A DNA stretch of 53,914 nucleotides from an uncultured bacterium. GTDB taxonomy: Bacteria; Omnitrophota; Gorgyraeia; Ghiorseimicrobiales; Ghiorseimicrobiaceae. The DNA lies in the NCBI GenBank assembly GCA_913009335.1, contig CAJVXN010000012.1, positions 1-53,914 on the forward strand, in the 5' to 3' direction. Positions within the stretch are counted from its first letter, which is position 1. Each line of letters begins with the position of its first letter. The notes under the pieces were generated by a model. The model was not told where the DNA came from and did no database searches. It saw nothing but the letters and a program-made list of their open reading frames with translations. This document shows positions 1 to 53,914 of this stretch, piece after piece. Both the position numbers and the translations under genes were made by a program.

Positions 1-3000
1 CCATTAATCTCCTCAAGATAATCCTCCCTGTCCCTGCCAGTCTTTCTTTTTAGCTTCTTTACAAACCATGCCTGCGCGCCGCCTAAACCCATACCTAAGT
101 ATATACCCGGCCCTTTTCTGGAAGAATCTTTGTTGGAGGCAAAAGGCGAAGAAGAAAAGTATTTACTCGGAGATACGCTTATCTGCGGAATTGCGCTAAT
201 CTCAGATGCCTTAACTACTCTATAATTAGCTATTAAATCTTCTCTAGCTAAAGTAACAGGTGTCAGCCTTGTCTGCTTATTGTTTAATCTTAATGCGGTT
301 ATTCCCTTATCATTTACTTTAGTTATGATAATAGGAACCTGTTCTGTTGCAGGCATAAGTATTGTTGCGGATTTAAGCTCTGGGATATTGTTTATTGTTA
401 TAGGCTCGATATTTAATGATTGACTATCCAGACTGATAATAGAGGTAATTTCTTTAAGGGAGCCTACATCTTTGGTTGCGATCGTCTGATCGGCTAAGGC
501 GGGTAAAAGCATCGCAGCCTCAAGCTTCGGAGGAGATGAATCCGTTACTGCCGGGATATCTAACTGCCCAATAATAGGTATGTTTTGTTGTGTGACTATA
601 CCGGAGACAGCGGGTAACTGCATCGGTTCTACTATATTTTGTCCAGGTATAACCATATTCTGTGAATAATTAAAAGTGGTCGGCGCGGAAGAAATATTGC
701 TTGAGACAGGGGAAGAAGAAATGGAAGGCATGCCAATTGCTTCATCTTGCTGTTCTATAAACTGCTTTAACTGAGGATATTCCTCAATCTTGCGTGCTAT
801 AAGCAATAAATCTTTATCCTTTGCATAATCGCTACGGGCAAATTCCGGCATATAGGAAAACTCTACAAGATGTCCAAAGAATTCAATAGCTACGCCGTGA
901 TCAGATTTAATAAGAGGTAATTTTGCTAAATGATCTAAATCGCTCTGCTTCACGCTACCTTTAACAATCAGGCTATTCAACTCCGCCAGCAATGCTTTAT
1001 TTTCTTTTATATTAACATCGAAATGACGGCTATTTTGTATGCGGTCGCGGATATTGATTAAATCTTCTTTCGCCCTATCCAGAGATAACTCAGGAACACT
1101 ACTATCTTTTACTTTATTCACGTAATCTTTTACCGGGTTATCGTAATTAGAGTTATCGACGCTTAACCCTTTATAATCTTTTAATTTCTTTTCAATTGCC
1201 GATATAAGGTTACGATCTTTATATCTACGCGCTATTTTCTGGAAATCCACCAACTGTTTTTTTGTATACCCCGGAGATTGGGTCTCCGCCTTTTCAAGAA
1301 AAGCATGGTGGCCATCATGGACAAGCGCCTTCGCATGATAGCTAGGCGCAGATTCTATTCTATTATCAAGGTATATTTTTCTACCTGGCTCTCTTTCACT
1401 GCCATTTGCTAAAGCCGAAATATAAACACCTTCTTTATAATTAGACATATCATGCGCTGGCGTATCATTATATTTAAGCTCAACATCAGCCCTCTTTAAG
1501 GCTGTCTGCATTTTATTTATAACCAATCCCGCATTCTTAACCTCCGGCCTTGATATCTGGGTAGAATAACCTGTTTCATCCTGAGGATATAAACTAGCGA
1601 AATAATGAGAAGGATATAACCCTCCAAGAGAAGGAATAGACATATTCATCCATTCTTTTTTAAGAGGTGTTGTGCCTTCATTCTTCATCAATGTTGTTCT
1701 TATCTGGTTAGAAATAGTTTTGTAGCTACGTGTGGGAAAAATAAACGCTCTCCTTCTAAATCCTGCTGTTATATCGGAGCCTAAATCTTTCATCGTGGAA
1801 TACCTGCCTGTACTTTCCGCAAAATAATAACTACGCATAATATTGATATAAGAATCTTTTTCCTTAAAAGGTAACTTACCGCTAAACAGCATACTCCTTG
1901 CCAAGTTCCTGGCAGGATTTATTCCTGCCGCTAAAGCATGAATATATGAAACTTCATCCGGAGTAATTATATTGCCCCTTATTTCTTTTTCTAATACGTC
2001 CATGGCGCTAAATGTTGAAGCAAACCATTCAGTAGCATTATATCCCCACATTGCATCGCGGCTTTCTCCTAATGGTACACCTAAAGCCGCACCGAATAAA
2101 TGCCCTAAAATCTCATGACGAAGCTCTAAGCGCCCTACTGAACGTAGGCGCAAACCGTATTCGCCGTCTCTACCCAAAGCGTTTTCTAATCTATTCATGG
2201 GGACCCAAATCTCATACCCCTTACCTTCACTCTCCCGATTAATAAGTTTTACGGTATCTATATCTTGCGGGGCGACCTTAATCGACACAGCTGTCAAAAG
2301 CTTCTCAAATTCTTTCCATCCTTCTTCAAAACTAGCCACCTTTATTTTTTCGGCAATATCAGGAGTCTTCAAAGCAAGTTTATATAGCTTTCTCTGGACT
2401 TTCTGCTGATCAAGAGAGGAGGCGTCAATAGCTATCTGCTTATGCTGCTTTGTAAAATCATCCCGAAGAGTAGAAATCTGCGTAATATTGATACGTGAAG
2501 GCAGTAGGCCTTCGGCTCGAAGCGGCAAAGCAGTATTTATTCTCTCTAATACGGCAATAGTGTCTATCTCTTGGTCATCATAACCATCGATATTTAGGGC
2601 CTTAAATAGCCCTGAAGGATTATCCGCATATTCAAGAATCTTACTTTCCTCTAATCCCAAATGAGGATACTTTTGTATATTAGCCTTAAGGGTGGCAAGG
2701 TGAGGGATAATCTGCGGAGCTTGTATAAGCATAGATTCATCTTTTCTGTTTATTGCGTGATTAATAAATCTGCTGGCCAAATCATAGTAATCTCTTTTAT
2801 ATACAGACAGTGTTGTATCGTATTTTTTATCTTCTGCCTCATATTTTAACTGAAAAGTATCAAAAACCTCTTGGATATAAGAAAATCCTCTTTCTTTTAT
2901 CTCATCTTCTGCCTTAAGACGGTAATACCACTGCTGAGGAGATATTTGTAATTTTTCAATTTTGCCGATAGCGAGAAAATAAGCCTGATGAGAAGTAATC

Positions 3001-6000
3001 GGGTTATTAACCAAAATATCGAAATGCATCCTATTTAAATATTCCCGCAGTCTATTGTTATAATTCTCTATATCTTTTAAACGCGGCTCTGCTTCCTCAA
3101 TACCCGCCAAAGAAACAAAAGCAGACTCTCTGGCATTACGTAATACCTTGCTATAAAAACTACCGGCCTGCTTAGCCTCACTTCCCAATATAGAAGAAAT
3201 AGTCTGATACAATTGCTTAGATACGCCTATTTTAAATAACAGTTTACCTTTATTATATTCCGGATACCTCTGAGCGGAATTTTGCGATATTAAATCTTGA
3301 TTAGAATTATAGGCGTTGAGATAATGCCCCCACTCACTAAATTCCATACCGCCGACAAAATCTAATGCCTTATCAACTTTTTCATTGAATTCGACATGCA
3401 TACTTGCCGCCTCTTTAAGAATATCATTCTGGATTTTCAGTAAAGCATCTTTGGCAAAACTTGTAATATAAGCATCGAATTTATCTTTATCCGCTATTTT
3501 AAAGATTTGGTTTATAAAATGCGCCATTATTTCCTTATTCTGTTTGCCTTGAGGATAAATAGCTGTAAAAAGAGCCGTAAACTTATCAAAATCTTTTTCT
3601 TCTATCGCTTTTTTACTGCCGGCTAAAACATTAATAAGAGAAACTGTGCTGTTTTGAGGCACATTGTATAATGCTTGCTTAATTTGTTTGATACGATATT
3701 CGTCCTGAGTAGTATTGGCGGGCGGTTTAATAGAAGCAATTTGCTGTAACTCCTGCCATTTACCGGAAAAATCCACTTTATTTTTTCTACCCATAATCTC
3801 ACTAAATAGCTGTATCTTTCGCGCGGGGCTGGTTGACTCATGATATTCCGCAACCTTACCAAAAGAGGGTTCTTTACCCAAAGAGCTAAAAAAATCATAG
3901 ACTTTATTTAATTCATATGTAAGTGATAATTTATCATCCTGATATCCGGATTTAAATGTAGTCTCTAAAGAATGTCTAAACGGCATTTTTTCTGAAGCGC
4001 TAAATTTTTTATAGAACGAACCGAATGCGCTAAACGGCCGCAATAAATTTAATCCTTTGGTTGCAAATTTGCTTTGCTCATTCCATTTGGTAAGCACTTT
4101 CGTATTAGTAAGACGCATAGCAAAAATATAATTTTTAAGAAGCCCATCATCAGCATAAGAATTAATCGACTTATTCAAAAATCCTTCCATATCGCTTACT
4201 ATTTGGGGCATCTTATTATTATTCCAGAAGTGCAGATTATTTTTATTTATTGCGCCCAGAGTATAGCGGCTATATAGTGAATTCGGGCTAATCATTTGAG
4301 ATAATACTCTTAGGCTCATATAACCATCATATTTTGTGGGGTTAACCATCATGCTCGTAGAAATATTCTGCGAACCCTTATCGCGATAAGAAAAAGCAAA
4401 TCTTCTTGCAAAAGATATAGGATGAAGCCCGGCGGCATTTAACCCCAAATACCTCTGAAGCAAGACATCATCTCTTTGTACGCTATAAGGAATATTCTTA
4501 ACATACTCTTGACTCTCTCCTCCTACCACGCTCTCGACCTGAAGTTTTCTGGCAACCATCAAAGAAAGCCGATTATAATCCATAGAAGGATTGATGCTTA
4601 ATACTAACGCATCTTTTAAATCTCCTTGCTGGATAGTGCTGAGATTCACACCCGCATCTTTAACGGCAATATCTACAGCGCTTTTCAAAGAAGATGCATT
4701 ATTTAAAATATTGATATCCGATTGTGTATTTATGTTATTGACTGTAGGCTCTATAAGTGCAACAGCAGAAGTAAAGGCATCAAAGAAATTATTATTCGGC
4801 GTGATGATCATCGACTGTTGCGGCATCGAAGAACTCTGCGGCAATGCCATAATAGTGCCTAGTGTATTGTATACTGCGGGGAAGAAATTATAAGAAGTGT
4901 AGCCATCGGTATCCCGCAATAAAGCTTCACGTGCGCCGATAGATAATTCAACGCCGTTATCCCGCAGGATACCGACAAATTTATCCACGCCCTTACGTAC
5001 CTGCTGACTCTCCTTGACTAATTTTTCGGAAAGATTGGCTGATGTTCTTATTGTAGGAACCAGCACTTTTTCAGCCAATGATAAACCAACTTCTACCACA
5101 TCATCTATTTTGCTCATACTAGAAATCGTCATGGGCGGCGCTTTACCATCTTGCTGGCTATGCGCTTGCTCTGTCTTACCAAGCCTGCTGTCAAATTTCT
5201 CTTCCCATTTATCCCAGTCTCTTAGCTGAAAATAAGTATCCATTCTCATACGCATTGCTTTATCTGAACGAAACGGTGAATTATCAGAAAACATCTTCAA
5301 CTTAGAAAGCGTAGACTCATAATTCATTTTCTTATCGGCAATGTTTCGTGAAATTCCGCCTACAGTATCATAAAGATTTTTTATCCGCGAATGGGTGCTT
5401 TCTAATGCCTGGCGCGCCATATCCTTAGGATAAACAGGGCGCATAAATGCTGTTGAGGCATAGAGTTCAGAGTTTCTATCCAAGACTACCTCTTTATATA
5501 CCTTATTTACAAATTCTCTCTGTTGGGCATCCCCAAATCTATCCACATAATCCATAAACCTCTCAAAAGGCTTCCTGATATAATTATCTTCCATTATCCT
5601 TTGAAACATTCTATACGCGTGATGCCCCCGGTTTATTTCTTCACGCACATAAAGATTAAGCAGCGCCGCATCCGGGGCGCTAAGATACTCAGGCTTATCC
5701 ATCCTTTTTAATAAGGGTTTGATATCAGAGAATCTCTCTTGTTTCTGCCATCTTTTCTTTAGCGTGTTTGCCAGAGGAGCATTATCTTTAAGGAATTTAT
5801 TTACAGAAGAACGATTATAGAAGAAATTAACAGTGTCACTCTTTCTCTCACCCCTATTAATACGCCTCAAGCCTTGCAGGGTAGTAGTTAAATCAAACTT
5901 ATCGACATCGGCAAAGAATAAATCTACCCCCTGACGGACATTAATACCCTCGCTTCCTAGCTCTGTAACGACTATTATCTCATTCTTCTTAAAGCCGTCT

Positions 6001-9000
6001 TCATGCTTTACCCTGCTTGCTAGTTCTTTCTTTCTTACCGGTGTAGTAGAGATATCATAAATATTTTTATTTTTTAAAGGAACACCTACTTCCCTAAATG
6101 CCTCTTTTAGGCGCGGCAGATTTTCTGAACTTACCAACACAAAAGCACCCTTATTGCTATCTCGCATTGCTGTTTTGATTCCACTGGCCATCTGCTGGAA
6201 TACATTACCAATTACTAACTGTTCATTAAGACTTCCTATTTTCTTCCCTGCTTCAAAAATATCAAGTCTGCCGCCTACATTCCTTAACTCCACCTGACCC
6301 CCGATAGAATCCACATCCATACCGTTAAATAGCTTTATTAGCTCCTTATACGGCTGCATTGTTCCGGAAATAGAAGTCTTTCTTCCTCCTATCTGGGTAA
6401 TTGCCCTTAAGGCATCGGCAGAAATATCTATCTGGCTTCCTACCCGAGAATTGGCAAAGTCAATTTTTTCCGCCCAGCTACTACCCCACTTATCCGCTGC
6501 CTTTGCCTGTTTATAGGCAGCCGCATACATCAAAGCAGCATCATGCTGAATCAAATCCGGTTCCTTGCCGGCGAACTTATTTCCTACTACCACTCTTCTA
6601 CCTGCAAAAGCAATAACATCAGGAGAAAGAAGACCACGCACCATACTAACTATCTCTCCGTCGCCCAATAAAGGATCCCGTAAAGTGGACCTTATCTGCT
6701 CCTTAGCTGCCGACGTCAGATGAATCATCCCCTCAGGATCTTTCCAATACCCGGCCTCTCTTCTATCTTTTGAATTACGGGTAATACTGCTTGTATCTTG
6801 CATTAAGTCGGCCTGAGCTAAAGTTATTTCTTTAAGATTAGGCAGAATATCATTTTCAATTCTTTCTACATGCTCCCTGTATTTAAAATGGGCCGGATAA
6901 AGATTTTTATCTCCGGTACCCACAATTGCTTCCTGTTGATTAATAAATACATTCTGAACCTCATCAATTATGCTTAAATTACTCTTTGTTTCAAGATCAG
7001 ATAGTAAAGATCTTACCCTCTCGCCTTCAATGCCAGAATACCTTCTCCAGTTAAATAAATGCGAAAAACCCTGTAGGCTTCCCACAACTATTGTGTCACT
7101 AGAGAAAAGCATATCTCTTAATAAAGAAGTCGGTATATGTGAAGCAATCGCTGAGTCTATGTCTTTTACCTTCAAACCAAAAACCTCTGCAAAAGGCGCG
7201 ATCTCTTTTATTGTACCGCTTATCAAGGTAGGGTTCTTGGTAAAATAGAATGAAGCATTATTATCTTTATGAATAAGCTTGTCGGTCATCAGAGCAAGCC
7301 CGGCCGGTAATGTTTTTCCAGCGCCCATAGCTGCCTCAAGGTTTGCACCTTCAAACATCTTAAGTATATTCTCTGTGCTCTGTATCGAACTCTTTAACCC
7401 ACCCTTGCGTATCTTTAAAACTCGATGCGTGAGCTCTGCCATCTGGCCGATTTTTTGAGAACGGGTAATCTTATTATCATTTATTATTGTATTGACTATC
7501 GGCTCTATTATCGGCCGCATATCTTTAACTTCTTTCACAGAACGTAATTGAGACATTGCAAAATCACTAATTCTATAATTATCCGCGGCTAGCTTAGCTT
7601 CTGTAAATTTAAACTCTCTATTAAAAGAATTATCCTTAACCTTATTTACGCTCTCTATCTTAATATCTATCTTCCTATCGGCTTGCATTAAAAGGTGTTG
7701 ATAAGACTTCCAGCTCTCGATTTTTTTATCAGTAGTAGTCGCATCAATAAATCTATCACGCGCACTAATTAATTGTTTCTGTAACGCTTTCGTTGACCTG
7801 ATACTGCGCTGATGCGGAGTAGAAACATAATCGCCCAACAAATGAATATCCTGATTGCGTATCCTGTTATCGCGATGCGCATTTAATGCCTCCTGTTTAA
7901 TATTAAGCTCACCTAATCTGCCCTGTAATTGACGGTATGTCTTATAAATAGTCTGGCCGTCTTTTGAACCTGTATAATAACTCAGTTTTGCCCGCGCGAT
8001 ATCTCCGCCAATCCCTGGATTATCCATATTTTTCACCTGTTGCCTGATATCGCTTACAACGGAAATCACCTCTGATGCTTTCTGATAAGAAGAAAATTGC
8101 TTATCTTTTATCCGCGTAACCTCCGGTTGCATATCCAGGAATAACTCTTTAGCCTGATTTAATCTTCCCGCGTCATCAGTTCTTATCTTATTTATCCTTG
8201 CTTCAACTTCATTCCAAGACTTGCGGTCAAAAACCATCTTAATCATCTCCGAGCCTAAAGCATCTTTTTTATCAGACGGCGCCTCTGACACTAAGTTATT
8301 CCGCACAAAGGAAGTAAAATCATTCATCTTATTTATAAACTTTCTTCCCTCTTTACCGTATTGTGCTTCTAAATAAGTATCCATTGTTTTTAAGGCTGCC
8401 TCGGTATTTTTAAAATCTATGCCGCCATTTGCATCTATAGCATCCCTAACTATAACCAATGCCTCTACACGATCAAAAGAAAGCTCCGAAGGAATCTTTA
8501 TCTGCTTAAGTAATTTTTTCTCTCCCAGGAATAAATCCTCTGTGCGGGACTTTTCTACCAAATCCCATAAAGTTGCTTTTTGCCTGTTCAAACTTCCTAC
8601 TCCCCGAATAAACTCCCTGGCATGCTCTTTTATATCCATATTGTCTGTTGAGCGGCTGATAACGCTTCCAATAACCGACTCCCATCTATCTTTTATGCCG
8701 TCTCTTACCCCAAAAGAAGAAAAGCTAAAATCACTTTCTTTCCCGTTTATGCTTTCTGTCAAAGTAAAATTATCTTTTTCCATGACCTCGGTCCATTTTT
8801 CCGGTTGAGCCATAACAAGAGGAACCAATGTTTTACCTAACGCATCTTTTAGCTTATGATACTCAATTTTGCCTCCCTTATAATCTCCCACAATATTACG
8901 AACGTCTATTAAGTCTGATCTCTTTCCTTTATTGCTATTAAGCGCTATTTCTTTATTCTCAATCATTTTATTAAGATCGCTGCGGTCTTTTAAAGAAAGC

Positions 9001-12000
9001 GAGGACATCTTAGAAGAAATTGCCATTGTATCAACAAAAGGCATAAGGCTGCCAGGAAGGGTTTTAGTCTTTACGTGAGGAGAAGCATTGCTGATTAAAG
9101 AGGCGGTATTTTGAAAAAGTCCGGCCAGGGCTTTAAAATCGGAGGCGATTTTCGAATCTTTGTGCAATATATCTTGTGCCGCACTAAAACTCTGATAATT
9201 ATCAAAATCAAGGCTTCTGGCTACTTCGTCTTTTACTATATCGCTTTGATAAAAATCTTTGGGAGGAGAAATCTTTTGGAGCTTCCCTTTGTTTTTGAAT
9301 ATAGCCTGGCTTCTCTTATGAAGCTTTTTAGCTAGCCCTGTAAAATTATTTGTATCAAAAGTTTTACTCGCAAGGACATCTGTTGTGGCTTTATTGTATT
9401 CTTTAATTCCGGGAGGAGTATTAATTTTATCCCCCATCAATTCCCATGCCTTACGGTCAATCTCGCTTAATGTAGCATTGAAAATTTGCTTACCGACTTC
9501 CTCGCCTTTTAGTTGTTCATACTTGGCTATGTCCCCTATTTCAGAGATACGGAAAGCATCAGCTGCCTTAGAAGGCAAGCTATCAATAATTTTATTTCTT
9601 AGCATCTTAGTAAATGATACCGCATCAACCATCTTCTTAGAAGTAATGGAATAACGAATGCTGCGGCTTACAGAAGGCGTAAAATTAAATTGCACGTCAA
9701 TAAGAGAGGAAATCTTGTTTACATCAAATCCTTCGCCGAAATGTTTCTCTGCTGCCTGATTTAATCTTTTTTCTAGCCTATTTTCTATTCTTTGGCCTCT
9801 GTCCTTTCTTGCGCCTTTTATGCCTTTAGGAGTATTTTGTATGCCGGAAAGATTTTCTCTTTCTATCAATACATTTCTTACTGCCTTATTTATATGCGCT
9901 ATACCTACATCATTACCCCTGCCTGCAATCTGTTTAGCGCGTTTAAACATTTCTTTTCGCAAACCCTGGCCGGTTTTCCCGGCAAGGTGTACCACTTTTT
10001 GCTGCATCTGATATAAATTATCTCCTACTGCTGATTTAATTACCTTGGTGAATTCCCTATCCGATAATTTAAAAGAATTCTCCATCAGCTCCCGCGGGCT
10101 CATCTTGGTATCCCGGATAAACTTAAGAGAAGCTGCTGCTGCAGATTTATTGCCTGTTCGATATTCTGTGACCAGATGCGCTAGATCACGTCCTGCCTCA
10201 GCAGACGGATTACGCAAGGCAAACAAAGCAAGCCAAGGAACAACCTCTGTCTGGAATTTAGAAAATCCTAAATTTTCTGTGTTCTTTAAGCCGTATTTGT
10301 CTTTCAGCTCTAACTTAAGTACAGCGTCATAAATTCTTAGCGCTGAATCTGCTGCGCCCACCACAATAGGCACCTTAACCATCATATTAGAAGACCAATT
10401 ACCTACACCACTTAATAAACCTGCTGTCTTATCAGGCAATACCATTCTGCTTGTAACCTGCGCAGGCTTAGACATACCCCTGCGGGATAAAAAGGAAGAA
10501 ATTTTCCTTGCAGGAGCATTAATTGCTTCTATTAATCTTGTAGAAAACGGTTTTTCCGCCCATTTTAAAGCAATATTCTCAAACATAGACGCTTGATGCG
10601 ACTTGGATATTTTTGATAATCCCCAGCGGCCTATCGTTTCAGTTCTTGCTGCTACCTTCGAGAGAGGAAGCTTATATTTAGTTGCTTGAGCTAACGGAAT
10701 CAAAGGCCCTATCTTAGCGCCTGTAGCAGGCGCCTCTACCATCTGCATCAGCGTTTGTTTTATAAATAAATTACTTTCAAATGGAGTCATGGCTCCTGTT
10801 TCATCTCTTAGATAAAAATAATCCCGCCAGTTCTGAGGACTAAATGCTTTATCTAACACTTCCTTATCTTTGAGCCAATCTATAACCTTTCCGCTGGTAA
10901 AAGAACTATCCAAATAATCTATGGTGGCCAGTGTCGCTCCCTGCAGGCCAAGCTGAGCTGATCCCATTGCCGCGCTTACTGCCGGCCATTCCATAGCCTT
11001 AACTATGCTCTCTGCGGCCAACCAGTCTATGCCTGAATATTTAGTCTTTCCTATTCCGGGAAGAGGTATCGCTCCAAAAAGCTTTACTTCCTTCGCATAT
11101 CGTTCTCCTCCCGATAAAACTTTCATGTTGCTACGCAAATTCCTTGCCAATCCTCCTGCCCACCATAAAGATACAGCTCCTGTTGCGCCGTGAGTAAAGA
11201 ATGAATTCCATATTTGAGCATTACTCTTTCCGTCAAAATACGATCCTGTTGCGCCGGATACTCCGCCTACAACAAATCCTGTTGTTAACCTCCTACCTAT
11301 GCCCCATTTAGAAACTCTACTTGTCTCCATGGCTCCCGGAGTCATTTTATCCAGTCTTTTTTCTGCCCATTTAGAAATTCTTCCTAAATTCCTGCTTTTT
11401 AGCCAGGTTGAAATTGCGCCACTTTTTCCCAATGCGTATTTACCAAAAATGGCATAAGTTGCACCTTGCGAATATGTAGACCACGATGTTAAGGCATCCC
11501 TAAACGATGAACCCCATAGCGAAAATTTATCGCCCACAGACATTGACTCATTGAGGCCATTATAAAAATTCCCCACTGTGTTTATTGTAAGGCTTGCTCC
11601 CATGCCACCGGCTGTATAGTGAGTAAAAGGAGATTTAATAATATTTGCTGTAACCTTTGCGGTCTTAGGAGAAATACCTTCAATTCTCTTATAAACTCTT
11701 TGGCTAATATTAGTCAAATTTTTTGTCTTTCCTGCTATAGCTGCTAATCCTCCAAAACCTACGGCCCAAGGTAAATTCTCAGGCGTATGAGACACCCAAG
11801 AGGTTGCCACGTCTCTAAAACCTTCGGCTTTTCCAGTAGCGGCATCTACTGCGGTACTAACATTATTAAATATAATTAATTCGCGGGCTGTATTGGCAGC
11901 AAATTGTGTACCAATTCCTCTTCCTGCTGCCTTATTAGTTAATGCTCGTCCAATTGGCGACATAACCGCACCCATTGTAAATACTGCGGCTCTAGTATCC

Positions 12001-15000
12001 CAACCAAGGCCTCCTTCTTTAAAATAATGCCATCCGTCACTTACGCTATTTACATTTTCCTTATTAGTGGCTACGTTCCAAACTCTTGCACCCGTTTCAG
12101 CTGCTGCAACCCAACCAGTTCCAGCTGCTGCCCTTCTTGCTATAAGGTTTGCTGTAGGGCTAACTATTACCCGACCAACTGTCACTGCGCCTGTTTCACC
12201 AATCACCGGCCTGCTCACCTTATTTGCCCAATCTCCTAATCGCTGACTAATTAATTTTACTCCCTCTTTTTTACCGCTAGAAGAAGCACCTCCAAGAAAA
12301 ACCTTTTGACCTATACTTTTAATAATCTTACCACCAATCCACACACCTAATACATCAAGGGCTATGTCTAAACCTATACCAGGCAAAGCCTCCCCTGGAC
12401 TTGAGACTTCAATCCTGTTGTAAACCTGATAGGGATCTGCATGTTTTGTATTCTCTATCAGCTTCTCTAGTCTGCCCGGGGAATTTCCATCTATAGCATT
12501 CTCTAAACTATCTAAACCTCCAACAAAAAGCATAGCTCCTACCAGGGCTCCCCCGTCTAATAAGTCCTCACCATTTCTTATCATACCGCCTACTATCAAG
12601 TCACTTCCCATTTGACCAAGAATAGGAGACCTCTGCCTTGCTTCATTCTGCCATTCTAATCCTTTACTTACCCAGGATGACTTTCCAGCCCGTAAATTGT
12701 CCAATTCTGTTTCCTTCCTTCTTCTCTCTTTTACGGGAAACGCCTGTTTTTTTTCTTTTAGTTTATCGTGATATCTTCCAAATAATGAGGTATTATCTGA
12801 AGCCGTTCCGGCATCACGTATCTTATAATACTCCTGTAGTTCCTCAGTATTTCCAAAAAGTTCGGCTTCTCTTATTTGTATCTCTTTCTTCTCATCGGTG
12901 CTTAAGCCAAAAGTCTCTCCTAGGAACTTAGTAATTGTGCCTGTCGCACCCTTGAAACCATCGTATGTCCCCTCTAAGAATCCATATCCAGCTACTTCTT
13001 CATCCTTAAAATCTGTTACTGACTGGATAGAACCTGCGAAGTTATGACCTAAGGTTGTTGTGTATTTTAAGTCTTTCCCTTTTAATTGGATAAGTTCGCT
13101 GCCTTTGGTGGCGGTAAGCGGAGTTTGGACACCGGTTGTTGATTTAGGCTTTGTTGTATCGATTTTTGTAGGAGCGGTAACTTTAGTAATCTCCTGGCTA
13201 TTAGCCAGCATTAATGTGCCGCTTGCCATAGGATCAGTTAATCTAAATATTGCCTGGCCTCTAGCATCTATACCTGAGTTAGCATCCTGCCAATTAGCAA
13301 GACCGCCTACCTTATTATCTAAGGCGATATGATCAAAACCTGTTAGAGTTGTCATCTTGCCATCTGCATCCCAGGATACTTCTCTACCTTTAGTTAGAGC
13401 AAATGCATTGCTAAAATCTTCTATATCTGTGCCGCCTTTTCTTTTCTGGGCAATACCTTGATGCTGGAAGGTGATGTCGCGAGAGTCAAAAGCACGGGCC
13501 CCCCCTGCAATATCAAGCGGTATTCCTCTAGAATTAAACTTAATAAGAGAATTTCCGGTTGTGTAGATATTGCCGTTAGCAATCCCATTACTACCCTGCT
13601 GAATTGCATAAGTAAATTCCTGATCATTCCCTCCCTGCCAATGTATAGTAGAATCCTTATACATGGCTGAAAAATCTAAACCTCCTACATCTCCCTGTAT
13701 TTTAGAAGTAGCCGGCGTGCCTAATACCAGAGGTAACGTAATCTCTTTACCACCAGTGGCATTAGCGCTATAAAGGAAGCTATCCGGTCTTATAGCTGCA
13801 ACATCCAGTTCATTAGAAAAATTCGGGATGACATTAATATTATCTCCTATATCTATATCTGTCGGTTTATTAACTGCCTCGGGCGCATTTACGAGATTAG
13901 GATGAAGTAATATCTCAGGCGTTTTAATTACAACATCAGTTCCAGAAACTTCTAATGCAGCCATTACTTTTAATGTATCTATTAGTTGCCCGCTAGATGC
14001 CCTCTGCTCAAATAGCGCATCTGTACTGCCTAATAACGCTACGCTATCCTGAGTCCATCCTGATGTTTCTGTTCCGCTAAAAGAGGTTCTTATACCGTCG
14101 TCACTCTTTACGCTACTAAGAAGTTTTTCTACTACATCTAATCTCGGATTTAAGGTTTTAAAAACATCTTTAAAATCATGCGCTATTCTGCCGGCATGTG
14201 TAATTGTAGAGGATATAGGCTTTACTCCTTCTTGAGTCACTTCAATAAAGCCTTTATTAAATTCGTCTCCACTATATTCATATTTTAAGAAAGAGGCTCT
14301 ATCAGAAGCCTGGGCAGGAACATAGTGCCTTGCGCCAAGATTAAACATCATCGGCTGCATATTGCGGGCATCAACCTCCATCAACCCTGAAGCGATAGAC
14401 GAATCATACAAAGTAAGTTTTGTGCTGATGCCTGAAGAAGTAAGTTCAGTAAAGGTATCTGTAAATAGCGGTGTGCTCTCTCCTCTGCCCCCGCCATTTA
14501 TATTACTTGTCCAGAGTAATTTACCCGGCTCTGACTTTAATACCAATGTTGCAGCGCCGTCTTGATATTTCCCTAGATTTCTGAAGCCATAGTTAGTAAT
14601 TTTAGATTTTGTTTCTGTTAAAATATTACCGGAGCTATCTAAAACGTTGCCGGCGATAAAGCTTTTGTTCTTATCTAAAACAAATGCTTCACCAGACGCC
14701 CAATTAACATTTTCTGAACTAATGTAATCCTGGATAGGAATAATACTGCCGTCTTTTAATTTATTCGAAGTCCCTACTACCCATCCGGTTGATTCCATAT
14801 GGGCAACACCCTTAAATACTTTATTGTTGGCCAGCTTCTTCTCTACCCCGCCATCTCGGAGCAAATCTTTCTGCGCCCCACCAAGCAAAGGAGCAAACTT
14901 GCTATCTTTAACTACAAAACTTGCCCAGGTATTGTTAATTGCATTATAAGAACCTATCTGAGCAAATTTATTAGTCTCCCCGCCCATAACCACTTCAACG

Positions 15001-18000
15001 AAATTAGAAACTCCTCCTAAAGCCTCAACTGAAGATTCAAGATTCTGAGGCACGCGAATCAAATCATTTTCCATAGCCACCGGCAAAGCACCATTAACAT
15101 AAACTAAACCGCCGCCGTTTAAATCAATGCCTAATTTATCATCATAATTTAAAAGCGCATAATTTCTCTTCCCATCGGTTTGCGCTAAAAATGGAAGGCT
15201 GGCTGACTGCGGTATAATGCCTCCCGGAAGACCCGAGCTAATCTGAGAAGCATAATAACCTTTTGGATCAAAGAAAATACCCCTATCGACAACATCACCG
15301 CTGACTGTTTTATTGTATACGCCGTGTTCATTCATTATACCTTTGCCGACCATTAAACCGGTCTTTGAGTCTACATTTAACTCGCCATTAACAATACCTC
15401 TGCTAAAATTTATTGCATTTGCTCCCTCTGTGCCAAGAACATGATTAAGATTTATACCAAATTTTCCAGTCAGCTTATCTGTTATATTCATATCAGTTAT
15501 TCTTGATACGCCGATACCACCACTTGTTTCAAAAAATTCAGATGAGGCCAATCCTTTTGACTTTATATTTGGCGAACCAAGTAAAGATGTATCTGTTGTT
15601 TCTACTGTCCAGATTTCGTTTTCTCCGGCAGGGCTATAGACTAACCCAGAGGCTCCACCTGAAAGAGCCTTAAATTGATCTATTGATCCAACAAAGCTAT
15701 AATGAGAATTACCGCTCAGTTTACCAGGTTTCCATAATTGATTAGCGCGGCCAAAAATACCAAAGGCTGTATCTATGTTTCCCGCTCGAATATCATTTGC
15801 AATCTGCGGGCTGTATTTTTCCATTACTTGCGCAAAGTGTTCAGTTTCTATACCAGCATTATCAAGTCCCGGGCCATCAAGGATCCATTTACCTGACCAT
15901 CTATGCCATGTGGAACGAAACTCGCCTATCTCTCCCGATTCTGATACCTCGGCTATTTCAATATCTCCTTCATTAATACGTGAAGCAAAACTTTTTATTG
16001 GATTACCATCGGCATCTTCAATAAACGTATATTCTATCTTCCCTGGATCACTATTCCAAACGGTCGCTTTAATACCATTAGGACCCATACCACCAACCGA
16101 TGGCTGCTTATTCATAGTACGATTGATAACACTATTTAACACAACTCCCCAGTTCTCTGTTGCTCCATAATGAAAATCATCACCAAAGTGTTGACCTAAA
16201 GCAACAGTAATGCCAATATTAGGATTTGCCGCATCCATAGTAGTTTTCATAACGCTAGAGATATGATTGTAATAATTAATTGTATCCGATAAATCTTTAT
16301 TGCCACCGAAGGAGATAGAACCTGCCGTAACCTCATCAACTCTATTAGCTACTGACGCAAAAAACGATTCCTTGCTACCATCAGGATTACTACTTCCACC
16401 ATCCAGACCATATCTTACCATTGACGATGCCCATAAAGTCGCATTAGAAGCAGTAACCGGATCCCAACCTTCTTTTATGAGATAATTTCGTAAATAAGCA
16501 TTGCCCATAGAAAGTGCTCCTTCTTTTAGACCTGCTATAAGCATCTCTGGCATTCCCATGCCAGGTTGAGACATATAGGTACTACCGAGAGTTTGAAATG
16601 CTATGCCTAAACCAGAATAAGAAATGGAATAATCTATCATCTTGTCCTCGACATAATCATCAAAATCACTTCCGCTCAGCCCCTGTTCTTCTGCTTCCTC
16701 TCTAAACTTCTTTTCCTTTTGAGAGGTATAATAATTTTCTACAAGAGTACCCGCGGATTTAGCCGCCCAATATTTAAATACTTTTCCAGCATTTGACTTC
16801 ATAAACGCTGAATCACCCTTTAATACGCCCGTACTGCCTATAACTGCTCCGGCGCCTGCACCGATTGCGGCATATTCCCATTGATCATCCTTTTCCCCGG
16901 CTGCGGCAAAATAACCTAACGCGCCGCCAACTAAACCACCTTTAACACTATCACTACCAAAGAACTTCCCTACTTTTGTTTGTTTTAATGAATCTAACGC
17001 GCCGGAACCATAAAGTGCGCCACCGGCTGCACCGATAGCCGCATAAGTTGCTTTATCTTCCCCGCCTAAGGCATAGCCTAACCCGCCGCCTAACGCTGCA
17101 GAGACAAGAGATTTTTTACTTACGAGATTAGAGAATTCAAAACCAGAACTTACTGGTTTAGTCTTATCAGCTCCGCCTTTAATAATAGAATCTAATGCAC
17201 CGGAACCGTAAAGTGCGCCGCCTGTGGCGCCGATAGCCGCATAGGTCAAGCCGTTATCTTTGCCGCCTAAGGCATAGCCTAATCCGCCGCCGATGACTGC
17301 CCCTCCAAGAGATTTGTAATCGCTCCAAAGTTTTGATAAAAGGCTTGGAGAGGCTTTTTTCCAGGCTTCAAAGGTTTTAAACTTTGTTGAATCCAGCTTA
17401 CTAAAATCTTTCTGCTCTAACAGATACCCTGCTCCCGCGCCTAATCCTGCGCCTAAAACCGCATAGGTTGCTTTATCTTCTCCGCCTAAGGCATAGCCCA
17501 GGCCGCCGCCGACAAGACCGCCAACAATAGGAGATTTGTAATCGCTCCAAAGTTTTGTTTGTTTTAATGAATCTAATGCACCGGAACCGTAAAGCGCGCC
17601 GCCTGTTGCGCCAATTGCGGCATAGGTCAAGCCGTTATCTTTACCGCCTAAAGCATAGCCTAATCCGCCGCCGATGCCTGCGCCCATAATAGTTTTCCCC
17701 AGTGTAGTACTGAAAAAACCAGGGGAAGAACCCAACGGAATATGAATCCCTGTGGGGCCAAAAGTACCCTGAATTTCCATAGTATCTTTAACTTTTGCTA
17801 TATCTTTTGCTACATCTTTTACTACAATTCTTCCAAGTCTTTGCATATTCGCAGCCTTAGCCCAAGAAGCTTTTATTGGATTACCAGCATCGTCTACCGT
17901 AGCAAGGTTCAAATCAAGAGTAACACTACCATCAGCGGTTTCATAATACTGCTTCTGCATCGTATCTATAGTACCAATTAAGCTAGAGCCGGTATACTGG

Positions 18001-19379
18001 AGTGCAAGACCTGCGCCTAAAGAAGCTATAGTTGCATAACCCTTGGTTTTTGGATCATTTTTATCATAAATGGATAAATATGTTTTTGTAGCCGTTACCT
18101 GGGCCAAACCTGAATAACCAGCCGTGATAATAGAACGACCAAGTCCATTGGTTGATATTCCTCCCGCAAGAGAGCCGCCTATACCACCCCAGAGAGCCCC
18201 TACCATAGCAGCATGCTCAGAGGACCAGTCTTTTTCCGCAGCCACACCTGCAATATAAGACTGTATTGCATATCCTGTCATAAAACTACGAAAACCAGTA
18301 CCCGCGGATTGTAAAGTCTGAGTACTCATTAAGGCACTGGGCAAATTACTGAATGTATTGCCTATGCTAGTCATGATGTTATTGTTATCCCAACCCTTAG
18401 CAGCCGTTCCCAATGAACTCCCAACCACATTTAATCCAACATTCATCACCACAGACATGAGTAAATTTTTCTCATATCTCTTCCAGGCACCAGCATTTGG
18501 ATATGCCTGTTTTCTGCCGCGTCCCTTTATGTTTATAATTCGTTTATCCGGTAATCTTTGGTATTTGTTATTTGGTAATTGATTATTATTAATTAGAATA
18601 TAACCGGTAAATTGATCAAGGAATTTATTAACAGGTAGAAAAGTATCCCCTTTGTCAAAAAAGTAGTGGACTTTTTCTGTATCAACACTAGTAACAAGAA
18701 CAAAATGCCCCCTGTCTGTAACATGTTCGGGGGAAAGATGGGCAATGAACGGAGTCTTTATATTATTTAAATCCTGGGCTCGAGAATCAGCAGGTAACTC
18801 TAGAGCATCTAAATCAAGATCAAAATACTTCGCTGTTTTTTGTAAGGCATACAAAGAATTATCAAAACTATTACCATTTAAACCTGTCCAATGATCTGAA
18901 TAGATGTTTCCGGCTAAAACATCAATCATAATCAGCACTGTGGACAATTCTCCAATGCTAACTTCTTTATTTTCATATAGTAACAAATTATATAAAGTAT
19001 ATGCCGCACAAGGCACTGTTTCTGTTTCCGGTCTCTCTAACCAACTACGAAGCTGTTTTAATTCTTTTTTAGTAATCCTTAACCCTTGCCCCTTACCACT
19101 TGCATCTATATTGAGGCCAGGCTTAATTTGAATCTGCTGTAGAGGCTTATCAGCAAGAGGTTTTAAGAAACGATAAGCAGATTGGGCTACCGCCTTGTTA
19201 AACATCGCCGGATTAGAAGCAATGTTTGAAGGCGAAGAAGGTAATAAAACCGTGTTGTTCTGCCAAAGAATAGCAGGGTTGTATTCAATTGCCCATGCGG
19301 CCTGCTGAGGCACAAAAATAGCCACTATAAGCAAGGCAATGATTTTAACCCAGAGTTGCCCGCGCCAATTAACTAACAT
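1..19379 (-). CDS. Giant secreted multidomain protein, 3' end beyond window (at least 6,459 residues)
   Basis: A single frame stays open from ATG 19379 to the left edge with no in-frame stop. Residues 1-36 are a signal peptide (basic start, hydrophobic IIALLIVAIF, likely cleavage after AWA). Residues about 110-250 resemble peptidase C39: Cys124 in VPCAAY, His225 in GHFVLV, Asp242. Residues about 560-850 are glycine-rich repeats. About 960-2130 is beta-rich, with haemagglutinin-like stretches. About 2130-3000 has many small hydrophobic segments, and 3000-4000 is helical. Residues about 4018-4510 look like an SF2/SecA-like ATPase: Walker A GAGKT near 4020, DEVQ near 4139, QGLRRINRG near 4500. 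Residues 4550-5750 are helical; HEILGH lies near 5750. No strong ribosome site precedes the ATG; a 9-codon leader ORF overlaps it. Giant genes are reported in Omnitrophota. The function is unknown; a surface or host-contact protein is inferred. Confidence 0.93.
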   Translation of the reverse strand, partial: MLVNWRGQLWVKIIALLIVAIFVPQQAAWAIEYNPAILWQNNTVLLPSSPSNIASNPAMFNKAVAQSAYRFLKPLADKPLQQIQIKPGLNIDASGKGQGLRITKKELKQLRSWLERPETETVPCAAYTLYNLLLYENKEVSIGELSTVLIMIDVLAGNIYSDHWTGLNGNSFDNSLYALQKTAKYFDLDLDALELPADSRAQDLNNIKTPFIAHLSPEHVTDRGHFVLVTSVDTEKVHYFFDKGDTFLPVNKFLDQFTGYILINNNQLPNNKYQRLPDKRIINIKGRGRKQAYPNAGAWKRYEKNLLMSVVMNVGLNVVGSSLGTAAKGWDNNNIMTSIGNTFSNLPSALMSTQTLQSAGTGFRSFMTGYAIQSYIAGVAAEKDWSSEHAAMVGALWGGIGGSLAGGISTNGLGRSIITAGYSGLAQVTATKTYLSIYDKNDPKTKGYATIASLGAGLALQYTGSSLIGTIDTMQKQYYETADGSVTLDLNLATVDDAGNPIKASWAKAANMQRLGRIVVKDVAKDIAKVKDTMEIQGTFGPTGIHIPLGSSPGFFSTTLGKTIMGAGIGGGLGYALGGKDNGLTYAAIGATGGALYGSGALDSLKQTKLWSDYKSPIVGGLVGGGLGYALGGEDKATYAVLGAGLGAGAGYLLEQKDFSKLDSTKFKTFEAWKKASPSLLSKLWSDYKSLGGAVIGGGLGYALGGKDNGLTYAAIGATGGALYGSGALDSIIKGGADKTKPVSSGFEFSNLVSKKSLVSAALGGGLGYALGGEDKATYAAIGAAGGALYGSGALDSLKQTKVGKFFGSDSVKGGLVGGALGYFAAAGEKDDQWEYAAIGAGAGAVIGSTGVLKGDSAFMKSNAGKVFKYWAAKSAGTLVENYYTSQKEKKFREEAEEQGLSGSDFDDYVEDKMIDYSISYSGLGIAFQTLGSTYMSQPGMGMPEMLIAGLKEGALSMGNAYLRNYLIKEGWDPVTASNATLWASSMVRYGLDGGSSNPDGSKESFFASVANRVDEVTAGSISFGGNKDLSDTINYYNHISSVMKTTMDAANPNIGITVALGQHFGDDFHYGATENWGVVLNSVINRTMNKQPSVGGMGPNGIKATVWNSDPGKIEYTFIEDADGNPIKSFASRINEGDIEIAEVSESGEIGEFRSTWHRWSGKWILDGPGLDNAGIETEHFAQVMEKYSPQIANDIRAGNIDTAFGIFGRANQLWKPGKLSGNSHYSFVGSIDQFKALSGGASGLVYSPAGENEIWTVETTDTSLLGSPNIKSKGLASSEFFETSGGIGVSRITDMNITDKLTGKFGINLNHVLGTEGANAINFSRGIVNGELNVDSKTGLMVGKGIMNEHGVYNKTVSGDVVDRGIFFDPKGYYASQISSGLPGGIIPQSASLPFLAQTDGKRNYALLNYDDKLGIDLNGGGLVYVNGALPVAMENDLIRVPQNLESSVEALGGVSNFVEVVMGGETNKFAQIGSYNAINNTWASFVVKDSKFAPLLGGAQKDLLRDGGVEKKLANNKVFKGVAHMESTGWVVGTSNKLKDGSIIPIQDYISSENVNWASGEAFVLDKNKSFIAGNVLDSSGNILTETKSKITNYGFRNLGKYQDGAATLVLKSEPGKLLWTSNINGGGRGESTPLFTDTFTELTSSGISTKLTLYDSSIASGLMEVDARNMQPMMFNLGARHYVPAQASDRASFLKYEYSGDEFNKGFIEVTQEGVKPISSTITHAGRIAHDFKDVFKTLNPRLDVVEKLLSSVKSDDGIRTSFSGTETSGWTQDSVALLGSTDALFEQRASSGQLIDTLKVMAALEVSGTDVVIKTPEILLHPNLVNAPEAVNKPTDIDIGDNINVIPNFSNELDVAAIRPDSFLYSANATGGKEITLPLVLGTPATSKIQGDVGGLDFSAMYKDSTIHWQGGNDQEFTYAIQQGSNGIANGNIYTTGNSLIKFNSRGIPLDIAGGARAFDSRDITFQHQGIAQKRKGGTDIEDFSNAFALTKGREVSWDADGKMTTLTGFDHIALDNKVGGLANWQDANSGIDARGQAIFRLTDPMASGTLMLANSQEITKVTAPTKIDTTKPKSTTGVQTPLTATKGSELIQLKGKDLKYTTTLGHNFAGSIQSVTDFKDEEVAGYGFLEGTYDGFKGATGTITKFLGETFGLSTDEKKEIQIREAELFGNTEELQEYYKIRDAGTASDNTSLFGRYHDKLKEKKQAFPVKERRRKETELDNLRAGKSSWVSKGLEWQNEARQRSPILGQMGSDLIVGGMIRNGEDLLDGGALVGAMLFVGGLDSLENAIDGNSPGRLEKLIENTKHADPYQVYNRIEVSSPGEALPGIGLDIALDVLGVWIGGKIIKSIGQKVFLGGASSSGKKEGVKLISQRLGDWANKVSRPVIGETGAVTVGRVIVSPTANLIARRAAAGTGWVAAAETGARVWNVATNKENVNSVSDGWHYFKEGGLGWDTRAAVFTMGAVMSPIGRALTNKAAGRGIGTQFAANTARELIIFNNVSTAVDAATGKAEGFRDVATSWVSHTPENLPWAVGFGGLAAIAGKTKNLTNISQRVYKRIEGISPKTAKVTANIIKSPFTHYTAGGMGASLTINTVGNFYNGLNESMSVGDKFSLWGSSFRDALTSWSTYSQGATYAIFGKYALGKSGAISTWLKSRNLGRISKWAEKRLDKMTPGAMETSRVSKWGIGRRLTTGFVVGGVSGATGSYFDGKSNAQIWNSFFTHGATGAVSLWWAGGLARNLRSNMKVLSGGERYAKEVKLFGAIPLPGIGKTKYSGIDWLAAESIVKAMEWPAVSAAMGSAQLGLQGATLATIDYLDSSFTSGKVIDWLKDKEVLDKAFSPQNWRDYFYLRDETGAMTPFESNLFIKQTLMQMVEAPATGAKIGPLIPLAQATKYKLPLSKVAARTETIGRWGLSKISKSHQASMFENIALKWAEKPFSTRLIEAINAPARKISSFLSRRGMSKPAQVTSRMVLPDKTAGLLSGVGNWSSNMMVKVPIVVGAADSALRIYDAVLKLELKDKYGLKNTENLGFSKFQTEVVPWLALFALRNPSAEAGRDLAHLVTEYRTGNKSAAAASLKFIRDTKMSPRELMENSFKLSDREFTKVIKSAVGDNLYQMQQKVVHLAGKTGQGLRKEMFKRAKQIAGRGNDVGIAHINKAVRNVLIERENLSGIQNTPKGIKGARKDRGQRIENRLEKRLNQAAEKHFGEGFDVNKISSLIDVQFNFTPSVSRSIRYSITSKKMVDAVSFTKMLRNKIIDSLPSKAADAFRISEIGDIAKYEQLKGEEVGKQIFNATLSEIDRKAWELMGDKINTPPGIKEYNKATTDVLASKTFDTNNFTGLAKKLHKRSQAIFKNKGKLQKISPPKDFYQSDIVKDEVARSLDFDNYQSFSAAQDILHKDSKIASDFKALAGLFQNTASLISNASPHVKTKTLPGSLMPFVDTMAISSKMSSLSLKDRSDLNKMIENKEIALNSNKGKRSDLIDVRNIVGDYKGGKIEYHKLKDALGKTLVPLVMAQPEKWTEVMEKDNFTLTESINGKESDFSFSSFGVRDGIKDRWESVIGSVISRSTDNMDIKEHAREFIRGVGSLNRQKATLWDLVEKSRTEDLFLGEKKLLKQIKIPSELSFDRVEALVIVRDAIDANGGIDFKNTEAALKTMDTYLEAQYGKEGRKFINKMNDFTSFVRNNLVSEAPSDKKDALGSEMIKMVFDRKSWNEVEARINKIRTDDAGRLNQAKELFLDMQPEVTRIKDKQFSSYQKASEVISVVSDIRQQVKNMDNPGIGGDIARAKLSYYTGSKDGQTIYKTYRQLQGRLGELNIKQEALNAHRDNRIRNQDIHLLGDYVSTPHQRSIRSTKALQKQLISARDRFIDATTTDKKIESWKSYQHLLMQADRKIDIKIESVNKVKDNSFNREFKFTEAKLAADNYRISDFAMSQLRSVKEVKDMRPIIEPIVNTIINDNKITRSQKIGQMAELTHRVLKIRKGGLKSSIQSTENILKMFEGANLEAAMGAGKTLPAGLALMTDKLIHKDNNASFYFTKNPTLISGTIKEIAPFAEVFGLKVKDIDSAIASHIPTSLLRDMLFSSDTIVVGSLQGFSHLFNWRRYSGIEGERVRSLLSDLETKSNLSIIDEVQNVFINQQEAIVGTGDKNLYPAHFKYREHVERIENDILPNLKEITLAQADLMQDTSSITRNSKDRREAGYWKDPEGMIHLTSAAKEQIRSTLRDPLLGDGEIVSMVRGLLSPDVIAFAGRRVVVGNKFAGKEPDLIQHDAALMYAAAYKQAKAADKWGSSWAEKIDFANSRVGSQIDISADALRAITQIGGRKTSISGTMQPYKELIKLFNGMDVDSIGGQVELRNVGGRLDIFEAGKKIGSLNEQLVIGNVFQQMASGIKTAMRDSNKGAFVLVSSENLPRLKEAFREVGVPLKNKNIYDISTTPVRKKELASRVKHEDGFKKNEIIVVTELGSEGINVRQGVDLFFADVDKFDLTTTLQGLRRINRGERKSDTVNFFYNRSSVNKFLKDNAPLANTLKKRWQKQERFSDIKPLLKRMDKPEYLSAPDAALLNLYVREEINRGHHAYRMFQRIMEDNYIRKPFERFMDYVDRFGDAQQREFVNKVYKEVVLDRNSELYASTAFMRPVYPKDMARQALESTHSRIKNLYDTVGGISRNIADKKMNYESTLSKLKMFSDNSPFRSDKAMRMRMDTYFQLRDWDKWEEKFDSRLGKTEQAHSQQDGKAPPMTISSMSKIDDVVEVGLSLAEKVLVPTIRTSANLSEKLVKESQQVRKGVDKFVGILRDNGVELSIGAREALLRDTDGYTSYNFFPAVYNTLGTIMALPQSSSMPQQSMIITPNNNFFDAFTSAVALIEPTVNNINTQSDINILNNASSLKSAVDIAVKDAGVNLSTIQQGDLKDALVLSINPSMDYNRLSLMVARKLQVESVVGGESQEYVKNIPYSVQRDDVLLQRYLGLNAAGLHPISFARRFAFSYRDKGSQNISTSMMVNPTKYDGYMSLRVLSQMISPNSLYSRYTLGAINKNNLHFWNNNKMPQIVSDMEGFLNKSINSYADDGLLKNYIFAMRLTNTKVLTKWNEQSKFATKGLNLLRPFSAFGSFYKKFSASEKMPFRHSLETTFKSGYQDDKLSLTYELNKVYDFFSSLGKEPSFGKVAEYHESTSPARKIQLFSEIMGRKNKVDFSGKWQELQQIASIKPPANTTQDEYRIKQIKQALYNVPQNSTVSLINVLAGSKKAIEEKDFDKFTALFTAIYPQGKQNKEIMAHFINQIFKIADKDKFDAYITSFAKDALLKIQNDILKEAASMHVEFNEKVDKALDFVGGMEFSEWGHYLNAYNSNQDLISQNSAQRYPEYNKGKLLFKIGVSKQLYQTISSILGSEAKQAGSFYSKVLRNARESAFVSLAGIEEAEPRLKDIENYNNRLREYLNRMHFDILVNNPITSHQAYFLAIGKIEKLQISPQQWYYRLKAEDEIKERGFSYIQEVFDTFQLKYEAEDKKYDTTLSVYKRDYYDLASRFINHAINRKDESMLIQAPQIIPHLATLKANIQKYPHLGLEESKILEYADNPSGLFKALNIDGYDDQEIDTIAVLERINTALPLRAEGLLPSRINITQISTLRDDFTKQHKQIAIDASSLDQQKVQRKLYKLALKTPDIAEKIKVASFEEGWKEFEKLLTAVSIKVAPQDIDTVKLINRESEGKGYEIWVPMNRLENALGRDGEYGLRLRSVGRLELRHEILGHLFGAALGVPLGESRDAMWGYNATEWFASTFSAMDVLEKEIRGNIITPDEVSYIHALAAGINPARNLARSMLFSGKLPFKEKDSYINIMRSYYFAESTGRYSTMKDLGSDITAGFRRRAFIFPTRSYKTISNQIRTTLMKNEGTTPLKKEWMNMSIPSLGGLYPSHYFASLYPQDETGYSTQISRPEVKNAGLVINKMQTALKRADVELKYNDTPAHDMSNYKEGVYISALANGSEREPGRKIYLDNRIESAPSYHAKALVHDGHHAFLEKAETQSPGYTKKQLVDFQKIARRYKDRNLISAIEKKLKDYKGLSVDNSNYDNPVKDYVNKVKDSSVPELSLDRAKEDLINIRDRIQNSRHFDVNIKENKALLAELNSLIVKGSVKQSDLDHLAKLPLIKSDHGVAIEFFGHLVEFSYMPEFARSDYAKDKDLLLIARKIEEYPQLKQFIEQQDEAIGMPSISSSPVSSNISSAPTTFNYSQNMVIPGQNIVEPMQLPAVSGIVTQQNIPIIGQLDIPAVTDSSPPKLEAAMLLPALADQTIATKDVGSLKEITSIISLDSQSLNIEPITINNIPELKSATILMPATEQVPIIITKVNDKGITALRLNNKQTRLTPVTLAREDLIANYRVVKASEISAIPQISVSPSKYFSSSPFASNKDSSRKGPGIYLGMGLGGAQAWFVKKLKRKTGRDREDYLEEIN
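16845..17680 (-). repeat. Degenerate glycine-rich repeats inside the giant gene
   Basis: At least three well-matched units of about 110 bases (near 16985-17096, 17180-17292 and 17562-17672), a half unit near 17440-17516 and a divergent one near 16845-16930. Each encodes a variant of GGGLGYALGGEDKATYAAIG followed by YGSGALDS. Spacing is irregular (about 200 and 380 bases), with unrelated linkers between units. GxxxG spacing and alternating small/hydrophobic residues suggest glycine-zipper hairpins that could insert into or lie along a membrane. The strong DNA-level similarity implies recent amplification compared with the rest of the gene. Confidence 0.85.
18650..19050 (-). other. C39-like cysteine peptidase domain of the giant protein
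   Basis: Domain-level annotation within the giant gene. Cys124 sits at the start of a helix-like segment (CAAYTLYNLLLYE), as in C39 peptidases, where the Cys precedes a leucine-rich helix. His225 lies in RGHFVLVTSVD and Asp242 follows in YFFDKGD, giving Cys-His-Asp in the family order and spacing. Known C39 domains cleave double-glycine leaders inside ABC exporters; here there is no transporter, and the domain directly follows a signal peptide, so it would act outside the cytoplasm. Identification is by motif only. Confidence 0.65.
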
Positions 19380-19406
19380 AGTATACGTTCGCTTTCATCC
19401 GCTGCG

Positions 19407-19445
19407 ATAACCTTACATTTCTACATTGTTGAAATGTAAGGTTAT
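19407..19445 (-). terminator. Long perfect hairpin between the last pilin and the giant gene
   Basis: Two 15-base arms (ATAACCTTACATTTC and its exact complement) enclose a 9-base loop. On the minus strand it lies 73 bases after the last pilin stop and 28 bases before the giant gene ATG. No T-run follows on that strand, so it may be a processing or mRNA-stabilising structure, or a partial terminator that lowers giant-gene expression relative to the pilins, rather than a classical intrinsic terminator. Confidence 0.6.
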
Positions 19446-19518
19446 TTAATGTTTCAGTGTGTATTAACACATATTACGTTCGCCGGATAGGCTACATCCT
19501 CCTTTCTTCAAAGATTTT

Positions 19519-19719
19519 TTAAAACTCATAGACATCTGTTTCCTCCGTATCAAATTGCCTGCCTTCTCCTATGGTATCTGCAGCAGTGCGCCACTTACCC
19601 TGAATAGACCTCTTAAGAAAACCATACATTCCCATAAATGCGGCAACAAGTACAGCAATAAGCACCGCATATTGCAACATCGCCTGCCCTGATAACTTAT
19701 TATTATCTTTTGCTCTCAT
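19519..19719 (-). CDS. Flp-like small pilin (ninth in the locus)
   Basis: 66 residues: short basic leader, then GQAMLQYAVLIAVLVAAF, the hydrophobic N-terminal helix typical of Flp-type pilins, then FLKRSIQGKW, a variant of the KRGxxGR motif shared by its paralogues at 24-26 kb. The usual E5 position is Q (LQY rather than LEY), which in type IV-like pilins affects subunit packing, so it may be a minor or initiating subunit. Its start overlaps the preceding gene by 17 bases, implying translational coupling. It is the last Tad gene before the giant ORF. Confidence 0.8.
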   Translation of the reverse strand: MRAKDNNKLSGQAMLQYAVLIAVLVAAFMGMYGFLKRSIQGKWRTAADTIGEGRQFDTEETDVYEF

Positions 19720-20479
19720 TGTACATAATGTTCATCGTGCTACCATCACCCGTAATAGACGGCATCACAGTAATCACACAATCTGCACCTTGATTATTTT
19801 TAAAAAATATTTGTTCCAAACCACTAAGGTCTACATCCGGCATTCCGCTATCTGCTAAAGACTGCGGCGCATCTACTTCTTTATCTATATACCATCCATA
19901 TCGCGGCATCTCTTTGCGGTAAAAATCAACTATTCGATATGCATCCGCAGCAACAGAAAATCTCTGCGCTGTCGCCTGCATATTCCTCATCCTTGTAGAG
20001 GCCATACATCTTGCCCCGGGATAAACCGGAACATCAGGAAAATCTTCACAATCCGGAGTTGTCCTTGATTGTGCTGCCTTACCAATGGCAGCGAAACCAC
20101 CCCCCTGGGTTAAAACGATATTAGTTTTACCTTCAGGATTAATGCTGACAACAACCATAAAAGTCTTTCCTTCTTTTTTATACATTTTCATTTTATCGGT
20201 ATTAAAAAGCAAACTGTAGCCTAAAGCAGGAAGCTTTTTTTCATAAAAAGAATTTACTTTTTCCGGGGATAACTTGCTTTCGCAAAAGACTATCTTATAT
20301 TCTTCACCGCCCTGCTCGACAACTTCCTCCCGGATGACTTCTGTCCTAGCAGGAATAGGTAAAGATGCAGCAAAAACTATATTAGTAAATAGAAAAATAA
20401 TTCCAAAAAGTATAAATATTGCTCTTAACTTAATTAATGCTCGATTTGTAATATCTTGTTTTTGCAATTCTTTAATCAT
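19703..20479 (-). CDS. Exported protein with two related domains, Tad-associated
   Basis: 258 residues when started at the ATG preceded by AGGAGG with 8-base spacing; the upstream GTG overlaps that site and is less likely. A hydrophobic segment (IFILFGIIFLFTNIVFA) after a basic region is a signal peptide or anchor. The body contains two similar halves: FYEKKLPALGY followed by a strand ending in FMVVVSI, and FYRKEMPRYGW followed by IFFKN and CVITVMP. I do not recognise a named function. Its place between the TadG-like protein and a pilin suggests an accessory role in pilus assembly at the envelope. Three cysteines lie in the mature part. Confidence 0.75.
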   Translation of the reverse strand: MIKELQKQDITNRALIKLRAIFILFGIIFLFTNIVFAASLPIPARTEVIREEVVEQGGEEYKIVFCESKLSPEKVNSFYEKKLPALGYSLLFNTDKMKMYKKEGKTFMVVVSINPEGKTNIVLTQGGGFAAIGKAAQSRTTPDCEDFPDVPVYPGARCMASTRMRNMQATAQRFSVAADAYRIVDFYRKEMPRYGWYIDKEVDAPQSLADSGMPDVDLSGLEQIFFKNNQGADCVITVMPSITGDGSTMNIMYNESKR

Positions 20480-20497
20480 CTTTACCACCTCCTATCT

Positions 20498-21991
20498 TTA
20501 CCATGCCTGCTGAATTACAGCTCCATAATCAGTTATGGGGGGGAACAAAAGCCCTCCGCCGGAACCTGAAACAAGTACCTCACTACCGCTCCTTATTTGA
20601 GGATACTGCATAGTCCAGAAACCGTAATCTATGCTATCCGGACCATCTTCCGGTGTAGTGGTACGATGTATCTCAACTTGATTAGTTAAATCATTATCCT
20701 CATCCCCCAAGACTAGTGCAGGAAGATCCCCAGGGTCCATTTCATTAGTGTCTAATGCCGCCATGCCTGCATACCATCCCCCGGCAGCCCCGGCATAGGT
20801 ATATGCCTTTAATGCGGTCTGTAATGACGCAACATCACTGCCATAACTGATAGCATACTTAATCGTATAGACAACCCCTATAATAACGGCAACAGCCGCT
20901 AAAATTAATAATAGAGCGGTAATAATCTCAATCAAAACTATAATTAGTTCAAGAAGCAGATATGACAACGGTGACATTTGAAGCCCCAGATTAAAAAGCT
21001 GGCTCATGGACCAGGATGAATCAGACTGAGTAATGGCATCACCAATCAAACTTCTTAATCCTGATTCTGTGGCAACATCTTCATATGTCTCTACTGTTAG
21101 ATCTAGAGACTGCGTGGGCGTAGTATAAACATCTACTTGAGTATTTACTATCTCGCCTGCACGCTGATCATCCCAATCAAAAGATACTAAATTATCCGCT
21201 GAAAAATCAGAATCAGCATCATTGGTATTAGAAAGCGTGCGCATAAACGCGCTGAAGTCGCTTTCTTGCCTTATGTAATCATCCCAATCCTCATCGCCGT
21301 CTCCATCTACATCTTCCGCGTTAGTACCTAACACCCAATCATCATAATCTTCCCTGGGCTCATCAATACCTGCATTAATAAACGCGTACTGCCGGGCGGT
21401 ATCGCGGGTAGATTCCGGAAGCAGCATATTCATCCCGGGATCATCAGGGTCTGTACTGACTATCCTCGCGGATAATACGTCCCCTATTTTTCTTGCCCCT
21501 TGAACCAAAAATGCGATAGTCGCTACATCCATCCCTATAATAACAACATGCTCGGTAACAACAAGAAGACCATCAGCGAATGTCGCATAATTAGTCTCAT
21601 CATCCGTAATAGCACTAAACGAAGCAATAATGTCATCAACAGCATCCGGCCCGCCGCTCATATGGCATGGATCATACGAATTCTCAAAAAGCCTAACAAT
21701 ATCTACTATTAAAGCAGTAAAGGCAGGCACAAGCATAAAGGTCAAGCCGGAAAAATTAAGAGCCATTAAATCATTAAAGGCTGCCATATAGTTTAACAGT
21801 CTGCTCGCTGATGAGCCTGCGGCCAAAACTGCCGCGTCCGCGGCATTTGATGATCTTGTGCGATGAAGGGCCATTCTTCCTAAGTTAACCGAAAGAAAGG
21901 CAAAGATAATAAAAACAATCAAAAAGACAGTCATGAGACTGGCTAATTGACCCTTTCTTCCTGTTCTTATGTTACAAAACAAACTAAACAT
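20498..21991 (-). CDS. TadG-like pilus protein with an EF-hand-like loop
   Basis: 497 residues. The N-terminal transmembrane helix (TVFLIVFIIFAFLSVNLGRMAL) is followed by SSNAADAAVLAAGSS, the signature seen just after the helix in TadG/TadE-like pilus assembly proteins. A central acidic loop, DVDGDGDEDWDD (residues near 230), matches a calcium-binding DxDGDGxxD loop. A second strongly hydrophobic region (YLLLELIIVLIEIITALLLILAAVAVIIGVVY, in parts) near residues 350-385 gives extra membrane spans, unusual for TadG. No von Willebrand A domain is recognisable. It directly follows two TadE-like genes on the same strand, as in other tad loci (tadE, tadF, tadG). Confidence 0.8.
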   Translation of the reverse strand: MFSLFCNIRTGRKGQLASLMTVFLIVFIIFAFLSVNLGRMALHRTRSSNAADAAVLAAGSSASRLLNYMAAFNDLMALNFSGLTFMLVPAFTALIVDIVRLFENSYDPCHMSGGPDAVDDIIASFSAITDDETNYATFADGLLVVTEHVVIIGMDVATIAFLVQGARKIGDVLSARIVSTDPDDPGMNMLLPESTRDTARQYAFINAGIDEPREDYDDWVLGTNAEDVDGDGDEDWDDYIRQESDFSAFMRTLSNTNDADSDFSADNLVSFDWDDQRAGEIVNTQVDVYTTPTQSLDLTVETYEDVATESGLRSLIGDAITQSDSSWSMSQLFNLGLQMSPLSYLLLELIIVLIEIITALLLILAAVAVIIGVVYTIKYAISYGSDVASLQTALKAYTYAGAAGGWYAGMAALDTNEMDPGDLPALVLGDEDNDLTNQVEIHRTTTPEDGPDSIDYGFWTMQYPQIRSGSEVLVSGSGGGLLFPPITDYGAVIQQAW

Positions 21992-22010
21992 CTTCTCTTC
22001 TCCTTATAGA

Positions 22011-22895
22011 CTATAGACCACAACAAGCAATATCTAAGTCTTCAATTTGACTCTCTACTCTTGCTAGTTGATTTTGAGCCTTGCTAAGCTCATATTGAGA
22101 ATCAAAAAGTTCATCCTCAAGATCTTCCATAGCCTCTTCTATTTGCTCTCTGTACTCAGTATGGTCATGACCAGGATTTACTTCCATAGCGCGGCAGGGC
22201 TGCAAAGTGTCGCCGCCTGAGCAATATAAATCTCCGCAGCCGCCAATCGCCCAGGTACACGTCCTGCAAGAGAGACAGGGATTATTCGCTGCTCCTGTAC
22301 AAGTAACCCAATAATCATAGCGGGTACTGTAGTCTCCCGGAATCGTGTAACAATATATCTTACATAAACAGCATTGAGAACACCAAGGAATCTGAACCCA
22401 CGCATCAAGCAGAGTCTGCTCTGTTAACTCCTCCTCTTCTACTGTAATTTCATAAGCGCTTATTTTTTCTTCTAGTTCATATTTCTCTGAATATAACGCT
22501 AATGCATCTTCTTTTGTACTATCGCTTATACATTCGCATTGCTGAATATCAACCAGGGAATTTACAAACGGATCACCTACATCCTCAAATTCTGAAGGGA
22601 ATATGTCCTGTCCGGGAATCTCAATAGTTCCTGATCCGGCATCCACGCGCTCCGCCTGATAATCCGTAGCATCACTAATAAGACTTCTCTCCAAGCCCGC
22701 CCAAATCTTAAAGCCGCCGGCAAAAAGTAAGGCCGCTATTACAAAAGCAATAACCAGTTCTACAATAGCCTGCCCCGTGGCCCGTGAGGGTTTTACGGGT
22801 GCCTGTGATTTTTTTGCCCCGTTAGAGATAGTCCGCCTGAGGTGGACGTCTATTAAACTAGAGCTTTTAAATAATCTTTTATTTTCCATAATCAT
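22011..22895 (-). CDS. Cysteine-rich TadE-like minor pilin
   Basis: 294 residues. A long basic leader ends in RATG, followed by QAIVELVIAFVIAALLFAGG, giving a prepilin-type G/Q cleavage and an E at the expected position. The mature part holds about 16 cysteines, concentrated in CSQCCLCKIYC, CLSCRTC and nearby GGCGDLYC, then a coiled-coil-like acidic C-terminus ending in ACCGL. This is far richer in Cys than normal TadE/TadF proteins and suggests disulfide locking or metal binding outside the cell. The start has GAGGG 8 bases upstream. The leader coding region contains palindromic repeat sequence shared with the neighbouring pilin and with 40.3 kb. Confidence 0.78.
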   Translation of the reverse strand: MIMENKRLFKSSSLIDVHLRRTISNGAKKSQAPVKPSRATGQAIVELVIAFVIAALLFAGGFKIWAGLERSLISDATDYQAERVDAGSGTIEIPGQDIFPSEFEDVGDPFVNSLVDIQQCECISDSTKEDALALYSEKYELEEKISAYEITVEEEELTEQTLLDAWVQIPWCSQCCLCKIYCYTIPGDYSTRYDYWVTCTGAANNPCLSCRTCTWAIGGCGDLYCSGGDTLQPCRAMEVNPGHDHTEYREQIEEAMEDLEDELFDSQYELSKAQNQLARVESQIEDLDIACCGL

Positions 22896-22938
22896 CTTCT
22901 ATTCCCTCAAAAACTCTACCCCTTATCTCTAACGGAGT

Positions 22939-24087
22939 TTAATGATCGGTTACCCATCGTGTCCCCTTTGTTGCTGTTGTGCCTAAGTAAGTTTCGTCAT
23001 AAGCCCCATTAGCACCATACCCCTGATTGACAATAACATCATCAAGGTCTTCATCAAAATCATGCAGGTCATAATCTATGGTAGAATCAGGCCCGGTCAT
23101 ATCAAAACGCAGGCTTAATTGACGATTAACTGTATCAATTAAATCAATCTGACGAATGTTGGTAATTTGCGTTTCTGTTTCAATTTTATCTTCCGTATAG
23201 GTATGCTCAGTACTTGCGTTATAAAGAGTATCATAAATTTGCGCGTCAATTTCTTTTACATACCACTTTCCTCCTTCAACATTACTGATTATACTGCGAT
23301 CTAACTGCATACCTGAATTCCCTTCATCTTCAGCATTACTAGAAACTCTCCAACCCCATTCTTGATAGTCTTTGTCCTGCGATACAAGATCTTTTCTATT
23401 CTGTTCTGCATCCTCTAAATCACCTATTACCTTATTGTATCGACTAAGCATATACGCAAATGCTGCTGTCTTTGCTATCACACTAAATGCTGCTGTCCAC
23501 GAACTATATGCTGCATCTGCGGTCATAGTTGCTATTGTCTCAGCTAATACAGGCGCACAAACAGCAAACACATCCATTGTATTCATCTTTAATTCTTCAT
23601 TAGGTTCATCTTCCGCATCATCAGTACGGAATATAACAAGTTTCCTGCTAGGTACAGACACTTCATACTGATTAATAAATGTCGCGCTTGAATCCGGCGG
23701 ATTCATGGCTCCCGACCAATAAACACTATAACTGGATGAATAGCTCCTTCTATTTGGCTGAAAAATAACATCTGTCTGTTTATCTATTGTTTTACTATAA
23801 CTTCTACTGCGTCCGTAACCTGTTTGAGTTTCATCATTAGAATCCTCAAACTCGAATTCATAGTTATAGGCATCGTAAAGTGCCTGACGAAAAATCTGCT
23901 GATCAAACAATTGCTGTTCGCGAAAACTCCTGGTATAGCTTAAAAGAACACCTAGGACCAATAATAATAAGGCGCCGAATATAGCTATCTCCGCAACTGC
24001 CTGCCCCGTGGCCCGCCTGTGAGCGCCTGTGCCCATAAGGGTAAAAGGGTATGAGGGTTTTACGGGTGCCTGTGCTTTTCTGTTCAT
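22939..24087 (-). CDS. TadE-like minor pilin
   Basis: 382 residues from the ATG that follows AGGGG with 5-base spacing; an ATG 33 bases upstream overlaps the previous gene and lacks as good a site. The leader ends in HRRATG, then QAVAEIAIFGALLLLVLGVL: prepilin-like cleavage plus transmembrane helix, with the conserved E. The long extracellular part is acidic and rich in Tyr, Asp and Ser/Thr, with a predicted helical middle (residues about 180-250). It belongs with the TadE/TadF class of pseudopilins by position (between pilins and TadG) and topology. The leader carries a 39-base insertion compared with the next gene. Confidence 0.78.
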   Translation of the reverse strand: MNRKAQAPVKPSYPFTLMGTGAHRRATGQAVAEIAIFGALLLLVLGVLLSYTRSFREQQLFDQQIFRQALYDAYNYEFEFEDSNDETQTGYGRSRSYSKTIDKQTDVIFQPNRRSYSSSYSVYWSGAMNPPDSSATFINQYEVSVPSRKLVIFRTDDAEDEPNEELKMNTMDVFAVCAPVLAETIATMTADAAYSSWTAAFSVIAKTAAFAYMLSRYNKVIGDLEDAEQNRKDLVSQDKDYQEWGWRVSSNAEDEGNSGMQLDRSIISNVEGGKWYVKEIDAQIYDTLYNASTEHTYTEDKIETETQITNIRQIDLIDTVNRQLSLRFDMTGPDSTIDYDLHDFDEDLDDVIVNQGYGANGAYDETYLGTTATKGTRWVTDH

Positions 24088-24112
24088 CTTTACCCCTAGA
24101 TTATTACTTATA

Positions 24113-24409
24113 TTAATCATTGCCTACTACAGTCTCCCATCCAGTACGTGTCGTTGTCTCATCGCCAATTGTACGCGTATAAGTCCCGCGGTCCACATTC
24201 TCCGTCATCGATGAAGTGCGTGTTACAGTATAATCTGAGGTTGTATTCCCACGCTCATACTGTATAGGGCTTATCTGATTAGCTAAATCCTTTAGCCTTC
24301 CCTGCATGCCGCGCTTCATATATATCTGCATAGCAACTAAAGCTGCGCTTACCGTAGCTATTAAAACCGCGTATTCCATCATGCTTTGTGCCCTGCTTTT
24401 TCTACACAT
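24113..24409 (-). CDS. Flp-like small pilin with Thr-rich tail
   Basis: 98 residues from the ATG with GGAGG about 10 bases upstream; a 106-residue version starts 24 bases earlier. Short basic leader, then AQSMMEYAVLIATVSAALVAM (helix with E and Y at the pilin positions), then IYMKRGMQGR, the motif shared by the family here. The tail is rich in Thr, Arg and Ser (TRTSSMTENV), a plausible O-glycosylated or surface-exposed part. The leader ends in A rather than G before Q, so the peptidase may tolerate Ala. Confidence 0.82.
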   Translation of the reverse strand: MCRKSRAQSMMEYAVLIATVSAALVAMQIYMKRGMQGRLKDLANQISPIQYERGNTTSDYTVTRTSSMTENVDRGTYTRTIGDETTTRTGWETVVGND

Positions 24410-24463
24410 CTTCTTTTCTACCTCCGTAACCATAGCTAATACGAAACTTTATAAAAATTATGC

Positions 24464-24631
24464 CTATTCCTCTGGCTCTTCAAGGGCCTCTTCCATTATG
24501 TCTCCCGCATCCTGTAACATATACTTCACACCCTTCTCAATATACTTACTACCAGCAAGAACCCCAACTATAATCGCTGCCCATATAATTAAATATTCTA
24601 AAGTGCTCTGGCCTCTTTTTTTTCTCATCAT
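24464..24631 (-). CDS. Flp-like pilin, 55 residues
   Basis: MMRKKRGQSTLEYLIIWAAI begins the protein: basic leader, RG/Q prepilin cleavage, then a hydrophobic helix with Glu at +5 (numbered from Q as +1 it is the fourth or fifth residue). The C-terminal half (KYIEKGVKYMLQDAGDIMEE) is short and acidic. A GGTGG site precedes the start. It lacks the KRGLQGR motif, so it belongs to a second pilin subtype with the 56-residue pilin at 26.2 kb (both have ILAG or VLAG after the helix). Confidence 0.82.
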   Translation of the reverse strand: MMRKKRGQSTLEYLIIWAAIIVGVLAGSKYIEKGVKYMLQDAGDIMEEALEEPEE

Positions 24632-24678
24632 TTTGCCACCTGATTTTTAAAAAATCTTTTCCTTGCCTATTCCGGTTC

Positions 24679-24849
24679 TCACGGTGCTGCATCCGGACTA
24701 TATTCCTGGCGTAAATCCTCCAGACGGGCATTCACTGATCTTTGAAAATAAACAAACATCGCGGAAAATGCCGCAGAAATAACCGCTATCAAAATAGCGT
24801 ATTCTAATACACTTTGCGCTGAATTTCTCTTATGTCGTCTTTTCATCAT
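24679..24849 (-). CDS. Flp-like pilin, 56 residues
   Basis: Leader MMKRRHKRNSA, then QSVLEYAILIAVISAAFSAM, a pilin helix with conserved Glu and Tyr, and a short tail (YFQRSVNARLEDLRQEY). The residue before the expected cleavage is Ala instead of Gly. Two adjacent ATGs are possible starts. It lies within the run of tandem pilins, 15 bases after the preceding one. Confidence 0.8.
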   Translation of the reverse strand: MMKRRHKRNSAQSVLEYAILIAVISAAFSAMFVYFQRSVNARLEDLRQEYSPDAAP

Positions 24850-24864
24850 TTTCTTTTTATGTTT

Positions 24865-25104
24865 TTATAAACTATAACCTAAAATATCTTCTGCCGCATC
24901 TTCAAAAAGCTCTTCGGCAATATTTCTTGCTTCTCCTGTCCCTTGACCGTCAAACGTAAAAAACGCCCTTGACCCTAAAGCAATACCTGCCGTAACCGCA
25001 ATAAATAAAATAATATATTCTAATGCTGCCTGACCCTTAAAAAGCCTTGCTGCTTTTTTATATTTATAAGTCCGTGGTCCTATGTCTATTAATCTATCTT
25101 TCAT
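24865..25104 (-). CDS. Pilin-like protein, 79 residues
   Basis: A 23-residue basic leader ends in FKG, followed by QAALEYIILFIAVTAGIALG, the pilin-type helix. The tail is short and acidic (AEELFEDAAEDIL). AAGGA lies 6 bases before the ATG. The longer leader and absence of the KRGLQGR motif suggest a minor subunit. It starts 10 bases after the stop of the upstream pilin. Confidence 0.8.
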   Translation of the reverse strand: MKDRLIDIGPRTYKYKKAARLFKGQAALEYIILFIAVTAGIALGSRAFFTFDGQGTGEARNIAEELFEDAAEDILGYSL

Positions 25105-25113
25105 GATATATCC

Positions 25114-25371
25114 TTATTTAATGCTACTGTTTTCCTGTGTATCAATTGTCGCAGTTACTAAGAGCGCTATACTTGTCTTATCTATTCCTCGACCATCTGC
25201 TATATCCTGGCCACGGTTAGAAATACGCTCTATTAAACCATGTTTAATATATAACGGCACGCTTACGATGCTTACAATTATCACAACTCCCACCAAGCTA
25301 AATTCCAATACGCTCTGGCCTCGTGAGCGTATTCTGCTTTTACGGGGCTGTGCTTTTTTCTTCTTCCGCAT
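25114..25371 (-). CDS. Pilin-like protein, 85 residues
   Basis: Leader rich in Lys and Arg (KKKKAQPRKSRIRSRG) with G/Q cleavage, then QSVLEFSLVGVVIIVSIVSV. The conserved Tyr after Glu is Phe. IKHGLIERI replaces the KRGLQGR motif. AGGAG is 4 bases before the ATG. The leader DNA partly resembles the palindromic leader sequence in the two TadE-like genes downstream. Confidence 0.8.
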   Translation of the reverse strand: MRKKKKAQPRKSRIRSRGQSVLEFSLVGVVIIVSIVSVPLYIKHGLIERISNRGQDIADGRGIDKTSIALLVTATIDTQENSSIK

Positions 25372-25463
25372 GCTTCTCCTTTTTAAGAGCTACCTCCAAG
25401 CCCGCGTCAATAACGGGCCTGGAGATGCTCACAAGCCTCTTTAGGCTCATTTAGTTTCACGAT

Positions 25464-25793
25464 TTACCAGCTACCAGTATATAAATCCTCACTATCATCC
25501 CAGGCGTCCAGCGTTTCATCACCTGTTACCTGTGTTTCTTCATCCGTCGATACTTCAGACCTGGTAACCCCACCTGAAACAGTTTCCGTGGTTGCACCTT
25601 CACTTGTAGTCGTATAACTAGAAGTAAACTTCTGCGGATCAAACTGTTCACCTATATCATCAGTAGATGCCTTAAATCTTCCGCTTAAACCTCTTTTAAG
25701 ATATATCTGCATCATTACGAGTGCGGCAACAACAGCGGCAATAACTAAGGCATATTCCAATGTGCTCTGACCCTTTCTTAACTTTATGAACAT
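25464..25793 (-). CDS. Flp-like small pilin with Ser/Thr-rich tail
   Basis: 109 residues from the second ATG, 8 bases after AGGAGG; the first ATG (25802) is only 3 bases from that site. Sequence begins MFIKLRKG, then QSTLEYALVIAAVVAALVMM, then IYLKRGLSGR. The tail is dominated by Thr, Ser and Glu (TTSEGATTETVSGG), suggesting a flexible, possibly glycosylated surface. Closest in design to the pilins at 25.8-26.2 and 24.1-24.4 kb. Confidence 0.85.
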   Translation of the reverse strand: MFIKLRKGQSTLEYALVIAAVVAALVMMQIYLKRGLSGRFKASTDDIGEQFDPQKFTSSYTTTSEGATTETVSGGVTRSEVSTDEETQVTGDETLDAWDDSEDLYTGSW

Positions 25794-25826
25794 TTCATTC
25801 ACCTCCTAAAAATTAAAAAACTCATA

Positions 25827-26165
25827 TTAATCTGCATCATCCGTACTACCATACTCCTGATAACTTCCACTGGCCCTTGTGCTTGTATTATCAACACTAC
25901 TTAGACTTCTTTTTCCTCCTTCAGCTCTATCCTCAGTCTCAGTATTATCACGTGAGAAAGTCATATCCGAATCCATATAATACGGTTCATACTGTTCAGT
26001 AGTTCCTAAATCAGATGTCTCATCAGCCAACATATCTACGCCGTCTTTAACACGCCCCTGAAGTCCTCTTTTAACATATGTCTGCATAGCAATAAGCGCG
26101 CCTATGACTACAGCAATCAATATGGCATATTCTGCTGTTGATTGACCCCTTAACTTAATTAACAT
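25827..26165 (-). CDS. Flp-like small pilin with polar tail
   Basis: 112 residues from the ATG placed 8 bases after AGGAGG; a GTG three codons upstream overlaps that site. MLIKLRG, then QSTAEYAILIAVVIGALIAM, then TYVKRGLQGR. The tail holds several Tyr, Asp and Ser residues. The first nine codons and ribosome site are almost identical to those of the next pilin, evidence of tandem duplication. Confidence 0.85.
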   Translation of the reverse strand: MLIKLRGQSTAEYAILIAVVIGALIAMQTYVKRGLQGRVKDGVDMLADETSDLGTTEQYEPYYMDSDMTFSRDNTETEDRAEGGKRSLSSVDNTSTRASGSYQEYGSTDDAD

Positions 26166-26193
26166 TTCACTCACCTCCTATTTATTTATAGTA

Positions 26194-26364
26194 TTAGTTC
26201 AATCCCGGTAAATTATCAGTAGCATCATTTACCACCTGCTGGGCATCATCCAAGTTCTTCTCTACCGCACCCTGCATAGCTGCCCGACCCGCAAGAATTG
26301 CTACTATTATTGCCGCTAAAATAAGTACATATTCTAGCGTTCCTTGACCCCTTATTTTCTTCAT
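26194..26364 (-). CDS. Flp pilin, 56 residues (first in the array)
   Basis: MKKIRG, then QGTLEYVLILAAIIVAILAG, then a short tail ending in DNLPGLN. Size, leader, G/Q cleavage and Glu-Tyr pair fit a classical Flp major pilin better than the longer paralogues. GGAGG lies upstream with normal spacing. It is the first gene after tadC, separated by about 108 bases. A longer reading frame on the same strand in another phase covers it but has no pilin features. Confidence 0.85.
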   Translation of the reverse strand: MKKIRGQGTLEYVLILAAIIVAILAGRAAMQGAVEKNLDDAQQVVNDATDNLPGLN

Positions 26365-26472
26365 CTCTAGTCACCTCCCTTCTAGTGATTTTAAATAATC
26401 TTTCGTGCATGAAGCGATAAAAGCGGCAGCAATCATCGCCACAGTACATCTTGTCAAATAACATCCACGTTA

Positions 26473-27366
26473 TTAAAACCCCATTGAGCCGCCGCGTACA
26501 AACTGCAAGATTACGGGGCCGCCTACAATAACTAAAACCACAGGTAAAATAAATACCAGCAAAGGAAACAATAGTTTTACCGGCGCCTTAAACGCCATTG
26601 CCTCACCTCTCTGGAACCTGCGCATACGTAATTCTTCGGCCTGAATTTCCAGAGCCTCTCCCATAGGGGCCCCCATCTTATCTGTCTGGATAAGGGTCCT
26701 TACAAAAGAAGTGATATCCACTAAATTTACTCTCCATACTAAATTCTGAAGCGCCTGCTTACGGCTCCTGCCTATTTGACTCTCCCGCCAAACCTCGGAA
26801 AGTTCATCCCTTAAAGGACAGGGCTTGAAATCTTTAATCACGCGGTTTACCGCCAACATGAAATCTAATCCGGCGTTAACGCAAAGATGAAGAAGATCAA
26901 TAACATTAGGCAGGTCACGAATTATCGATTTATGGCGAGCAGAGATTTTCTTCCTCAACCACATATCCGGATATAAAAAACCCATAAGCACTGTGATAAA
27001 AATAAACATCGGGCGGCTGGAAAAAATAATTAAACCGGCTATAAACCCGAGTAAGGCGGATAGTAATTTAAACGATATAAACTCAAGTACGTTCATAACA
27101 GAGCCGGCAGACAAAAGAGCCCTTTCTGTACGTTTTTGTTTTAAAAAAGGCAATACTTTCTGAGAAATCGGTGTCAGGGCTTTCAACACTTTTTTCATCG
27201 GCGCTTCCGCATTATTTTTCTTTTTATCTTTGGCAACAGCAGTATCATCCATGGGAAGACGCAGGAATATCTCTTCTCTTTGGCTGATTATCTGCTTCAC
27301 AACCAAAAATACGCTGGCAAATATAAGCGCTAAGAATAAAAAATAATATAAATAATCTGAATCCAT
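26473..27366 (-). CDS. tadC: TadC-like inner-membrane platform protein
   Basis: 297 residues, type II secretion F family. Hydrophobic segments at residues 5-22, about 95-130 (paired) and about 260-290 give the TadB/TadC topology, with a conserved cytoplasmic helical domain containing DLPNVIDLLHLCVNAGLDF and IQTDKMGAPMGEALEIQAEE (split for length). The ATG after GAGG is preferred over an upstream TTG. It overlaps the region just downstream of tadB by sharing the stop/start junction. In Tad systems TadB and TadC form the platform that couples the TadA ATPase to pilin polymerisation. Confidence 0.9.
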   Translation of the reverse strand: MDSDYLYYFLFLALIFASVFLVVKQIISQREEIFLRLPMDDTAVAKDKKKNNAEAPMKKVLKALTPISQKVLPFLKQKRTERALLSAGSVMNVLEFISFKLLSALLGFIAGLIIFSSRPMFIFITVLMGFLYPDMWLRKKISARHKSIIRDLPNVIDLLHLCVNAGLDFMLAVNRVIKDFKPCPLRDELSEVWRESQIGRSRKQALQNLVWRVNLVDITSFVRTLIQTDKMGAPMGEALEIQAEELRMRRFQRGEAMAFKAPVKLLFPLLVFILPVVLVIVGGPVILQFVRGGSMGF

Positions 27367-27367
27367 C

Positions 27368-28270
27368 TTATACCTCAATCTTACTAAGTTTAAAAATAAG
27401 AAACGCTCCTATTATTTCTGAAATTATCGCATAAGCAAGCAGTGCCTGGCCTACTTTATCTTCAATCATGATAGTAAAAAATCCTGGATTAAAACCGAAT
27501 ACCATTATGGCAAACGCGATAGGCAGCATAATCATAATATAACCTTGCAGCATTGCTTGCGTGCAAAGAGACTTAACCCTGCCGATAAGTTTAGATTTCT
27601 CGCGAATAGTAGAAGTTAAGCGGGAAAAAGTACGAGTTAAATTACCGCCGGTCTCTCTTGCAACTAAAATTGCCGTAATTACCAAATCCAACTCCTCTAC
27701 CTGCATTCTGTCTTTAAGATGAACCAAGGCCTCTTCTAATGGCACGCCCATGCGGTTTTCCCTTGTAACCAAGCTAAACTCCTGTGAAATCGGTGCGGGC
27801 ATTTCTGTAACTACTTCCTCCATTGCCTGAATCAAGCTTAAACCCGCCTTTAAAGAACTTGAAAAAATCATTAACGTATCTACCAACTGTGTCGTAAAAT
27901 CACGTTTACGTTTAGCCTCTATTTGCTTGATGACGATAGATGGCGCAATCAAGGCAATGCTAAAACCCACGCCTGCACCCAAAATACTTCTTGTAAAAAT
28001 TAGCCCCAACACGCTAAAACCAATCAACGAACCAATATACATCTGAAAAAGGCGTTGCGAAGGTATCTCGATAAAAATTGCCTGCAGCCTTTTAGATATC
28101 TTATCTACGGCAGCTACCTTTGGCATGCGTATCTTTGACATGTCTACCTTACTTTGCGCCTTACGAAGCTTCCCCATTTTACCTTTTAGCCGATTCTGGC
28201 AAATCGGAACAAGCTGATAAGATACAAGACCTACGCTGGCAAATATAAAACCTAAGGCTAAATATAACAT
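27368..28270 (-). CDS. tadB: TadB-like inner-membrane platform protein
   Basis: 300 residues, type II secretion F family. An N-terminal transmembrane helix, a pair of helices near residues 80-115 and two more at the C-terminus surround a cytoplasmic domain with SSLKAGLSLIQAMEEV and ETGGNLTRTFSRL, hallmark T2SF sequences. GAGGGG lies 4 bases before the ATG. It is the first long gene after the c-di-GMP-like leader RNA, and its start is overlapped by a 28-codon leader ORF. Confidence 0.9.
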   Translation of the reverse strand: MLYLALGFIFASVGLVSYQLVPICQNRLKGKMGKLRKAQSKVDMSKIRMPKVAAVDKISKRLQAIFIEIPSQRLFQMYIGSLIGFSVLGLIFTRSILGAGVGFSIALIAPSIVIKQIEAKRKRDFTTQLVDTLMIFSSSLKAGLSLIQAMEEVVTEMPAPISQEFSLVTRENRMGVPLEEALVHLKDRMQVEELDLVITAILVARETGGNLTRTFSRLTSTIREKSKLIGRVKSLCTQAMLQGYIMIMLPIAFAIMVFGFNPGFFTIMIEDKVGQALLAYAIISEIIGAFLIFKLSKIEV

Positions 28271-28344
28271 CTGACCCCTCTATAATCTTTTCTTGTTTCT
28301 ACGGAAACTTTTGTAAATCTTTTTAATGACTTTAAAAAACTCAT
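28258..28344 (-). CDS. 28-codon leader ORF overlapping tadB start
   Basis: ATG preceded by GGGGAG at 6 bases, a strong ribosome site. It encodes a basic peptide, MSFLKSLKRFTKVSVETRKD followed by YRGVRCYI, and its TAG lies inside the first codons of tadB. This arrangement is typical of translational coupling: ribosomes finishing the leader would restart at the tadB ATG. It sits directly after a run of eight T residues downstream of the riboswitch-like RNA, so it could be part of the control of pilus expression. Expression is unproven. Confidence 0.55.
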   Translation of the reverse strand: MSFLKSLKRFTKVSVETRKDYRGVRCYI

Positions 28345-28394
28345 TTTTAACTCCCCAAAAAAAATCCGAATCACTTAATCACCTTGAATTTTAC

Positions 28395-28555
28395 GGCTTT
28401 CGGTAACCCGGTTAACAAACACACACATTCAGAAACCAGTCTTGATAAACATCCTATTACTGGCTGTTTCTGAATCTCTGCATAAATTTTTGTCCCGTGG
28501 CTTTGCGAATTTTAACATATAAATTAAAATCCGCCTTTCTCGCTGCCGCTTCATA
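28395..28555 (-). promoter_or_regulatory. Cyclic-di-GMP-I (GEMM)-like riboswitch ahead of tadBC and pilins
   Basis: Read on the minus strand, positions 28507-28494 give CGCAAAGCCACGGG and 28411-28399 give CCGGGTTACCGAA, matching the two most conserved 3' blocks of the GEMM/c-di-GMP-I family. Between them is a strong hairpin (arms 28466-28475 and 28427-28436, extended by CAGT/ACTG), in the position of the variable stem. Before the first block is a TTTTAA/TTAAAA hairpin (28510-28530). CGGCAGC (28542-28548) can pair with GTTACCG as the closing stem with one mismatch. The canonical 5' element GCAAACC is not obvious, so this is a divergent or partial match. Eight T residues at 28357-28364 could belong to a terminator-type expression platform. 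Confidence 0.6.
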
Positions 28556-28655
28556 GCGCAATATAAATATATCACAAAAGGAGGTAAAATGCAATAAGAA
28601 TTATTGCACACCTGAAAACGCTTTCACGCAAGATAAGCCATGCAAAAATAGAAAC

Positions 28656-30251
28656 TCACGAAATCTTCTCTGGCAATACAATCAAGCGTTTACCAAGAAT
28701 AGATGCACTGCTCTCATTTACCCTTCTTGCGGCATAAAGTAAATCCTGCTCATAGGCAGGTTTTGGGCTTGTGCGCGGCGAGAACAACTCCAGCAGAAAA
28801 CAGCCCTTTTCAGAGCTAATTTTCCCATCTAATGCATAGAATTCCTGCCTCATCTGCGGCAAACTATTTTCACTATACTTGGCAGAAAAATAACGCTGCT
28901 GGACGTAAATATTTAAATTGTCCAAAAGATGCGGGAATATTTCATTTAACTTATTGATATCATTATAGTTATGATATCCAACGTTATGGACATACGAAGT
29001 GCAGCCGAAGTGCGGCTTGCCGCGTGCTGCCCTATCTGAAATTTTGTTTCTGCCCATATCCTCAAAAGACTCTTCAGGTTCCGGCCATCGCCTTAGATAC
29101 AAACCTGCTATATCCTCCATGGATTTAATTTCGAGAGGAATATTAGTCACTAAAATAATGCCTGATTTGTCTTTCTTCCGCTTTTTTAATAATCCAGCCC
29201 TTAGCTTAACATCTTGCCGTACAACATGTTGTGATAAAATAATCTCGCCATCGCACACAAAATACTCCCTACCCTGAGCCAACTCAAAAACACGCACCCA
29301 CGGAGAAATAGTTACTCTTTTTGATGAAGCTTTAAAACGCACCTTGTGACGTTTTTGCTGAGAACCAAAAAGCCCAAATATAAAATAATGCGGTCCGGGA
29401 GGAATATAAGCAATCTTCTGTAATTCTTGATCGTCACAATAGATAACTGTCCTGGAAATATTCTTCGAATCAACTCCCTGGCATGAAAAAATAAAATTTA
29501 TTAATTCCTGCGCCGTATCCTTACCCGGAGAAAGCAAAATAACGGGCTGGTTAGATTCCACTATAGTGTTTTTAATATAACTTACTGTAAAATAAGGAGT
29601 TATATGTAGTTTTCCCGGTACTCTCGTTGATGCCCAAATACTCTTAAACTGGGGATCAGTATAAAAAACACTACCGTCAACTAAGCCAAAATGGACATAA
29701 TCAGCAACTTGAAAATTTAATTTACTCGTAATTTTCGCTATATCTGGATATTTACACCGTGCCTTAATTTGAGCAATAAACTTTTGTAGCACTGCCGAAC
29801 TAACTCGGCCGCCAGCTAATTTCCAGAGACCTAATTTATCATAACTATCTAATTTATCAATAGTTAAGTCAAATAAACCCATGTATAAAAGAACGCGCAA
29901 ATTCACCTCTATTCTACGCATTTTTCGGGGTGCTGCATCCTGCCCGAATATGCCGTAAGCCAGCTGCCTAATCAAGCCTAGCTCAGCTTCGGCTGCGGCC
30001 AAGAAAAAACCCCCCGCCATATCAGAAGAATCATCTAATAATCCAGGAAGCTTTACAGCTTTTCTGCGGCCAATGGGAGCGCTTAAACCAGCCTGCTTTA
30101 TTACTTTGTTAACTGCGGACTTAGAAATAGGTAATTTAAATTTGACGCTGGCAAGAGCAGCAAGTTTGCGACAACTTAAAGAAGAACGGCTTTTTTTCTG
30201 AGAAAGAATAAAAGCCTTAACTTTCTCGCTTATTTTATATTTTGTGCCCAT
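28656..30251 (-). CDS. DDE transposase-like protein (IS4-like fold) inside the tad locus
   Basis: 531 residues. Residues 1-55 form an HTH-like region (SCRKLAALASVKFKLPISKS). Candidate catalytic acids: Asp192 in GLVDGS, Asp273 in YCDDQE and Glu393/394 in RWPEPEESFED, which resembles the Y..RW..E..F signature of IS4-type transposases with two extra residues. The gene follows a 677-base gene-poor stretch and precedes the riboswitch-like RNA. I see no convincing terminal inverted repeats or target duplication at its borders, so it may be a decayed element or a domesticated protein. It separates tadZA/DUF192 from tadBC. Confidence 0.7.
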   Translation of the reverse strand: MGTKYKISEKVKAFILSQKKSRSSLSCRKLAALASVKFKLPISKSAVNKVIKQAGLSAPIGRRKAVKLPGLLDDSSDMAGGFFLAAAEAELGLIRQLAYGIFGQDAAPRKMRRIEVNLRVLLYMGLFDLTIDKLDSYDKLGLWKLAGGRVSSAVLQKFIAQIKARCKYPDIAKITSKLNFQVADYVHFGLVDGSVFYTDPQFKSIWASTRVPGKLHITPYFTVSYIKNTIVESNQPVILLSPGKDTAQELINFIFSCQGVDSKNISRTVIYCDDQELQKIAYIPPGPHYFIFGLFGSQQKRHKVRFKASSKRVTISPWVRVFELAQGREYFVCDGEIILSQHVVRQDVKLRAGLLKKRKKDKSGIILVTNIPLEIKSMEDIAGLYLRRWPEPEESFEDMGRNKISDRAARGKPHFGCTSYVHNVGYHNYNDINKLNEIFPHLLDNLNIYVQQRYFSAKYSENSLPQMRQEFYALDGKISSEKGCFLLELFSPRTSPKPAYEQDLLYAARRVNESSASILGKRLIVLPEKIS

Positions 30252-30928
30252 TACGTTTCATACCTCACATTAAATCTTGATTTATGCTTAAATGATTGTT
30301 TAATAATTAAATGTCCATAATAAATTTGATATTGTGGACATTTAATTTTACATAACACATTGTAAAATAAGTAGATTTATAATTTGTTATATAGAACTAT
30401 GGACAATAATTACTTCCTTCTGCGCTCTAACAGTCTTCTCTACAGTTCAACTATCACCTGTACTTATTCGTACATTACATGTTTCTCTTAGTTTTAGCTT
30501 TTGCTAGATAAGCCTGCATTTTATTACTTGCTCGTTCTGCTTACAATATGCTAGATTTATGCATCTTTCGTCCAAAACATGCTATATTCCTACTTGCTTA
30601 AAATAGGCGCTATTTAGAAGACTTATTTAGGATGCTAAACAAGCTGCTTGGAGAAACCTGAACTTTTCAACAGCTGCAACTATTGTTATGCCATTTTACT
30701 AGTAACTGCTCTATACCGAGCTTTTCGGCCCTAAAAACATTTATCTTTTTTAGAGGCATCATTACTTACTTTAATGCTTAAGCCCCATAGCCAGATTTTA
30801 ACACCTATTAAGACATACCATAAGCCTACAAGAAAACTCTTTTTGTTTACTATTGGACAATTATTGCAATATGTCCATAGACCAATTATACAATAATTTT
30901 AGAATTTTAACAATATAGAATTTTAGAA
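30252..30928 (-). other. Gene-poor stretch with inverted TGTCCA repeats
   Basis: No convincing coding frame. The part nearest the transposase-like gene has a 13-base inverted repeat (AATTAAATGTCCA at 30305-30317, its complement at 30335-30347). Further copies of the core occur as CTATGGACA near 30397 and as TTGGACAAT and TGTCCATAG near 30850-30876. The middle (30420-30840) shows no repeats or recognisable RNA. The cluster could hold binding sites for the transposase-like protein's HTH, or element ends. Confidence 0.5.
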
Positions 30929-31276
30929 TTACTTTTCAATGGAAAGAAAATCACCTACTTGAGTCTGGGTAGAAACTAGAGTGCCGGCAGGAAATTCAAT
31001 CGTAGTTTTAGCTGATAGCGGACATAGTATAAAGCGAAAAGGAGCAATATTATGTCTTAATTTTAATATCCTATTATCCCTATCTAAAAACAAAATATCG
31101 ATTGAAAACTGCATAAAAAAGGTATGAATAGAGCTGGTAGACTGAATTATTAAAGCGGAGGTTTCCTCTAGAGTTTTACGGAATAATAAACCCTTCATGC
31201 GCTTTAAGGGTGTATTGGCTAATTCGATATTTTCTGCTAAGGTGGTATTTCTGGTAAGATTAACTATTTTGCGCAT
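30929..31276 (-). CDS. DUF192 family protein
   Basis: 115 residues with the family pattern: ANTPLKRMKGLLFRKTL, then SSIHTFFMQFSIDILFLD, then ending in FPAGT and GDFLSIEK. DUF192 proteins are small beta-barrel domains of unknown function, often encoded beside Tad or type II secretion genes and usually exported; here no signal peptide is apparent. It lies 41 bases after the TadZ-TadA fusion on the same strand, so probably in the same transcript. Confidence 0.85.
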   Translation of the reverse strand: MRKIVNLTRNTTLAENIELANTPLKRMKGLLFRKTLEETSALIIQSTSSIHTFFMQFSIDILFLDRDNRILKLRHNIAPFRFILCPLSAKTTIEFPAGTLVSTQTQVGDFLSIEK

Positions 31277-31317
31277 TTTAAGTCTTAATTTTATTTTAGG
31301 AAATAGGGGCTAAAAAA

Positions 31318-33501
31318 TTAGGCCTTAGGTGCCTTAAAGAGATCTTTAGAGAGTTCTATACCGTGGAGCTTGAAATCATCATAGAAAGACGGGATGTGTC
31401 CAGTAGCTTGAAAATTACCAATTACCTTACAATTTTCGTCTAAACCGGTTTGCTTATAGATAAAAATATCTTCCATGTCAATATGGCCATCTTCCCCCAT
31501 ACCGGTTATTTCACTTACTGCCATTATTTTACGTGCCCCATCTGAAAGTCTCGCAGAATGCACAACAACATCTACAGCTGATGCAATCATCTCACGAATG
31601 GCCCTAATGGGTAACTCTGCCCCGCTCATTAATATTAAAGAATCAAGGCGTGCTAAAACATCCTGAGCAGAATTAGCATGTACGGTAGTCATTGAACCGT
31701 CATGACCCGTATTCATAGCCTGAAGCATATCCAGGCTTTCTCCTCCACGACACTCACCGATAACTATACGATCCGGCCGCATTCTCAAAGTATTGCGGAA
31801 TAAATCACGTATAGAAATAGCACCTTTTCCTTCAATATTAGGTGCGCGGGATTCAAGACGCGCCCAGTGATCCTGGTGCAGCTTTAGTTCTGCGGCATCC
31901 TCAATTGTAATGATGCGTTCGTCCTCAGGAATAAAGGAAGATAAAACATTCAATACAGTAGTTTTTCCGGATCCGGTTCCACCGGAAACAATAATGTTTT
32001 TACGCATTACTACGCAGGCCTCTATAAAATCAGCCATTGGTGGGTTAACTGTGCCAAATTTTATCAAATCCGAAATTTCATATCTTTCCCTGGCAAATTT
32101 TCGTATTGTAAGCATAGGCCCGCCCAATGAAAGCGGAGGGATTATAGCATTAACACGTGAGCCGTCAGAAAGCCTCGCATCTACCATAGGAACAGACTCA
32201 TCAATACGCCTACCTAAAGGAGCAATAATTCGCTCGATAACCTGCTTGACCTGATCATTAGAAATAAATTTCTTATTACTTTTTTCTAGCTTCCCGAAGC
32301 GCTCTACATAAATATCATCTTTATTATTTACCATGATATCGGTCACGGCTGGGTCTGCCATTAAATCTTCTAACGGTCCCAGGCCTAAGGCCTCATCAAG
32401 CAATTCGCGAATCAGCTTCTCCCGCATCTGGGCACTTGAAATAAGCGCTCCCGACTCTTTAGCTAAAGCATTAGCTATTGCTTTTCCGGTTTTAACGCGA
32501 AGTTCTGCCATTTTCTCGTTATCTCGAATATCTATCTCCATGCGCTTTAAATCCAGCTCTGTTATCAGACGCTGATGGACCCTGCGCTTTAGAGAAATGA
32601 TATCTTCGCTGATTAATACCTGAGAGGGTTTTAATTTTCCTTTTAACCCGTGCTTTTCTAAAAATTTCGCCTGAGAATCAGTACCCTTTAACTGTTTAGA
32701 AACATCCTCTGATAAATCCAAAGACTTAATATACACATAATCCATAAAAAGGTTGGAATCAGCCACCAGGATATCACTTAATTTTTTTATGGCTAAACTT
32801 ACCTTGGAACGGGGACTGTCTAAAACTACGGGCATTCTCCTGTTTAAGGAAAATCCTACTGTTCTTCCTTCGCTGGGGAGACGGGCTATTATATCGCAAG
32901 GGAAAACTAATTTTACCTCCTGAAAAGTAACGCCGCCTAAACTGTTTGAACGATTTAATACCACGCGAATCATCTTTAAGGGAAAATGCAAAGATTGCAG
33001 TATATCCATAGCCCACTTACTTTGGTATATGGCGAGTATATCCGGAGTGGTTACAAATAAAACAAGGTTAGCATGATTTAAAGCTGAAACAAGGCTATCG
33101 GAAAATGTCCTGCCTCCGTCTATTATTATATAGTCGTACTTAGACTTAAGATCCGTAATAACTTTATCTATTAAAGCGTCGTCTAGATATCTTGCTTGAG
33201 AAGGTTTAAGTATTATAGGGATAAAATCTACGCCGGAAGGCTCATGCTTCAAGATAAAATTACCTAATTCTTGCCTAGCCCACTCTTTTTTATCCATTAA
33301 GGCCAATTCAACTACAGCTATTGTTGGAGTTATATTTAATGAGCGGCTCATATCGCTGGCTGCTTCAAAATCAAAATCCAGTAAAGCTACTTTTTTATTC
33401 TTGTTTTTAGCTAAAGCTGCGGCAAGATTAACAGCAAGAAAGGTACGTCCAGTTCCGCCTTTTGTACTAAAAATTACTATTGTTTTAGCAAGTGTATCCA
33501 T
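31318..33501 (-). CDS. TadZ (CpaE)-TadA (CpaF) fusion ATPase
   Basis: 727 residues. Residues 1-255 are a ParA/MinD-type domain: the deviant Walker A reads KGGTGRT (residues 14-20), keeping the signature Lys14 but with Arg in place of the P-loop Lys, followed by LLDFDFE and YDYIIIDGG. Residues about 290-700 are a complete TadA/CpaF secretion ATPase: N-terminal helical domain, ERFGKLE, Walker A GGTGSGKTT near 507-515, Asp-box, GECRGGE near 576 and the HANS motif of the His box. In most tad loci these are two genes; TadZ positions the apparatus and TadA powers pilin assembly. There is no internal stop or ribosome site, so this is a genuine fusion. Confidence 0.92.
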   Translation of the reverse strand: MDTLAKTIVIFSTKGGTGRTFLAVNLAAALAKNKNKKVALLDFDFEAASDMSRSLNITPTIAVVELALMDKKEWARQELGNFILKHEPSGVDFIPIILKPSQARYLDDALIDKVITDLKSKYDYIIIDGGRTFSDSLVSALNHANLVLFVTTPDILAIYQSKWAMDILQSLHFPLKMIRVVLNRSNSLGGVTFQEVKLVFPCDIIARLPSEGRTVGFSLNRRMPVVLDSPRSKVSLAIKKLSDILVADSNLFMDYVYIKSLDLSEDVSKQLKGTDSQAKFLEKHGLKGKLKPSQVLISEDIISLKRRVHQRLITELDLKRMEIDIRDNEKMAELRVKTGKAIANALAKESGALISSAQMREKLIRELLDEALGLGPLEDLMADPAVTDIMVNNKDDIYVERFGKLEKSNKKFISNDQVKQVIERIIAPLGRRIDESVPMVDARLSDGSRVNAIIPPLSLGGPMLTIRKFARERYEISDLIKFGTVNPPMADFIEACVVMRKNIIVSGGTGSGKTTVLNVLSSFIPEDERIITIEDAAELKLHQDHWARLESRAPNIEGKGAISIRDLFRNTLRMRPDRIVIGECRGGESLDMLQAMNTGHDGSMTTVHANSAQDVLARLDSLILMSGAELPIRAIREMIASAVDVVVHSARLSDGARKIMAVSEITGMGEDGHIDMEDIFIYKQTGLDENCKVIGNFQATGHIPSFYDDFKLHGIELSKDLFKAPKA

Positions 33502-33523
33502 ATTAAAATTTAACTCAATATAA

Positions 33524-33558
33524 TTAGGCCCATCCTTTAAGGGTATCAGGATGGCACA
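33524..33558. repeat. Dispersed hairpin repeat, copy 1
   Basis: CCCATCCTTTAAGGGTATCA followed by GGATGG forms a short stem and matches a second copy at 40345-40380. It sits between the secretin gene and the TadZ-TadA fusion, just upstream of the fusion gene's start. Confidence 0.55.
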
Positions 33559-33613
33559 TTCTTCTGAATTAAGATGTTATCATCCTTGATGGCATTAAAA
33601 GCTTACGCCAAAA

Positions 33614-35173
33614 TCAGTTAGTTTTGAAGATAATTGGTATATCTATCCATAGCTCATCAAGGCTGGTTGCGACAGGAAAAGACGGAAAAGGCGCTTGAGA
33701 TTTTATAATATTTACCGAAGTCCTATCTAGTATTTTATTACCCGAAGATTTATTCACTATTACATTTAGCAGGCGACCGTCAGAAAGAACATGCAGACTA
33801 AGCAAAACTTCCCCCTGAGCATCACGTGCCATCTCCGGATAAACTACTGCCCTACCTATTTTTTCTTGAATTGCCCTAATATAACTTAATAACGTTTTAG
33901 GATAATCTCTTGCCTCTGCTATTTCATTTTCCTTAAATTTTGAAGGTCTATCCTGCTTAATAATCCTGGGGGTTATCGAAATTACCAGCTCCGTATCCCC
34001 GCTTGTAAAATCCTTAGAACGGAACAGCGCGCCTAAAATAGGAATATTTCCCAAACCCGGAACCTTAGCAACATTCTGTGATTCTTTATTTTTTATTAAC
34101 CCAGCTAGAAATACTGTACTATTTTCCTTTAGATATATTTCGGTCTCCGCCTCTCTAGTACTAAACGCGGGGATGCTAATACCTGAGGCAACAACAGCAT
34201 TAGCCGTATCTACTTCACTTACTTCCGTCTTAAGCGCTGCTTGAATGAAACCGCCTGGTTTGACTACAGGGCTTATACTTAAGGAAATACCGTATTCTCT
34301 ATATTCTACACTTATTGATTGACCGCCGCTAACAGTAGAAACAGTAACTATGGGAATTTCTCCTCCAACGAGAAAACGCGCTTCCTTACCGCTTAAGCAG
34401 ACTAATTTAGGACGCGACAAAACACGGCCTTTGCCCTGAGTAAGGATAAGATTAAGCTGAGTACTAATTAGACCTCTTTCCCATGTACGGCTTAGATGAT
34501 GTCCCAAGCTATATATATCTTCCGTAACAACGGAATCGCCTCCATCGGATGTCTCTGTCCAGGCAACAGCCGTACTTGCGGACCCTCCACCCCCAAGAGC
34601 AGAGGTCCAAGTAAACCCTAAATCCTCCAAAGCGTTTTTATTTATCTCCAGAATTTCGACATCTATCTGGACAAGCTCATCATGTGTTTTTATCTCAACC
34701 AAATCTATGGTTTTTGGCTTTAAATCTATAAGAACATTATCTAACTTTTCCAGCTCGGACTCAGTATCTAAACTCCCTAGAAGCAAAATTTTATTTTCTT
34801 CCCTGCTAACCTTTGTATAGACATCTAAATATCCTAACTCACCAATTAATTTATCAATTCTAAATTTTAAATCCTCTAAATCTTCGGAGACAACTCTAAT
34901 ATCATAACTCTGTTGACCCATCTTATCCCAAATTACAAGTGTAGTCTTGCCAGGGTTTTTCGGAATAAGCATTACGTCGTTTTCTGCTACAGTACCTATA
35001 TCAGCTATGTCTGGATTACTAATTGCGACTCTGCGGGGATGATACACGGAAACGGTTTTTATCTCAGGGATAACTAAAATTAATTCCCGGCTATATTCAT
35101 CAGCCGAACAAGCACCAATTGTTAGGGTTATTAACGTGAGAGGCAGGAATAACAGCTTGATAATCTTTGTCAT
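33614..35173 (-). CDS. cpaC: CpaC/RcpA-type pilus secretin fused to a TonB C-terminal domain
   Basis: 519 residues from the ATG; a TTG 18 bases upstream is possible. Signal peptide (LLFLPLTLITLTIGAC), then the short N-terminal domain typical of CpaC (VYHPRRVAISNPDIADIG), a BON/N1-like region (residues 95-165) and the secretin core with VLSRPKLVCLSGKEARFLVG, VEYREYGISLSISPVV and VPGLGNIPILGALFRS. The last 90 residues are a TonB C-terminal domain: AVVYPEMAR, GEVLLSLHVLSDGRL, SSGNKILD, APFPSFP and IDIPIIF. That domain normally belongs to energy-transducing TonB proteins and is not part of known secretins. The secretin forms the outer-membrane channel for the pilus. Confidence 0.9.
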   Translation of the reverse strand: MTKIIKLLFLPLTLITLTIGACSADEYSRELILVIPEIKTVSVYHPRRVAISNPDIADIGTVAENDVMLIPKNPGKTTLVIWDKMGQQSYDIRVVSEDLEDLKFRIDKLIGELGYLDVYTKVSREENKILLLGSLDTESELEKLDNVLIDLKPKTIDLVEIKTHDELVQIDVEILEINKNALEDLGFTWTSALGGGGSASTAVAWTETSDGGDSVVTEDIYSLGHHLSRTWERGLISTQLNLILTQGKGRVLSRPKLVCLSGKEARFLVGGEIPIVTVSTVSGGQSISVEYREYGISLSISPVVKPGGFIQAALKTEVSEVDTANAVVASGISIPAFSTREAETEIYLKENSTVFLAGLIKNKESQNVAKVPGLGNIPILGALFRSKDFTSGDTELVISITPRIIKQDRPSKFKENEIAEARDYPKTLLSYIRAIQEKIGRAVVYPEMARDAQGEVLLSLHVLSDGRLLNVIVNKSSGNKILDRTSVNIIKSQAPFPSFPVATSLDELWIDIPIIFKTN

Positions 35174-35225
35174 ATTTATTCTTCTATTCAAATTCGCTAC
35201 AATATTTAATAACTCTTTTTAAGCA

Positions 35226-36176
35226 CTATTTCAATAAAGGCACCACTTCTCTTTGAGAGCCACGATATATTTCAACCTGAGGGCCAGTAGGCTGTTCGTC
35301 CTCTTCTTCTACCACCCCACCTTGCTGCATAAGCATCATTGGGCTCATTCCTCCTGCCTTGCCCGACTGTATTTGCTGTATCAAATCCGGAAATAAATAA
35401 AGAAACAGTGTGTCCCAATTTACCGGTTGCGCCAAAGTAACCCCTGTATCCGAAGGTGAACGCAGGACAAAGCGCAACTTTCCTCCCTGCTCCTGTATAA
35501 AAGCAACCATTGTTGCCTTTTGAGGCTCAAGGCCTACCGTAATTGTACTAACCGATCCGCTACTCGCACCACTTTTACTTCTTTTAGACGCCCCTACATC
35601 TCTGCCTACTGCTAAAACTAAAACTTTTTGGAATAAAGGTACTGTTGCATACTGGGTAACCTGCTCTTCACCTACCTGCATCGTTTGAGGAATCAACCCT
35701 AAAATATCCACATAATCATCGGGCCTGATCATCCCTCCCACTGAAGAAATATTATCTACGGGAATAGTTATCGCGCGCTTACCCATAGGCGTACGGTAAG
35801 AAAGACTACTGAGGTCTGCCGCGTCAGATACAAGTTTATTGCGTAAAATCTGCTCGCCTTTGGTTATGGGGGTCATGGTTACCTTGTCTATTATCCTATC
35901 TATGGAGCCAGTGGCGCCCGGCTGAATAAACTTTACCGGTATACTTTTAAGCTCTACCATTTTACTATCAATGACTGAACCCTTGATAATATCCTTTTTT
36001 GCTACTACAACTTTTTTTTCTTCTATCTGCACTTGCTTACCTTTCGGGGAACGAGCTGCTGCCAAGGCAGCAAGCCGCGCTTCTCTCTGCTTAAAGTAAG
36101 ACCCGGCAATTACCACAGCAATCAATGCCAAAACACCAGCAATAATCATCGGCATATTTTTCTGTACATCTATCAT
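35226..36176 (-). CDS. cpaB: CpaB/RcpC-type Flp pilus assembly protein
   Basis: 316 residues: an N-terminal transmembrane anchor (MIIAGVLALIAVVIAGSYF), then a SAF domain (VVVAKKDIIKGSVIDSKMVE) and the RcpC/CpaB domain with GKRAITIPVDNISSVGGMIR and PDDYVDILG. CpaB proteins sit in the periplasm and stabilise the secretin. The C-terminal extension (QQGGVVEEEDEQPTG) is low-complexity. Its ATG overlaps the TGA of the upstream foldase (ATGA), showing tight coupling. Confidence 0.92.
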   Translation of the reverse strand: MIDVQKNMPMIIAGVLALIAVVIAGSYFKQREARLAALAAARSPKGKQVQIEEKKVVVAKKDIIKGSVIDSKMVELKSIPVKFIQPGATGSIDRIIDKVTMTPITKGEQILRNKLVSDAADLSSLSYRTPMGKRAITIPVDNISSVGGMIRPDDYVDILGLIPQTMQVGEEQVTQYATVPLFQKVLVLAVGRDVGASKRSKSGASSGSVSTITVGLEPQKATMVAFIQEQGGKLRFVLRSPSDTGVTLAQPVNWDTLFLYLFPDLIQQIQSGKAGGMSPMMLMQQGGVVEEEDEQPTGPQVEIYRGSQREVVPLLK

Positions 36177-37111
36177 CTTATCTCACTTGTTTTAATGTCT
36201 ACTTTTATTTGGCGCCATAATTTACTAACCAAGTTATCTATTGCCTCTTTTTGCTTGGTCTGCTCTAACATAAGCTCAATATCATCCCAGAGCTCGGAAA
36301 GAGGCTTTGTTTCACCACCTCTTATTGCTTGCACTTTAACAATATAATATTCATTCGCATCCGGATTTTTAATCACTGTGCTTGTCCTGCCTAAATCTAA
36401 AGAATAAACCGCAATATCAAACTGAGGAAATTTAGTGCCCGGCATAATAAACCCTAAATCGCCTCCTTTTGAAGCTGTTGTAGATATTGAATAGCTCCTC
36501 GCTACGTCGGTAAAATCAGTGCCCTGCAGCACCTCAATTAAAGCATTATTCGCCTGAGATTCACTAACAGTAACAATCTCTAAAACATGCCTTTCTTCCA
36601 TACCGCGCATTAATTCTTTATTTGTATTATAGTAATCCTCTATCTCTCCTGAGGAAACATCAACATCATCAACTACCTCTGAAACCAAACTGGCAACCAA
36701 TAAATTCATCCTAAATTCTTTTAAGGCAGTTTCCACATCTTCCTTTTTATCTAGGCCCCTATCAATAGCTTCTTGATAAATCAACTTCTGCCGGATTAGA
36801 TCATTTTTCAACAAATCTATCTTCTGGTCTAAAGTTTCGGCTTTTTCTAATCCGATATCTTGATCAGGATAAATTTCCCTATAATTTTCTATCTGCTCAT
36901 TATAGGCCTCAACGTAACGATCTAATTCCTCGAGGGTAATATACGCACTGCCCACCGTCGCGATAATCGTACCCTGCGGTTTCGCAACAGGCTCGACTTT
37001 CTTAGGTGGAGCACTTTTATTAAATAAGCTTTTTATATTATCGCAACCGGCAATAAAAAAAGACATTGCTATAACAAATGCCAATGTCTTTGGAAAAACG
37101 CCCTTATTCAT
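36173..37111 (-). CDS. PpiC/parvulin-type peptidyl-prolyl isomerase lipoprotein
   Basis: 312 residues from the ATG 5 bases after AGGAGG. The lipobox FFIAGC ends at Cys23, and Asp at +2 would favour retention in the inner membrane in proteobacteria. A SurA-like helical chaperone region (residues 45-165) precedes a parvulin domain (about 170-270) with FTDVARSYSISTTASKGGDL and GFIMPG, the usual core. It is the first gene of the tad transcript and probably folds exported Tad or giant-protein segments in the periplasm. Confidence 0.88.
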   Translation of the reverse strand: MNKGVFPKTLAFVIAMSFFIAGCDNIKSLFNKSAPPKKVEPVAKPQGTIIATVGSAYITLEELDRYVEAYNEQIENYREIYPDQDIGLEKAETLDQKIDLLKNDLIRQKLIYQEAIDRGLDKKEDVETALKEFRMNLLVASLVSEVVDDVDVSSGEIEDYYNTNKELMRGMEERHVLEIVTVSESQANNALIEVLQGTDFTDVARSYSISTTASKGGDLGFIMPGTKFPQFDIAVYSLDLGRTSTVIKNPDANEYYIVKVQAIRGGETKPLSELWDDIELMLEQTKQKEAIDNLVSKLWRQIKVDIKTSEIR

Positions 37112-37676
37112 CCAGACCTCCTTTTGTAACATCCTTGTTTTACCTGGAATAATAAACTTAATTACTTCTTTTATTTTGTATCATAAAAAGTATTACAAAT
37201 CAAGCATTTTCAAATCATAAAACACAATCACAACCGTAAAGAGAAAATCCTCATTTATTAATGTTATAAGTACAATACTACAACTACTGATAAAAAGCAA
37301 GATAATTCGTCTTAACTTACGCACTCACATTAAGTTAAATATTATTATTATCCGATTTACTACACCCTTATATAAATTTCTTCACTTTCATCGATTTTTC
37401 CCCTGATTAAAACCTTCTATAAAAACCAACGTAGCATTAGATGCCAAATAATGCAATTTATCCATCCTAAAGTTGAAAAAACCGCTAGTTTAAGGAAAAT
37501 AGCGGTTTTCGTATTTAATGCTAGCCCTTATACGGAGAAACCCATATAACCGAGCCTTTTCTATTTGTTATCAGTTTAAGGCTGTATTATAATTTAACAA
37601 TAAAATTTACGAGCACACGACAACAATTGTCGCAGACTTAGAAATTAATGATTTAAATTGTTCGAAAGATGCAATA
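37112..37676. other. Gene-free divergent intergenic region
   Basis: AT-rich region between the tad operon (minus) and the decayed membrane gene (plus). It holds a weak hairpin (TTAACTT at 37312-37318 with its complement at 37332-37338) and the terminator-like hairpin at 37476-37511. AT-rich promoter-like sequences are abundant; I cannot assign specific boxes, and I see no coding frame or repeat. Confidence 0.5.
37476..37511 (-). terminator. Hairpin with T-tract on the minus strand
   Basis: Arms AAAACCGCTA (37478-37487) and TAGCGGTTTT (37500-37509) are perfectly complementary with a 12-base loop. On the minus strand the stem is followed by TTTTTT, fitting an intrinsic terminator that would stop transcription entering the tad operon from the right; on plus it ends in TTTTC and could act weakly. 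Confidence 0.6.
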
Positions 37677-39947
37677 ATGAAAAAAAACGTAATATTCATT
37701 TCAGTTTTCTTAATAAGCTTTACTACTCTACTTGCTGAAATATTATTAACGCGGATATTTTCAGCAACTCTCTGGTATCACTTTGCTTTTTTTGTAATAT
37801 CTCTTGTGATGTTTGGACTTTCTCTAGGGGCAACATGCCTTTTTATTTTTAAAAAAAATATATTGAAAATAGCTATTAAAAAAGTCCTATATACAACCTT
37901 GCTTATAATTCCAATTAGCTTTTTACCAATAATATTATTAGTACCAAAGATAAGCTTTTCATTCTATTTTGGACCAAAAATCTATTTATTAATCTTAACT
38001 CTCTTTCTAATTTGCCAATTACCTTTTTTCTTTGTGGGTTTTCTGATGTCCTATCTTTTCATGTATTTCAATAAAGAAAGTGGCAAGCTATACTTTTTTG
38101 ACTTAGTCGGTGCTAGTGCAGGAGCCTTTTTTTCTGTCTTACTAATAAATTATTTTGGGCCAATAAATTCTCTCATCTTCCTAAGGGTTGTTTCTTCAAC
38201 CGCTCTTGTGCTTAATTCCGATCATAAAAAAATAAAGTTATCAATAGCAGTTTTATTAAGCTTTCTTATTTTAATATTAATAAATTCTCAATTTAACATT
38301 ATAGAGATTACTAAAGCCAAAGGTAGAAAGATGGATACTCTTTTTACAAAATGGAATTCTTTTTCTATGGTTCAAGTTTATGGTGATGAAAGTTCCTCAA
38401 AGCCCGGACCATTCGGGTGGGGGATGAGTCCTGTCTATCAAGGATCTTACCCCCCCCTAAACTTGATATGCGTATAGACGCAAGTGCATATACGCCAATT
38501 ACTAAATTTGATGGAAATTTGAAAAAGGTCGAATTTCTTAAATATGATGTAACTTCCTTTGCCTATCACCTTTCTAACTTCCCTGATGTGTTAATAATTG
38601 GTCCCGGTGGGGGTAGGGATGTTTTAACTGCTTTGATATTTGGATCTAGGAAAATAATAGGGGTAGAAATTAACTCTATAATTACCAATGACATAATGAA
38701 AGAACGGTTTAAAAAATATTCGGGGAACCTGTATTCTCTTGATAATGTTGAAATTATAGTAGATGATGCGAGAAACTACATAAGAAATTCAAAGAGAAAA
38801 TACGATATTATTCAAGCATCTCTGGTCGATACTTGGGCTGCCACAAATGCTGGAGCTTATTCTCTTTCCGAAAATAATCTTTATACCGTAGAGGCGATGG
38901 CTGAATATATCAACCATCTTACAGGAAATGGCTATTTAACTACCTCTCGATGGCACGGCGTGAACTCCTATAAACTTACAGTCCTATATTTAAAAGCTGC
39001 CGAAAAATTAGCAATTAAAAACGCAGGCAGACATATAGTATTAATAAAAACTGGTAAAATAGTAAATCATATTTTTAAAAAATCTGAATTTAAAGAGGCT
39101 GAAATCAAAAAGATATCGCAGCTGGCTGACAAAATGAAATTTGAAATACTTTATATGCCTTATTTCAAAAAGGAAAATAAATATACGCAACTAATCAATA
39201 GTAAAGACCTAGATAAATTTATCGACACGTACTCCATTCTTTATTTAAAAGCATCTACTGACGACAGCCCATTCTTTTTTAATAAAATACAATTTAAATC
39301 AGTGCCGAGTGTACTGCTAGGGATGACTCAAGATATTGGTATTTTCCTACTTTATGGTTTATTCATTATTAGTTCATTTTTAAGTTTGATTCTTATAGCT
39401 GTTCCATTATATCTTAATAAAAAAGACTTATTTAAAAAAGAAGCTAAAAGTAAATTCTTATATTTAATATATTTTCTCTGTTGGGAATTACTTTCATGCT
39501 GATTGAAATTTCATTTTTGCAGGGATTGGTAGTTTTCTTACAACTAAAATTAACCAAGATAAATTAAAATCTCAGCTTAAAATTATTCTACTGGTGATTA
39601 TAGGAATAATAGTCTGCTACAATCTTTTACTTTATCCTTTATTTAACAAGTTATTGGGCTTGGAAAGTAAAATCAGAATTTTAATTTCTATTTTTCTGTT
39701 AAGTATAATGGGAATTTTTATGGGAATGCCTTTTCCTATTGGAATCAGACTAGTCGGATTAAAACATAAGGAATTAATTCCCTTCTGCTGGTCTTTAAAT
39801 GGGATCTTTTCTGTCCTTGGTTCTACATTGGCTATAATTTTAGCAATGAATATTGGATTTACTAAAACAATATTTGTTGCAGTAAGTCTCTATTTTATCG
39901 CTTTTACAATTCTAGGCTTGATAAAGGTGGAATCTAAGAAATCGTAG
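37677..39947 (+). pseudogene. Decayed membrane-embedded spermidine synthase-like gene
   Basis: Three frames join into one protein family: N-terminal transmembrane helices (37677-38450), a SAM-binding spermidine-synthase-like domain with IIGPGGGRDVL and VEINS (about 38460-39300), and C-terminal membrane helices ending in MGMPFPIGIR (to 39947). Lesions: a one-base loss in the C-run at 38450-38457, a second one-base loss near 39473-39480, and a loss of roughly 25 codons near 39512-39522, where LIEISFLQ is joined out of phase to FAGIGSFL. The short TTTTGCAG at that junction suggests deletion at microhomology. Several lesions make sequencing error an unlikely sole cause. Intact relatives are fused transporter-like aminopropyltransferase-fold proteins of uncertain substrate. 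Confidence 0.85.
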
Positions 39948-39970
39948 GTGAAATTATCCACAAAATAAAA

Positions 39971-39993
39971 GTGGACTCCAAAATGAAGTCCAC
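39971..39993 (+). terminator. Hairpin after the decayed gene
   Basis: GTGGACT (39971-39977) pairs with AGTCCAC (39987-39993) across a 9-base loop, followed by CTATCTTT. It lies 24 bases after the last stop and is a probable terminator for the plus-strand gene. Confidence 0.6.
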
Positions 39994-40011
39994 CTATCTT
40001 TAAAACAGCCT

Positions 40012-40029
40012 CCCCAAATTTCTTTGGGG
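40012..40029 (-). terminator. Terminator of tRNA-Glu
   Basis: CCCCAAA and TTTGGGG pair across a 4-base loop. On the minus strand the stem lies 14 bases after the tRNA 3' end and is followed by AGGCTGTTTT, as expected for an intrinsic terminator. Confidence 0.65.
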
Positions 40030-40043
40030 TTAGCTATCCCAAT

Positions 40044-40121
40044 TGGTAGCCCCAACCGGATTTGAACCGGTGTTTAATGCCTGAGAAGCACTCGTCCTAG
40101 ACCAGGCTAGACGATGGGGCC
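40044..40121 (-). tRNA. tRNA-Glu (anticodon CTC)
   Basis: On the minus strand the gene starts GGCCCCATC and ends GGGGCTACCA, with CCA encoded. The anticodon loop TTCTCAG sits on a 5-base stem (AGTGC/GCATT with one G-T pair), giving CTC for Glu (GAG). The T arm is ACCGGTTCAAATCCGGT. It stands alone between the decayed gene and the FIST operon. Confidence 0.93.
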
Positions 40122-40171
40122 ATATCTCTAATGTAACGGGTGAAAATATATACTATAATAACATAATTTGT

Positions 40172-40322
40172 GACGGGGTCAACAAATTTATTGACCCCGT
40201 TAGAGATAACAGCTAGAATACTCTATACGGTAGTCTTTGATTAAGAAACACAGAATTTATATAAAGTTTTTCGATAACTATACGGCCGTCCAAAGACGGC
40301 CTATCTCTAACGGGGTTGACCT
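40172..40322. repeat. Inverted-repeat element (small palindromic unit)
   Basis: A perfect hairpin (ACGGGGTCAA and complement, 40172-40200) is followed by CCCCGTTAGAGATA near 40195, which is repeated inverted as TATCTCTAACGGGG near 40302-40316 after a GGCCGTC/GACGGCC hairpin. The CTATCTCTAACGGGG block also occurs (inverted) at about 22815-22830 inside a pilin leader, also beside a GTCC/GGAC hairpin. This looks like a small non-autonomous palindromic element about 150 bases long. Confidence 0.5.
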
Positions 40323-40344
40323 AATATCTGATTATTGCTAAACT

Positions 40345-40380
40345 AATTAGACCCATCCTCGAAAAGTATCAGGATGGTCT
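40345..40380. repeat. Dispersed hairpin repeat, copy 2
   Basis: AGACCCATCCTCGAAAAGTA followed by TCAGGATGGTCT forms a stem (AGACC-ATCCT with AGGATGGTCT) and shares ATTAG-CCCATCCT and GTATCAGGATGG with the copy at 33524-33558. Confidence 0.6.
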
Positions 40381-40463
40381 ATCCTTGTGGATAAATCATT
40401 AACTTATATATATAACTTAACGTAGGCTAACTGACAATTTAGCCATAAACCAATTTAAAGCTA

Positions 40464-41660
40464 ATGCCTCTTTCGTTTGGAATAGGATTAAGTAGAAATA
40501 AAGATGCCTACATTGCCGGCAGAGAAGCAGCGCGCCAGGCAGCAGGGATTATAAAGAATCAAGACATTTCTATTGCTTTTGTATTTACTACGGTACAATT
40601 TAATCCGGAAAAAATACTCGAAGGAGTAAAAACAGTATTGAGTAAGACGCCCGTTGTTGGCTCAAGCGGCGCAGGAATAATCACTTCCTCGGGCATATAT
40701 ATGAATGCCGTGGCAGTACTGGCAATAAGTTCTACAAAAATAAAATTTGCTACGGCATGCGTTACCGACCTGGATAAAAAAGACCTGCGGGACTGCGGGC
40801 AAAAACTAGCCAGAATAGCCCTGAAAGGATTAGGAACTTCCAAGCGGGAAATATTTATAACATTTGTCGACGGATTAATTAAAAACGGCTCCCAGTTAAT
40901 CGCCGGTATAAAAGAAACGCTTGGAATAAGCCTTCCCATAATAGGCGGATCCTCTGCTGATGATCTAAAATTTAAGAAAACTTACCAATTCTTCAATAAG
41001 CAAGTTTTAACCAATAGTGTAGTCGGGGTGCTAGTAGGAGAAAATGCCACAATAAGAATAGGCATAAAACACGGATGGAAACCCCTGGGTAAACCCAGAA
41101 TTGCAACTAGCGCCTCAGGTAACATAATAAAGAGTATTGATAATAAACCGGCTATAAGCATTTATGAGGATTACTTCGGAAAAGATAACCATGAAATCAA
41201 ATCCGGAAAGCTAATTTATCTTTCTATCCGCTATCCTTTAGGGATTTACCTGGAAGGAGAAGAAGAATATCTCCTGCGTAATGCCATAGATATAACGCAG
41301 GACGGTTCATTGATTTGCCAGGGAGATGTTCCGCAAAACGCAACCCTTAAACTAATGATGGGCACAAAAGAAACCACCCTAAGAGCAGCAGCCCAGGCAG
41401 CAGAAGAACTAAAAAGAACCAGCGGTAAGCATAAACCCCCAAAATTTGCCATTATATTCGATTCTTTTTCTAGAAATAGACTTTTGGGCAGATCTGCTAA
41501 AGATGAAATAGACGTAATCAAAAATATCCTAGGTAAAGATATACCTTTCATAGGATTTTATACTTACGGCGAACAGGCACCTTTAACCGCTCTTGATTAT
41601 CGGGGACAATCTCATTTTCATAATGAATCAATTGCTATTTTAGGCATAGGAGAACAATAA
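40464..41660 (+). CDS. FIST domain sensory protein
   Basis: 398 residues with FIST N (about 25-215; SIAFVFTTVQFN, VVGSSGAGIIT, IIGGSSADD) and FIST C (about 225-375; the YLSIRYPLG region and FIGFYTYGE). FIST proteins are predicted small-ligand sensors, often next to kinases and diguanylate cyclases. Its TAA overlaps the ATG of the histidine kinase by one base (TAATG), so the two are translationally coupled and probably work together, the FIST protein supplying the input. Confidence 0.9.
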   Translation: MPLSFGIGLSRNKDAYIAGREAARQAAGIIKNQDISIAFVFTTVQFNPEKILEGVKTVLSKTPVVGSSGAGIITSSGIYMNAVAVLAISSTKIKFATACVTDLDKKDLRDCGQKLARIALKGLGTSKREIFITFVDGLIKNGSQLIAGIKETLGISLPIIGGSSADDLKFKKTYQFFNKQVLTNSVVGVLVGENATIRIGIKHGWKPLGKPRIATSASGNIIKSIDNKPAISIYEDYFGKDNHEIKSGKLIYLSIRYPLGIYLEGEEEYLLRNAIDITQDGSLICQGDVPQNATLKLMMGTKETTLRAAAQAAEELKRTSGKHKPPKFAIIFDSFSRNRLLGRSAKDEIDVIKNILGKDIPFIGFYTYGEQAPLTALDYRGQSHFHNESIAILGIGEQ

Positions 41661-43192
41661 TGGAAGCAGATTTAACATTTAGTCTTGTGGGTATTGGTGC
41701 ATTTATTGCGGCATTTTCCTTAGGCATTGTTCTTATGTTTAAAATGGAGGAGATTAGAAAGCTAAGAATAACTCTGGATAAACTAAAAAGATCTTTTGAC
41801 GAGTTAGATGAACAGGCAAAGCTAATTGTCAAGACAGACTTAGAATTAAATAAAACCCAAGAAGAATTAGATAAAAAGGTCTCCGGGCTTTATACGCTGC
41901 AAAGGCTTTCCCGGGCGATAAGCACAACGTTGGACGAAAACCAAATATTTTCGCGCATTGAAGAATCCTTAGTAATTGAGCTGGGCTTTGAAAGAGCCAT
42001 AGCTTTTTCTTTTGATAGTATCCCTGCGTCATTAACAGATAATACTAAAAATAACTCCATGTCTTTAAGATTAAAGATGCAGGCGGGATATAACGCAGAA
42101 GAGATAAAAAAGATAAAAACCCACCTGGAAAAACAACAAATACTGGCCGTGATAATGAAAAATAATACTATTTTTTCTTCTCTTACTATGACCGGCGGCC
42201 CGTTAGAAGAAGCTATCAAAATAATAAAAAATATCTGCGGATTAAATTCTTTTGTCGCCTCCGTTATTTCTACTAAGGACGGACATTACGGATTAATTAT
42301 TATGGGGAATGAATCTTCATTTGCCGTTCTTACCGAAGGAGACGAAGAAATAGTAGCGATACTCTCAACCCAGCTGGGCCAGGCGATAGAAAACGCAAAA
42401 TTGTTTGAAGAAACATTCCGTTCACAACAACAACTAGAACGCCGAGTCAAAGACAGAACGCGGGAATTAAGCGTGGCCTTAGAAGAAATTAAACAGGTAA
42501 GTAAAAGAAAATCGGAATTCGTCTCTGCCGTATCTCATGAGTTAAGAACGCCTCTTACATCCATTAAAGGATACGCCTCAATACTTGCGGCAGGAAAATT
42601 AGGGGATATACCTGAACAAGTAAAAGCGCGAATAGAAAAAATAAACAAACATTCTAATGAACTTACGGAACTAATAAATAATCTTTTGGATATCTCCCGC
42701 ATAGAGTCTGGCCGCGTAGAGTTAAAGATTGTGCCGCAAAACATATCACAAATGATAGAAAATATATCCGACATGCTGATGCCGCCGATTAAAGAAAAAG
42801 GAATGGAATTTTCTTTAGATTTACCCAAAGAACTACCATTAGTATTAGCCGATAACATTCAAATCAAGCGTGTTTTTATAAATTTAATCGGCAACGCCAT
42901 TAAATACAGTCCGGCCAAAGGAAAAATAAACCTATCTATTAATAGAACTAAAGATGATTATCTAACGATTAATATCTCCGATACCGGATACGGCATACCT
43001 CAGGAAGACCTAAAGAAAATCTTTGAGGAATTCTACCGCGTAGACACTGCAAGAACTCAGGGCATTAAAGGAACTGGATTGGGGCTAAGCCTGGTAAAAT
43101 ATATCGTAGAAGCGCATAGAGGCCAAATATGGGCAACGAGTAAAGTCGGACAAGGAAGCACTTTTAGTTTTACCTTGCCGATTTCAAAATAA
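41660..43192 (+). CDS. Membrane sensor histidine kinase with GAF domain
   Basis: 510 residues. A single transmembrane helix (residues 5-29) is followed by a coiled coil (30-75), a GAF-like domain (about 80-250), a second coiled coil and a kinase core. His293 in SHELRTP is the phosphoacceptor; the N box has NAIKYSP, the G1 box DTGYGIP and the G2 box GTGLGLS. No periplasmic domain is present, so the signal is probably cytoplasmic, from the FIST partner or a GAF ligand. The response regulator starts 26 bases later. Confidence 0.93.
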   Translation: MEADLTFSLVGIGAFIAAFSLGIVLMFKMEEIRKLRITLDKLKRSFDELDEQAKLIVKTDLELNKTQEELDKKVSGLYTLQRLSRAISTTLDENQIFSRIEESLVIELGFERAIAFSFDSIPASLTDNTKNNSMSLRLKMQAGYNAEEIKKIKTHLEKQQILAVIMKNNTIFSSLTMTGGPLEEAIKIIKNICGLNSFVASVISTKDGHYGLIIMGNESSFAVLTEGDEEIVAILSTQLGQAIENAKLFEETFRSQQQLERRVKDRTRELSVALEEIKQVSKRKSEFVSAVSHELRTPLTSIKGYASILAAGKLGDIPEQVKARIEKINKHSNELTELINNLLDISRIESGRVELKIVPQNISQMIENISDMLMPPIKEKGMEFSLDLPKELPLVLADNIQIKRVFINLIGNAIKYSPAKGKINLSINRTKDDYLTINISDTGYGIPQEDLKKIFEEFYRVDTARTQGIKGTGLGLSLVKYIVEAHRGQIWATSKVGQGSTFSFTLPISK

Positions 43193-43218
43193 TCTAATTA
43201 CAACAAAGGGTGTATAAT

Positions 43219-44172
43219 ATGCATAAGGTTAAAATTTTAATTGTGGATGACGATCCGGATATTAGAGACGTTTTAAATATAACTCTCTCTGCGGAAGGAT
43301 ATGAAGTCGTTGAGGCCCAAAACGGAGAAGAAGCCCTTAAACTAATACAAGAAATAACTCCTACGCTTATAATCTTAGATTATATGATGCCCGTAATGGA
43401 TGGCCGCGAGGTCTGCCGCAGGCTCAAGGAAGATATATTATTAGCTCATTTACCAATATTAATGCTTACGGGTAAAGGCGAAGTCGCCGATAAGGTCTGC
43501 GGCATTGAAGCCGGCGCTGACGATTATGTCGTAAAACCTTTTGAACCCCAAGAATTACTCGCTCGTATAAAAATGACCATTCGTCGAAGCAGACGTGACT
43601 TAGAAGCCAACCCCTTAACACATCTTCCGGGAAATATTTCTATACTCAACGAGCTTCAAACAAGAATTGACTCCGGGACGGAATTTTCCATATGCTATTT
43701 AGACTTGGATAAATTTAAATCCTACAACGATAAATACGGATTTGAGCATGGTGACACCGTAATCAAGGAAACCGCCCGCATTATAATAAAAACAACCAGG
43801 GGATACGGAGATAAGTTTGATTTTATCGGGCATATCGGAGGAGATGATTTCGTAGTTGTAACCACGCCTGATCTTGACGAAAAGATATGTAAGAAAATAA
43901 TTGAAGTTTTCGACGCTACCGTGCCGAATTTCTATACTGAAAAGGATAAAAAAACAGGTTTTATAGTAGCCCCAGACCGAAAAGGCGAGATACGAAAAAT
44001 CCCACTGCTATCAATATCTATAGGAATTGTCACTAACCTCAAACGTAAAATCACGCACGTAGCACAAATTGGCGAGATTGGCGCGGAGCTTAAATCTTAT
44101 GCTAAAAGCATTGAAGGCAGTAATTACGTAAAAGACAAACGCCAGGGCAATACTGCAAATCCTCACCATTAA
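43219..44172 (+). CDS. Response regulator with GGDEF diguanylate cyclase domain
   Basis: 317 residues from the ATG after AAAGGG; an in-frame GTG lies 9 bases upstream. Receiver domain 1-120 with phosphoacceptor Asp54 in LDYMMPVMDG, and Lys in VVKPFEPQE. The GGDEF domain (about 130-300) has CYLDLDKFKSYND and GGDDF at 207-211, an acidic-conserved variant compatible with cyclase activity. It lacks an obvious RxxD inhibitory site, although a segment of about 30 residues (YTEKDKKTGFIVAPD region) is inserted after the active loop. It would make c-di-GMP when phosphorylated by the adjacent kinase. Convergent with the AsmA-like gene, 5 bases apart. Confidence 0.92.
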   Translation: MHKVKILIVDDDPDIRDVLNITLSAEGYEVVEAQNGEEALKLIQEITPTLIILDYMMPVMDGREVCRRLKEDILLAHLPILMLTGKGEVADKVCGIEAGADDYVVKPFEPQELLARIKMTIRRSRRDLEANPLTHLPGNISILNELQTRIDSGTEFSICYLDLDKFKSYNDKYGFEHGDTVIKETARIIIKTTRGYGDKFDFIGHIGGDDFVVVTTPDLDEKICKKIIEVFDATVPNFYTEKDKKTGFIVAPDRKGEIRKIPLLSISIGIVTNLKRKITHVAQIGEIGAELKSYAKSIEGSNYVKDKRQGNTANPHH

Positions 44173-44177
44173 AATTC

Positions 44178-46703
44178 TTATTCAAATATTCCCTTGAGTT
44201 GATCGCGAAGAATCTCTAAAGGGTTAATCTCCTTCAGAGATTCAACCGTAGTAGATAATGTACGATATTCGGGGTCTTTTATGGTGCCGGTAACTTTTAC
44301 AGTAACAAATTCACTTGCCTTAGTTAATACCGAAGATAATATGCCCAATGGGCTGTCTTTGATAGCCTCATCAATATCTTTACTTGATTCAGATCTGACT
44401 GTATAATCAAGATTTCCGTCAAAATCTATTTTTCCCCGGGCATGTAAACTCATTTGAGGGCTTCGCATAACTATTTCCTCGCTGAAAATATTTCCATCTT
44501 TAATTAATAAATCTGCCTCTGCCTCATTAAATACAATCTTATCAAAAGATAGAATAACCAAAAACTGCGCCAGCTTCTTAAGCGGCTCCAGCTCCCAGAG
44601 AACACCGTCTTTAATGCTAATTCTACCTTCACCTTTTAACTCGAATAAATCATTACCTTGACCGTTTAAAACAAGACTGGCATTGATTAAGCCGGAAAGA
44701 TTTTTGGTTCTTAGAGGGGTATCTAGTTTTAAAAGCGCTAAGTCTGAATCAACTAATTCCAAATTAGCCCTAAATAACGGGCGCGCGTATGTTAAGTCCG
44801 CGTCTGCTATTAATTTAATCCTACCGTTATAAAAATTAGAAAAAAACCTTAACGACGAAACTTTCATATTTTCCTGCTTTAGATTTATATTTAAATTATC
44901 CAGCTTAAACCCCGGCCTATCCGGCAAGCTGACATAAATAGAAACCAAATCAGAAGCAAGGCTTGCATCCAAGTACATAGCCCTTATATCATCCATTCGC
45001 CCCTGTGCGGATAATTTAATATTGCAACGCCCCTGCGCGTTTATCTTTTCTAAAGCCGGTAAATACTGCGGCAAATAGAGAGAAGATATTCTTTTTAAAT
45101 CTCCAAGCTCAAGAGAAAGATCGGAGTTAACATTAAATTCAGAACCCCCCCCATTTAAAAATACGCTTCCATCAAGACTAAATTCTGAATCCGCGAACTT
45201 TCCCGAAAGGCTCTTAAGTGTTAATATCGTCTCTGTCATTTTCATTTCTGCCGTAAGACTTAAATCAGAAGAGGTTAAACTAAAATCTATCTGCGGGGAG
45301 CTAAACCCCGAGACTTTACCTGAAGATAAATATTTTGACTGATTAAACACGAAAGAGAGTTCATCCCAGCTAAGACCTTTTTTATCAAAACTAATTTTCC
45401 CTACCACATCTTCTACTATTTTATCCAACTTTGTTAATTTTAATTTATTCTTTATTAAAACAGCTTCTCCCTCTAATTGCAAATCGTAAGGCTTGCTAAG
45501 ATGCGCGCTTAAATCAAGACTTAATCCAACATTACCTTCTGCTTCAAGCGGTATATCTAAAATATTATTTTTAACTAATAAAGATTTAATTTTACCTAAG
45601 GATATGCTTTTTGTCTGAATCGCTGCTTTAAGATAAAGGTTTTTAAAATTACGCAATTTCGCATCTGCGCTAAACACGCTGCCGATAACTTTGCCTTTTA
45701 TATCTGATACGTCAATATTATCCGGTGAGAAAGAAACCAAGCCTGATAAATCCTCTACTTCTTCTATAAAAGGCACCCCGGTAATTAATGCTTTATCTAC
45801 AGTTAATTTTCCCGAATAACCAAAAACCTTTGTTTTAAAATTATACTGAATTACTCCGTCTAGTTCAGCGCTTCCGGAATAATTAATTTTTTCTTTTAAC
45901 ACACTTAAAGAAGACAACTTGGCGTCTAAATCTAAATCTAAAACATTATCTTTTAAAATCGCATCTATAGACACCTCTTCTATTACGCCTTGCTCTAGCT
46001 TAAGAGGTAAATCATTATAATAAACACTAAAACTTTTCAGGTTTAAATCTTTAAATTCCCAAAAAGAAATAAGCTTTTTTTCAGCTAAATCAAATTCTCC
46101 TTTTGATTGGATATGTATTGGCGAGAAGTCAAAATTCTCGAAATTCCCCGATAACGAATATTTTATTTTTTTAGGCAGAGATAATGATAATCCCGCGTCT
46201 ATAAAAAATCTCTGCGAATAAACAGGGCTTACTTTTTCATCTCTTATATTAATTTCGGCGTCTTTAATATCCACGCGGTAAACAATCAAAGACAGTTTTT
46301 CCATATTAGCGTCTTGTTTTTTTCTAATAAGTGCGGGAATATTAAATGTTCCATCACGATTTCTACGTAAAAACACAACAGGTGAATTAACATTAACAAA
46401 TGGAATAATAATCTGTTTTTTCTTAATAGAAGGTAAAACCAACCAACCAAAAGAGATCTGCTTAATTTTTAAAAATACACTTTCACTATCTTCATCGAAT
46501 ATCACAAGTTCATCCAGCATTATGCCCTTTAATATATTAAGCCTTAAAGAACCCAGTGATACCTCACGGCCAAGGCTATCCTCAATAGCTTCTATGATCA
46601 TAGATTTTGCCTTAGTAGGAAGATAGACTCTGTCCAGATATAAACCTAACCCCGTGATAATTAAAACTAAAATAACAATAAAAATTAATACCTTTTTCTT
46701 CAT
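44178..46703 (-). CDS. Large AsmA-like envelope protein
   Basis: 841 residues from MKKKVLIF, whose ATG follows AAGG; an ATG 21 bases upstream is less likely. One N-terminal transmembrane anchor (VLIFIVILVLIITGLGLYL), then a repetitive beta-strand-rich body and the closing region (SLHARGKIDFDGNLDYTVR) typical of the AsmA/DUF748/TamB superfamily. Such proteins form long periplasmic grooves or bridges carrying phospholipids between inner and outer membranes, supporting a diderm envelope. It is the larger of two such proteins in the window. Confidence 0.85.
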   Translation of the reverse strand: MKKKVLIFIVILVLIITGLGLYLDRVYLPTKAKSMIIEAIEDSLGREVSLGSLRLNILKGIMLDELVIFDEDSESVFLKIKQISFGWLVLPSIKKKQIIIPFVNVNSPVVFLRRNRDGTFNIPALIRKKQDANMEKLSLIVYRVDIKDAEINIRDEKVSPVYSQRFFIDAGLSLSLPKKIKYSLSGNFENFDFSPIHIQSKGEFDLAEKKLISFWEFKDLNLKSFSVYYNDLPLKLEQGVIEEVSIDAILKDNVLDLDLDAKLSSLSVLKEKINYSGSAELDGVIQYNFKTKVFGYSGKLTVDKALITGVPFIEEVEDLSGLVSFSPDNIDVSDIKGKVIGSVFSADAKLRNFKNLYLKAAIQTKSISLGKIKSLLVKNNILDIPLEAEGNVGLSLDLSAHLSKPYDLQLEGEAVLIKNKLKLTKLDKIVEDVVGKISFDKKGLSWDELSFVFNQSKYLSSGKVSGFSSPQIDFSLTSSDLSLTAEMKMTETILTLKSLSGKFADSEFSLDGSVFLNGGGSEFNVNSDLSLELGDLKRISSLYLPQYLPALEKINAQGRCNIKLSAQGRMDDIRAMYLDASLASDLVSIYVSLPDRPGFKLDNLNINLKQENMKVSSLRFFSNFYNGRIKLIADADLTYARPLFRANLELVDSDLALLKLDTPLRTKNLSGLINASLVLNGQGNDLFELKGEGRISIKDGVLWELEPLKKLAQFLVILSFDKIVFNEAEADLLIKDGNIFSEEIVMRSPQMSLHARGKIDFDGNLDYTVRSESSKDIDEAIKDSPLGILSSVLTKASEFVTVKVTGTIKDPEYRTLSTTVESLKEINPLEILRDQLKGIFE

Positions 46704-46938
46704 GATAACCTTATTATATAGCATTAAACATCTTTATTCAAGCATGCCTCTTAAGCATAAAGATGGCGCATTATCAAAGCCTATAATAATAACGCGGATA
46801 ATTTTAAAATGTCTTATTTTATAATGGGTTATGTTCAATTACGCACCCCGGATAATTAAGCAGGAACTATTTCTTACAGGGTAGACAAACAATATGTTAC
46901 ATGTTATAATTACAGCCATATTGAGAGAATTTGACATA

Positions 46939-47013
46939 CGGGGCGTAGCTCAGTTTGGCTAGAGCGCTTGGTTTGGGACCACGAAGTCGACAGTTCGAGT
47001 CTGTCCGCCCCGA
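46939..47013 (+). tRNA. tRNA-Pro (anticodon TGG)
   Basis: Acceptor arms CGGGGCG (46939-46945) and CGCCCCG (47006-47012) pair perfectly. The anticodon loop TTTGGGA gives TGG, on a CTTGG/CCACG stem with one mismatch. The T arm is ACAGTTCGAGTCTGT. CCA is not encoded, unlike tRNA-Glu and tRNA-His nearby. First of three tRNAs in a plus-strand tRNA/protein gene run. Confidence 0.92.
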
Positions 47014-47036
47014 TTAATTATTACATAGATAATTTT

Positions 47037-47690
47037 ATGAAAATAATAGAAAGACAAAAAGCCGTAGCGCTAAGAAAACAGAATTTAACTTATAATGAAA
47101 TTAGACAACGCTTGAATGTTTCTAAAAGCAGTCTTAGCTTATGGTTATGCGATGTCCCGTTTATCTCGAGCGAAAAAACCCGCGAAAAACAAAAATTAGC
47201 TAGAATTCGCAATGGCCAGGTATTGCATAAACGTAAACTCCAAAGAACTTCTCTAATTATGGCCTCGGCGAAAAAAGAAATACAAAATATCAATTCATCT
47301 AAATTGAAATTGCTTGGAATTATGGCGTATTGGACAGAGGGTTCGAAAACACAAGATAGTTTAGTTAAATTTACCAACTCTAATCCAAAATTTATTAAAT
47401 TTGCGCTCAGGTGGTTACGTAAAATTTGTGACGTGCGTGAAGAAAAACTGCGTATTCACCTACGTATTCATGATGATCTAAATAAAAATAAAATCGAACA
47501 ATACTGGTCAAAAATAACGGGCATTCCTTTAAACAGATTCCACAAAACAACTTTCAAACTAAGTGGCTCTAATGGCAAAAGACATAATAAGCTTAAATAT
47601 GGGATAGCTAGCATTGTAGTATGTGATACAAATTTATTCTACAGAATTATGGGATGGATTGAAGGAGTAACCGAACACTTAAAGTTATAA
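47037..47690 (+). CDS. HTH protein with LAGLIDADG-like endonuclease-related domain
   Basis: 217 residues from the ATG 24 bases after tRNA-Pro; upstream in-frame starts lie inside the tRNA. An N-terminal HTH (residues 8-38: RKQNLTYNEIRQRLNVSKSS) precedes a domain with LLGIMAYWTEGSK, FTNSNPKFIKFALRWLRK, RLRIHDD-like and YWSKITGIP motifs and the end IMGWIEGV. The LGxxxYWxEG motif and spacing resemble single LAGLIDADG-type units known in bacterial HTH proteins of unclear role. Its exact placement between two tRNA genes, leaving 16 bases before the next, suggests either a homing-type insertion or co-transcribed factor. Confidence 0.65.
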   Translation: MKIIERQKAVALRKQNLTYNEIRQRLNVSKSSLSLWLCDVPFISSEKTREKQKLARIRNGQVLHKRKLQRTSLIMASAKKEIQNINSSKLKLLGIMAYWTEGSKTQDSLVKFTNSNPKFIKFALRWLRKICDVREEKLRIHLRIHDDLNKNKIEQYWSKITGIPLNRFHKTTFKLSGSNGKRHNKLKYGIASIVVCDTNLFYRIMGWIEGVTEHLKL

Positions 47691-47706
47691 TTAGGAGATT
47701 TTCTTT

Positions 47707-47780
<74 letters not shown>

Positions 47781-47792
47781 TTACTAAAAACT

Positions 47793-48890
47793 ATGAAAAA
47801 AGCTCTGTTATGGATTTTCATAATTATCGTTGTAATCTTCTCTATAGGGTATATCCTGACAGCTATATTTGCTAAGTCATTTATAGAGAAGATGATACAA
47901 AAACAAATAGACGTTAAAACAGAAATATCCTCAGTATCTTTGGGCCTGCCATTAAACCTGCAAATAAATGGTTTAGTCTTGGAGAATCTTGCAAAAGTAG
48001 AAAAAATAAAAATTGCACCCAGCATAATCGGGCTTTTATCGGGCAAAACTATATTAAATAGTATCACTCTGATAAAGCCGGACATTACCCTGGAAAGAAA
48101 AAAAGACGGAAGCTTTAATATTCCTCTGCCCAAAAAAGAGAATGATACAAAGCTTATTATCGCGGGCCTTATTATAAAAGACGGGACTATTACCCTATTT
48201 GATAACAAGGTAACGCAGGGAAGCTTTTCATTCGCTATAAAAGATATAGACATCCAGATTAAAAAAGCAAGCCCCTTACCGTATCCGCTAAAGATAAAGT
48301 ATAAGCTTAGCGGAGCCATACCCTCCAGGCCGGCAGTTAAAGAAGCAACGGTCTCCGGAGAAGGATTAATCGACATAACAAATAAAAACATGCAGGGCAA
48401 TTTTAATATATCCGGCATAGATGCCGTATTCTTTAGACCCTATTTTAAAAGATTTATACCGAAAGATGACGAAATTGAAGGAGCTTACGTTGATTTTAAC
48501 GCAGACTTAACCGCTAAAGATAACGACCTGCTTATTAAATGTCAACTAGCTATAAAAAATATTCCATCAAAGAAAGAGACGACTACAGCACAGACAGAAC
48601 AACCCCCTTCTCTGTCGCTAGATTTCACACCTTTGGATCTCTTTAAAAATCAACAAGGGGAAACTGTGGTTAATTTTAAAATAAAAACAAAGTTAGATAA
48701 ACCTCGCTTAAGTATAAGTTACCTTAAAGCCGAAATATTCCAGGACGCTATAAAAAACATACTACAGAACCCAGAAAAAGTTAAAAACATCATAAAAGAT
48801 ATTAGCGATAGATTTAAAAATAAAAACACGGATTTAGAGGGAGAATTTAAAAGCTTCAGGGATAAATTGAAATCCGTTATCGAAGAATAA
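47793..48890 (+). CDS. Short AsmA-like/DUF748-type membrane-anchored protein
   Basis: 365 residues: N-terminal anchor (ALLWIFIIIVVIFSIGYIL), then an AsmA-like beta-rich body including VSLGLPLNLQINGLVLEN, SITLIKPDITLERKKDGSFN and IPLPK, and a charged coiled-coil-like C-terminus (KNIIKDISDRFKNKN). No good ribosome site is visible before the ATG, which lies 12 bases after tRNA-Arg. The stop is 5 bases before tRNA-His, so it must be processed out of a tRNA-containing transcript or be transcribed with it. Function as an envelope lipid-transfer or tethering protein is inferred. Confidence 0.8.
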   Translation: MKKALLWIFIIIVVIFSIGYILTAIFAKSFIEKMIQKQIDVKTEISSVSLGLPLNLQINGLVLENLAKVEKIKIAPSIIGLLSGKTILNSITLIKPDITLERKKDGSFNIPLPKKENDTKLIIAGLIIKDGTITLFDNKVTQGSFSFAIKDIDIQIKKASPLPYPLKIKYKLSGAIPSRPAVKEATVSGEGLIDITNKNMQGNFNISGIDAVFFRPYFKRFIPKDDEIEGAYVDFNADLTAKDNDLLIKCQLAIKNIPSKKETTTAQTEQPPSLSLDFTPLDLFKNQQGETVVNFKIKTKLDKPRLSISYLKAEIFQDAIKNILQNPEKVKNIIKDISDRFKNKNTDLEGEFKSFRDKLKSVIEE

Positions 48891-48895
48891 ATAAT

Positions 48896-48973
48896 GGTGG
48901 GTGTAGCTCAGTTCGGTAGAGCTCTTGATTGTGGTTCAAGCGGTCGCGGGTTCAAATCCCGTCACCCACCCCA
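48896..48973 (+). tRNA. tRNA-His (anticodon GTG)
   Basis: Acceptor arms GTGGGTG (48897-48903) and CACCCAC, with an encoded G-1 (48896) opposite C73 as required for His identity. Loop TTGTGGT gives GTG. CCA is encoded (48971-48973). Confidence 0.94.
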
Positions 48974-49001
48974 AAATTTTACCTCTCACCAAAATTTTGG
49001 G
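48970..49001 (+). terminator. Hairpin after tRNA-His
   Basis: CCCAAAATTTT and its exact complement (48991-49001) enclose a 10-base loop. The left arm overlaps the tRNA's CCA end, so forming the hairpin would compete with tRNA folding; no T-run follows. It may be the end or a processing site for the tRNA run. Confidence 0.45.
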
Positions 49002-49070
49002 CACTGAGCCTCCGAAAGGGGCGAAGTACCTTACTTACATAAACGAAGAATTCTGAATTATTCTAATCTT

Positions 49071-49313
49071 ATGTCTTGGCACGTATATATAATCGAGTGT
49101 CGCGACCACACGTTGTATACTGGTATTACCAACAACCTTCCTCGTCGACTAAAAGCCCACAACTCAGGAAACGGCGGTAGGTATACAAAATATCGCTGGC
49201 CAGTAAAGCTTATCCACTCCGAAGAACGTTCCACGAAATCCGAAGCGCAAAAACGGGAAGCGCACATCAAAGGCCTTACTAGAGAGAAAAAGCTTCAACT
49301 GTGCAGAGAATGA
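49071..49313 (+). CDS. GIY-YIG domain protein (YhbQ/UPF0213 family)
   Basis: 80 residues covering a whole GIY-YIG nuclease-fold domain: HVYIIECRDHTLYTGITNNL carries the two-tyrosine signature, RRLKAHNSGNGGRYTKYR the conserved Arg region and EAQKREAHIK the catalytic Glu. Members of this small family are stand-alone domains of unproven role in DNA repair or RNA processing. The ATG follows a tRNA run by about 100 bases; no partner gene is evident. Confidence 0.9.
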   Translation: MSWHVYIIECRDHTLYTGITNNLPRRLKAHNSGNGGRYTKYRWPVKLIHSEERSTKSEAQKREAHIKGLTREKKLQLCRE

Positions 49314-49670
49314 ATAGCGCCTCCTAATCGCCAAAATAGGCCAATTCCTCTCTTATATAATGCTCGCTATATAATGAAAATATCAGCGATATTTAAGGTA
49401 TTATTGAGCTTCAGGAGACCATTATATATGGGGAGAGAGGTTTTCTATCGCTAGTATAACAGAGAGGGACGCCCCATCCGAAACCTCGCATCTCTATATA
49501 ATAATATTATTTTTAATTGCCGGCGGGAAAATTTTAGAAGGTGTTTAGTTCTTGTTTTTCAAAACGGCAATCACACAAAGGACACCGCAGAAAACACGAA
49601 GTGGTTGAAGCCACACGAGTACGAAGTCTACTCTTGAGTGTTGTGATTGTTAAGTGAATAAGATATATTC
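49314..49670. other. Intergenic stretch with structured segments
   Basis: No gene is visible. Near 49470-49490 it has TCCGAAACCTCG, also found near 52648 in another intergenic region. The right part (49568-49649) is enclosed by an 8-base inverted repeat with two internal hairpins and is listed separately. Confidence 0.5.
49568..49649. repeat. Multi-hairpin element downstream of the cysteine synthase gene
   Basis: CAATCACA (49568-49575) pairs with TGTGATTG (49642-49649). Inside are hairpins GTGG/CCAC (49601-49614) and GAGTA/TACTC (49617-49633), giving a cloverleaf-like fold. It ends 21 bases after the cysK stop in that gene's direction, so it might be a 3' processing or termination structure, a small RNA or a palindromic repeat. 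Confidence 0.45.
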
Positions 49671-50810
49671 TTAGGCCTCATAATACTGCTCGGTAGAAAA
49701 ATACCTCTCGCCTGTATCGGGCAAAACAACAACTACTCTCTTTTCTTTCCCTAAATCCTTGGCTACTTTTAATGCTGCCCAAGTAGCAGCACCGGCCGAT
49801 ATTCCAACAAATATACCTTCTTGACTAGCTAGCCTTTTTGAAACCCTGAAAGCCTCATTGTCATTCACCTTAATTATTTCATCAATTATGTCCCGATTTA
49901 GGATGTCAGGAATAAAACCTGAGCCTATTCCCTGTATTTTATGCGGCCCGGGTTTCTCCCCTGATAATACAGCGCTCGTTTCCGGCTCAACCGCTACTAC
50001 CCTAACTCCAGGGTTATGCTCTTTTAAAACCTCACCAACACCAGTGATAGTTCCGCCGGTGCCAACGCCCGCGACAAAAGCATCAATTTTTCCATCCGTA
50101 ACAGCTAATATCTCTTTTGCGGTTGTTTCTCTGTGAATTTGAGGGTTTGCTTTACTTTTAAACTGCTGAGGCATAAAACTATTAGGGATCTTTTTGGAAA
50201 GCTCTTCCGCCTTCCTTATGGAACCTCCCATATCTTCTCTTGCCCGTGTAAGCACTATCTCTGCTCCATAAGATTTGACTATATATATTCTCTCCAGGCT
50301 CATCGACTCGGGCATCACAAGAATACACCGATACCCCTTAACCGCGCAAACCATAGCCATGCCTATCCCTGTATTTCCGCTTGTGGGCTCAATTATTGTA
50401 TACCCGGGCTTTATTAAACCTTTTCTCTCTGCGTCTTCAATCATTGCAAAACATATCCTATCCTTGACGCTTCCACCCGGATTAAAAGACTCAACCTTTG
50501 CGAGAATTTCCGCCATATGCGGTTTAACAATTTTATTGAGCTTTACAATAGGGGTATTGCCAATTAACTCTAGTATGTTATTTGCAAATTTTAGCCGCTC
50601 TTTATTTATGCCGCCGCCAATAAAATATACGAGCTCTATTTTATCATCGGGTTTAAGTATGGCGTGTTTATGCTTATCTTTTTCAATTATCTCCTCGTTT
50701 ACCTCCACGGTAACCACTTCAGGCCTAATCTTTTTAGCTTCCAAGAATTTAAATATCGATGTGTCTTTTTCAACCTGTTCTTTTTTGCCATTTAAATAAA
50801 TATTTATCAT
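49671..50810 (-). CDS. ThiS/MoaD-like domain fused to cysteine synthase
   Basis: 379 residues. Residues 1-67 form a ubiquitin-like sulfur-carrier domain (ThiS type) ending in FIGGG; residues about 75-379 are a complete PLP-dependent cysteine synthase with Lys116 in NPGGSVKDR, the substrate loop EPTSGNTG (142-149) and the phosphate-binding GVGTGGT (248-254). Carrier and synthase are normally separate, as with CysO and CysM in actinobacteria, where sulfide arrives as a thiocarboxylate on the carrier's C-terminal Gly-Gly. Here the Gly-Gly is internal, so a thiocarboxylate would need cleavage. GGGAG precedes the ATG. Third gene of the Rrf2-permease-synthase group. Confidence 0.9.
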   Translation of the reverse strand: MINIYLNGKKEQVEKDTSIFKFLEAKKIRPEVVTVEVNEEIIEKDKHKHAILKPDDKIELVYFIGGGINKERLKFANNILELIGNTPIVKLNKIVKPHMAEILAKVESFNPGGSVKDRICFAMIEDAERKGLIKPGYTIIEPTSGNTGIGMAMVCAVKGYRCILVMPESMSLERIYIVKSYGAEIVLTRAREDMGGSIRKAEELSKKIPNSFMPQQFKSKANPQIHRETTAKEILAVTDGKIDAFVAGVGTGGTITGVGEVLKEHNPGVRVVAVEPETSAVLSGEKPGPHKIQGIGSGFIPDILNRDIIDEIIKVNDNEAFRVSKRLASQEGIFVGISAGAATWAALKVAKDLGKEKRVVVVLPDTGERYFSTEQYYEA

Positions 50811-50903
50811 CTCTCTCCCTTCTGTATTTATCTTTGTTTCGTTTTATCAACAGCTGAACGTCTTTTATATTTTTTGTAAACGCGCGGGAAAAATAAGGCG
50901 CTT

Positions 50904-51866
50904 TTACCTCTTAATGAAAATTAAATGAAGAAAGAAACTTAAAAAAACTGTAAATAACGGCACGAGAATCCAAACCGAGATTATTTTCTTAAAAATAGAT
51001 TTCCCTACCGTATGCCTTGCGCCATCCTTAATACAACTTATCGCTAATACAGAAAATGTGGCAAATTGAACATACGGCGTCGGCAAACCCAATAAAGACG
51101 CCATAATCACAAAGGTAGCGGTAGTAAAAGATATTATCGTAGCTGAAATCTGGCCTATGGGTACAATATCTTTTGAAACCGTCTTTATAACTTTCTCTCC
51201 GGATACATATGCTCCTAATCCAAAAAGAGGCGCGGCTAAGGCTATGGCAAAAACCGGATTTATGAACACAGAACCAATGATAGGCGCAACAACATTGGCA
51301 ACATTATTCGTGCCTATGCCAAAGGCCGCATACATATCCGTGAAAACTATAAATTTCTTAAACTTGTTACTATGGATGAAAAATTTTTCATAAAACTTCA
51401 AATTTTTCGCGCGGGGCGGATAAAACATCCTTTTAATAAAAAAAGTTAAAATAAACGACAAAGCTGAAAATATGACTGCCACTACTATGATTTTTAATAT
51501 TGTATGCCAATTCACCGCGCCATAATATAACCCAGCGCCCAAGAAACTTGCCACGGTTACAAAACTTGTAGACTGGGGGATTTTCAGCATATTGCTTAAA
51601 AACATCATGCCCCCTGCCGAAAATAAAATTAGAATTCCCGAAAAAGGATCAAGCTGCTGCGAAGAAATACTACCCGCCAGAGTTTGAACAACTCTTGGCC
51701 CAATCAAAACACCTCCCATAAAAACACAAATACCGTATAGAAGCGCTGCCTTAGACCTGTTCAATATCCCGCTGCCATACGAAGGAGTAAAAGAAACCGA
51801 AAACCCGCTCACTCCCATATTTAACGCCATAAAACTAGAAATTAATATCAACGCTAAGCCAGCCAT
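50904..51866 (-). CDS. PiT-family anion permease, probably sulfate (CysP-like)
   Basis: 320 residues and about nine or ten membrane helices. The two PiT repeats are marked by ALNMGVSGFSVSFTPSYGSG at the N-terminus and GIGTNNVANVVAPIIGSVF in the middle. In classical phosphate transporters these read GANDxANAxG; the replacement of the Asp positions and the MNIG(A/V)SG-like form match the CysP sulfate permease branch. Its neighbours (Rrf2 regulator and cysteine synthase) support sulfate or another sulfur oxyanion over phosphate. No sulfate-reducing enzymes are visible in the window. Confidence 0.8.
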   Translation of the reverse strand: MAGLALILISSFMALNMGVSGFSVSFTPSYGSGILNRSKAALLYGICVFMGGVLIGPRVVQTLAGSISSQQLDPFSGILILFSAGGMMFLSNMLKIPQSTSFVTVASFLGAGLYYGAVNWHTILKIIVVAVIFSALSFILTFFIKRMFYPPRAKNLKFYEKFFIHSNKFKKFIVFTDMYAAFGIGTNNVANVVAPIIGSVFINPVFAIALAAPLFGLGAYVSGEKVIKTVSKDIVPIGQISATIISFTTATFVIMASLLGLPTPYVQFATFSVLAISCIKDGARHTVGKSIFKKIISVWILVPLFTVFLSFFLHLIFIKR

Positions 51867-51990
51867 AATTAAATTCTGTCTCCATTTATATTTGTTTTTA
51901 GCAGACGTGTGTTAGTTTTATGCTCCACTCCGCGTAGTTTCGTAATCCCGTATTTAAACCTCATTAGTTCAGGCGGATTTTCCTCTTTAA

Positions 51991-52431
51991 CTAAATCGAA
52001 TACATTAAACTCTCTTTGGCCAATCGCGTTTTATTTACTAAATCCTCAAACGTGACATTATCAATTATATTGCTCGTCGCGCTTTCTACTCCTTGCCAGA
52101 CCTCTCTAAATACACATTTATACAAATCCCTACAGCCTTTATATCCTCGGTGCACACAGGCAATCGGATCAATTGAACCTTCAATAAGACGAATCACCTC
52201 TCCTATCTTTATCTGCGAAGGGTGCCTAGCCAGCAAATATCCGCCTGTTTTGCCGCGTCTGCTTTTTACAAAACCACCATTTTTTAATGCTATAAGGATC
52301 TGTTCTAGAAAATTAACAGGAATATCCAGACGTTTGGCCAAATCGTGGAGAGTCACAACGCCATTATGATAGTTTAAAGCTAAATCCAGTATTGTTTTAA
52401 GGGCGTAATCGCTTTTATATGTTATCTTCAT
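51991..52431 (-). CDS. Rrf2-family transcription regulator
   Basis: 146 residues. Winged HTH (LHDLAKRLDIPVNFLEQILI, then LKNGGFVKSRRGKTGGYLL) and three cysteines, Cys92, Cys100 and Cys106, spaced like the IscR [2Fe-2S] ligands though the first gap is two residues longer. Family members sense Fe-S status, NO or O-acetylserine (CymR). It heads a minus-strand group with a sulfate-type permease and cysteine synthase, and a palindromic operator overlaps its own promoter, so it probably represses that group. Confidence 0.9.
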   Translation of the reverse strand: MKITYKSDYALKTILDLALNYHNGVVTLHDLAKRLDIPVNFLEQILIALKNGGFVKSRRGKTGGYLLARHPSQIKIGEVIRLIEGSIDPIACVHRGYKGCRDLYKCVFREVWQGVESATSNIIDNVTFEDLVNKTRLAKESLMYSI

Positions 52432-52437
52432 TATATC

Positions 52438-52461
52438 CTACTATCTATAGTGATATAGTAG
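52438..52461 (-). promoter_or_regulatory. Palindromic operator ahead of the Rrf2 gene
   Basis: CTACTAT (52438-52444) and ATAGTAG (52455-52461) form a perfect 7-base inverted repeat with a 10-base spacer, about the size of Rrf2-family operators. It starts 7 bases before the ATG and TATACT lies just upstream on the minus strand as a possible -10 box. Bound regulator would block transcription and the ribosome site, fitting autoregulation. Confidence 0.55.
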
Positions 52462-52539
52462 AGTATACATTAATCTTTACAATCTATCAAATACTTTTTT
52501 ATCGCGCATATATATTGTAGATCTATGGGGAAAGTGGGT

Positions 52540-52665
52540 GAGGACTGGCTAAAGTTCGAGCATCGAAACCGCATACATCTTTCGCGGATAGGCTTCTTCC
52601 CCGCCGATTGCTTCTCTCACCTGTTGCGCTACAGGCGGGGGCGTCCGAAACCTCGTAAAAATTCT
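52540..52665. other. Structured GC-richer intergenic segment
   Basis: Higher in G+C than its surroundings. On the minus strand it has CCTGT/ACAGG and CCCCGCC/GGCGGGG inverted pairs (52580-52640) and a CCGC/GCGG hairpin nearby. The block CGTCCGAAACCTCG resembles one near 49475. No start codon with a ribosome site supports the plus-strand frame across it. A structured RNA or remnant of a repeat is possible. Confidence 0.4.
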
Positions 52666-52682
52666 AAGATAATCTATTATTT

Positions 52683-52943
52683 TCATCTTCTGCCCCTTTT
52701 CTTTTTAAATAAAGATCTGTTTACGCTTATATATCTATCAATTCGATTTATCCATACTTTTTTATTATTAATTATCGTTGAAGCTGTGTCTTCGTTCCGC
52801 ATCGGACAGGATAAAATTCCTTTCTTTCTTGCCTCAGCGATAGCTCTCCTGCACTCTGCAGCCAATCTCTTGAGCGGATCAATTAGTGCCCCTGTATCTA
52901 AAGAACCATCTTTTTCTATATCTTCATAGAAAAAACGCATCAT
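52683..52943 (-). CDS. Hypothetical protein, 86 residues
   Basis: Charged, predicted helical (LIDPLKRLAAECRRAIAEAR) with a basic C-terminus (FKKKRGRR). No recognised family. The ATG (52943) is 7 bases after the stop of the TPR gene, and a GGAG lies upstream. Last gene of a four-gene minus-strand operon. Confidence 0.65.
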   Translation of the reverse strand: MMRFFYEDIEKDGSLDTGALIDPLKRLAAECRRAIAEARKKGILSCPMRNEDTASTIINNKKVWINRIDRYISVNRSLFKKKRGRR

Positions 52944-52950
52944 AAATTTT

Positions 52951-53214
52951 TTAATCTCCTAAGTCTCCTTGGGCTTTAACCGCAAGGAAACTATGCGGAG
53001 CAATCTTTAGTAGTTTCGCCCAATACACTCGTGTCTTGCTATGGTTTTTTAATTTTAAATAAGCTAATCCTGCTTCATAAAGCAAGATAATGGATTTGGG
53101 ATTAATCACTAAACCTTCTTCATATGCTTCGATTGCCTTTCTGTAATCACGGCTTTGGAAATAATGTCTGCCAAGATAATACTTAACATCTTCCTCGTTT
53201 GTAATCGGGCCCAT
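52951..53214 (-). CDS. Small TPR protein
   Basis: 87 residues with two tetratricopeptide repeats: YYLGRHYFQSRDYRKAIEAY, then LLYEAGLAYLKLKNHSKTRV, each followed by the Pro of the repeat end (INPKS, IAPHS). TPRs bind proteins; partner unknown. It follows the winged-helix gene by 15 bases. Confidence 0.85.
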   Translation of the reverse strand: MGPITNEEDVKYYLGRHYFQSRDYRKAIEAYEEGLVINPKSIILLYEAGLAYLKLKNHSKTRVYWAKLLKIAPHSFLAVKAQGDLGD

Positions 53215-53229
53215 TCTTATACAACCTTT

Positions 53230-53455
53230 TTATTTTGAAGAAAGTTTACTTAAATATGCGACATAACCCAAATTTGTTTTTTTTAAAATAATATGACCCT
53301 CCCTTGCAAGCCACCCTACACCCATATATATAACATGCTCATCCTGGATCATATCCTTTTTTATCCTAGCAACTAATAGAGACAGGGGGTAGCTCGTATT
53401 CTTCTTCCAGAATACGCCATATCTCGCCAGCAACTACACCAATTTTAATAATCAC
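53230..53455 (-). pseudogene. Frameshifted winged-helix (DUF2582-type) protein gene
   Basis: The family's N-terminus, VVAGEIWRILEEEYELP, is read from a GTG at 53455 (AGGAG 5 bases upstream). The C-terminal part, DEHVIYMGVGWLAREGHI, typical of DUF2582 winged helices, lies in another frame. The frames meet at five C residues (53385-53389); four would restore a single protein of about 74 residues. It could be a real frameshift or a homopolymer error in the sequence. Confidence 0.7.
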
Positions 53456-53463
53456 CTCTACTC

Positions 53464-53628
53464 CTAATTTTTTATCTTTTTTTCTTTAGTTGTCGTCTTC
53501 GCATAGACCAAACACCCGATATATTCCTCTGTAGCACAAATAAGAAATTCTGACATTTTCATCGTGCGAGTTAAACAATGTTTTGACGTACAGCGATTAT
53601 TTTTAAAATACGGGCACACCTTTATCAT
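53464..53628 (-). CDS. Small cysteine-rich protein, 54 residues
   Basis: Starts MIKVCPYFKNNRCTSKHC and has five Cys in total (5, 13, 18, about 31 and 39) plus a basic tail. AGGAG lies 7 bases upstream of ATG. The first three Cys and His could bind a metal, but no family is recognised. The stop overlaps the ribosome site of the following winged-helix gene. First gene of the operon. Confidence 0.65.
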   Translation of the reverse strand: MIKVCPYFKNNRCTSKHCLTRTMKMSEFLICATEEYIGCLVYAKTTTKEKKIKN

Positions 53629-53763
53629 GCTACTCTCCTTTATTAATATTTCTTCAAGATTATATAATCTCTGGTTTTTAGTTATAACTCGCTCTTTTTA
53701 TATAAAGGCATCCTATTTTATAAATCGTAAAGCTACGAATTTAGTGATACAAAAGCAAAAAAA

Positions 53764-53786
53764 CTCCTACTTTTAAAAAGTAGGAG
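53764..53786 (-). terminator. Intrinsic terminator next to the IS end
   Basis: CTCCTACTTTT and its complement form an 11-base stem around a one-base centre. On the minus strand it is followed by seven T residues. It lies one base outside the IS terminal repeat and would stop transposase transcription from entering the small-protein operon. Confidence 0.75.
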
Positions 53787-53787
53787 C

Positions 53788-53914
53788 TGACCTTCCCCTC
53801 TTTAGTGGACAGTTAGTAAAGATTGTAAAGAACGTTTTTCGTAATCAAAAGGGCTTAAAAATCCAAGCGTTGAATGCGCCCTTTTCCTATTGTAATACAT
53901 TTCAACATACTCAA
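53788..53914 (-). mobile_element. IS3-family insertion sequence, right part only
   Basis: A terminal sequence TGACCTTCCCCTCTTTAGTG followed by GACA marks the end of the element; such TG...CA ends with a GTGGACA core are typical of IS3-family members. The remainder, with the transposase, runs off the right edge, so the second terminal repeat and target duplication cannot be seen. Confidence 0.8.
53802..53914 (-). CDS. IS3-family transposase (OrfB), C-terminus only
   Basis: The visible 36 residues include YVEMYYNRKRAHSTLGFLSP, the characteristic end of IS3-family DDE integrase domains (YNxxRxHSxLGxxSP), and finish in LLTVH. The stop codon lies within the terminal inverted repeat. The 5' part is beyond the window. 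Confidence 0.92.
   Translation of the reverse strand, partial: EYVEMYYNRKRAHSTLGFLSPFDYEKRSLQSLLTVH

Follow-up and report, generated by a model that had tools for sequence, protein, structure and literature searches.

A truncated giant gene behind a Tad pilus locus in an Omnitrophota bacterium, with a predicted C39-type peptidase head and exchangeable modules

The giant proteins of Omnitrophota rank with the largest that have been predicted for any bacterium; earlier descriptions call them poorly conserved and obscure in function. The giant protein of the predatory Candidatus Velamenicoccus archaeovorus, published as 39,678 aa long, has been detected as peptides, about threefold more in attached cells, and the Tad locus of this bacterium has been placed at 12382-29832 of its genome (PMC10066038). 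Open cytoplasmic contact has been seen between predator and prey (PMC13153191). Further giant ORFs of >20 kb are reported from other Omnitrophota, and a surface coat or adhesin role has been proposed for V. archaeovorus and for other members of the phylum (PMC10066038). In the literature that we covered, to which Kizina et al. 2022 and the West-Roberts et al. preprint do not belong and where part of this may be found, there was no earlier report of a protease-fold head with invariant Cys and His, of a single Cys, of a recurring SF2 SecA-like cassette or of an excess of [SN]SP tripeptides.

We analysed a stretch of 53,914 nucleotides (the window), which is contig G000:C12 in full and comes from a bin of 1.88 Mb in 67 contigs. 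On its minus strand, an ORF with 6,459 visible codons (positions 3-19379) starts with an ATG at 19379 and contains no stop. Because the window is the whole contig and the frame is open at its edge, the gene is truncated, its 3' end lying past the contig edge. On sequence comparison, this ORF is a further member of the known, poorly understood V. archaeovorus-type family of Omnitrophota giant proteins. We propose, with a probability of roughly 0.5, that it represents the 5' part of the giant gene closing a Tad (Flp pilus) operon in this Omnitrophota class, whose product would be exported, combine a protease head with exchangeable modules and be used against neighbouring cells.

A scan of 84,980 genomes yielded 80 head loci, nearly all labelled Omnitrophota, and among them was the start of the giant gene of V. 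archaeovorus (L121, NZ_CP019384.1). Read from the closed genome, that gene begins with a GTG at 29826, ends with a stop at 148886 and counts 39,686 codons. The window protein aligns with its product over aa 2-270 only (27% over 282 aa, E 2e-19). Both giants start with a homologous signal peptide and head, follow a Tad locus, are low in Cys and contain enzyme-like modules and [SN]SP linkers, whereas no similarity is detectable past aa 270, the modules differ and the known lengths are 6,459 and 39,686 aa, respectively. Moreover, the visible, truncated window chain has no transmembrane helix, in contrast to 42 reported in the V. archaeovorus giant (23 by hydropathy scan, the first at aa 7120); none was found in two other truncated family members either, so this feature was treated as not defining. 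With the other Omnitrophota giant ORFs (PMC10066038), the window ORF shares the phylum, few annotated domains and a frame cut by the contig edge, as is often the case among them; it probably belongs to their size class of >20 kb as well, with 19,377 bp visible before the contig breaks off. Some of those giants are reported to carry discoidin, laminin-G and dockerin domains, none of which was found in it.

The giant gene is the last visible member of a minus-strand run that holds a Tad/Flp pilus locus, with RcpA secretin, RcpC/CpaB, TadZ, TadA, TadB, TadC and pilins. The run leads from a PpiC/SurA-type foldase lipoprotein (36173-37132) through RcpC/CpaB (35226-36176), an RcpA/CpaC secretin with a C-terminal TonB_C domain (33614-35191; Pfam domains), a TadZ-TadA fusion (31318-33501; AAA_31 and T2SSE), TadB (27368-28270; PF00482) and TadC (26473-27378; PF00482) to Flp/TadE-like pilins and large pseudopilins (22011-26174), which carry N-terminal pilin motifs and have homologues upstream of other giants, followed by a TadE/G-like pseudopilin (20498-21991; PF13400) and a 66-aa Flp-type pilin (19519-19719) directly upstream of the giant gene. 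To score this linkage elsewhere, the window's own proteins were used as queries against the 46 homologous loci whose upstream sequence extends for at least 9 kb. Tad genes lie upstream on the same strand in 45 of them, V. archaeovorus included; TadB or TadC does so in 42 and lies on the opposite strand in none. An independent PF00482 search found the Tad-giant linkage in seven genomes, and in V. archaeovorus the published end of the Tad locus coincides with the start of the giant gene. An earlier note on this DNA had pointed to Omnitrophota, placed the ORF next to a Tad locus and named the V. archaeovorus giant as a known example. Our results confirm the host, the location and a kinship with that giant, which lies in the homologous signal peptide and C39-type head. 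Its impression that the arrangement beside the Tad locus was unrecognised or unusual was not upheld, as a head with Tad genes is the norm in the testable loci; the domain order behind the head differs between genomes. No Tad substrate signal was identified in the giant chain, which counts against our preferred reading.

Three further features of this locus were observed. The fusion of the secretin with TonB_C is unusual. A 531-aa transposase-like gene without a Pfam match lies within the Tad operon (28656-30251). An inverted repeat without a T-run (AACCTTACATTTC/GAAATGTAAGGTT; 19403-19440), lying in the gap that separates the giant ATG from the last Flp gene, is possibly a regulatory or attenuator hairpin.

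The giant chain begins with a Sec-type signal peptide (aa 1-30, MLVNWRGQLWVKIIALLIVAIFVPQQAAWA; 19290-19379, minus strand, like all features of the ORF below), in which F22, P24, Q26 and A30 are conserved across the family. Because the 84,980-genome scan itself searched for the F-P-Q pattern, the F-P-Q-A conservation in the 80 loci is partly circular, and independent support for it comes from outside that scan. The next stretch is a C39-type cysteine-peptidase domain (aa 31-275; 18555-19289) according to profile, predicted fold and Foldseek. Its PF03412 score is 29.2 bits against a curated Pfam cut-off of 22, and among solved double-glycine proteases the head profile matches 6mpz best (2.8e-7). 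The AF2 model of the head reached a pLDDT of 88.6 and was placed by Foldseek onto the peptidase domains of LahT, PCAT1 and ComA (E 2e-6, target TM ~0.7). The catalytic C124 (codon at 19008-19010) is Cys in 80/80 homologues and the catalytic H225 (codon at 18705-18707) is His in all 78 that reach the position, and this conservation is free of the circularity of the search pattern. The third catalytic residue is Asp in most head sequences, at an alignment position slipping by one. Six residues before the Cys, at the oxyanion-hole position, where the local alignment is uncertain, the window head has Glu and the 80 sequences mostly Pro or Glu, with Gln in 3/80. The oxyanion Gln of C39 peptidases appears not to be kept, which counts against our preferred reading. 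Compared with C39 double-glycine peptidases (LahT150 6mpz, PCAT1 7n87, ComA 3k8u), the head is alike in predicted fold, invariant Cys and His and, as far as the slipping alignment shows, a mostly conserved Asp, but differs in extra N-terminal helices and apparently in this Gln; moreover, the named peptidases are cytosolic domains of ABC transporters, whereas here the domain would head an exported giant chain. When a profile was built from the first ~320 residues, it detected the head in 46 of 117 relatives, many in giant frames, with some of the weaker matches spanning it only in part. With a common head whose protease site looks intact and which keeps its place behind a Tad operon, the family gains a definition, a search handle and one testable residue (C124). 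Separately, contig G019:C9 (135,114 bp) can be read from end to end as a single frame of 45,037 codons, which matches the C39 head weakly.

C124 is also the sole Cys in 6,459 residues, against an expectation of 48 derived from neighbouring genes (P ~1e-19). In the 55 homologues whose visible part reaches at least 1,500 residues, Cys amounts to 0.116%, compared with 0.74% in neighbours; other giant-frame contigs from the window's bin show a weaker depletion (0.25-0.50%). By hydropathy, the signal peptide is the only strong hydrophobic helix in the visible chain. The Cys depletion and this lone helix support export of the whole visible stretch; the depletion could also have another cause. Together with the linkers that flank modules, the depletion leads to concrete predictions on export and modularity.

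Behind the head, glycine-zipper repeats (aa ~560-860; 16800-17702) fall below the Pfam cut-off here and above it in the relative G001, and a second family-common block (aa 862-1086; 16122-16796) is 49% identical to G001. Within the family, alignment is restricted to aa 1 to ~670 and to this block. Further along, aa 2348-3145 (9945-12338) match the giant of G046 at 27-30%, and a mosaic cassette at aa 3427-5932 (1584-9101) matches the same giant, which belongs to another family, at 37% and was not found in same-family giants. As judged from these alignments, the parts behind the head have been exchanged between lineages. An HEILGH motif (aa 5755-5760; 2100-2117) aligns with the zincin-type HELGH of the G046 giant, but its one-residue insertion makes zincin-like activity doubtful. 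The visible chain ends in a linker-rich stretch (aa 6215-6459; 3-737) with SSP motifs and the GPGIYLGMGLGGAQAWF motif (GLGGxQAWF pattern at 63-89).

The mosaic cassette holds an SF2 (SecA-like) ATPase at aa ~3950-4560 (5700-7532), with Walker A GAGKT (aa 4019), DEVQ (aa 4139), SGT (aa 4338) and QGLRRINRG (aa 4502). Its profile matched in 9 of 384 genomes at E <= 0.001. Six matches were strong, all of them in long frames (2,689 aa on a short contig, otherwise 6,464-11,919 aa), and the cassette recurs in giant frames of scattered families. With some variation, Walker A and DExx are kept across the set, and so are SGT and the arginine motif in those sequences that are long enough to include them. 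In profile comparison, SecA scored 36 versus 24 for background windows and shuffles, and the six-sequence profile gave P ~0.001 with SecA. Since no Pfam SecA model, SecA_DEAD included, matched the window ATPase, we call it SecA-like rather than SecA. It resembles SecA in its collinear SF2 motifs and in region order in the profile alignment, but lies within a giant, putatively exported chain, and the same genome has its own normal SecA. A single-protein scan of genome contigs with the ATPase found no relatives, a PDB sequence search returned nothing meaningful, and an AlphaFold2 model of the ATPase alone (pLDDT 38) was discarded. The ATPase profile had no match in the V. archaeovorus giant, and the SecA_PP_bind stretch there, which matches only hmm 328-461 of SecA, is not supported as its homologue. 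The signal peptide, C39-like start, glycine-zipper repeats and SF2-like ATPase that the earlier note had read from the letters were thus all recovered, the repeats sub-threshold in the window and the ATPase on the strength of motifs and profile comparison.

On our preferred reading, Sec would carry the giant chain across the inner membrane, and, when another cell is touched, the Tad secretin or pilus would bring it to the surface of the cell. The C39 head would cut a substrate, either the giant chain itself or a Tad partner. The modules behind the head would then act on or inside the neighbouring cell, here the SF2/SecA-like ATPase and the zincin-like stretch and, in relatives, lytic transglycosylase, metallopeptidase, (p)ppGpp-synthetase-like and other enzymes. 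Anatomy, homology, Tad linkage and conserved catalytic residues are computational results; this export route, the protease activity with its substrate, the target and the site of action are what we infer. The peptides of the V. archaeovorus giant, more abundant in attached cells, and the open contact of predator and prey speak for this reading. On the other side, a purely surface role would fit the ATPase poorly because ATP is absent outside the cell, and an injected role is only putative. The broader idea that the whole family is a Tad-dependent contact weapon, in which a protease-headed giant chain delivers lineage-specific, [SN]SP-separated enzymes of intracellular type (ATPase, nucleotide-signalling, methyltransferase, peptidase) into prey, is a tentative one that we consider unlikely.

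The giant might instead stay outside, coating the cell and binding or degrading polysaccharides of other cells, with enzyme-like modules that are structural or act outside. This is the coat or adhesin view already published, and it agrees with the lack of transmembrane helices and the strong Cys depletion in the visible part, with the glycine-rich repeats and with the long unannotated front halves of giants. However, an SF2/SecA-like ATPase with intact motifs and RelA/SpoT, HATPase and methyltransferase modules would be of little use outside the cell, and we regard such a role as possible but somewhat unlikely.

Annotated modules in other giants include SPOR, SLT, HD_4/RelA_SpoT and HATPase as well as M24 and TPR, and the V. 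archaeovorus giant carries M48, SLT, HD_4, response regulator, glycosyltransferases, SecA_PP_bind and more. The [SN]SP tripeptides flank annotated modules and occur in 7-18x excess in the G001 continuation (17 vs 2.3 expected) and in V. archaeovorus (60 vs 3.4); contig C33 of the window's own bin has 22 vs 2.8. Inside soluble Pfam envelopes there are none, against 5.6 expected (P ~0.003; the test is small and post hoc, and the envelopes were hand-counted). This distribution, together with a protease at the head, would suit a polyprotein from which the C39 head, or some other protease, releases the individual enzymes, using [SN]SP linkers or GG motifs as cleavage regions. However, the linkers may be mere flexible spacers, C39 enzymes cleave after GG and not after SSP, and the GLGG motif, the candidate double-glycine site of the giant ORF, occurs in two genomes only, which leaves this reading improbable. 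Among 384 genomes, the GLGGxQAWF-type motif of the window is common to the G001 giant only; with 3 sites in all, it was rejected as a general cleavage site.

The earlier note's very long real ORF is borne out over its 6,459 codons from the ATG. The chance of so long an open frame is ~1e-204 at the base composition of the window, with 514 and 712 stops in the other two frames of the strand. Relatives keep the frame open, with 37% identity across ~2,600 aa in the case of a giant frame from another family, and an N-terminus 41-46% identical to giant frames of the same family. An assembly chimera or a sequencing artefact open by accident, to which many MAG homologues running off contig edges and adapter remnants on other contigs of the bin might point, is already contradicted by these values, by homologues conserved along much of the ORF, by the window itself, in which a search for Illumina adapter sequence found none, and by the comparable frame in the closed V. 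archaeovorus genome. For the leftward extension proposed in the earlier note, overlap and homology searches were run in the bin, and the 3' end of the gene was not reached: no contig end matches the window start by at least 14 bp, and tblastn with 6,000/6,666 residues of the next part of a same-family giant yielded no continuation. Elsewhere in the bin, contigs C46 (4,179 aa) and C33 (6,801 aa) are single giant frames, and so is the start of C20, which reaches a stop after 2,981 aa; all three frames are [SN]SP-rich and may be later parts of the window giant gene. They are richer in Cys than the window ORF and show no overlap that would connect them with the window; they were left out of the ORF length. 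A repeat of ~43 residues (126/129 bases) occurs in both C33 and C20 and could mark an assembly break between them. Peptides typical of Illumina adapter at the ends of G000:C58 (L216) and, at one end, of C33 (L251) reveal untrimmed adapters in the assembly. Finally, G000:C59 (L217; 6,036 bp) consists of one open frame with HEAT repeats, and the 42-bp overlap between the two contig ends points to a circle or a collapsed long repeat.
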